Assembly (NCBI GenBank): GCA_019689675.1
Contig: JADGGZ010000013.1
Location: forward strand, 1 to 33,237
Length of the DNA: 33,237 bases
DNA from: Rhodospirillales bacterium
GTDB lineage: Bacteria; Pseudomonadota; Alphaproteobacteria; ATCC43930; CGMCC-115725
Direction of reading: 5' to 3'
Positions 1 through 33,237 of this stretch are shown here, in pieces. Below the pieces are notes generated by a model that did no database searches, was not told where the DNA came from, and saw only the letters and a list, made by a program, of their open reading frames with translations. The translations under genes were made by a program, and so were the position numbers. The stretch's first letter is position 1. Each line of letters opens with the position of its first letter.

Positions 1-326
1 GCCACCACGAACCACATGTTGAGCGCGTCGTCGCGCTCGTAATTGTGCGCGACCTCGGGATGCGCGTTGACGAGCGCGGCGACCTCCTCGAAGCGCTCCC
101 GCGGCACGGCCATCGCGGCGAGCGTGACCGCGCCGCCCAGCCGCTCGGCGTTGTAGAGCGGCCCGAAGCGCGAAAGGACGCCCTCCGCGAGGAGGCGCTC
201 GAGGCGCGAAAGCAGCTCGGCCTCCTCGATTCCGAGCGCGGCCGCCGCATCGGCGTAGGGGCGCTCGGTCAGCGGAAACCCGCCCTGGAGCGCATCGATG
301 ATGCGGCGGTCGGTCGCGTCGATCAT
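1..326 (-). CDS. nirG: NirG-like siroheme decarboxylase subunit (3' end beyond window)
   Basis: Heme d1 biosynthesis: the Nir D/L/G/H proteins are Lrp/AsnC-like and decarboxylate siroheme to didecarboxysiroheme in the cytoplasm. The visible 108 or so residues start MIDATDRRIIDALQGG, give a winged-helix N-terminus with the family phrase ERPYADAAAALG, and continue into the NAHPEVAHNYERDDALNMWFVV segment typical of the NirD/NirG (AhbA-like) half. The start ATG (324-326) overlaps the stop of the preceding nirL in an ATGA arrangement, so the two are translationally coupled. The C-terminus lies left of position 1. G rather than D is inferred from operon order (D, L, then this gene) and similarity to the 784-1284 product; sequence alone cannot separate the paralogues firmly. 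Confidence 0.85.
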   Translation of the reverse strand, partial: MIDATDRRIIDALQGGFPLTERPYADAAAALGIEEAELLSRLERLLAEGVLSRFGPLYNAERLGGAVTLAAMAVPRERFEEVAALVNAHPEVAHNYERDDALNMWFVV

Positions 327-817
327 GCGGCCGCCTCCGTTGGGAAATAGCGTGCGCCTTCCTGCTTGAAGCGGCGCCGGCTGAACAGGACCTCGCGCGC
401 GATGTCGGTGAGCGCCGCCGCACGCGCGGCCTCTTCGACCGCCGCGCGCACGACCTCGCGGTCGCGGCCGTGGATCATCGTGAAGAGGTTGTAGCGCCAC
501 TCGGGAAGGCGCCGCGGACGGCTGTAGCAGAGCGTCACGAAGGAAAGCGCGGCGAGTCGCACGCCCGCTTCCTCGAGAAGCTCGTCCGGGACGTCCCAGA
601 CGACCATCGCGTTGGCGCCGTAGCCGAGCTCGTGATGGCGAACGACGATGCCGAGGCGCCTCACCACGCCGTCCGCGACGAGGCGCTTGAGGCGCGCGAT
701 CGTCTCCTCCTCGGAGAGCCCCGCGCGGCGCCCGAGCGCCGCATAGGGGCGCGGCACCGCCTCGAGCCCCGCCTCGAGCGCCGCTAGGAGGCGGCGGTCT
801 TCGTCGGAGAGGTCCAT
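323..817 (-). CDS. nirL: NirL-like siroheme decarboxylase subunit
   Basis: This is a 164-residue Lrp/AsnC-like protein of heme d1 synthesis, partner of a NirD-type subunit. The N-terminal half is the winged-helix part (RRLLAALEAGLEAVPRPYAALG). The C-terminal half carries CYSRPRRLPEWRYNLFTMIHG, the signature of the AhbB/NirL/NirH branch, unlike the NYERE..FNLWFVV signature of NirD/NirG. The ATG at 815-817 lies inside the end of nirD, giving a 34-base overlap; it is kept because the product aligns end to end with the family and no later start does. Its stop overlaps the nirG start. L rather than H is inferred from its place directly after nirD. Confidence 0.88.
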   Translation of the reverse strand: MDLSDEDRRLLAALEAGLEAVPRPYAALGRRAGLSEEETIARLKRLVADGVVRRLGIVVRHHELGYGANAMVVWDVPDELLEEAGVRLAALSFVTLCYSRPRRLPEWRYNLFTMIHGRDREVVRAAVEEAARAAALTDIAREVLFSRRRFKQEGARYFPTEAAA

Positions 818-1284
818 TCGAGCCTGAACCCGAGATCGATGTGGAACGCTTTGCACAGCGGCAAGTCGAGCACGGGAAGGCCGGTTCGTTCGTTGATCTC
901 GCGCAACACCGCGTCGATCCGGCTGCGGCTCGCCGCCGCGACCACGAACCAGAGATTGAAGCGGTGCTCGCGCTCGTAGTTGTGGTTGACCTCGGGGAAG
1001 GCTCCGACGAGCGCCGCGACCTCTTCGAGACGCTCGGACGGAACCGCCATCGCGGCGAGGGTCGAGGCGCCGAAGCGACCCGCCGGAAGCACCGCGCCGA
1101 TGCGGCTGATGCAGCCCGCCTCCTTCAAGCGGCGCACGCGCTCGATCACCGTCGCCTCGTCCGTCCCGAGCGCCTCGGCGATCGCCGCGTAGGGACGGGG
1201 CGAGAGCGGAAAGCCGCTCTGGAATTCGTCGAGGAGCCGCCGGTCGAGCGCGTCGAGCGCGACGGGATCGACGCCGGCGTTCAC
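784..1284 (-). CDS. nirD: NirD-like siroheme decarboxylase subunit
   Basis: This is a 166-residue AhbA/NirD-type subunit of siroheme decarboxylase, first dedicated step from siroheme to heme d1. Visible marks: winged-helix region LDRRLLDEFQSGFPLSPRPYAAIA, then FPEVNHNYEREHRFNLWFVV, then the C-terminal LPLCKAFHIDLGF. The start is the GTG at 1282-1284, because the frame is open further upstream into nirF but GTG sits 2 bases after the nirF stop with a GGGAG element overlapping that stop. The 3' end overlaps nirL by 34 bases. D rather than G rests on its position right after nirF, as in Paracoccus and Pseudomonas nir operons. Confidence 0.88.
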   Translation of the reverse strand: MNAGVDPVALDALDRRLLDEFQSGFPLSPRPYAAIAEALGTDEATVIERVRRLKEAGCISRIGAVLPAGRFGASTLAAMAVPSERLEEVAALVGAFPEVNHNYEREHRFNLWFVVAAASRSRIDAVLREINERTGLPVLDLPLCKAFHIDLGFRLEWTSPTKTAAS

Positions 1285-1286
1285 TT

Positions 1287-2450
1287 TCAGCTCCCGACCT
1301 TGAGGCCGCGCGACACCATGAAGACCCCGCTGGGGCTCTCTGCGGCAAGGCGCGCGCGCGGCTCGCCGGTATCGGCGTCGTAGACCACGATCGCCCCGGA
1401 ATCCCGCGCCGACACCCATGCTTCCTTGCCGTCGGGCGTGAACTCGATATGCATTACCGCCTTGCCCGGCACGAGGCGGCGCACCACGCGGCGGGAGGCG
1501 ACGTCGATCACCTCGACGACGTCGTTCGCGGGGTGCGCGAAGTTGACCCAGACCTCGCTCCTCCCCGGGCGCGCGACGACGAAGACGGGTTGCCCCTGGA
1601 CCGCGACGCGCCCGGCTTCGCGCCAGCCGCGCCGATCGACGAGCAGCACCTCGTGACGCCCGATCGCGGGCAACAGCAGGAGGTCGCCGATGACGCCCCA
1701 GCCGCCGAGATGCGGCATCTTGTAGACGGGAAGCGGCGCCTCGCCGCGTCCGTAGCCATCGAGAATCCGCCGTACCCCTTGTTCCGGATGCTCGAGGTCG
1801 AGCAGGGCGAGCCCGTCCTCGCCGAAGAGTCCCGCGATGTAGTGGCGCCCGTCGGGCGTGATGTTGCCGTCGTAGGGGAAGCTGCCGGCATCCTTGAACC
1901 TCGTCACCGCGGGCTTGCGCGGATCGGCGATGTCCAAGATCCAGATTTCTCCCGCTTCCCAGAGGGAGAAGACGAGGCGGTCGCCGGGCGCGGGCATGAG
2001 CCCGACGACCTTCGAGCGCTCGCCGTTGGGACCCCACACGGCCGGAATTTCGGCGAGCTCCACGAGCGTCGAGGCGTCGAAGAGCTTGACGCCCCCCGGC
2101 ACGTAGTTGGCAACGGCGACGACCTTCCCGCCCTTCGCCAGAACGCCGCCGATGCTGTTTCCGCCTTGAATCACGCGGCCGACGAGGGCGCCGCGCGCGA
2201 GATCGATCTTGCTGAGCCCGCCATCGCGCCCGAAAACGAAGGCGTAGCTCCCATCGGGCGTGAAGACGGCTGTCGCGTGCGAGAGATCGCCCAGCCCCTC
2301 GATGCGCGCGCGCTGCGTCTTCCGTTCGGCGTCGACGATCTGCACCGCGCCGCTCGCCCGCTCGACGACGAGGACGTCCGCCGCCTCGACGGCGGGCGAC
2401 GGGAGAAGGAGCGCGAGGCCGATCAGGAAGGCGACAGCTCTCGAGATCAT
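1287..2450 (-). CDS. nirF: NirF, heme d1 biosynthesis protein
   Basis: NirF acts late in heme d1 synthesis and resembles the eight-bladed d1 domain of NirS. The 387-residue product starts with MISRAVAFLIGLALLLPSPA, a signal peptide or lipoprotein-like leader ending near AVEAAD, so it should act in the periplasm. It then shows repeated beta-propeller motifs (FTPDGSYAFVFGRDGGLSKIDL, ITPDGRHYIAGLFGEDGLALLDL, FTPDGKEAWVSARDSG). The conserved region around PVYKMPHLGGWGV contains the His expected to meet heme d1 in this family. Its ATG overlaps the nirC stop (ATGA at 2447-2450) and nirD starts 2 bases after its stop. No CxxCH motif is present, which separates it from NirS and NirN. Confidence 0.93.
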   Translation of the reverse strand: MISRAVAFLIGLALLLPSPAVEAADVLVVERASGAVQIVDAERKTQRARIEGLGDLSHATAVFTPDGSYAFVFGRDGGLSKIDLARGALVGRVIQGGNSIGGVLAKGGKVVAVANYVPGGVKLFDASTLVELAEIPAVWGPNGERSKVVGLMPAPGDRLVFSLWEAGEIWILDIADPRKPAVTRFKDAGSFPYDGNITPDGRHYIAGLFGEDGLALLDLEHPEQGVRRILDGYGRGEAPLPVYKMPHLGGWGVIGDLLLLPAIGRHEVLLVDRRGWREAGRVAVQGQPVFVVARPGRSEVWVNFAHPANDVVEVIDVASRRVVRRLVPGKAVMHIEFTPDGKEAWVSARDSGAIVVYDADTGEPRARLAAESPSGVFMVSRGLKVGS

Positions 2451-2767
2451 GGAAGCCCCTCGCGCAGGGTTCGGACCAGCCACGCGGCCTCCTCCGGCGT
2501 CACCGCGAAGCGCCACGGCGGCATCGCGGTGCCGGGCCTGCCGTCGACGATCGCCTCGACGAGCGTCTCGTCCGTGCGTTCGGCGAGGCGCTCGGGCACC
2601 AGCGCGGGACCGAGCCCGCCCTTCATCGTCAGCCCGTGGCAGGAGCCGCAATCCTGCTTCAGAAGGTGAAGGAGCTCGGCCTGGCGCGCCGGCCCCGGCT
2701 CGGCCGCCCACGCCGCCGCGGTGCTCGCGGCGAGCGCGAGGGCGAGCGCCGCGGCGATCCTAGGCAC
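2447..2767 (-). CDS. nirC: NirC-type periplasmic monoheme cytochrome c
   Basis: This is a small class I c-type cytochrome of 106 residues. A signal peptide (about residues 1-22, ending AAAWAAE) is followed by the heme-binding CGSCH motif (C40, C43, H44) and a late Met in GTAMPPW (M82), the likely sixth ligand. NirC is known as an electron carrier to cytochrome cd1 and in heme d1 maturation. The GTG start (2765-2767) lies inside the last codons of nirE (8-base overlap); the frame is open far upstream, so the start rests on the signal peptide and overlap pattern. NirM (cytochrome c551) is the alternative, but position between nirE and nirF matches nirC in Paracoccus-type operons. Confidence 0.88.
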   Translation of the reverse strand: MPRIAAALALALAASTAAAWAAEPGPARQAELLHLLKQDCGSCHGLTMKGGLGPALVPERLAERTDETLVEAIVDGRPGTAMPPWRFAVTPEEAAWLVRTLREGLP

Positions 2768-3542
2768 GGCGGGCCGGAGCGGCCGGCTCGTGCCGCTCCT
2801 CCTGATGCGAGGCCGGCAGCCTCGCGAGCGCGGCAACGCGGCCGATGATGACGAGCACGGGCGAGGCGAGACGCGCGGCCGCGACCGCACCCGGCAGGTC
2901 GGCGAGCGTCGCGCGGCAGATCTGCCGCTGCGGCGTCGTCCCGTTCGCGATCGCAGCGGCCGGCGTTGTCGCCGGCAGCCCCGCCGCGACGAGCCGCGTC
3001 GCGATCTCGCCGAGATTGCCGAGCCCCATGTAGACGACGAGCGTGGTGTCGGGATCGGCAAGGCTTTGCCAGTTGAGATCGAGCGCCTCGCCGGCACGGC
3101 AATGCCCGGTGACGAAGCGCAGCCCCGTGGCGAGCCCGCGATGCGTGAGCGGGATCCCGACCTCGGCCGCGCAGCCCGCTGCGGCGGTGATGCCGGGCAC
3201 GATCTCGCAATCGACGCCGTGCGCGGCGAGATACTCCGCCTCCTCGCCGCCGCGCCCGAAGACGAGCGGGTCTCCGCCCTTGAGGCGGACGACGCGCCGC
3301 CCCGGCACGGCGAGACGGACCAGGAGCTCGTTGATCTCGTCCTGCTGCAGCGTGTGGTTGGAGGTGGCTTTTCCGACGAAGATGCGCGCCGCGCCCTTGG
3401 GCACCAATTCCATGATCTCGGGCGCGACGAGCCGGTCGTAGACGACGACGTCGGCTTCTCTGAGGAGCCGCGCCGCCTTCAGCGTCAGAAGCTCGGGATC
3501 GCCCGGGCCGGCACCGACGAGATGAACCTTGGGACGCTTCAT
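2760..3542 (-). CDS. nirE: Uroporphyrinogen-III C-methyltransferase (NirE)
   Basis: SAM-dependent methylation of uroporphyrinogen III to precorrin-2, the entry into siroheme and heme d1. The 260-residue product starts MKRPKVHLVGAGPGDPELLT and has the family landmarks VVVYDRLV, VRLKGGDPLVFGRGGEE and PLTHRG, ending after a GRVAAL segment. It is a stand-alone SUMT without the CysG dehydrogenase/ferrochelatase domain. Placement in a nir operon makes it NirE rather than a cobalamin CobA, although the chemistry is identical. It follows nirS across 69 bases holding a strong hairpin, and its stop overlaps the nirC start. Confidence 0.93.
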   Translation of the reverse strand: MKRPKVHLVGAGPGDPELLTLKAARLLREADVVVYDRLVAPEIMELVPKGAARIFVGKATSNHTLQQDEINELLVRLAVPGRRVVRLKGGDPLVFGRGGEEAEYLAAHGVDCEIVPGITAAAGCAAEVGIPLTHRGLATGLRFVTGHCRAGEALDLNWQSLADPDTTLVVYMGLGNLGEIATRLVAAGLPATTPAAAIANGTTPQRQICRATLADLPGAVAAARLASPVLVIIGRVAALARLPASHQEERHEPAAPARRA

Positions 3543-3568
3543 CTTGGGGGCTCCCCCCGAGCCGCCGT

Positions 3569-3598
3569 GCGGGCGGGACGGCTCGCCGCTCCGCCCGC
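3569..3598 (-). terminator. Hairpin between nirS and nirE (attenuator or processing site)
   Basis: A perfect 8-base inverted repeat (3569-3576 with 3591-3598) encloses a further CGGC/GCCG pair, giving a very stable GC stem-loop in the nirS-nirE gap. There is no U-run after it on the minus strand, so full intrinsic termination is unlikely. Partial readthrough or protection of the nirS message is inferred, which would let the reductase be made in excess of the heme d1 enzymes. Confidence 0.55.
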
Positions 3599-3611
3599 CG
3601 GCGCCCCGGCG

Positions 3612-5411
<1,800 letters not shown>

Positions 5412-5432
5412 TCACGGCGTCGGGTCACGTCT

Positions 5433-5446
5433 TTGAGATGGCGCAA
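5433..5446. promoter_or_regulatory. FNR/NnrR-type operator between nirS and nirI
   Basis: The sequence TTGAG-ATGG-CGCAA keeps the invariant TTG-N8-CAA core of the CRP/FNR family consensus TTGAT-N4-ATCAA. It lies in the 129-base divergent gap between nirS and nirI. If bound as a class II site (centre at -41.5), the nirS transcript would begin near 5398, with a weak GAGGAT as its -10 element and a 44-base leader. For nirI the same geometry would start transcription almost at its GTG. The binding protein (NnrR, Dnr, Nnr or FNR) is not in this window. Confidence 0.6.
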
Positions 5447-5483
5447 TGACGCGCGCGGATGAAAAACCGATTCATCCGTTCCC

Positions 5484-7562
5484 GTGAGCGTGGTTGCGGC
5501 ATGGCGGCGATCGGTCGCGGTACTGTTCGCGGCGCTGACGCTGCTTGCACAACCGCTCCCGGCGCGCGAGCTGCCCGGCCCCGACGAGATCGCCGACATC
5601 TTCCCCGGCGCGACGCGAATCGAGCCGCCGTCGGGCGAGCCGCCCGCCGCGCGCGTGCTGAGCGGCGAGCGGCTCCTCGGCTGGCTCTTCTACAGTCACG
5701 AGACGGTGCGCTCGACCGGGTTCTCCGGGCGTCCGCTCGACGTGCTCGTCGGCCTCTCCGCGGACGGGACGATCGCCGGCGCGCGACTCGTCGAGCATCA
5801 CGAGCCGATTCTCGCGATCGGCATCGACGAGGCGCGGCTCGCCGCCTTCATCGCGCAGTTCAAGGGGCGTTCGATCGCCGAGCCGCCGCGCGTCGTGGCC
5901 GGCGGGGGTCCCGGCGCGATCGACGCCATCAGCGGCGCCACGATCAGCAGCATCGTCCTCGACGACGCGATCCTGAGGTCTGCGCGCGCGGTGGCGCGCA
6001 GCCGCGGCCTTCTCGGCGCCAAGGCCGGCGCACTCGACCTCGAAAGCTTCGCGCCGCTCGACTGGTCCGCCCTCGTCGCGGAAGGCTCGATCGCTCAGCT
6101 CCGCATCGACGGCGCGACGCTGCAGCGGAGAATGCCGGAAGCGGAGTCCGGGCTTCCGCCGGACGGGACCTTCGCCGAGCTCTACCTCGCGCCTCTCGCG
6201 CCGGCGCGAATCGGGCGCAACCTTCTCGGCGACCGCGAGTACGCACGGCTCGTCGCGGAGACGCCCGAAGGCGCGACGCCCATTCTCGTCGCCGGGCGCG
6301 GGCTCTACTCCTTCAAAGGCACGAGCTTCGCGAGAACCGGCGTCTTCGACCGCGTGCAGATCGTGCAGGGGGCGCGCAGCATCGCCCTCGGCGCGGCCGA
6401 GCACCGGCGCCTCGACAGGCTCGCCGTCGCCGGCGCGCCGGAGCTGCGCGAGCTCGCGCTCTTCACCCTGCCGCCCGAAGCGGCGCTCGACATCGCGGAT
6501 GATTGGCGGCTCGAGCTTCTCGTCGCCATGCCGCGGCGCGGCGGCGGCGAGTCGACCGCCGTCTTCTCGCTCCCGTACCGGCTGCCCGGCCTCTACCGTT
6601 CTGCAGCGGCGCTGCCCGAGCCCGCATCGCTGTGGACCGAGGTCTGGAAGGAGCGGTCGCCGCGCATCGCGCTCCTCGCGCTCCTCCTCGTGACGCTCGC
6701 CGCGATTCTCGTCTTTCAGGACTGGATCGTGAAGCGGCCTGGCTTCTACACGCGGCTTCGCACGGGCTTTCTCGTCGTCACCCTGCTCTGGCTCGGCTGC
6801 TGGGCCGGCGCGCAGCTTTCGGTGATGAACGTTCTCACCTTCGTCAATGCGCTCCTGACCGGGTTCCGCTGGGACTTCTTTCTCCTCGACCCCATGCTCT
6901 TCATCCTGTGGAGCTTCGTCGCTCTGGCGATGCTGTTCTGGGGTCGTGGCGTCTTCTGCGGCTGGCTCTGCCCGTTCGGCGCGCTGCAGGACCTCATCGC
7001 GCGGGCCGCCAAGCGGCTCGGGCTTCGCCAGATCCGGCTTCCGTTCCTCCTGCACGAGCGGCTCTGGCCGCTGAAGTACATCGCCTTCGTGGGCCTCCTG
7101 GCGATCACGCTCGGATCGCTCGAGGCGGCGCAGCCTTGGTCGGAAATAGAGCCGTTCAAGACGACCATCGTCCTGAAGTTCGCGCGCGCGTGGCCCTTTG
7201 TCCTCTATGCTGTCGTGCTTCTCGCGGCCGGCCTCTTCATCGAGCGCTTCTTCTGCCGCTATCTCTGCCCGCTCGGCGCCGCGCTCGCGCTCCCCGCCCG
7301 CCAGCGGCTCTTCGAGTGGCTGAAGCGGAAGCGCCAATGCGGCACGGAGTGCCAGATCTGCGCCGCGCAGTGCCCTGTGCAGGCGATCCACCCGACAGGA
7401 CAGATCAATCCGAGCGAGTGCATCCACTGCCTCGGCTGCCAGAAGCTCTACTACGACGACACGACCTGCCCGCCGCTGATCGAGCGGCGCAAGCGTCGCG
7501 AGGCGAGGCGGGCGCGCACCGTCGCGGTCATCGACGCGCCTCGGAACGCGCCCTCGCTCTGA
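5484..7562 (+). CDS. nirI: NirI (NosR/NirI family flavin-polyferredoxin membrane protein)
   Basis: NosR/NirI proteins are membrane electron-transfer proteins needed for expression or activity of the linked denitrification enzyme. The 692-residue product has a signal-like first helix (residues 8-27) and a periplasmic FMN-binding domain with DAISGAT. That fits the ApbE flavinylation pattern Dxx(S/T)GAT, making T153 the expected covalent FMN site. About five to six membrane helices follow (from about 395 to 600), with the loop motifs CGWLCPFG (C492, C496) and CRYLCPLG (C591, C595). A C-terminal pair of 4Fe-4S motifs follows (CQICAAQCP from C623, CIHCLGC). GTG at 5484 is the first possible start after an in-frame TGA at 5460. 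NosR is the alternative; adjacency to nirS, divergent as in Paracoccus, favours NirI. Confidence 0.88.
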   Translation: MSVVAAWRRSVAVLFAALTLLAQPLPARELPGPDEIADIFPGATRIEPPSGEPPAARVLSGERLLGWLFYSHETVRSTGFSGRPLDVLVGLSADGTIAGARLVEHHEPILAIGIDEARLAAFIAQFKGRSIAEPPRVVAGGGPGAIDAISGATISSIVLDDAILRSARAVARSRGLLGAKAGALDLESFAPLDWSALVAEGSIAQLRIDGATLQRRMPEAESGLPPDGTFAELYLAPLAPARIGRNLLGDREYARLVAETPEGATPILVAGRGLYSFKGTSFARTGVFDRVQIVQGARSIALGAAEHRRLDRLAVAGAPELRELALFTLPPEAALDIADDWRLELLVAMPRRGGGESTAVFSLPYRLPGLYRSAAALPEPASLWTEVWKERSPRIALLALLLVTLAAILVFQDWIVKRPGFYTRLRTGFLVVTLLWLGCWAGAQLSVMNVLTFVNALLTGFRWDFFLLDPMLFILWSFVALAMLFWGRGVFCGWLCPFGALQDLIARAAKRLGLRQIRLPFLLHERLWPLKYIAFVGLLAITLGSLEAAQPWSEIEPFKTTIVLKFARAWPFVLYAVVLLAAGLFIERFFCRYLCPLGAALALPARQRLFEWLKRKRQCGTECQICAAQCPVQAIHPTGQINPSECIHCLGCQKLYYDDTTCPPLIERRKRREARRARTVAVIDAPRNAPSL

Positions 7563-7577
7563 TCCGGGGCGCCGGAT

Positions 7578-7591
7578 TTGTGCTGGAGCAA
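7578..7591 (+). promoter_or_regulatory. FNR/NnrR-like site ahead of the NO reductase genes
   Basis: TTGTG-CTGG-AGCAA again shows the TTG-N8-CAA core. It lies 16 bases after the nirI stop and 91 bases before the next start codon. With a class II layout the predicted start of transcription is near 7626 and the -10 position is AAGATT (7614-7619), a half-match to TATAAT. The outer bases of the half-sites deviate from the FNR consensus, so this is the weakest of the three sites in the window. Confidence 0.4.
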
Positions 7592-7681
7592 AGAACTTTC
7601 CGGGTTCCGGCGGAAGATTTTGCGAACTCTCGAAGCTCCGCGCGCGGGCACCGCCCGGCGGCGTTGCAAAGGAAGCGCGTC

Positions 7682-7855
7682 ATGGACCAGCAATCGGCGA
7701 AACACGAGAACGACGCTGACGACGGCAAGGTGCCGACGATGCAGCGCGTCCTCGACAACCCGTTCCTGCTTCTCTTCCTCGGGGTCACGATCCCGACCGT
7801 CCTCTACATCATCTGGGGCGTCATCGAGATCGCCCAGATCCCGATCGCGAAATAA
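7682..7855 (+). CDS. 57-residue single-helix membrane peptide, probable small NOR subunit
   Basis: The product MDQQSAKHENDADDGKVPTM... has an acidic, hydrophilic N-terminus of about 25 residues and one strongly hydrophobic helix (FLLLFLGVTIPTVLYIIWGVIEIAQI, about residues 28-53), ending IPIAK. A purine-rich GGAAG stretch precedes the ATG, and norS follows 38 bases after the stop on the same strand. Single-helix small subunits are known beside subunit II in B-type oxidases (subunit IIa of ba3) and in other heme-copper enzymes. That is the inferred role; no catalytic residues are visible. The 119-base gap after nirI and the site at 7578 suggest it is the first gene of its own transcript. Confidence 0.7.
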   Translation: MDQQSAKHENDADDGKVPTMQRVLDNPFLLLFLGVTIPTVLYIIWGVIEIAQIPIAK

Positions 7856-7893
7856 GCCGCGCGCATCGGCGAGCCGCTCATCTCGGAGGAAAC

Positions 7894-8448
7894 ATGGCAA
7901 TCCATCCACCGCAACAGCGCATCTGGTGGCGCGAGCCGATCGAGAAGATGGAGGTGGCGTGGATCGCCATCGCCTTCGTCTGGGGTCTGGTGATGTTCTT
8001 CACCATGATCGCCTGGCACTTCTGGGGCCAGCAGAACCTCGCCAACGAAGCGTATCGGGTCCAGCCCGAAGCCTACGTCGCGAAGGTCGAGGCGATGACC
8101 GAGCAGTACAAGGTCGGCGAGGAAGGCGACACCGGCATCGAGGTGGTGCATCCGCCGGCAGGCAGCGACGTCTACCTCCTGGCGCGGCTGTGGCAGTGGT
8201 GGCCCGTGCTCGAGCTCGAGAAGGGCAAGACGTACCGCCTGCACCTCTCCTCCGCCGACTGGCAGCACGGCTTCTCGCTCCTGCCGACCAACATCAACAT
8301 CCAGGTGCATCCCGGCTACGAGATGGTGGTCACGGTGACGCCGACGGAGACCGGCGAGTTCAGCATCGTCTGCAACGAGTACTGCGGCATCGGGCACCAC
8401 ACCATGTCGGGCAAGATCCGCGTCGTCGAAAGCAAGGGAGGCAAGTGA
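7894..8448 (+). CDS. norS: CuA-containing subunit II of an sNOR-type NO reductase
   Basis: This is the electron-entry subunit of a heme-copper enzyme. The 184-residue protein has one N-terminal membrane helix (about residues 22-44, VAWIAIAFVWGLVMFFTMIAWHF) and a periplasmic cupredoxin domain. That domain carries a full CuA set: H125, then C160-x-E162-x-C164-x3-H168-x2-M171 (CNEYCGIGHHTM). It is short, with a single helix as in B-type oxidase subunit II rather than the two of A-type. GGAGGA lies 3 bases before the ATG. The stop overlaps the norY start (TGATG). Gene order CuA subunit, catalytic subunit, SenC matches the norS-norY-senC clusters described in ammonia oxidisers. A cytochrome c oxidase subunit II is the alternative; the partner's active site argues for NO reduction. 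Confidence 0.82.
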   Translation: MAIHPPQQRIWWREPIEKMEVAWIAIAFVWGLVMFFTMIAWHFWGQQNLANEAYRVQPEAYVAKVEAMTEQYKVGEEGDTGIEVVHPPAGSDVYLLARLWQWWPVLELEKGKTYRLHLSSADWQHGFSLLPTNINIQVHPGYEMVVTVTPTETGEFSIVCNEYCGIGHHTMSGKIRVVESKGGK

Positions 8449-10166
8449 TGGTCGCGGTAACCGGAGTCGACGTCGGTCGGAAGCCGCTCGCGCCTTCCTT
8501 CCGGACCTGTGCCGTCACGGGCCTCCGCGTCGAGGCGAACGCCGAGCGCCTTATCAAGGCGAACGCCGTCGCCGGGGTTCTCTTCCTCGCGCTCGGCGGT
8601 CTCTTCGGCCTGCTCGTCGCGCTGACGCGGTGGCCGGCCATACATCTCCTTCCGGCCGAATGGTTCTATCTGATCCTCACCGCGCACGGCGCGAACGTGC
8701 TGCTGTTCTGGATCATCTTCTTCGAGATCGCGGTCCTCTATTTCGCGTCGACGACGCTCCTGAACTGCCGCCTGCCCGCGCCCAAGGTGGCATGGGCGGG
8801 ATTCGCGCTCATGGTGATCGGCGCCGTCGTCACCGACATCGCCGTCTTCCAGGGCGAATCGACGGTGATGTTCACCTCCTACCCGCCGATGATGGCGAAG
8901 CCGCATTTCTATCTCGGCCTCATCCTCTTCGCCGTGGGAGCGCTCGTCGGCTGCGGCATCTTCTTCGCGGCGCTCGTCGTCGCAAAGGAGGAGAAGACCT
9001 ATAACGGGTCGATTCCGCTCGTCACCTTCGGCGCGCTGACCGCGGCGATCATCGCCGTGTTCACGATCGCCTCGGGAGCCATCATCCTCATCCCGACCTT
9101 CCTCTGGTCGCTCGGCTACATCAGCCACATCGACCCGCTCATGTACAAGGTCGTGTGGTGGGCGATGGGCCACTCCTCGCAGCAGATCAACGTCTCTGCG
9201 CACGTCGCCATCTGGTACGCGATCGCGGCCATCGTGCTCGGCGCGAAGCCGCTCTCCGAGAAGGTGAGCCGCACGGCGTACCTCATGTACATCCTCTTCC
9301 TCCAGCTCGCCTCGGCGCACCACCTCCTGGTCGAGCCCGGCATCAGCTCGGAATGGAAGATCGTCAACACCAGCTACTTCATGTATCTCGCCGTGCTCGG
9401 CAGCATGATTCACGGCATGACCGTGCCCGGCGCGATCGAGGCGGCGCAGCGCAAGCGCGGCTTCAACAAAGGCGTGTTCGAGTGGCTGCGCAAGGCGCCG
9501 TGGAGCAATCCCGCCTTCGCCGGCATGTTCCTCAGCCTCGTGATGTTCGGCTTCATCGGCGGGATCTCGGGCGTGGTGCTCGGCACCGAGCAGCTCAACA
9601 TCCTCATGCACAACACGATCTACGTGCCGGGACACTTCCACGGCACGGTCGTGGCCGGCACGACGCTCGCCTTCATGGCGGCGACCTATCTTCTCATCCC
9701 GCTCTTCTTCAAGCGCGAGCTCGTACTGAAGAAGCTCGCGCAGTGGCAGCCCTATCTCTTCGGCATCGGCGCCGGCGGGATCTCGCTCTTCATGATGGGC
9801 GCGGGCACCCTCGGCGTTCCGCGGCGCCATTGGGACATCACGTTCAGCGACGCGCCGATGGGCACGGAGTTCTCCGCCGCCGCCTATCTCATGCTGGGGC
9901 TGAACGGGATCTGCGCCGTGCTCGCGGCGGCTGGCGGCATCGCCTACATCCTCGTCGTCGTCGGCTCGATCCTCTTCGGGAAGCGGATCCCCGACGGGCA
10001 GCCCAAGCCGGCCTCGGCGCCTCAGCCCGCGGTGACGCAGTACGGCAACGCCGGCACGCTGCATCTCCCGGGGACGCTGGTGCTGGTCGGCATCTTCTTC
10101 CTGTCCTTCGTCCTCTACTACTACGTCAACTGGAAGTACCTCGCGCAGCTCTGGCCGCTGCGCTGA
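8448..10166 (+). CDS. norY: Catalytic heme-copper subunit I of an sNOR-type NO reductase
   Basis: This is a 572-residue polytopic membrane protein (about 12-13 helices) that keeps the heme-copper superfamily ligands. H80 (TAHG, helix II) and H398 would bind the low-spin heme, H396 (GHFH, helix X) the high-spin heme, and H242, H291 and H292 (helices VI and VII) the active-site copper or metal. The Tyr normally four residues after the first metal His (H-x3-Y), needed for O2 reduction, is absent: the helix VI motif reads GHSSQQIN, with Q246 at that place. Loss of this Tyr plus the nir setting and SenC neighbour support NO reduction to N2O. The glutamates of canonical NorB are not evident, so it is not cNOR or qNOR. 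The ATG overlaps the norS stop. Confidence 0.82.
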   Translation: MVAVTGVDVGRKPLAPSFRTCAVTGLRVEANAERLIKANAVAGVLFLALGGLFGLLVALTRWPAIHLLPAEWFYLILTAHGANVLLFWIIFFEIAVLYFASTTLLNCRLPAPKVAWAGFALMVIGAVVTDIAVFQGESTVMFTSYPPMMAKPHFYLGLILFAVGALVGCGIFFAALVVAKEEKTYNGSIPLVTFGALTAAIIAVFTIASGAIILIPTFLWSLGYISHIDPLMYKVVWWAMGHSSQQINVSAHVAIWYAIAAIVLGAKPLSEKVSRTAYLMYILFLQLASAHHLLVEPGISSEWKIVNTSYFMYLAVLGSMIHGMTVPGAIEAAQRKRGFNKGVFEWLRKAPWSNPAFAGMFLSLVMFGFIGGISGVVLGTEQLNILMHNTIYVPGHFHGTVVAGTTLAFMAATYLLIPLFFKRELVLKKLAQWQPYLFGIGAGGISLFMMGAGTLGVPRRHWDITFSDAPMGTEFSAAAYLMLGLNGICAVLAAAGGIAYILVVVGSILFGKRIPDGQPKPASAPQPAVTQYGNAGTLHLPGTLVLVGIFFLSFVLYYYVNWKYLAQLWPLR

Positions 10167-10179
10167 GAAGGGTGGAGCG

Positions 10180-11046
10180 ATGACCGCGTTCCTCGGCGAT
10201 ATCTGCTCGGTCCTGAAGCTCCGCATCGGAGCCGCCATCGCGCTGACCGCGGTCGCAGGGCTGGCGGTGACGCCGGGGCCCGCGGTCCCCGCCTGGAAAG
10301 TCGTCCTGCTCGCCGCGGCGGTGCTCGCCGCCTCGGCGAGCGCCGGCGCCTTCAACCAGTACATCGAGCGCGGCACTGACGCGCTCATGAGGCGAACCCG
10401 GAACCGCCCCTTCGTCCGGGGCGCCTTCCGTGCCGGTCCGCTCTGGATCGCGGCGATCGCGCTCCTCCTTCTCGCCGGGGTCGGCGCGGCGGCCGCGGGG
10501 CTCGGGCTCGCGGCGGCGCTGCACGTCTTCCTCGGCGCCTTCTTCTACGGCGTCGTCTACACCGTCTGGCTGAAGCGCCGCACGGTGCTCAACATCGTCA
10601 TCGGCGGGCTCGCGGGCAGCTTCGCGGTGCTCGCCGGCGCCGCCACGGTCGACCCCATTCCCGGCCCCGTCCCGCTCCTCTTCGCCCTCACCCTCTTCCT
10701 CTGGACCCCGCCGCATTTCTGGAGCCTCGCGATGGGCGTGGAGGAGGACTACGCCGCGGCCGGCGTGCCGATGCTGCCGGTCGTGGTCGGCGACGCCGCC
10801 GCGTCCTGGATCATCCTCGGCCATACCGCCGCGCTGGTTGCCGTCTCGCTGCTGCCCGTCTTTTTCGGCCTCGGCCCCCTCTACGGGATCGCGGCGGCGA
10901 CCGGCGGCGGCTACTTCCTCTGGAAGAGCATCGCGCTCGTTCGCGCGCCGACCCGTAAATCGGCTATGGCGAATTTCCACGCCTCGCTCGTGCAGCTCTC
11001 GCTGCTCCTCGCGGGCGCCGGCGCCGCCGCCTGGAGCCCGCCATGA
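10180..11046 (+). CDS. cyoE: Protoheme IX farnesyltransferase (heme O synthase)
   Basis: This UbiA-superfamily enzyme adds a farnesyl group to heme B to make heme O. The 288-residue product has about eight to nine membrane helices. It shows the first Asp-rich motif in NQYIERGTDALMRRTRNRP and the conserved YTVWLKRRTVLNIVIGG and LWTPPHFWSLA segments of CyoE/CtaB. It starts 13 bases after norY and ends overlapping the SCO gene (ATGA at 11043-11046), so it belongs to the NO reductase operon. This suggests that the reductase, or an oxidase elsewhere in the cell, uses heme O or A; no CtaA (heme A synthase) is present here. Its length is at the short end for the family. Confidence 0.9.
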   Translation: MTAFLGDICSVLKLRIGAAIALTAVAGLAVTPGPAVPAWKVVLLAAAVLAASASAGAFNQYIERGTDALMRRTRNRPFVRGAFRAGPLWIAAIALLLLAGVGAAAAGLGLAAALHVFLGAFFYGVVYTVWLKRRTVLNIVIGGLAGSFAVLAGAATVDPIPGPVPLLFALTLFLWTPPHFWSLAMGVEEDYAAAGVPMLPVVVGDAAASWIILGHTAALVAVSLLPVFFGLGPLYGIAAATGGGYFLWKSIALVRAPTRKSAMANFHASLVQLSLLLAGAGAAAWSPP

Positions 11047-11918
11047 GCGCCCGCCGCGTCTTCGCCGCCGGATTGGCGCTCCTGCTCGGCTTCGCCTCCC
11101 CCGCGGTCCTTGCGCACGGCCATTCGGCGCCGAAGGCTGAGGCGACGGGCGAGAAGGCGCCCGCGCACGGCCGCTCGGCGGAGTCGCCGGGCTCGGAGAT
11201 CTTCGACGAGGCGAAGGCGCTCGCGACGAGCCAGGCCGCGATCGGTCGGACCGTCAGCGATCATGCCTTCCGCAACACGCGCGGCCAGACCGTGAAGTTT
11301 TCCTCCTATCTCGGCCGGCCGGTCGTGCTCAGCCTCATCTACACGAGCTGCGACCACACCTGTCCGCTCATCGTCGAGGGTATCGCGCGCGCGCTCGAGG
11401 CCGCCGACGGCGAGCTCGACCCGCGCGGCTACACCGTTCTGACGGTCGGGTTCGACACCAGGGTCGACACGCCCGCGCGCATGCGGCTCTATCAGTCCTC
11501 GCGCGGAATCACCCGGATCGGCTGGGAGTTCCTCAGCGCCGACGCCTCGACCATCGAGCGCCTCGCCGCCGAAACGGGGTTCCTCTACAAGCCGCGCGCC
11601 GGCGGGTTCGACCACCTCGCCCAGGTCACCCTCATCGACGCCGAGGGCCGCGTCTACCGTCAGGTCTACGGCGAGCAGTTCGCGACCGCCGACCTGGTCG
11701 AGCCGCTGCGACAGCTCGTCTACGGCCAGCACGAGGAAGCGACGCTCATCGGCTCTCTCGTCAATCGGGTCCGCCTCGTCTGCACCGTCTACGACCCCGC
11801 CTCGGGCCGGTACCGCTTCAGCTACGCCATCTTCTTCGAGATCGTGATCGGCGCGGCGAGCCTCCTCGCCGTCCTGATCTTCGGGATCCAGCTCTGGCGC
11901 CAGTCGAAGACGGCCTGA
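11043..11918 (+). CDS. senC: SCO1/SenC-family copper chaperone
   Basis: SCO proteins deliver or reduce copper for CuA centres. The 291-residue product has a signal peptide (residues 1-24), a His-rich linker (AHGHSAP, APAHGRS) and a thioredoxin-like fold with copper ligands C103 and C107 (SCDHTCP) and H191 (FDHLAQ). Unlike most SCO proteins it also has a C-terminal membrane anchor (about residues 263-285, IFFEIVIGAASLLAVLIFGI). It overlaps cyoE by 4 bases and is followed 31 bases later by the cytochrome b fusion gene. Its position after norSY matches the known senC in sNOR clusters, so assembly of the NorS CuA site is the inferred job. Confidence 0.9.
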   Translation: MSARRVFAAGLALLLGFASPAVLAHGHSAPKAEATGEKAPAHGRSAESPGSEIFDEAKALATSQAAIGRTVSDHAFRNTRGQTVKFSSYLGRPVVLSLIYTSCDHTCPLIVEGIARALEAADGELDPRGYTVLTVGFDTRVDTPARMRLYQSSRGITRIGWEFLSADASTIERLAAETGFLYKPRAGGFDHLAQVTLIDAEGRVYRQVYGEQFATADLVEPLRQLVYGQHEEATLIGSLVNRVRLVCTVYDPASGRYRFSYAIFFEIVIGAASLLAVLIFGIQLWRQSKTA

Positions 11919-11949
11919 GCGGCACGACGAGCAAATCGAGGAGTATGAG

Positions 11950-13518
11950 GTGAACGCGCTCCGCCGCCCCGTCCGCGCCTTCTTCGCCGCTCTCGAGGGG
12001 CTCTTCGACCGGATCTTCGGCCCCGAGCAGAACCCGCTCGCCCATCTCGGCGCGCTCGGCTTCTTCTTCTATTGGATCGTGGTCGCGACCGGTGTGCATC
12101 TTTATATCGGCTTCGACACGTCGGTCGCCGGCGCCTACGATTCGGTGGAGCATCTGAGCCGCTCCCCCTGGTTCCTCGCCGGGGTCTCGCGCAGCCTCCA
12201 CCGCTACGCGTCTGACGCCCTCGTCGTCGTCATGTTCGTGCATATCCTGCGCGAGTTCGGCCTCGACCGCTGCCGCGGCGTCCGCTGGTTCAGCTGGGTC
12301 GTGGGGATGCCGATCATCGTCTTCGTCTACGCCTCCGGCATCAGCGGCTACTGGCTCGTGTGGGACCGGCTCGCGCAATACGTCGCGATCGCCAGCACCG
12401 AGTGGCTCGACTGGCTGCCGATCTTCGGCGAGCCGATCGCCCGCAACTTCCTGACGCGCGGCAGCCTCGACGACCGCTTCTTCACGCTCCTCGTCTTTCT
12501 GCACATCGCGGTGCCGCTGATCCTCGTCTTCGTGCTGTGGATCCATCTGCAGCGCATCAGCCGGCCCGACATCAACCCGCCGAAGCGGCTCGCCGCCGGA
12601 ACCGCCGCGATGCTGCTCGGGCTGTCGCTCGTCTACCCGGCCACGAGCCAGGGTCCCGCCGATCTCGGCACGGTGACGAGCATCGTGCGGCCGGACTGGT
12701 TCTATCTCCCGCTCTATCCGCTCGTCGATTTTCTCTCCGCCGGGTCGGTGTGGGCGATCGTGGCCGGCGCGACGCTCGTGATGCTCGCCATCCCGTGGCT
12801 GCCGCCGCTCCGCCGGCCGCCGGCCGCGGTCGTCACGCTCGATCTCTGCAACGGCTGCGGTCGCTGCGCCGAGGACTGCCCCTACAGCGCGATCTCGATG
12901 GCGCCGCGCAGCGACGGGAAGCCGTTCGAGGTCGAGGCCGTGGTCGATCCCGATCTCTGCGTCTCCTGCGGCATCTGCGTCGGCGCGTGCCCGACGTCGA
13001 CGCCGTTCCGCAGCGATCCGAAGCTGCCGACGGCGATCGACGTTCCAGAGCCCGCGCTTCACGCGCTCCGCGACGCGACGCGGGAGGCGAGCCGGCGCTG
13101 CGTCGGCGATCGCCGCATCCTCGTGTTCGGATGCCTTCACAGCGCTGCCGCGCTTCAGCCGGAGAGCGCGGACACGGCCGTCGTTCCCTTGCCCTGCGTC
13201 GGGATGCTGCCGCCCTCGTTCATCGACTACGTGTTGAGCCGCGATCTCGCCGACGGCGTGTTCCTCGCCGGCTGCGCCGACAGCAGCAGCTACAACCGGC
13301 TCGGCCCACGCTGGACGAGAGCGAGGCTGGCCGGGGAACGGGACCCGCGGCTCCGCCAGCGCGTGCCGCGCGACCGGCTCGCCGCCGCCTGGCTCGCGCC
13401 GCGCGACCGGAAGCGCCTCGCTGCCGAGATCGACGCGTTCCGCGCGCGGCTTCCGAAGCGGGCGCCGGCGTCGTCCGCCCGCCCGGCGCTCGTCGCCGAG
13501 AGGGAGCCCGCACAATGA
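11950..13518 (+). CDS. Cytochrome b - 2[4Fe-4S] ferredoxin - MvhD-like fusion
   Basis: This 522-residue protein has three joined parts. Residues about 1-290 are a bc1-type cytochrome b: heme pairs H84/H98 and H185/H199, each H-x13-H, and PDWFY (248-252) where bc complexes carry PEWY at the quinol site. Residues about 296-352 are a double-cluster ferredoxin (C300, C303, C306, C310P and C337, C340, C343, C347P). Residues about 388-475 resemble MvhD/FlpD, the iron-sulfur delta subunit of methyl-viologen hydrogenases, with C395, PC416VG and GC442AD. The start is GTG at 11950; the ATG at 11945 runs into TGA. Its place in the NO reductase operon suggests quinone-linked electron transfer. The direction and the partner of the MvhD-like end are unknown. 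No Rieske protein or cytochrome c1 is encoded nearby. Confidence 0.85.
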   Translation: MNALRRPVRAFFAALEGLFDRIFGPEQNPLAHLGALGFFFYWIVVATGVHLYIGFDTSVAGAYDSVEHLSRSPWFLAGVSRSLHRYASDALVVVMFVHILREFGLDRCRGVRWFSWVVGMPIIVFVYASGISGYWLVWDRLAQYVAIASTEWLDWLPIFGEPIARNFLTRGSLDDRFFTLLVFLHIAVPLILVFVLWIHLQRISRPDINPPKRLAAGTAAMLLGLSLVYPATSQGPADLGTVTSIVRPDWFYLPLYPLVDFLSAGSVWAIVAGATLVMLAIPWLPPLRRPPAAVVTLDLCNGCGRCAEDCPYSAISMAPRSDGKPFEVEAVVDPDLCVSCGICVGACPTSTPFRSDPKLPTAIDVPEPALHALRDATREASRRCVGDRRILVFGCLHSAAALQPESADTAVVPLPCVGMLPPSFIDYVLSRDLADGVFLAGCADSSSYNRLGPRWTRARLAGERDPRLRQRVPRDRLAAAWLAPRDRKRLAAEIDAFRARLPKRAPASSARPALVAEREPAQ

Positions 13519-14024
13519 GCGCGCGCTTGCTCCAATGGGCCGGCCAGGCCGCAGCCTACGCGGGCTTCGCGGCGTTCGTCGGCTATTTCTCGAGCGCGCC
13601 CGCCTACACGCATCTCGATCCGGCCATGGCGCTCGTCAAGGTCAGCTTTTCGCACGGCGCGCCCCGTCAGGCCGCCTGCCGCGAGCGTTCGGCGGAGGAG
13701 CTCGCGAAGCTGCCGCCGACCATGCGCCGCAAGATGGATTGCCCCCGCGTGCGCCCGACCGTCTCGCTCGAGCTCCTCGTCGACGGCATACCGCTGATCG
13801 CGGAATCCTTGCCGCCGAGCGGGCTTTCGAAGGACGGGCCGTCGCGCATTTACCGCACGATTCCCGTGACGGCGGGCACGCACACGCTGACCGCACGCCT
13901 GCGCGACACCATCCGCGACGACGGGGAATGGGACTACGAGCGCACGATCACGGCCGAGCTCGCGCCCGCCCAGAACTTCGTCGTCGATTTCCGGGCCGAC
14001 GCGGGGGGCTTCCTTTTCCGGTGA
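13515..14024 (+). CDS. Membrane-anchored protein of unknown function in the NOR operon
   Basis: I do not recognise this 169-residue protein. One N-terminal membrane helix (about residues 7-27) is followed by an extracytoplasmic region with two cysteines (C55, C76) about twenty residues apart, which could form a disulfide. A beta-rich stretch with a TVSLELLVDG strand, a YRTIPVTAGTHTLTARL turn and a VDFRADAGGFLF end then resembles an immunoglobulin- or carboxypeptidase-regulatory-like sandwich. Its ATG overlaps the stop of the cytochrome b fusion (ATGA), so it is translated with it. It may correspond to the uncharacterised orf1 that follows senC in sNOR clusters of ammonia oxidisers, but that link is a guess from gene order. 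Confidence 0.75.
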   Translation: MSARLLQWAGQAAAYAGFAAFVGYFSSAPAYTHLDPAMALVKVSFSHGAPRQAACRERSAEELAKLPPTMRRKMDCPRVRPTVSLELLVDGIPLIAESLPPSGLSKDGPSRIYRTIPVTAGTHTLTARLRDTIRDDGEWDYERTITAELAPAQNFVVDFRADAGGFLFR

Positions 14025-14034
14025 GGGCGGATCC

Positions 14035-14439
14035 ATGACGCTCATCGAATGGCGCGACAGCTTCAAGACCGGAATCGAATCGGTGGATTTCGAGCACGCC
14101 GAGCTCGTCGCGCTCATCAATCGTCTCTACGACCGGCTCGGCGCCGCGAGCGGCCGCCGCGAGGCCGTCGCCGCGTTTCTCGGCGAGCTCCACGACGGCA
14201 TCGCCGCGCATTTCGCGCTCGAGGAAAAGCTCATGCGCAAGCACCGCTATGCCGGGCTTCCCGAGCACAAGGACGATCACGAGAAGCTCCTCGACGAGAT
14301 CCGGGACATCATGGAGGAGCACGAGCGCGGCGTCTTCGACGACGCGTCCGACCGGCTCGCCGAGCGGCTCGACATCTGGTTTTCGCGACACTTCAACACT
14401 TTCGACCGCCGTCTGCACGAGGCGGTGTCCGGCGGCTAG
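14035..14439 (+). CDS. Bacteriohemerythrin
   Basis: This is a single-domain, 134-residue hemerythrin with the full set of diiron ligands: H21, H59 and E63 (H-x3-E), H78 and H82 (H-x3-H), H119 and D124 (H-x4-D). Such proteins bind O2 and in some cases NO or iron reversibly in the cytoplasm. It starts 10 bases after the previous gene, so it probably shares the NO reductase transcript. Oxygen or NO scavenging for the oxygen-sensitive denitrification machinery is the inferred role. No signal peptide or fused signalling domain is present. Confidence 0.92.
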   Translation: MTLIEWRDSFKTGIESVDFEHAELVALINRLYDRLGAASGRREAVAAFLGELHDGIAAHFALEEKLMRKHRYAGLPEHKDDHEKLLDEIRDIMEEHERGVFDDASDRLAERLDIWFSRHFNTFDRRLHEAVSGG

Positions 14440-14535
14440 TTTCGCCCGGCGCCGCGCGGCGGCCTGCGACCTTCGGCGTCCTGGCATCCGCCAGGGAACC
14501 GCCGGAGACTGAACGCGGTTCGGGAGGTGGCGACC

Positions 14536-15429
14536 ATGGCGACGCTGACGCGGCATCCTGCCCAGCACCCGCGGTCCACCGGCGAGCTGCTGCACCTCGC
14601 GGCGACTCTCGACGAACGGGCCGCTGCGCGATACAGGGTTCTCGCCAGGACGATGCGTGAGCGCGGCGAACGCGACCTCGCGCGGGTGTTCGCCCTTCTC
14701 GCCGACGTCGAAGAGAGGCATCGCACGCGGCCCGCCACCGGCGGGCGGGCCGAAGTGCCCGGCATAGACGCGCCGCCGCCCGCCGAGACCGGCCTTCCGG
14801 AGCCCTTCGACGAGGAGACCGCCGCCTCGGCGACGCTGACGCCCTATCGCGCGCTCGCGCTCGCCGTGCGCTTCGAAGAAAGCTGCTTCGCCTACTACAG
14901 CTACATCGCCTCGGAGGCCAAGTCCGCGGAGGTGCGCACGCTCGCCGAATCGCTGGCCAAGGAGAAGCTCGATCAGGCGGCGCTGCTGCGGCGCAGGCGC
15001 CGACGCGAGTTTCGTAGAGAGGGTCGCGCCAAGCCACGCGAGCCGTTGCCGCGGACGCTCGCGGAGCTGCGCGCGCTCGCCGCGCGCGAGGCGCGGGCGG
15101 CGGCTTCCCTCCACCGGGCGCTCGCCGAAAGCCTTGCCGCCGAGGGACAGGAGCGCGTCGCCGACGCCTTTCTCGCCGTCGCACGCGAGGAGGAAAGGGA
15201 GGCGTGGAAGGGGCCCGCGCCGACAGGCCGCCCGGAGCCGCCGGAAGCGCCGCCCACGGTCACGGCCGGATTGCGCGTCCTCGAGGCCGCCTTCGAGCGC
15301 TACTCCGAGATCGCCGAGCGCGCGGCCGACGAGGCGCTCCTCGCCGAGGCGCAGCGTCTCGCCGAGGCCGTGCTGCGTCGGCTCGCCTCGACCCGGGCGA
15401 CGATCGCCGCGGCGAAGGCGTCCGACTGA
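14536..15429 (+). CDS. Ferritin-like/rubrerythrin-like protein with four helix-hairpin repeats
   Basis: The 297-residue protein is almost entirely helical and lacks a signal peptide. Four copies of a roughly 47-residue helix hairpin can be read at about residues 17-63, 105-151, 176-222 and 245-291, with the pattern LA..LE..AA.RY..LA..M...G...LA..F..LA..E..H. The first copy holds ferritin-like metal residues (E27, E59-x2-H62). The second has E114/E115 and E143-x2-D146. The third and fourth are degraded. Diiron binding by the first pair is plausible. ATG at 14536 is preferred over GTG 14527 because GGGAGG lies 8 bases before it. It follows the hemerythrin gene by 96 bases. The precise function is unknown; peroxide or NO detoxification is a guess from the family. 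Confidence 0.75.
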   Translation: MATLTRHPAQHPRSTGELLHLAATLDERAAARYRVLARTMRERGERDLARVFALLADVEERHRTRPATGGRAEVPGIDAPPPAETGLPEPFDEETAASATLTPYRALALAVRFEESCFAYYSYIASEAKSAEVRTLAESLAKEKLDQAALLRRRRRREFRREGRAKPREPLPRTLAELRALAAREARAAASLHRALAESLAAEGQERVADAFLAVAREEEREAWKGPAPTGRPEPPEAPPTVTAGLRVLEAAFERYSEIAERAADEALLAEAQRLAEAVLRRLASTRATIAAAKASD

Positions 15430-15441
15430 CGAAAGGCGGCG

Positions 15442-16353
15442 CTACTCGTAAGTCCCGAGCGCCGCCTCGACGAAGGCTCGGCCGTCGCGGCCGTGAACGA
15501 AGCCGTTGGCGAACACGGCCTCGGGAGCGAGCTTTTCGAGCCGCGCCATCGCTTCGGCGCCCGCGATCCGTCCGTCGAGCGTAGCGCGGAACGTCTCCGC
15601 GACCGCGACCATGTCGGCCCGCATGGGCACGAGGCGGAACACGCCGACGCCGAAGCCGCGGAGCGTTCCGAGCTCGCAGACGAGGTTGCACCAGGTATAG
15701 GAGAGCGTCTGGAGGCCGTTGACGGCGAGGAACGGCTCCCCCTCGAGCGTCCTCACGACCATCCCTTCGGGGTCGCGCGCGCAGACGAACTGACAGCCGT
15801 CCTTGTGCAGCCGGTGCGCGCGGGCATGGAAGCATCGCGCCGAGATCGCGAGCGGCAGCCGGCCCCATGCGATGACCTCGAGCTCGGCCAGAGCTTCCTT
15901 CGCGATCGGCGCGATCGACCGTGCCGGCAGCTCGGCGGGAAGGCAGGCCCGGATCGCGCCCCGCCGCGCGAAATAGCCGAGCGTCGCCGCGTTGTAGACG
16001 TTGACGAAGGGACCGACGACGTGCGGCTTGCCCTCGAGCGCCGCGAGAATTCCGACGTCGTTGCCTTCGACGAGAAGCTCCTCCTGTGCGGCGAGCTCGC
16101 GCGCCTCGCGCCGCTCCCGCTCGCTGGTGACGAGCGCGAGGCTGGAGAGGACGACGGTCTTGCCGGCGGATTTCAGCCGCTCGATCACCTCGCCGAGATG
16201 CGGCGCGAAGAAGGGAGCGCGCTTCGAGCAGACCACTTCGCCGACATGGACGATGTCGAAAGGCGCCTCGTCGGCGATCCGGAAATAGAAATCGCGCAGC
16301 GTCGCAGCGTCCCAATGGAAGAAAACCGGGCCGAGCGAGAGGCGTGCCGTCAC
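15442..16353 (-). CDS. ubiV: UbiV, O2-independent ubiquinone hydroxylation protein
   Basis: UbiV is a U32-family protein that forms a complex with UbiU and hydroxylates the ubiquinone ring without O2. The 303-residue product has four cysteines placed like the 4Fe-4S ligands of E. coli UbiV: C42, then C174, C187 and C191 (C-x12-C-x3-C, in ARCFHARAH and GCQFVCARD). The start is the GTG at 16351-16353, overlapping the ubiU stop (GTGA), with GGAGG 5 bases upstream. It ends 12 bases from the convergent ferritin-like gene. Databases often call such proteins peptidase U32, but the linkage to ubiU and ubiT fixes the role. Confidence 0.92.
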   Translation of the reverse strand: MTARLSLGPVFFHWDAATLRDFYFRIADEAPFDIVHVGEVVCSKRAPFFAPHLGEVIERLKSAGKTVVLSSLALVTSERERREARELAAQEELLVEGNDVGILAALEGKPHVVGPFVNVYNAATLGYFARRGAIRACLPAELPARSIAPIAKEALAELEVIAWGRLPLAISARCFHARAHRLHKDGCQFVCARDPEGMVVRTLEGEPFLAVNGLQTLSYTWCNLVCELGTLRGFGVGVFRLVPMRADMVAVAETFRATLDGRIAGAEAMARLEKLAPEAVFANGFVHGRDGRAFVEAALGTYE

Positions 16354-17330
16354 CGCCACCTCCGCTGGTATGCGCCGGCGGTCTCGCGCTGCCCTTCCGC
16401 CATTTGGCGCAGCTCTGCGACGTCCGCCTCGCGCGCCGCCCCCGCTTCGCCGTCGAGGAGGCGACGGAACGCGCCCACGACGCTGCGAACATAGGCGCGG
16501 CCGCGCTGACGTCCCTCGATCTTGAGGGCGGCGACTCCTGCGGCGCGGAGCTCGGGCAGAATCGCCGCCGTGTTGAGGCTGGTCGGCTCCTCGAAGAGAT
16601 AGCTCGCCTCGCCGCCGGCGACGAAGCGCCCCTTGCAGAGGGTGGGATATCCCGCCGGCTCGTCGGCGGGAAAGCGGTTGATGACCGACCCGGCGAGCCG
16701 CGAGACGGTCTCGCCGTTCTCCTCCGAATAGCTGACATGGCTCGCCGGCGAGCAGGCGCCGACCGTGTTGGGCGACTGACCGGTGAGATAGGACGAGAGG
16801 GAGCAGCGGCCTTCCGCCATCGGGCACATGCCGCCGAAAGCGAAGACCTCGGTCTCGACCGGGATCTGCGGCGTCAGCGCGGCGATGTCCGGGACGGTGA
16901 GGACACGCGGCAGGACGACGCGGCGCACCCCGAAAGCCTCGTGATAGAAGCGTATCGCATCGGCGTGCGACGCAGCCGCCTGAACCGACAGGTGGAGCCG
17001 CAGCCGGGGATGGCGGCGCGCCGCGTAGTCGAGAAGGCCGATATCGGAAAGAATGACCGCGTCGACGCCGAGCGCGGCGGCATCGTCGATCGCGCGGTGC
17101 CATATCGCCTCGTCGCCCGCGCGGGCGAAGGTGTTGACGGCGAGGTAGAGCTTGCGCCCGTGCCGGCGGACATGGGCGAGCCCCGCCGCGAGCTCGTCGC
17201 GGCTGAAGTTCAATCCGGGAAAGTTCCGCGCGTTGGTCTCGTCGCGAAAGCCGACATAGACGGTATCGGCTCCGGCCTCGATCGCGGTCCTGAGAGCGGC
17301 GGGCGTTCCCGCCGGACAGACGAGCTCCAT
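16350..17330 (-). CDS. ubiU: UbiU, O2-independent ubiquinone hydroxylation protein
   Basis: This is the U32-family partner of UbiV in anaerobic ubiquinone biosynthesis. The 326-residue product has MELVCPAGTPAALRTAIEAG at its N-terminus. Its four 4Fe-4S ligand cysteines are C169 and C176 (GGMCPMAEGRCSL), C193 (VGACSPASH) and C232 (TLCKGRF), the same spacing as reported for E. coli UbiU. The ATG at 17328-17330 starts 11 bases after ubiT. In a denitrifier this supplies ubiquinone when O2 is missing. The pair UbiU/UbiV shares a cytoplasmic complex with the lipid-binding UbiT. Confidence 0.94.
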   Translation of the reverse strand: MELVCPAGTPAALRTAIEAGADTVYVGFRDETNARNFPGLNFSRDELAAGLAHVRRHGRKLYLAVNTFARAGDEAIWHRAIDDAAALGVDAVILSDIGLLDYAARRHPRLRLHLSVQAAASHADAIRFYHEAFGVRRVVLPRVLTVPDIAALTPQIPVETEVFAFGGMCPMAEGRCSLSSYLTGQSPNTVGACSPASHVSYSEENGETVSRLAGSVINRFPADEPAGYPTLCKGRFVAGGEASYLFEEPTSLNTAAILPELRAAGVAALKIEGRQRGRAYVRSVVGAFRRLLDGEAGAAREADVAELRQMAEGQRETAGAYQRRWR

Positions 17331-17341
17331 CGGCCTCTCCC

Positions 17342-17845
17342 TCAACGCCTCGATCCGGCGGCCGCCTCGGCGAGGGTGGCGAGATGACGGACGGGCGGGG
17401 GAAGGCTCGCGACAAGATCGTCGAGAAGGTCGATCTCCTCGCCGTCCGTGGCGTTGCGCAGCGCGAGCACGGCGCTCGTGTCGCCCTCGAACCGGAGTTG
17501 GCGGTCGAAGAACGCAGCGTCGCCGTCGATCCGCCCCTCGAGGAGATCGAGCAGCATCGGCAGCGTGCCGCTCAGCACCGCGACCACCGCCCGCTCGCGG
17601 CCGAGCTCGACGACGCGGAGCCGCGGCGGCTTCGGCGGAAGCAGGAGCTGAAGCAGGAAGCCGCGCGGCAACCCGACCGGCGCGAAGAGGAACGACGCCC
17701 CCGCCCACGGCGCCATGCGCTCGAAGACCCCGGGATGACGGCGCGCCATCATCGCGGCGAGGGCGTCGAACACCGGCTGCACGAGCGCGACCGGGGCCGC
17801 TCGCAGGCCCAGCTCCAGCGCCGCGATCACGATACGTCTTCTCAC
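17342..17845 (-). CDS. ubiT: UbiT, SCP2-domain lipid carrier for anaerobic ubiquinone synthesis
   Basis: UbiT binds ubiquinone intermediates through an SCP2 sterol-carrier domain. The 167-residue product has a hydrophobic N-terminal region and then the SCP2 core, with VVELGRERAVVAVLSGTLPMLLDLLEGRIDGDAAFFDRQL and FEGDTSAVLALRNATDGEEI; the F-x-R-x-L-x-x-x-GDT pattern is typical. The start is taken as the GTG at 17845; a second in-frame GTG at 17830 is possible and neither has a good Shine-Dalgarno. An FNR-like site lies 36 bases upstream, so a class II promoter would start the message about at this GTG (leaderless or nearly so). First gene of ubiTUV. Confidence 0.9.
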   Translation of the reverse strand: MRRRIVIAALELGLRAAPVALVQPVFDALAAMMARRHPGVFERMAPWAGASFLFAPVGLPRGFLLQLLLPPKPPRLRVVELGRERAVVAVLSGTLPMLLDLLEGRIDGDAAFFDRQLRFEGDTSAVLALRNATDGEEIDLLDDLVASLPPPVRHLATLAEAAAGSRR

Positions 17846-17880
17846 GGGCGCGAAGCTGGGCGCTCGGACGGCCGCGATCT

Positions 17881-17894
17881 TTGCGGTAGATCAA
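17881..17894. promoter_or_regulatory. FNR/NnrR-type operator between ubiT and nnrS
   Basis: TTGCG-GTAG-ATCAA has one perfect FNR half-site (ATCAA) and the TTG-N8-CAA core. It lies in the 91-base gap between divergent ubiT and nnrS, both typical targets of NO- or anoxia-sensing FNR-family regulators. Distances (36 bases to ubiT, 42 to nnrS) fit class II activation with very short leaders on both sides. It is the best of the three sites in the window. Confidence 0.65.
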
Positions 17895-17936
17895 TTTCCA
17901 CCGCGACGCGACACCGATCCTGCCATAGTCGGCATC

Positions 17937-19037
17937 ATGCGAGGGCATCAACCGTTCTTTCTCGGCGCCGCGCTCTTGGCGATCGTCTCCATGGCTCTCT
18001 GGCTCGCGGCGCTCGAGGGCAGCATGCAAATGCCGTCCGGCGCCCCGGCGGCGCACTGGCACGCGCACGAGATGCTGTTCGGCTACACCGTCGCGGTCCT
18101 CGCCGGGTTTCTGCTCGGCGGCGGCGCCGGATGGCAGCCGCCGCTCCTCTTTCTCGTCTGGCTCGCCGGCCGCATCGCCGCCGTAGCGGGGCCGGCCGAG
18201 CTTTCCGCCGCGCTCGACCTCGCGCTCTTGCCGGCCTTGGCGCTCCTCCGCACCCCACCGCTCTGGCGCGGCTTCAAATGGCCGACGGTCGGCTTCCTTC
18301 CGCTGCTCTTGATGCTGTTCGTCGCCGAGCTCCTCTGGCACCTCGACGCGCTCGGGCGTTTCCCGGGCGGCGCGGCTGCGGGCACGCGGCTGGCGGTCGA
18401 TCTCTTCACGCTGATGATCGTCGTCATGGCCGGCCGGCTCGTCCCCGGCTACACCCGCGCGATGCTGATCCCGGTGCGGACGCCCAAGGACCCGGGCCGG
18501 GAACGGGCGTCGGTCGGGATCGCCGTCGCGCTCCTCGTCTTCGACCAGGTCGACTGGAGCGCGGGCGTCGCCGCCGCTGCCCTCGCGCTCGGCGCGCTCC
18601 AAGCCTGGCGGCTTGCCGGGTGGCGCACGCGCGACGTCCTGAGCCGCCCCATTCTGCTCGTCCTTCACCTCGGCTACGGCTGGCTCGTCTTCGGCCTCTT
18701 CCTGCGCGGCCTCGCCGAGCTCACCGCGCTGATCGCGCCGGCGGACGCCGTTCACGCGACTACGGTCGGCGCGATCGGCATGCTCACGCTCGGCATGATG
18801 GGCCGCCTCGCCCGAACCCACGCCCGGCGCGCGCTCGCCGCCGCCCCAGCGGACATGCTCTCTTACGGCGCGATGTTCGCAGCGGCGTTCGCGCGGAGCC
18901 TTCTTCCGGCGCTCGTGCCCGAGGCGCGGCGCGGCGCCTTGCTCGCCGCCGGCCTCCTCTGGTCCCTCGCCTTCGCGCTCTTCCTGTGGGCGCACGGCGG
19001 GACGCTCGTCCGCGCGCGGCCACGCCGCGAGGACTGA
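17937..19037 (+). CDS. nnrS: NnrS family heme- and copper-containing membrane protein
   Basis: NnrS proteins are polytopic heme/copper membrane proteins of the NO regulon that relieve nitrosative stress. The 366-residue product has about ten to twelve membrane helices and the family motif HWHAHEMLFGY near residues 40-50, followed by MAGRLVPGYTRAML and the late GMLTLGMMGRLARTHARR segment. The ATG follows a gap with an FNR/NnrR-type site, the classical control of nnrS. It is transcribed away from ubiTUV. Slightly shorter than many homologues (near 400) but with both conserved ends. Confidence 0.93.
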   Translation: MRGHQPFFLGAALLAIVSMALWLAALEGSMQMPSGAPAAHWHAHEMLFGYTVAVLAGFLLGGGAGWQPPLLFLVWLAGRIAAVAGPAELSAALDLALLPALALLRTPPLWRGFKWPTVGFLPLLLMLFVAELLWHLDALGRFPGGAAAGTRLAVDLFTLMIVVMAGRLVPGYTRAMLIPVRTPKDPGRERASVGIAVALLVFDQVDWSAGVAAAALALGALQAWRLAGWRTRDVLSRPILLVLHLGYGWLVFGLFLRGLAELTALIAPADAVHATTVGAIGMLTLGMMGRLARTHARRALAAAPADMLSYGAMFAAAFARSLLPALVPEARRGALLAAGLLWSLAFALFLWAHGGTLVRARPRRED

Positions 19038-19053
19038 CGCATGCCGATAACAA

Positions 19054-19073
19054 CGTAAAAGATTATTTTTACG
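19054..19073. repeat. Perfect palindrome in the AT-rich leader of the HTH gene
   Basis: CGTAAAA-GATTAT-TTTTACG, two 7-base arms around a 6-base centre, lies 17 bases after the nnrS stop and 61 bases before the start of the helix-turn-helix gene. The surrounding 60 bases are strikingly AT-rich against the GC-rich flanks. It may be an operator bound by the downstream regulator, or a weak terminator for nnrS; no U-run follows on the plus strand. Confidence 0.5.
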
Positions 19074-19133
19074 CAGAAACAAACCTTTTGCTGCGGAAAC
19101 GGCGGAATCTTGCGCCGACGCGTCGAAAACGAA

Positions 19134-19595
19134 ATGAATTTAGATGCTTCGGCGGACCAGGGGGCCTACAGTTCCTTGTGGAAGGCGTTTTTGGGGAGCA
19201 AGCGACAAAAAGGAAAGATTTCGCCGGGCGAATGGCCGACGATCGTGGCCAGGCACCGCAGCGGCGAAACCCTTGCGAGCATCGCGCGCGCCTATGGCTG
19301 CACGGCCCCGGCCATCGCCTACATCGTGAAGCGCAGCACCGGCGCGGCACCGAAGCACGGCGCCGCGGCGAAAGGCACGGCGCCGCCGAATCGGTCAACC
19401 CCCGGAACACCTTTGAACCAGCAGCTCCGGGACCGCGTGAACAGCGACGTCGCCGCGTTCCTCGTCGCATTCGAAGCGGCCTCCGAAGAGCTGACGGATG
19501 AGACCCGACGGAGGCTCATCGACGCGACCGACCGCTTGCTGCGCGCCGTGGCGCGCACGCGAACCGAGATCGAGCGTCGGTCGGACGAGGACTGA
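19134..19595 (+). CDS. Small helix-turn-helix protein of unknown target
   Basis: The 153-residue product has no recognised named family. Residues about 45-67 (ETLASIARAYGCTAPAIAYIVKR) form a clear resolvase/recombinase-type helix-turn-helix, followed by an Ala/Pro-rich linker (about 68-90) and a helical, charged C-terminal domain (LNQQLRDRVNSDVAAFLVAF...) likely for dimerisation. The ATG at 19134 is preferred to an in-frame TTG at 19110, although no strong ribosome site is visible. It stands alone, with AT-rich upstream DNA holding a palindrome. A DNA-binding regulator is inferred from the helix-turn-helix alone. Confidence 0.7.
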   Translation: MNLDASADQGAYSSLWKAFLGSKRQKGKISPGEWPTIVARHRSGETLASIARAYGCTAPAIAYIVKRSTGAAPKHGAAAKGTAPPNRSTPGTPLNQQLRDRVNSDVAAFLVAFEAASEELTDETRRRLIDATDRLLRAVARTRTEIERRSDED

Positions 19596-19626
19596 GCGGC
19601 GCGCCGCAACCTCCGCAAAAGATTCC

Positions 19627-19653
19627 GAAAACACCGGTCTGCAGGATGTTTTC
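19627..19653. terminator. Inverted repeat between convergent genes
   Basis: GAAAACA and TGTTTTC (7-base arms, 13-base centre) lie in the 75-base gap between the convergent HTH gene and the dehydratase gene. A T-rich arm on both strands and the location suggest a bidirectional terminator, but the stem is AT-rich and the loop long, so this is tentative. Confidence 0.35.
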
Positions 19654-19670
19654 CGACGTGCCGGGAAACC

Positions 19671-21455
19671 TCAGTGGTTGTCGCGCGGCACCCCGTAGCG
19701 CTCGACGATGCGCTGGTATTTGACGGCCATCTCCAGAACGCCGCCGCCCGACAGCTGCCCGACATTGGCGCGATAGAGCTCCTGCCAAGGAGTCTGGCTC
19801 TGGAGCGGCGGCAGCGCGAGCGTGCGACGCCTTTCCGCCAGTTCCTCATCGCTAATGAGGATGTCCGCCCTCCGCCGACGAATGTCGATGCGCACGCGGT
19901 CGCCGGTCCTGAGAAGCGCGAGGCCGCCGCCGACCGCCGCCTCCGGCGAGGCGTTGAGGATCGAGGGGCTTCCGGACGTGCCGCTCTGCCTGCCGTCGCC
20001 GACGCATGGGAGCTCGTTGATGCCGCGCCGCACAAGCGCGTCGGGCGGCAGCATGTTCACGACCTCGGCCGAGCCCGGATACCCGACCGGGCCGACATAG
20101 CGGATGAAGAGGATGCAGTGCTCGTCGATCTGGAGCGCCGGGTCGTTGATCCGCGCGTGATAGTCCTCCGGTCCATCGAACACGATCGCGCGCCCCTCGA
20201 ACGCATCCTCGTCGCCGGGCGTCGAGAGATAGCGGCGGCGGAACTCCTCGGAGATCACCGACGTCTTCATCACCGCGCTGTCGAAGAGGTTGCCCTTGAG
20301 CACGGCGAAGCCCGCGTTCTCTTTCAGCGGCTTGTCGTAGGGGCGGATCACCTCTGGGTCGAGGATGCGGGCGCGGCGACAGTTCTCGCCGATCGTCTTC
20401 CCCGTCACCGTCAGCGCGTTCTCGTGGATCTTCCCGTGCCGCATCAGCTCGGCGATCACGGCCGGGAGCCCGCCGGCGCGGTAGTAGTCCTCGCCGAGAT
20501 ACCTGCCGGCCGGCATCATGTCGACGAGAAGCGGGATCGCGTAGCCGATGCGGTCCCAGTCCTCGTCGGTCAGCGGGACGCCGATGTGGCGCGCGATCGC
20601 ATTGACGTGCCAGGGACAGTTGGTCGAGGCGCCGAGCGCCGAGGCGCATACGATCGCGTTCTCGAACGCCTCGCGCGTGAGGATCTTCGACGGGCGGAGG
20701 TCTTCGTGCACCATCTCGACGGCGCGCTTGCCCGTCTCGTAGGCGATCTGGCCGCGCTCGCGGTAGGGCGCCGGGATCGCGGCGCAGCCCGGCAGCGACA
20801 TGCCCAGGGCCTCCGCCATCGCGTTCATCGACGACGCCGTGCCCATCGTGTTGCAGTGACCGATGCTCGGCGCGGAGCCGGCGACGATGTCCATGAAGCG
20901 CCGGTAGTCGATCTCGCCCGCAGCGAGCCGGCGCCGGGCGTCCCAGACGACCATGCCGGAGCCGACCAGTTCGCCCGTTTCGCTGTAGCCGTTCAGCATC
21001 GGTCCGCCCGAAAGGACGATTGCCGGAATGTCGACCGTGGCGGCGGCCATGAGGCAGGCGGGCGTCGTCTTGTCGCAGCCCGTCGTGAGCACGACGCCGT
21101 CGATCGGATAGCCGTAGAGCACCTCGACGAGCCCCAGATAGGCGAGGTTGCGATCGAGCGCCGCGGTCGGTCGCTTGCCCGTTTCCTGGATCGGGTGCAC
21201 GGGGAACTCGAACGCGATGCCGCCGGCGGCGCGAATGCCCTCGCGCACCCGCTCGGCGAGCTGGAGATGGTGGCGGTTGCACGGCGAAAGATCGCTGCCG
21301 GTCTGCGCAATGCCGATGATCGGCTTGCCGGACTGCAGCTCCTCGCGCGTGAGGCCGTAATTGAGGTAGCGCTCGAGATAGAGGGCCGTCATGCCCGGGT
21401 TGTCGGCATTGTCGAACCACTCCTGGCTGCGCAGCTTCTTCTTCGTCTTCTCCAC
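19671..21455 (-). CDS. IlvD/Edd-family sugar-acid (pentonate-type) dehydratase
   Basis: Fe-S-dependent dehydration of an aldonic acid to a 2-keto-3-deoxy acid. The 594-residue product starts [22 protein letters not shown], typical of the arabonate/xylonate dehydratase branch rather than IlvD of branched-chain synthesis. Three cysteines fit the [2Fe-2S] ligands of that branch: C59 (SPCN), C127 (TTGCDKT) and C201 ([12 protein letters not shown]). The C-terminal [26 protein letters not shown] holds the catalytic Ser region. Its substrate (L-arabonate, D-xylonate, gluconate or other) cannot be told from sequence, and no sugar dehydrogenase or transporter is adjacent. Stand-alone gene, divergent from glgX across 137 bases. 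Confidence 0.9.
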
Positions 21456-21493
21456 GGTTCCGCTCCCCTCGCGAATGAAGCACGATCATAGCT

Positions 21494-21510
21494 CGTCTTG
21501 ATCGAAGACG
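21494..21510. repeat. Short inverted repeat in the dehydratase-glgX divergent gap
   Basis: CGTCTT-GATCG-AAGACG, 6-base arms around 5 bases, lies 39 bases upstream of the dehydratase start and next to the larger hairpin at 21510-21549. Position in a divergent promoter region fits an operator. No specific regulator is suggested by the sequence. Confidence 0.35.
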
Positions 21511-21549
21511 CCCGCGGATCGGAAGGGTCGCCCAACCCTCGCCGCGGGC
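21510..21549. repeat. Long stem-loop in the glgX upstream region
   Basis: Outer arms GCCCGCGG (21510-21517) and CCGCGGGC (21542-21549) pair over 8 bases. Inside them AGGGT (21524-21528) and ACCCT (21535-21539) pair around a 6-base loop. On the plus strand CTTT follows almost directly. It lies 43 bases before the glgX ATG. It may be a leader hairpin controlling the glgX operon, or an upstream terminator; which one depends on where transcription starts. Confidence 0.45.
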
Positions 21550-21592
21550 GCTTTCTGCCACATATTCTTCCGGTCCTCCCCAGGGAGACCCT

Positions 21593-23914
21593 ATGGCGAA
21601 CGAGGTCAGGAACATCGAGCTGGAGCAGCCGCCGGCGGCGCCGCAGGTCAGGAAGCCGGCGCCGGTCGCGCCCGGCGGCATGCGAATGTCCGTCTGGCCG
21701 GGCCGGCCCTACCCCCTCGGCGCCACCTGGGACGGGGAGGGAGTGAATTTCGCCCTCTTCTCCGAGCACGCCACGAAGGTCGAGCTCTGCATCTTTGATC
21801 CAACCGGCATGCACGAGGTCGCCCGGATCGCGCTCCCCGAATACACGGATCAGGTCTGGCACGGGTATCTTCCCGACGCGCGGCCGAACCTCCTCTACGG
21901 CTACCGCGTTCACGGGCCGTATGATCCTCCGAACGGCCATCGCTTCAATCCGAACAAGCTGCTCCTCGACCCCTACGCGAAGGCGATCCACGGCCAGATC
22001 CGGTGGAGCGACGCGCATTTCGGCTACCGCGTCGGCAGCCCGCGCCAGGACCTTTCCTTCGATCGACGCGACAACGCGCGCGGGATGCCGAAATGCCGCG
22101 TCGTCGATACCGCGTTCACCTGGGGCGGCGACCGCCCGCCGGGGGTTCCGTGGGAGGAGACCATCATCCTCGAGCTGCACGTCCGAGGCGCGACGATGCG
22201 GCATCCGAGCGTCGATCATCAGAGACGCGGGACCTTCGCAGGGCTCATCTCGCCGCCCTTCATCGACTACCTCGTCCAGCTCGGCGTGACGGCGGTCGAG
22301 TTCCTGCCGGTGCAGGCCTTCGTCAACGACCGGCACCTCGTCCAGAACGGCCTCACGAACTATTGGGGCTACAACACGATAGGCTTCTTCGCGCCGGACC
22401 CCCGATTTCTCTCCTCCGGGCTCATCCCCGAGTTCAAGACGACGGTGAAGCGGCTGCACGATGCAGGGATCGAGGTGTTCCTCGACGTCGTCTTCAACCA
22501 CACGGGCGAAGGCAACCATCTCGGCCCGACGCTCTGCTTTCGCGGCATCGACAACGCGAGCTACTACCGGCTCGAGAAAGACCGGCGCTTCTACACCGAC
22601 TTCACCGGCACCGGCAACACGCTCAACATCGATCACCCGCGCGTGATGCAGCTCGTGATGGATTCGCTGCGTTACTGGGCGACCGAGATGCACGTCGACG
22701 GGTTCCGCTTCGATCTCGCGCCGACCCTCGGCCGCGAGAAGGGAGTCTACAGCCAGGACAGCGCGTTCTTCGACGCGGTGCGCCAGGATCCGGTCCTGGC
22801 ACAGCTCAAGCTGATCGCAGAGCCGTGGGACGTCGGCCCCTACGGCTACCAGCTCGGCAATTTCCCGCCGGGCTGGGCCGAGTGGAACGCGTCCTACCGC
22901 GACACCGTCCGCCGCTTCTGGAAGGGCGACACCGGCCTCATCGCCGAGCTGGCCAGCCGGATCGCCGGCTCATCCGACATCTTCGGCTATCGCGGCCGGC
23001 GCCCGTGGGCTTCCATCAACTTCATTACCGCCCACGACGGTTTCACGCTGCACGACCTCGTCTCCTACAACGAGAAGCACAACGAGGCGAACGGCGAGGG
23101 CAACCGCGACGGCCACGACGCGAATTTCTCCTGGAACTGCGGCGTCGAGGGGGAAACCGACGACCCCGAGATCGTGAAGCTGCGCGACCGGCAGAAGCGC
23201 AACTTCCTCGCAACGCTCCTCCTTTCGCTCGGCGTCCCGATGATTCTCGCGGGCGACGAGATCGGACGCACGCAGAAGGGCAACAACAACGCCTATTGCC
23301 AGGACAACGAGATCTCGTGGATCGACTGGGAGGGGATCCGGCCCGACGACGAGAAGCTGCGCGACTTCGTGCGCTACCTCGTCGCGCTGCGGCGCGAGCA
23401 TCGCGTCTTCTCCCGCCCCCGCTTCTTCCGCGGCGAGGCGGTCTCCGCCGCCGGGCTCAAGGACATCACGTGGGTCGTGCCGGAGGGGCGCGAGGCCGGA
23501 CCCGAGGACTGGCATAACCCCTTCGCGCTCTGTCTCGGCTACGTGCTCGGCGGCGCCGCCGGCGAGTTCTATACCCCCGGCGGTCAGCGCGACATCGACG
23601 AGAGCTTCCTCGTGCTCATGAACGCCTGGCACGAGGATATCGACTTCCAAATTCCGAAGCTGCCGGTGGAGATGGAATGGGAGCAGCTCGTCGACACCAC
23701 CACCGCTTCGGGCCTCGCGGAGACGAGGCGCGTGTTGCGCGCGGGCGACGTGTTCAAGCTCGAGGCGCGCTCGTTCGCGCTTTTCATCAACCGCGCAGAG
23801 GAGCGTGCTGCAAGGACGGATCCGACCGGCGCGATCCACCCCGAGGCGCCGCTCACCGTCGTGCCGCCGGTCGCCCCGGAAATGCCTCCGCCGGACGATG
23901 AAGAGACGGCATAG
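21593..23914 (+). CDS. glgX: Glycogen debranching enzyme GlgX/TreX
   Basis: This GH13 isoamylase-type enzyme hydrolyses alpha-1,6 branches of glycogen or limit dextrin. The 773-residue product has an N-terminal CBM48-like beta domain (YPLGATWDGEGVNFALFSEHATKVELCIFD). Its GH13 barrel carries the catalytic triad D374 (VDGFRFDLA), E410 (LIAEPWDVG) and D482 (ITAHDGFTL), and the YNEKHNEANGEGNRDGHD loop is typical of GlgX/TreX. An extra 30-residue Pro-rich N-terminus (PPAAPQVRKPAPVAPGG) precedes the core, and the C-terminal tail is Pro-rich too. First gene of the operon; the treZ start lies 17 bases inside its 3' end. Feeding linear maltooligosaccharides to TreY is the inferred role. Confidence 0.95.
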   Translation: MANEVRNIELEQPPAAPQVRKPAPVAPGGMRMSVWPGRPYPLGATWDGEGVNFALFSEHATKVELCIFDPTGMHEVARIALPEYTDQVWHGYLPDARPNLLYGYRVHGPYDPPNGHRFNPNKLLLDPYAKAIHGQIRWSDAHFGYRVGSPRQDLSFDRRDNARGMPKCRVVDTAFTWGGDRPPGVPWEETIILELHVRGATMRHPSVDHQRRGTFAGLISPPFIDYLVQLGVTAVEFLPVQAFVNDRHLVQNGLTNYWGYNTIGFFAPDPRFLSSGLIPEFKTTVKRLHDAGIEVFLDVVFNHTGEGNHLGPTLCFRGIDNASYYRLEKDRRFYTDFTGTGNTLNIDHPRVMQLVMDSLRYWATEMHVDGFRFDLAPTLGREKGVYSQDSAFFDAVRQDPVLAQLKLIAEPWDVGPYGYQLGNFPPGWAEWNASYRDTVRRFWKGDTGLIAELASRIAGSSDIFGYRGRRPWASINFITAHDGFTLHDLVSYNEKHNEANGEGNRDGHDANFSWNCGVEGETDDPEIVKLRDRQKRNFLATLLLSLGVPMILAGDEIGRTQKGNNNAYCQDNEISWIDWEGIRPDDEKLRDFVRYLVALRREHRVFSRPRFFRGEAVSAAGLKDITWVVPEGREAGPEDWHNPFALCLGYVLGGAAGEFYTPGGQRDIDESFLVLMNAWHEDIDFQIPKLPVEMEWEQLVDTTTASGLAETRRVLRAGDVFKLEARSFALFINRAEERAARTDPTGAIHPEAPLTVVPPVAPEMPPPDDEETA

Positions 23915-25652
23915 GCTCCCCTTCGGCGCCGAGATCCTCGACGGCGGCGTGCGCTTCCGCCTTTGGGCGCCGAAGCTCGACCGGGTCTCGCTCGTGATCG
24001 AGGGCGGCCCGGAACTCGCGATGGAGGCGGAAGGCGACGGCTGGTTCGCGCTCGAAACCGACGCGGCCCGCGCCGGCACGCGTTATCGGTATCGGGCGGG
24101 CGAGCTCCTGGTTCCCGATCCCGCCTCCCGCTACCAGCCCGAGGACGTGCACGGGCCGAGCGAGGTCGTCGACCCGACGCGGCACGACTGGAGCGACGGC
24201 GGGTGGCGCGGGCGGCCGTGGGAGGAGACGGTGCTTTACGAGCTCCACGTCGGCGCCTTTTCCGATACGCACGATTTCGACGGCGTCGCACGGCGGCTCG
24301 ACCGCCTTGTCGATCTGGGCGTCACGGCGGTCGAGCTCATGCCGGTCGCCGAGTTTCCGGGGGCGCGCAATTGGGGCTACGACGGCGTCCTCCTCTTCGC
24401 CCCCGAGGCGCGCTATGGCGGACCGGAGGGTTTGAAGCGTCTCGTCGAGGCCTGTCACGCGCGCGGCCTCTCCCTCTTCCTCGACGTCGTCTACAATCAC
24501 TTCGGACCCGACGGGAACTATCTCGGTGCCTACGCGGAATTCTTCACGAAGCGCCACAGCACGCCCTGGGGCGACGGGATCAATTTCGACGGCAGACAGA
24601 GCCGCCCGGTCCGCGACTTCTTCATCGAGAACGCGCTCTACTGGCTCGAGGAGTTCAACGTCGACGGGCTCCGCTTCGACGCCGTCCACGCGATCCTCGA
24701 CGATTCCGATCCCGACATCGTGGCCGAGCTCGCCTCCGCCGTGCGCGCCCGGATCAAGGACCGTCCGGTCCATCTCGTCCTCGAGAACGACGACAATCGC
24801 GCCCGGTATCTGGCGCGCGGGCACCACACCGCGCAATGGAACGACGACGTTCACCACGCGCTTCGCGTCCACCTTTCCGGAGAACGCGGCGGCTACTACG
24901 CCGATTACGCGGATCGCCCGGCAGAGCATCTCGGCCGCGCCCTCGCCGAAGGCTTCGCCTATCAGGGCGAGCCGTCCCCCTATCGCGGCGGCACGCCGCG
25001 CGGCGAGCCGTCGTCGCATCTCGCGCCCGCGGCTTTCGTCGCCTTCGCCCAGAACCACGACCAGGTCGGCAACAACGCGTTCGGCAGCCGGCTCGCCCTT
25101 CTCGCTCCGCCCGATGCCGTCGCAGCCGGGGCCGTGATCATCGCCCTTTCCCCTCAGGTGCCGATGCTGTTCATGGGCGAGGAGTGGGCGGCGGAGCAGC
25201 CCTTCCTCTACTTCGTCGATTTCGGCGCCGAGCTCGCGGCGGCGGTGCGCGAAGGACGGCGGCGCGAGTTCGCAAAGTTTCCGGAGTTCGCCGACCCGGC
25301 TGCGCGGGAGCGCATTCCGGATCCGAACGCGCCCGAAACCTTCGAGCGCTCCGTCCTCGACTGGTCGGTCGCGGATCGCTCGCCCCATGCCGAAGCTCTC
25401 GCGCGCACGAAGGCGCTCCTCGAGCTCCGCAAGCGCGAGATCGTGCCGCGCCTTGCCGGAGCGCGCGCCGGCACCTGGCGGGTTCTCGCCGAGAGAGCGG
25501 TCGAGGTGCGCTGGCCGATGGGCGACGGCACGACGCTCGTCCTCGTCGCGAATTTCGGCGAGGCGCCGGTCGATGCCGCACGCCCGGGCCGTCTCCTCTA
25601 TGCCAGCGCCGAGCCCGGCGCGCCCCGTTCGGCGACGTTCTACCTCGCATGA
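23898..25652 (+). CDS. treZ: Malto-oligosyltrehalose trehalohydrolase
   Basis: This GH13 enzyme releases trehalose from maltooligosyl-trehalose. The 584-residue product starts MKRRHRLPFGAEILDGG, with an N-terminal CBM48-like domain (VRFRLWAPKLDRVSLVIEG). Its barrel has catalytic D261 (DGLRFDAVH), E296 (LVLENDDN) and D388 (AQNHDQVGN). The NGLRFDAVH-like and LENDD motifs are the TreZ signature that separates it from GlgB and GlgX. The frame is open upstream; ATG 23898 is chosen because it starts the recognisable family N-terminus. It overlaps glgX by 17 bases and malQ by 4 (ATGA). Confidence 0.96.
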   Translation: MKRRHRLPFGAEILDGGVRFRLWAPKLDRVSLVIEGGPELAMEAEGDGWFALETDAARAGTRYRYRAGELLVPDPASRYQPEDVHGPSEVVDPTRHDWSDGGWRGRPWEETVLYELHVGAFSDTHDFDGVARRLDRLVDLGVTAVELMPVAEFPGARNWGYDGVLLFAPEARYGGPEGLKRLVEACHARGLSLFLDVVYNHFGPDGNYLGAYAEFFTKRHSTPWGDGINFDGRQSRPVRDFFIENALYWLEEFNVDGLRFDAVHAILDDSDPDIVAELASAVRARIKDRPVHLVLENDDNRARYLARGHHTAQWNDDVHHALRVHLSGERGGYYADYADRPAEHLGRALAEGFAYQGEPSPYRGGTPRGEPSSHLAPAAFVAFAQNHDQVGNNAFGSRLALLAPPDAVAAGAVIIALSPQVPMLFMGEEWAAEQPFLYFVDFGAELAAAVREGRRREFAKFPEFADPAARERIPDPNAPETFERSVLDWSVADRSPHAEALARTKALLELRKREIVPRLAGARAGTWRVLAERAVEVRWPMGDGTTLVLVANFGEAPVDAARPGRLLYASAEPGAPRSATFYLA

Positions 25653-27541
25653 CCGACTACGCGGCTCTCGGAATAGCGACGCAGTATCGGGACGCGTGGG
25701 GCCGGGAACGTGCCGTGCCGGAGGAGACGCTCCGCGCGCTCGCCGCCGCGATCGGCAGCGGCGAGGATCGCTCCGCGCTCGATCCCGTCGCGGTCCTCCT
25801 CGAAGCGGAAGCGGGCGCCATCGGCCTCGACGGCCGGGGAAGCGTCGACTGGGCGATCCGCCTCGAGGACGGCCGGGAGCTTCACGGACGAACCGGGATC
25901 CGGGACGGCAGGCTGCCGCTCCCCGGCGACCTTCCGCTCGGCTACCACGAGCTCGAGCTCGCCGAGGGCAGAGCGACGATCATCGTCGCGCCTCGGCGTT
26001 GTCATCTTCCTGACGTCGGCCGGGTCTGGGCCCTCACCTGCCAGCTCTACAGCTTGCGGACGCCGCGCGGCATCGGCGACTTCACCGCGCTCGCCGAGCT
26101 TGCGGAGGGCGCGGCGCATGCCGGCGCATCGGCTCTCGGCATCAATCCGCTGCACGCGCTCTTTCCCAGCGAGCCTCGCCACATCAGCCCCTATTCGCCG
26201 TCCAGCCGGCTCTTCCTCAATCCGCTCTACGTCGACGTCGGTCCGATCGATGGAGGAGACGGCCCGTTCGTGGACTACGTTGCCGTCGCCGCGGCGAAGC
26301 AGGCGGCCTTCGAGCGCCGCTTCGCGCACGACGACCCGTTCTTCAAGTTCGAGGAAGCGGGCGGCAAGGCGCTGCTCGATTTCGCGATCTTCGAGACGCT
26401 GCACGAGCATGCGATGCGGTCGGGCTGGGGCTGGTCCTGGCGCGACTGGCCGGCCCCCTTTCGCGACCCGCGCTCGGTCGAGGTCGCCCGTTTCGCCGAG
26501 GAGCACCGACACCGGATCGAGCTCTCGCAATTCCGGCAGTTCGAGGCCGACCGGCAATTGGGCGAGGCGCAGCGCCGTGCCCGCGAGGCCGGGATGGCGA
26601 TCGGCCTCTATCGCGACCTCGCGGTCGGGGTCGATCCGAACGGTGCCGAGGCGTGGGCCGATCAGGCGCTGCTGACTCCCGGCGCCTCGATCGGCGCGCC
26701 GCCGGACCAGCTCAATCTCAAGGGCCAGAACTGGGGTCTCGCGCCGCAGAACCCGGTCGAGCTGCGGCGCCGCGCCTATGCGCCGTTCATCGCCGCGCTC
26801 CGCGCCAACATGCGTCACGCCGGCGCGCTCCGCATCGATCACGTCATGGCGCTTCGCCAGCTCTACTGGATTCCCGCCGGGGCGGCGCCCGACGAGGGCG
26901 CCTATGTGCGCTACCCGTTCGACGATCTCCTGCGCATTCTTTGCCTCGAAAGCGTACGCCATCGCTGCGCCGTCGTGGGCGAGGATCTCGGCACGGTTCC
27001 GGAGGGTTTTCGCGAGCGGATGCGCGAAACATGCGTCCTTTCCTACCGCGTCCTCTTCTTCGAGCGGGACCGGGACGGAGCTTTTCTGCCGCCCGCGCAT
27101 TACCCGGCCAGCGCCGCTGCGGCTGTCTCGACGCACGACATCGCGACGTTCAAGGGTTGGTGGGAAGGCCGCGACATCGACTGGCGCGAGCGGCTCGATC
27201 TCTATCCGGACGAGGCGAGCCGGCACGGCGACCGCGAGAGCCGCGAGCGCGACCGCAGGCTTCTTCTCGACGCGCTCGCGCGCGAGGGCCTCGCCGCCGA
27301 TCCCGAGGACGAGGACGCGCTCGCCGAGGCGGTGCATCGCTTCCTCGCCCGCGCGCCCTCGCTGCTGATGCTGGTTCAGGCCGAGGATCTCGCCGGCGAG
27401 GTCGAGCAGCCGAACCTCCCCGGTACGGTCGACGAGCATCCGAACTGGCGCCGGCGGCTCCGGCTTTCACCGGAAGAGCTCCTCGCCTCGCCCCTCTTCC
27501 GACGCATCGCGGCCGCCATCAACGAAGAGCGCCGACGCTGA
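25649..27541 (+). CDS. malQ: 4-alpha-glucanotransferase (amylomaltase)
   Basis: This GH77 enzyme disproportionates maltooligosaccharides. The 630-residue product has the GH77 markers GIGDFTALAELAEGAAHAGA, SPYSPSSRLFLNPLYVDV and GAPPDQLNLKGQNWGL, and the catalytic triad D397 (ALRIDHVM), E445 (VVGEDLGTVP) and D497 (VSTHDIATFKGWW). The ATG overlaps the treZ stop, and the treY ATG follows its TGA with no spacing. Sitting between treZ and treY, it probably rebuilds oligosaccharides that have become too short for TreY. Length is normal for a bacterial MalQ lacking large N-terminal extensions. Confidence 0.96.
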   Translation: MTDYAALGIATQYRDAWGRERAVPEETLRALAAAIGSGEDRSALDPVAVLLEAEAGAIGLDGRGSVDWAIRLEDGRELHGRTGIRDGRLPLPGDLPLGYHELELAEGRATIIVAPRRCHLPDVGRVWALTCQLYSLRTPRGIGDFTALAELAEGAAHAGASALGINPLHALFPSEPRHISPYSPSSRLFLNPLYVDVGPIDGGDGPFVDYVAVAAAKQAAFERRFAHDDPFFKFEEAGGKALLDFAIFETLHEHAMRSGWGWSWRDWPAPFRDPRSVEVARFAEEHRHRIELSQFRQFEADRQLGEAQRRAREAGMAIGLYRDLAVGVDPNGAEAWADQALLTPGASIGAPPDQLNLKGQNWGLAPQNPVELRRRAYAPFIAALRANMRHAGALRIDHVMALRQLYWIPAGAAPDEGAYVRYPFDDLLRILCLESVRHRCAVVGEDLGTVPEGFRERMRETCVLSYRVLFFERDRDGAFLPPAHYPASAAAAVSTHDIATFKGWWEGRDIDWRERLDLYPDEASRHGDRESRERDRRLLLDALAREGLAADPEDEDALAEAVHRFLARAPSLLMLVQAEDLAGEVEQPNLPGTVDEHPNWRRRLRLSPEELLASPLFRRIAAAINEERRR

Positions 27542-30145
27542 ATGATCATACCGCGCGCGACATACAGGCTGCAGTTCAACAAGGATTTCACCTTCCGCGA
27601 CGCGATCGCGCTCGTCGACTATTTCGCCGCGCTCGGCGTCTCGCATCTCTATGCCTCGCCCTTCCTCATGGCGCGGCCGGGCTCGACCCACGGCTACGAC
27701 ATCACCGATCACAACCTGCTCAACCCCGAGATCGGGACCGAGGAAGATCTCGCCGCGCTGGTCGCGGCGCTCCGCGAGCGCGGCATGGGGCTCATCCTCG
27801 ATTTCGTTCCCAACCACATGGGAATCGGCTCCGACAATCCGTGGTGGCTCGAGGTCCTCGAGCTCGGCGAGAGCGCGCCCGTCGCCTCCTTCTTCGACAT
27901 CGACTGGGATGCCGGAAACGGCAAAGTGCTGCTGCCGATTCTCGGCGACCATTACGGCACGGTCCTGGTGAACGGCGAGATCCGGGTGCGCTTCGATCCC
28001 GTCGAGGGGACGATCAGCGCCTGGTATTGGGATCATCGCTTCCCGATCGCGCCCGCGGACTACCCGGAGCTGCTGCGGAACGCCGCGGTGCCGGACGAGG
28101 CGGCGGACGAGCATCAGCGTATCGTCGACGAGCTCGGTCGCCTCGCGCTCGAAAGCCGACGCCGCTGGCGTCCCGGCATCTACGACGAGACGCGCCAGCT
28201 CCAGCGCGATCTCGCCGCGATCGCAGAGGTGCCGACGGTCGCGGCGGCGCTCGCCGAGGCCGTCGAGAGCGTCAACGGCGAAGCCGGCAGGCGCACGACC
28301 TGGCACGGACTGCATCAGCTCCTCGAGCGCCAGGCCTATCGCCTCGCCTATTGGCGGGTCGCCGCCGACGAGATCAACTACCGGCGCTTCTTCAACATCA
28401 ACGACCTCGCCGGGCTTCGCGTCGAGCTGCCCGAGCTTTTCGAGCGCATGCACCGACTCGTCTTCCGCCTCATCGACGAAGGCAAGCTCGACGGGCTGCG
28501 GATCGACCACATCGACGGGCTGTTCGATCCGCGCGAGTACTGCGAGCGCCTGCAGGCGCGGTATCCCGACGGTCTCTACGTCGTGGTGGAGAAGATTCTC
28601 GCGCACGACGAAACGCTGCCGGACTGGCCGGTCGCGGGCACGACCGGCTACGAGTTCACCAACGCCGTGCTGGGGCTGTTCGTCGATCCGGCCGGCGAGG
28701 GCCCGCTCCTCCGCCGGTACGCGCGCCACGCGCGGCCGGAGCCCTTCGATGCCGTGCTCTACGATGCGAAGCGGCGGATCATGCAGGTCAATCTCGCGAG
28801 CGAGATGGCGGTTCTGGCGCGCGAGTTCCACCGCCTCTCCTCGTCCGACTGGCGCACGCGCGACTTCACGCTGAACGGGATGCGGCAGGCGCTCGAGGAG
28901 GTGATCGCGCATTTCCCGGTCTATCGGACCTACGTCTCGCGGCGCGGCGTGTCGGACGAGGACCGGGCGCGCATCGAGAGGGCGGTCGGCGAGGCGAAGC
29001 GGCGCTCCCCTTTCACCGACACTTCGATCTTCGATTTCATCGCGCGCGTCCTCACGGGCGATCTCGGCAAGCAGCGCGGCGGCTGGAGCCGCGCCGAGGT
29101 GCTGCGCCTGGCGATGCGGCTGCAGCAGGTCACCGGCCCGGTGATGGCCAAGGGCTTCGAGGACACGGCGCTCTACCGGTGGTTCCCGCTCCTCGCCCTG
29201 AACGAGGTGGGCGGCGATCCGCGCCTCTTCGGCATGTCGCCAGAGGCGTTCCACTCGTTCTGCCGGCGCCGCGCCGAGCTTTCGCCGCATGCGCTTTCGG
29301 CGACGGCGACGCACGACACCAAGCGGGGCGAGGACGCGCGGGCGCGGCTCGCGCTCATCTCCGAGATGCCGCACGAGTGGAGCATCAAGGTCGCGCATTG
29401 GCACCGCCTCACCGCGGCGCTGCGCGGCCCGGTCGACCGCAACCACGAATGGCTGTTCTATCAGGCGCTGTTCGGCGCCTGGGAAGACGACCCCGCCCTC
29501 GCCGACCGGATAGCCGTCTACATGCTGAAGGCCGTGCGCGAGGGAAAGGAGAAGTCGGGCTGGGCGAACCCGGACCTCGATTACGAGGCTGCCGTCGAAA
29601 CCTTCATTCGCGCCGCGCTCCGCTTCCGCCCCTTCGCCGACGACATGGCCGCCTTCGTCGCCGAGTACGAGCGGCTGGGCGAGGTGAACGGACTCGCCCA
29701 GACGCTCCTGAAGCTCGCCGCGCCCGGCGTCCCCGACATCTATCAGGGCACCGAGCTCCCGGATTTCAGCCTCGTCGATCCCGACAACCGGCGGCCGGTC
29801 GATTTCGCGCGCCGTCGAAAGCTTCTCGACGAAGGCGACGAGGCGCGGCACGAGAAGCTCTTCCTCATCCGGCGCGCCCTCGCGCTGCGGCCGTCGGGCG
29901 ACTACGTCCCGCTCGCGGCGGAAGGCGCCAAGGCATCCCACCTTTTCGCCTTCGTGCGCGGCGGGCGCGTTCTCGCCGCCGTGCCGCGGCTCGTCGTCGG
30001 GCTCCACGGCGACTGGGGCGACACGCGCCTTTCTCTTCCGCGCGGCGTCTGGCGCGACGCTCTCGCCGATCGCCGCCTCGAGGGGACGGTCTCGGCCGCC
30101 GATCTCTTCGCGCCGTTCCCCGTAGCGCTTCTCGAAGCGCTCTGA
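27542..30145 (+). CDS. treY: Malto-oligosyltrehalose synthase
   Basis: This GH13 enzyme turns the terminal alpha-1,4 bond of maltodextrins into alpha,alpha-1,1, giving maltooligosyl-trehalose. The 867-residue product begins with the family start MIIPRATYRLQFNKDFTFRD and shows GSTHGYDITDHNLLNPEIG and DFVPNHMGI. It also has catalytic D322 (GLRIDHIDGL), E350 (VVVEKIL) and D592 (TATHDTKRGEDARARL), and ends with a C-terminal beta domain. The ATG directly follows the malQ stop (TGAATG), so translation is coupled. Last gene of glgX-treZ-malQ-treY; 57 bases separate it from creA. Together with TreZ it makes trehalose, a compatible solute, from glycogen. Confidence 0.96.
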   Translation: MIIPRATYRLQFNKDFTFRDAIALVDYFAALGVSHLYASPFLMARPGSTHGYDITDHNLLNPEIGTEEDLAALVAALRERGMGLILDFVPNHMGIGSDNPWWLEVLELGESAPVASFFDIDWDAGNGKVLLPILGDHYGTVLVNGEIRVRFDPVEGTISAWYWDHRFPIAPADYPELLRNAAVPDEAADEHQRIVDELGRLALESRRRWRPGIYDETRQLQRDLAAIAEVPTVAAALAEAVESVNGEAGRRTTWHGLHQLLERQAYRLAYWRVAADEINYRRFFNINDLAGLRVELPELFERMHRLVFRLIDEGKLDGLRIDHIDGLFDPREYCERLQARYPDGLYVVVEKILAHDETLPDWPVAGTTGYEFTNAVLGLFVDPAGEGPLLRRYARHARPEPFDAVLYDAKRRIMQVNLASEMAVLAREFHRLSSSDWRTRDFTLNGMRQALEEVIAHFPVYRTYVSRRGVSDEDRARIERAVGEAKRRSPFTDTSIFDFIARVLTGDLGKQRGGWSRAEVLRLAMRLQQVTGPVMAKGFEDTALYRWFPLLALNEVGGDPRLFGMSPEAFHSFCRRRAELSPHALSATATHDTKRGEDARARLALISEMPHEWSIKVAHWHRLTAALRGPVDRNHEWLFYQALFGAWEDDPALADRIAVYMLKAVREGKEKSGWANPDLDYEAAVETFIRAALRFRPFADDMAAFVAEYERLGEVNGLAQTLLKLAAPGVPDIYQGTELPDFSLVDPDNRRPVDFARRRKLLDEGDEARHEKLFLIRRALALRPSGDYVPLAAEGAKASHLFAFVRGGRVLAAVPRLVVGLHGDWGDTRLSLPRGVWRDALADRRLEGTVSAADLFAPFPVALLEAL

Positions 30146-30202
30146 ACGCGCCCTTCCCGCGCTGCCTTTTCCGATGCCTCGCCCGGCGCCACATATGGCT
30201 CC

Positions 30203-30697
30203 ATGCGCATGCTCGTCGCCGCCCTTCTCGCTCTCGCCTTCGTGCCCGCGGCCGCTGCCGAGGAGATCGGATCCTTCACCAACGACTGGACCGGCAACGG
30301 AATCGTCGTGGAGGCCGTGACCGATCCCGAGGTGAAGGGCGTCACCTGCCACATCGCCTATTTCGACCGCTCGCTCATCGACCGGCTCAGCAAGGGCAAC
30401 TGGTTCGAGGACCCCTCGAACGCCTCGATCTCCTGCCGCCAGACCGGAGCAATCGTGATCGGCGACATCGACTTGAGGCCCAAGGGCGAGGAAGTCTTCT
30501 CCGAGCGGCGCAGCCTCGTCTTCAAGTCGATCGCCGTGCGCCGCATCTACGACCGCAAGAACGACGCGCTCGTCTACGTCGCCTATTCGCGTCAGGTGAC
30601 CGACGCGAGCGCGAAAATGTCGATCTCGACGGTGGTTCTCTTCGACGCCGACCCGGTGTGGGAAAAGGGCAAGCCGGTGGCGGAGACGACGGACTGA
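30203..30697 (+). CDS. creA: CreA family periplasmic protein
   Basis: This 164-residue secreted protein has a signal peptide (residues 1-19, ending AAAAEE) and the CreA core: IGSFTNDWTGNGIVVEAVTDPEVKGVTCHIAYF, then an FEDPSNASISCRQTGAI segment, and ISTVVLFD near the end. Two cysteines (in VTCHI and SISCRQ) are conserved. CreA lies beside creBCD in E. coli, but its biochemical function is unknown. The ATG at 30203 gives the best signal peptide; ATG 30209 is also in frame. It is on the strand of the trehalose operon, 57 bases after treY, and could be read from it. Confidence 0.88.
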   Translation: MRMLVAALLALAFVPAAAAEEIGSFTNDWTGNGIVVEAVTDPEVKGVTCHIAYFDRSLIDRLSKGNWFEDPSNASISCRQTGAIVIGDIDLRPKGEEVFSERRSLVFKSIAVRRIYDRKNDALVYVAYSRQVTDASAKMSISTVVLFDADPVWEKGKPVAETTD

Positions 30698-30737
30698 ACT
30701 CGAGCGGGATCGGACGAAAAGCCAGAAAACAGTCTCT

Positions 30738-30759
30738 CGCGTCCAGGTTGTTGGACGCG
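30738..30759 (+). terminator. Hairpin after creA, possible terminator
   Basis: CGCGTCCA and TGGACGCG pair perfectly over 8 bases around a 6-base loop, about 40 bases after the creA stop and in the 155-base gap before the DUF3365 gene. No immediate U-run follows (the nearest is TTTT about 22 bases on), so it is an imperfect intrinsic terminator at best. Confidence 0.4.
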
Positions 30760-30852
30760 GAATCCGCTTCGATTGCCATCTTTTGCTCATTTGACGATCA
30801 TCGATTTCGGGCCGCACCGTTTTCGGCTGCACTAGCCTCAGCGAGGTTGGCG

Positions 30853-31623
30853 ATGGGCGGGCTTTCGGCGCTACTGACGCGGCGCAGCACAGCCATGGCG
30901 GTGCTCCTCGTGTTCTTTCTGAGCGGCGCATCGCCGGCCGCGGACACGCCGAGCGAGGAAGAGACCGCGATCGCGATGAGCCTCGCCGCCATGCTCCGCG
31001 CCGCCCGCACCGTCGTCTCCCTCAACCAGGATCGCATCAACGATCCGGCGATCGGCGACAAAGGGCTCGACGGCAAGACGCTGCTCGCGGCCGCCGTGCC
31101 GCTTTATCAAGAGGCGACCGGCGTCGATCCTCTCTCGATCGATCCGCAGTCGCGCCACGGACGTCTCCTCAGGGCGCAGATGGACGCGATCGCCGAGGTC
31201 GTCGACGAGCACCAGCCGACGCTCAATCAGCAAGGCGTCGGCTTCAAGGGCTTCATACCTTCGACCTTCGGGCGCCTCGTCAACGAGGCTTTCGGCAAGC
31301 GGATGGGCGGCGAGGCCGAGATGAAGGTGACGGCGCCTCAGGAGCTCATTCGAAACCGCAAGGCGCGGCCTGACGCCTGGGAGTCCGAGGTGATCCGGAC
31401 GAAGCTTCGCGCGCCGGACTGGCCGCGCGGCCAGTTCTACTCGGCAGTGACGACGACGAAGGGACGGCCGGCGTTCCGCCTCGCCGCGCCGGAGTATTAC
31501 GGCGAGTCCTGCCTCAGCTGCCACGGCGAGCCGAAAGGCGAGATCGACTTGACCGGCTACCCCAAGGAAGGGGCGAAAGAGGGCGATCTGGGCGGCGTTC
31601 TCACCGTGACGCTCTACCGCTGA
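30853..31623 (+). CDS. DUF3365 (Tll0287-like) periplasmic c-heme protein
   Basis: The 256-residue product has a signal peptide or N-terminal anchor (about residues 12-29, STAMAVLLVFFLSGASPA) and a PAS-like DUF3365 domain, with one heme c motif CLSCH (C220, C223, H224) near its C-terminus. DUF3365 domains often sit beside or within sensor kinases and chemoreceptors and are thought to sense redox state or gas ligands through the heme. The frame is open long before this gene; the ATG at 30853 has GAGG 6 bases upstream and precedes the hydrophobic leader. A histidine kinase starts 13 bases after its stop, so a joint sensing role is inferred. Confidence 0.8.
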   Translation: MGGLSALLTRRSTAMAVLLVFFLSGASPAADTPSEEETAIAMSLAAMLRAARTVVSLNQDRINDPAIGDKGLDGKTLLAAAVPLYQEATGVDPLSIDPQSRHGRLLRAQMDAIAEVVDEHQPTLNQQGVGFKGFIPSTFGRLVNEAFGKRMGGEAEMKVTAPQELIRNRKARPDAWESEVIRTKLRAPDWPRGQFYSAVTTTKGRPAFRLAAPEYYGESCLSCHGEPKGEIDLTGYPKEGAKEGDLGGVLTVTLYR

Positions 31624-31636
31624 GCGGGCTGGCGCC

Positions 31637-33237
31637 GTGCTCCCCCGGCGCTCGATCGGAACGCGGCTTCTCGTCCTCGCCGCGATCCTCATCGCGCTCG
31701 CCGCCGGAAGCACGCTCCTTCTCGTCTCGAAGCTCGCGGACAACGCCGAGGCCGTGGTGCGCACGAGCGCCCTCGTCGCCCGCGCCGACGACGCGAACCG
31801 CGTCCAGGCGAACTTCGACCAGTACCGCTACTGGCTCACCGACCTCGCCGTCAGCCTTCTCGAGCAGTCGGAAAGGAGCGCCACGGCCGCCCGTCAGAGG
31901 CTCGATCAGAGCCTCGAAGTGCTCGCGCGCTTCCGGCCGGACGAGGTCCGTGGCCTGCGCGACGAGGTGGCGGCGTACGAGAAGCTGGCGATGCAGGCGG
32001 TCGAGGCCTACACCGACGACCAGCGCGTCATCGGCAACACCTATATCGCCGAGGCGCGCCAGCACAGCCTCGCGATCGACGCCCGGCTGGCCGAGCTCAT
32101 CGGCGGCCTCAACCGCGAGGCCGCTTCGGCGCGGGACGAGGCGCTCGCCGACGTCGACCGCACCACGCGCCTTGCGATCTTCGCCGTCGCCGCCGCAGCG
32201 GCGTTCGGCCTCATCGCGACGTTTCTCGTGCTGCGCTCGATCATCGTGCCGCTGCGCCGGGTGACGGACGCGATGGAGGGCATCACCGCCGGCCGGCTCG
32301 ACACCCCCATCCCCGCCGCGGGGCGCGACGAGATCGGCGCGATGGCGGACACGCTGCGGCTCTTCCGCGCGAGCCTCATCGAGCGCGCCCGGCTCGCCGA
32401 GGAGAGCGAGCGGCAGCGCCGCATGATCGAGGTCGCGATCGAGACCATCACCGACGGCTTCGCGCTCTACGACGCCGAGGATCGGCTCGTCATCTGCAAC
32501 GACCGGATGCACGACATCTGGCCGCGCGTCTCCGACGTCCTCGTTCCCGGAACGCCGTTCCGCGACATTCTCCGCACGGTCGTCGATCGCGGCGTCATCA
32601 AGCTCGACGGCGTCGGCGCCGACGAATGGATCGCCGACCGGCTGCGCCGGCACGCCTCGCCGCAAGGGACGACCGAGTACCACTACGGCGGCTCGTGGGT
32701 ACGGATCACCGAGCGCCGCACGCCCGACGGCGGCACCGTCGTCGTCTACACCGACATCACCGAGCTGAAGCAGCGGCAGGAGGAGCTCGAGGAGGCGATC
32801 GAGCGCGCCGAGGTCGCAAGCCGCGCCAAGAGCCGCTTCCTCGCCAACATGAGCCACGAGCTGCGCACCCCTTTGAACGCCATCATCGGCTACGGCGAGA
32901 TGCTGCACGAGCAGGCGGCCGAGGACGGAAAGGACGCCTATCTCGGCGACCTCCAGAAGATCCAGGACGCCGGGCGCCACCTTCTCGCCCTCATCAACGA
33001 CATTCTCGATCTCTCGAAGATCGAGGCGGGCAAGACCGACCTCTTCATCGAGGAGGTCGATCTCGCCGAGCTCGCGAGCGAGGTGCGCGCGATCGTCGAG
33101 CCGCTCGCCTCGAAGAACGGCAACGCCTTCGAGCTCGCCTGCGGCGCCGACGCGGGGTTCCTCCGCACCGACCGGACGAAGCTGAAGCAGAACCTCCTCA
33201 ACCTTCTCGGCAACGCGAGCAAGTTCACCCGCGACGG
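31637..33237 (+). CDS. Sensor histidine kinase with HAMP and PAS (3' end beyond window)
   Basis: Membrane two-component sensor. The visible 533 residues contain a first membrane helix (about 10-31), a helical extracytoplasmic sensor of about 145 residues, a second helix (about 178-198), HAMP (about 199-250, with VPLRRVTDAMEGITAGRLD) and a PAS_7-type domain (about 265-375). A HisKA H-box follows, FLANMSHELRTPLNAIIGYGE (phospho-acceptor H407). The ATPase N-box is NLLNLLGNASKFT, where the window ends. The start is GTG 31637, 13 bases after the DUF3365 gene. A downstream response regulator or receiver domain would be beyond the edge. The ligand is unknown; coupling to the heme protein is inferred from adjacency. 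Confidence 0.9.
   Translation, partial: MLPRRSIGTRLLVLAAILIALAAGSTLLLVSKLADNAEAVVRTSALVARADDANRVQANFDQYRYWLTDLAVSLLEQSERSATAARQRLDQSLEVLARFRPDEVRGLRDEVAAYEKLAMQAVEAYTDDQRVIGNTYIAEARQHSLAIDARLAELIGGLNREAASARDEALADVDRTTRLAIFAVAAAAAFGLIATFLVLRSIIVPLRRVTDAMEGITAGRLDTPIPAAGRDEIGAMADTLRLFRASLIERARLAEESERQRRMIEVAIETITDGFALYDAEDRLVICNDRMHDIWPRVSDVLVPGTPFRDILRTVVDRGVIKLDGVGADEWIADRLRRHASPQGTTEYHYGGSWVRITERRTPDGGTVVVYTDITELKQRQEELEEAIERAEVASRAKSRFLANMSHELRTPLNAIIGYGEMLHEQAAEDGKDAYLGDLQKIQDAGRHLLALINDILDLSKIEAGKTDLFIEEVDLAELASEVRAIVEPLASKNGNAFELACGADAGFLRTDRTKLKQNLLNLLGNASKFTRD

Follow-up and report, generated by a model that had tools for sequence, protein, structure and literature searches.

A cytochrome b-ferredoxin-MvhD fusion that accompanies eNOR in Proteobacteria: a candidate inner-side electron-input port

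A single gene that joins a diheme cytochrome b, a two-cluster ferredoxin and an MvhD domain within an NO reductase operon raises the question of where that reductase obtains its electrons. The gene lies in a 33,237-nt stretch of DNA from a Rhodospirillales bacterium, the whole of which is called the window here. MvhD is familiar as a linking protein of methanogens, acetogens and sulfate reducers; eNOR occurs commonly in the denitrifying Proteobacteria that produce N2O. Each domain of the fusion is already known. Neither the architecture nor its tie to eNOR, nor a cytosolic electron supply to NO reductase, was found in the literature searched, outside which lay the main 2024 biochemical eNOR paper (Murali et al.), and the same literature gave no answer as to the in vivo reductant of eNOR. 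The available portions of three published accounts describe the eNOR operon (the ba3-a1 oxidase operon of Degli Esposti) as that of an NO reductase family with a CuA subunit, a Gln active site and SCO, and these portions do not mention a cytochrome b-ferredoxin-MvhD gene (PMC8756737, PMC6431628, PMC8879329). The relevant features of the window are as follows.

1293-7559: nirN (−), cobA (−), nirS (−) and, on the + strand, a NosR-family gene; the eNOR operon follows directly
7682-7855, +: small single-TM ORF of 57 aa, probable eNOR accessory subunit, preceding subunit II
7894-8448, +: eNOR subunit II, CuA; CNEYCGIGHHTM
8448-10166, +: eNOR subunit I with the COX1 fold; active site HSSQQ, in which Gln replaces Tyr
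10180-11046, +: CtaB, heme o synthase
11043-11918, +: SCO-family copper chaperone
11950-13518, +: cytochrome b - 2x[4Fe-4S] ferredoxin - MvhD fusion, 522 aa, GTG start
11950-12801, +: membrane domain of the fusion (aa 1-284), predicted to have six helices equivalent to A-F of cytochrome b; heme ligands H84, H98, H185 and H199
12820-13026, +: two-cluster ferredoxin of the fusion, aa 291-359, Cys 300, 303, 306, 310, 337, 340, 343 and 347
13057-13515, +: MvhD/FlpD domain of the fusion, Cys 395, 416 and 442, Ser at 447
13515-14024, +: ORFx, single-helix anchor, predicted periplasmic beta-sandwich protein
14035-14439, +: bacteriohemerythrin, syntenic in 87 of 100 loci
14527-15429, +: rubrerythrin-like protein, after bacteriohemerythrin
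15442-17845, −: probable ubiT/ubiU/ubiV (anaerobic ubiquinone synthesis; U32-family and UbiT-like genes)
17937-19037, +: nnrS, following the ubiT/U/V-like genes

The NO reductase of the window is of the eNOR type as judged from its sequence, by the Gln active site and the CuA-bearing subunit II. In the portion of the literature available, eNOR is defined by Gln at the active-site tyrosine position, where sNOR (NorSY) has Asn (PMC8756737). The motif of subunit I is GHSSQQIN in the window, and H-x-S-Q-Q is found in all 90 readable loci (4 others being unreadable); an identity as NorSY/sNOR is ruled out because the active-site residue is Gln and not Asn. An earlier note on this DNA had placed the fusion inside an NO reductase operon of the norSY type; the conserved, dedicated association with an NO reductase holds, and the enzyme is eNOR (HSSQQ) instead. 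The surroundings of the operon are a denitrification neighborhood, in which the NosR-family gene may be NirI; no nosZ was seen beside it. Small ORFs like the 57-aa ORF precede COX2 in Defluviimonas, Thermus and Thermomicrobium plasmid loci. Bacteriohemerythrin is not essential, because several lineages have lost the gene. In the Defluviimonas locus, subunit I is annotated by NCBI as a cbb3-type oxidase and the fusion as a cytochrome b N-terminal domain protein; the cytochrome b-ferredoxin-MvhD gene provides a marker that tells proteobacterial eNOR operons from oxidases.

The fusion is preceded by GAGGAG at 11938-11943, and its coordinates, residues and Pfam matches agree with the single frame of diheme cytochrome b, eight ferredoxin cysteines and MvhD that had been described earlier. 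Pfam places Cytochrome_B at aa 32-203 (E 2.6e-18, above the curated cut-off) and both Fer4 and Fer4_7 at aa 300-349 (Fer4 above its curated cut-off). Both histidine pairs, H84/H98 and H185/H199, are spaced by 14 residues as in bc1-type cytochrome b, and hydropathy gives six helices corresponding to A-F, with helices G-H missing; the soluble Fe-S/MvhD part that follows helix F should, from hydropathy and homology, face the cytoplasm. The AlphaFold model of the fusion (mean pLDDT 83.8, pTM 0.80; one row from a plasmid record was left out of the structure predictions) matches bc1 cytochrome b in Foldseek with probability 1.0 over about 285 residues. More than 110 independent loci, at 44-66% identity, show the same architecture, and these conserved copies rule out chance and an artefact of frame joining or assembly, including the sequencing-error join that the earlier note had considered. 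The four heme histidines and the eight ferredoxin cysteines do not vary among the complete copies of the MvhD form, of which there are more than 110 distinct ones. In some small genomes (G538 and G599, at loci L171 and L205, likewise G624 and G674) the fusion is duplicated in tandem.

Assignment of the C-terminal domain to MvhD is firm by profile comparison, as had been proposed. FlpD (= MvhD, PF02662) matches aa 408-501 of the fusion (E 9e-8, 32.6 bits against a cut-off of 22.3) and all 44 members of a diverse fusion alignment (best 2e-16), and the MvhD profile also matches the solved MvhD chains 9sw2_D (1.2e-12) and 5odc_D (1.9e-12). The cysteines attributed to this domain are present in the window at three of the four conserved positions (C395, C416 and C442), and the fourth is Ser447 (codon AGC, 13288-13290), a position occupied by Cys in 116 of 120 copies. 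Position 447 is Gly at loci L099 and L120, and position 442 is Gly at L052; to judge from these residues, the MvhD cluster seems to be dispensable or differently ligated in a few copies. All four MvhD cysteines are present in the copy of Bradyrhizobium sp. AUGA SZCCT0283 (L121). Within the class, any FlpD domain is found in 15 of 230 genomes, and in 14 of these 15, the genome of the window included, it is part of the cytochrome b fusion; MvhD is therefore almost exclusively eNOR-associated in the class, and its usual Hdr partner seems to be missing. The genome of the window has no second FlpD domain or HdrA2-MvhD match, on which ground an Hdr-MvhD partner there was rejected. Genes for hydrogenase, formate dehydrogenase or Hdr, which MvhD normally links according to the earlier note, are absent from the fusion locus and from the window, and the locus encodes no dehydrogenase for the docking face of MvhD.

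Several known systems share parts of this architecture. The cytochrome b of bc1/b6f complexes has in common with the fusion PF00033, four histidines at 14-residue spacing, helices A-F and a Qo-like loop; in contrast, the fusion lacks helices G-H, has neither a Rieske protein nor cytochrome c1 as an operon partner, and continues after helix F into a soluble Fe-S/MvhD part. No Rieske or cytochrome c1/f domains were detected among the window genes scanned. The Qo-like motif is PDWFYL in the window (aa 248-253) and xDW[FY]Y in the family, with D249 and W250 invariant; a PEWY-type motif is absent, a difference that is not exclusive by itself, as genuine bc complexes with PDWY exist. The connection to the quinone pool drawn in the earlier note gains no support, as stated, from a locus in which Rieske/c1 partners are missing from the operon, the Qo motif is altered and helices G-H are absent. 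The best NCBIfam relatives of the membrane part are ExtP and ExtQ of selenite/tellurite operons (ExtP, 6.5e-26 over helices A-D; ExtQ, 2e-6 over E-F; both far below the equivalog cut-offs) but, unlike the fusion, these are two separate proteins with no ferredoxin-MvhD part and no NOR link. The C-terminal region of HdrA2 has the same ferredoxin-MvhD order, and fusion aa 291-504 align to HdrA2 570-771; the alignment is confined to the C-terminal part of the HdrA2 model, the fusion having neither the HdrA flavin domain nor HdrBC. HdrA2-sized proteins are present in some eNOR genomes. QmoABC, which comprises HdrA-type flavoproteins and an HdrE-type cytochrome b and is dedicated to APS reductase, likewise couples an MvhD-containing protein to a membrane cytochrome b, and on this general description it resembles the fusion.

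The distribution of the fusion follows that of eNOR. A scan with one genome per species returned 538 relatives, and the best 80 of the 538 are from Alpha-, Beta- and Gammaproteobacteria. In a class sample of 385 genomes, the fusion is found in 24 and eNOR subunit I in 23, these being the same genomes except for G316, in which the fusion lies near a contig end. In a phylum sample of 398 genomes, the fusion is found in 28 of 29 further eNOR genomes; in the exception (G479) the contig ends just after SCO, before the expected fusion gene, and every other sampled eNOR genome has a cytochrome b of the fusion family. The fusion without eNOR is confined to five incomplete or fragmented MAGs, so that homologues are not independent of NOR clusters in most genomes; the earlier note had asked whether the fusion always travels with norSY, and its near-constant companion is eNOR instead. 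As far as the contigs extend, 100 loci (with some overlap between collections) preserve the order COX2-COX1-CtaB-SCO-fusion-ORFx-Hr. Phyla beyond Pseudomonadota were sampled poorly, through plasmids only; relatives of eNOR subunits I/II on Thermus and Thermomicrobium plasmids are about 45% identical and carry a GAQQ motif, no fusion lies within 8 kb of them, and eNOR can therefore work without it.

Ten eNOR genomes carry the fusion on a different contig or at a distance from eNOR, and the link is therefore more than gene order; among the unlinked loci examined, the fusion adjoins nirS/nirN in four. Pairwise distances of the fusion correlate with those of eNOR subunit I with r 0.89 (68 loci), compared with 0.51 for CtaB and 0.61 for SCO, both of which lie between subunit I and the fusion in the operon; the ten unlinked cases alone, a weak subset, give r 0.91 against a best shuffle of 0.90. 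NirS is found in 43 of 50 eNOR genomes examined, and it is ruled out as an obligate partner because the seven without a NirS match keep the fusion. The fusion module is very probably a dedicated partner of eNOR.

A natural replacement of the inner-side module bears on the direction of electron flow. In five eNOR genomes (G751, G832, G823, G807 and G785), probably betaproteobacterial, the cytochrome b carries, in place of the ferredoxin-MvhD part, a reductase of the BenC/MmoC type (Fer2-FAD-NAD(P)H), at these positions.

L207, 8640-10559, −: reductase-form fusion
L224, 7911-9800, −: reductase-form fusion
L225, 8097-10016, +: reductase-form fusion
L226, 9791-11638, +: reductase-form fusion
L227, 6593-8476, −: reductase-form fusion

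G751 has a second cytochrome b copy followed by Fer2, FAD-binding and NAD-binding domains, and the other four genomes came from a search among its relatives. Both MvhD and reductase forms are present in G751, G823, G807 and G785. G832 (complete, one contig) has the reductase form as its sole cytochrome b of the family, in the operon position of the MvhD form and followed by ORFx. The swap thus makes the inner-side Fe-S module the variable element, while eNOR, ORFx and the membrane part of the cytochrome b stay constant. The reductase module resembles MmoC and BenC and shares the Fer2-FAD-NAD order of BenC, MmoC and NqrF; unlike in these proteins, it is joined to a preceding diheme cytochrome b and encoded within eNOR operons. 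Reductases of the MmoC/BenC type oxidize NADH and pass the electrons on. That an NAD(P)H reductase can stand in for ferredoxin-MvhD suggests an electron donor in the cytosol, and not a route from quinone to ferredoxin like the one between the quinone pool and low-potential Fe-S carriers that the earlier note had suggested.

ORFx begins within the stop codon of the fusion (ATGA) and stays adjacent to it also where the fusion is unlinked from eNOR. It belongs to no Pfam family, and Foldseek returned no strong match for it, just a generic beta-sandwich resemblance. At locus L171 both conserved cysteines of ORFx are gone, and their joint loss in one lineage fits a disulfide rather than a cofactor. 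A redox role for ORFx was rejected on these grounds, given that no family or strong structural match was found and that the paired cysteines fit a disulfide.

In the reading that we prefer, and hold with about as much belief as doubt, the fusion and ORFx form an inner-side (inward) electron-input port serving eNOR. Cytosolic reducing equivalents would reach the MvhD domain via a putative soluble dehydrogenase; from the MvhD [2Fe-2S] cluster the electrons would travel via both [4Fe-4S] clusters to heme bH and then cross the membrane to heme bL, at its periplasmic face. The P-side acceptor that we infer would most simply be CuA subunit II of eNOR, next to ORFx, or otherwise a quinone. In the reductase form, the same cytochrome b would take electrons directly from NAD(P)H via the fused BenC/MmoC-type reductase; what such reductases do suggests the inward direction, and the module would presumably serve NO reduction itself rather than assembly. 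The fuller proposal, that a diheme cytochrome b with interchangeable ports, together with ORFx, gives cytosolic electrons directly to NO reductase, bypassing quinone, the bc1 complex and cytochrome c, and that MvhD works here without heterodisulfide reductase, is tentative and somewhat doubtful. Several points run counter to an inward port. Quinone may still bind at the altered Qo-like motif, in which D249 and W250 are invariant; the window MvhD lacks one conserved Cys, and there is no dehydrogenase at the locus. Characterized CuA enzymes receive their electrons from cytochrome c, and the organism of the window encodes another cytochrome b (L002); eNOR may therefore not need the module.

Outward flow through the same carriers, the reading nearest to that of the earlier note, is unlikely. 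Quinol would be oxidized on the periplasmic side, one electron going to eNOR and the other via bL, bH and the Fe-S/MvhD part to an acceptor in the cytosol, so that NO reduction would drive a bifurcation of quinol electrons; bc1-type heme spacing and the invariant D249-W250 pair of the Qo-like loop are consistent with it, as is the MvhD of Sporomusa ovata, which joins membranes to soluble Hdr-type complexes (PMC9430772). Against this route stand an operon with no Rieske protein or cytochrome c1 and the natural swap, which brings in a BenC/MmoC-type module from a family normally oxidizing NADH. For ubiquinol to reduce NAD(P)+ or ferredoxin against the membrane potential, with a CuA-level acceptor, is energetically unfavorable, and the outward route looks poor on that count too. 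Also quite unlikely is a cytosolic donor:quinone oxidoreductase that would supply eNOR through the quinone pool, the bc1 complex and cytochrome c; this would agree with the cytochrome b architecture and with the ubiT/U/V-like genes downstream (15442-17845), but it leaves unexplained why the fusion tracks one NOR subtype so tightly and diverges with it.

Two further readings dispense with electron flow during turnover. We consider it very unlikely that the module provides electrons for maturation or maintenance, that is, for assembly of the heme or copper site of eNOR: the fusion adjoins CtaB and SCO, the MmoC/BenC-type reductases normally work for oxygenases, and the conversion of heme o to heme a needs electrons, but fusion divergence tracks subunit I and not CtaB or SCO, a number of fusion-bearing loci lack CtaB (the operon gene most often missing across the 100 loci), and a diheme, three-cluster wire would be elaborate for a maturation factor. 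Extremely improbable is a role in NO or redox sensing and detoxification, in which the Fe-S domain would react with NO and modulate the enzyme with no catalytic electron flow; bacteriohemerythrin and the rubrerythrin-like gene downstream would suit it, as would the Cys loss in the window MvhD, whereas strict conservation of the eight ferredoxin cysteines and four heme histidines, and natural replacement by a catalytic NAD(P)H reductase, argue for electron transfer.

The inward port remains our preferred reading. A fixed partner of eNOR that reaches into the cytosol makes the question of its electron source directly testable, and the fusion may explain NO removal without passage through the bc1 complex. 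The fusion also extends MvhD into denitrifying Proteobacteria, minus its usual partner.

The five reductase-form loci also encode a second, divergent COX1-like protein, at these positions.

L207, 5127-6512, −: divergent COX1-like protein
L224, 5988-7394, −: divergent COX1-like protein
L225, 11884-13545, +: divergent COX1-like protein
L226, 2574-3998, −: divergent COX1-like protein
L227, 8495-9955, −: divergent COX1-like protein

The histidine pair of helix VII is missing from these proteins, although they retain HxH and one CuB-type His; by its residues the protein looks like a degenerate heme-copper oxidase.
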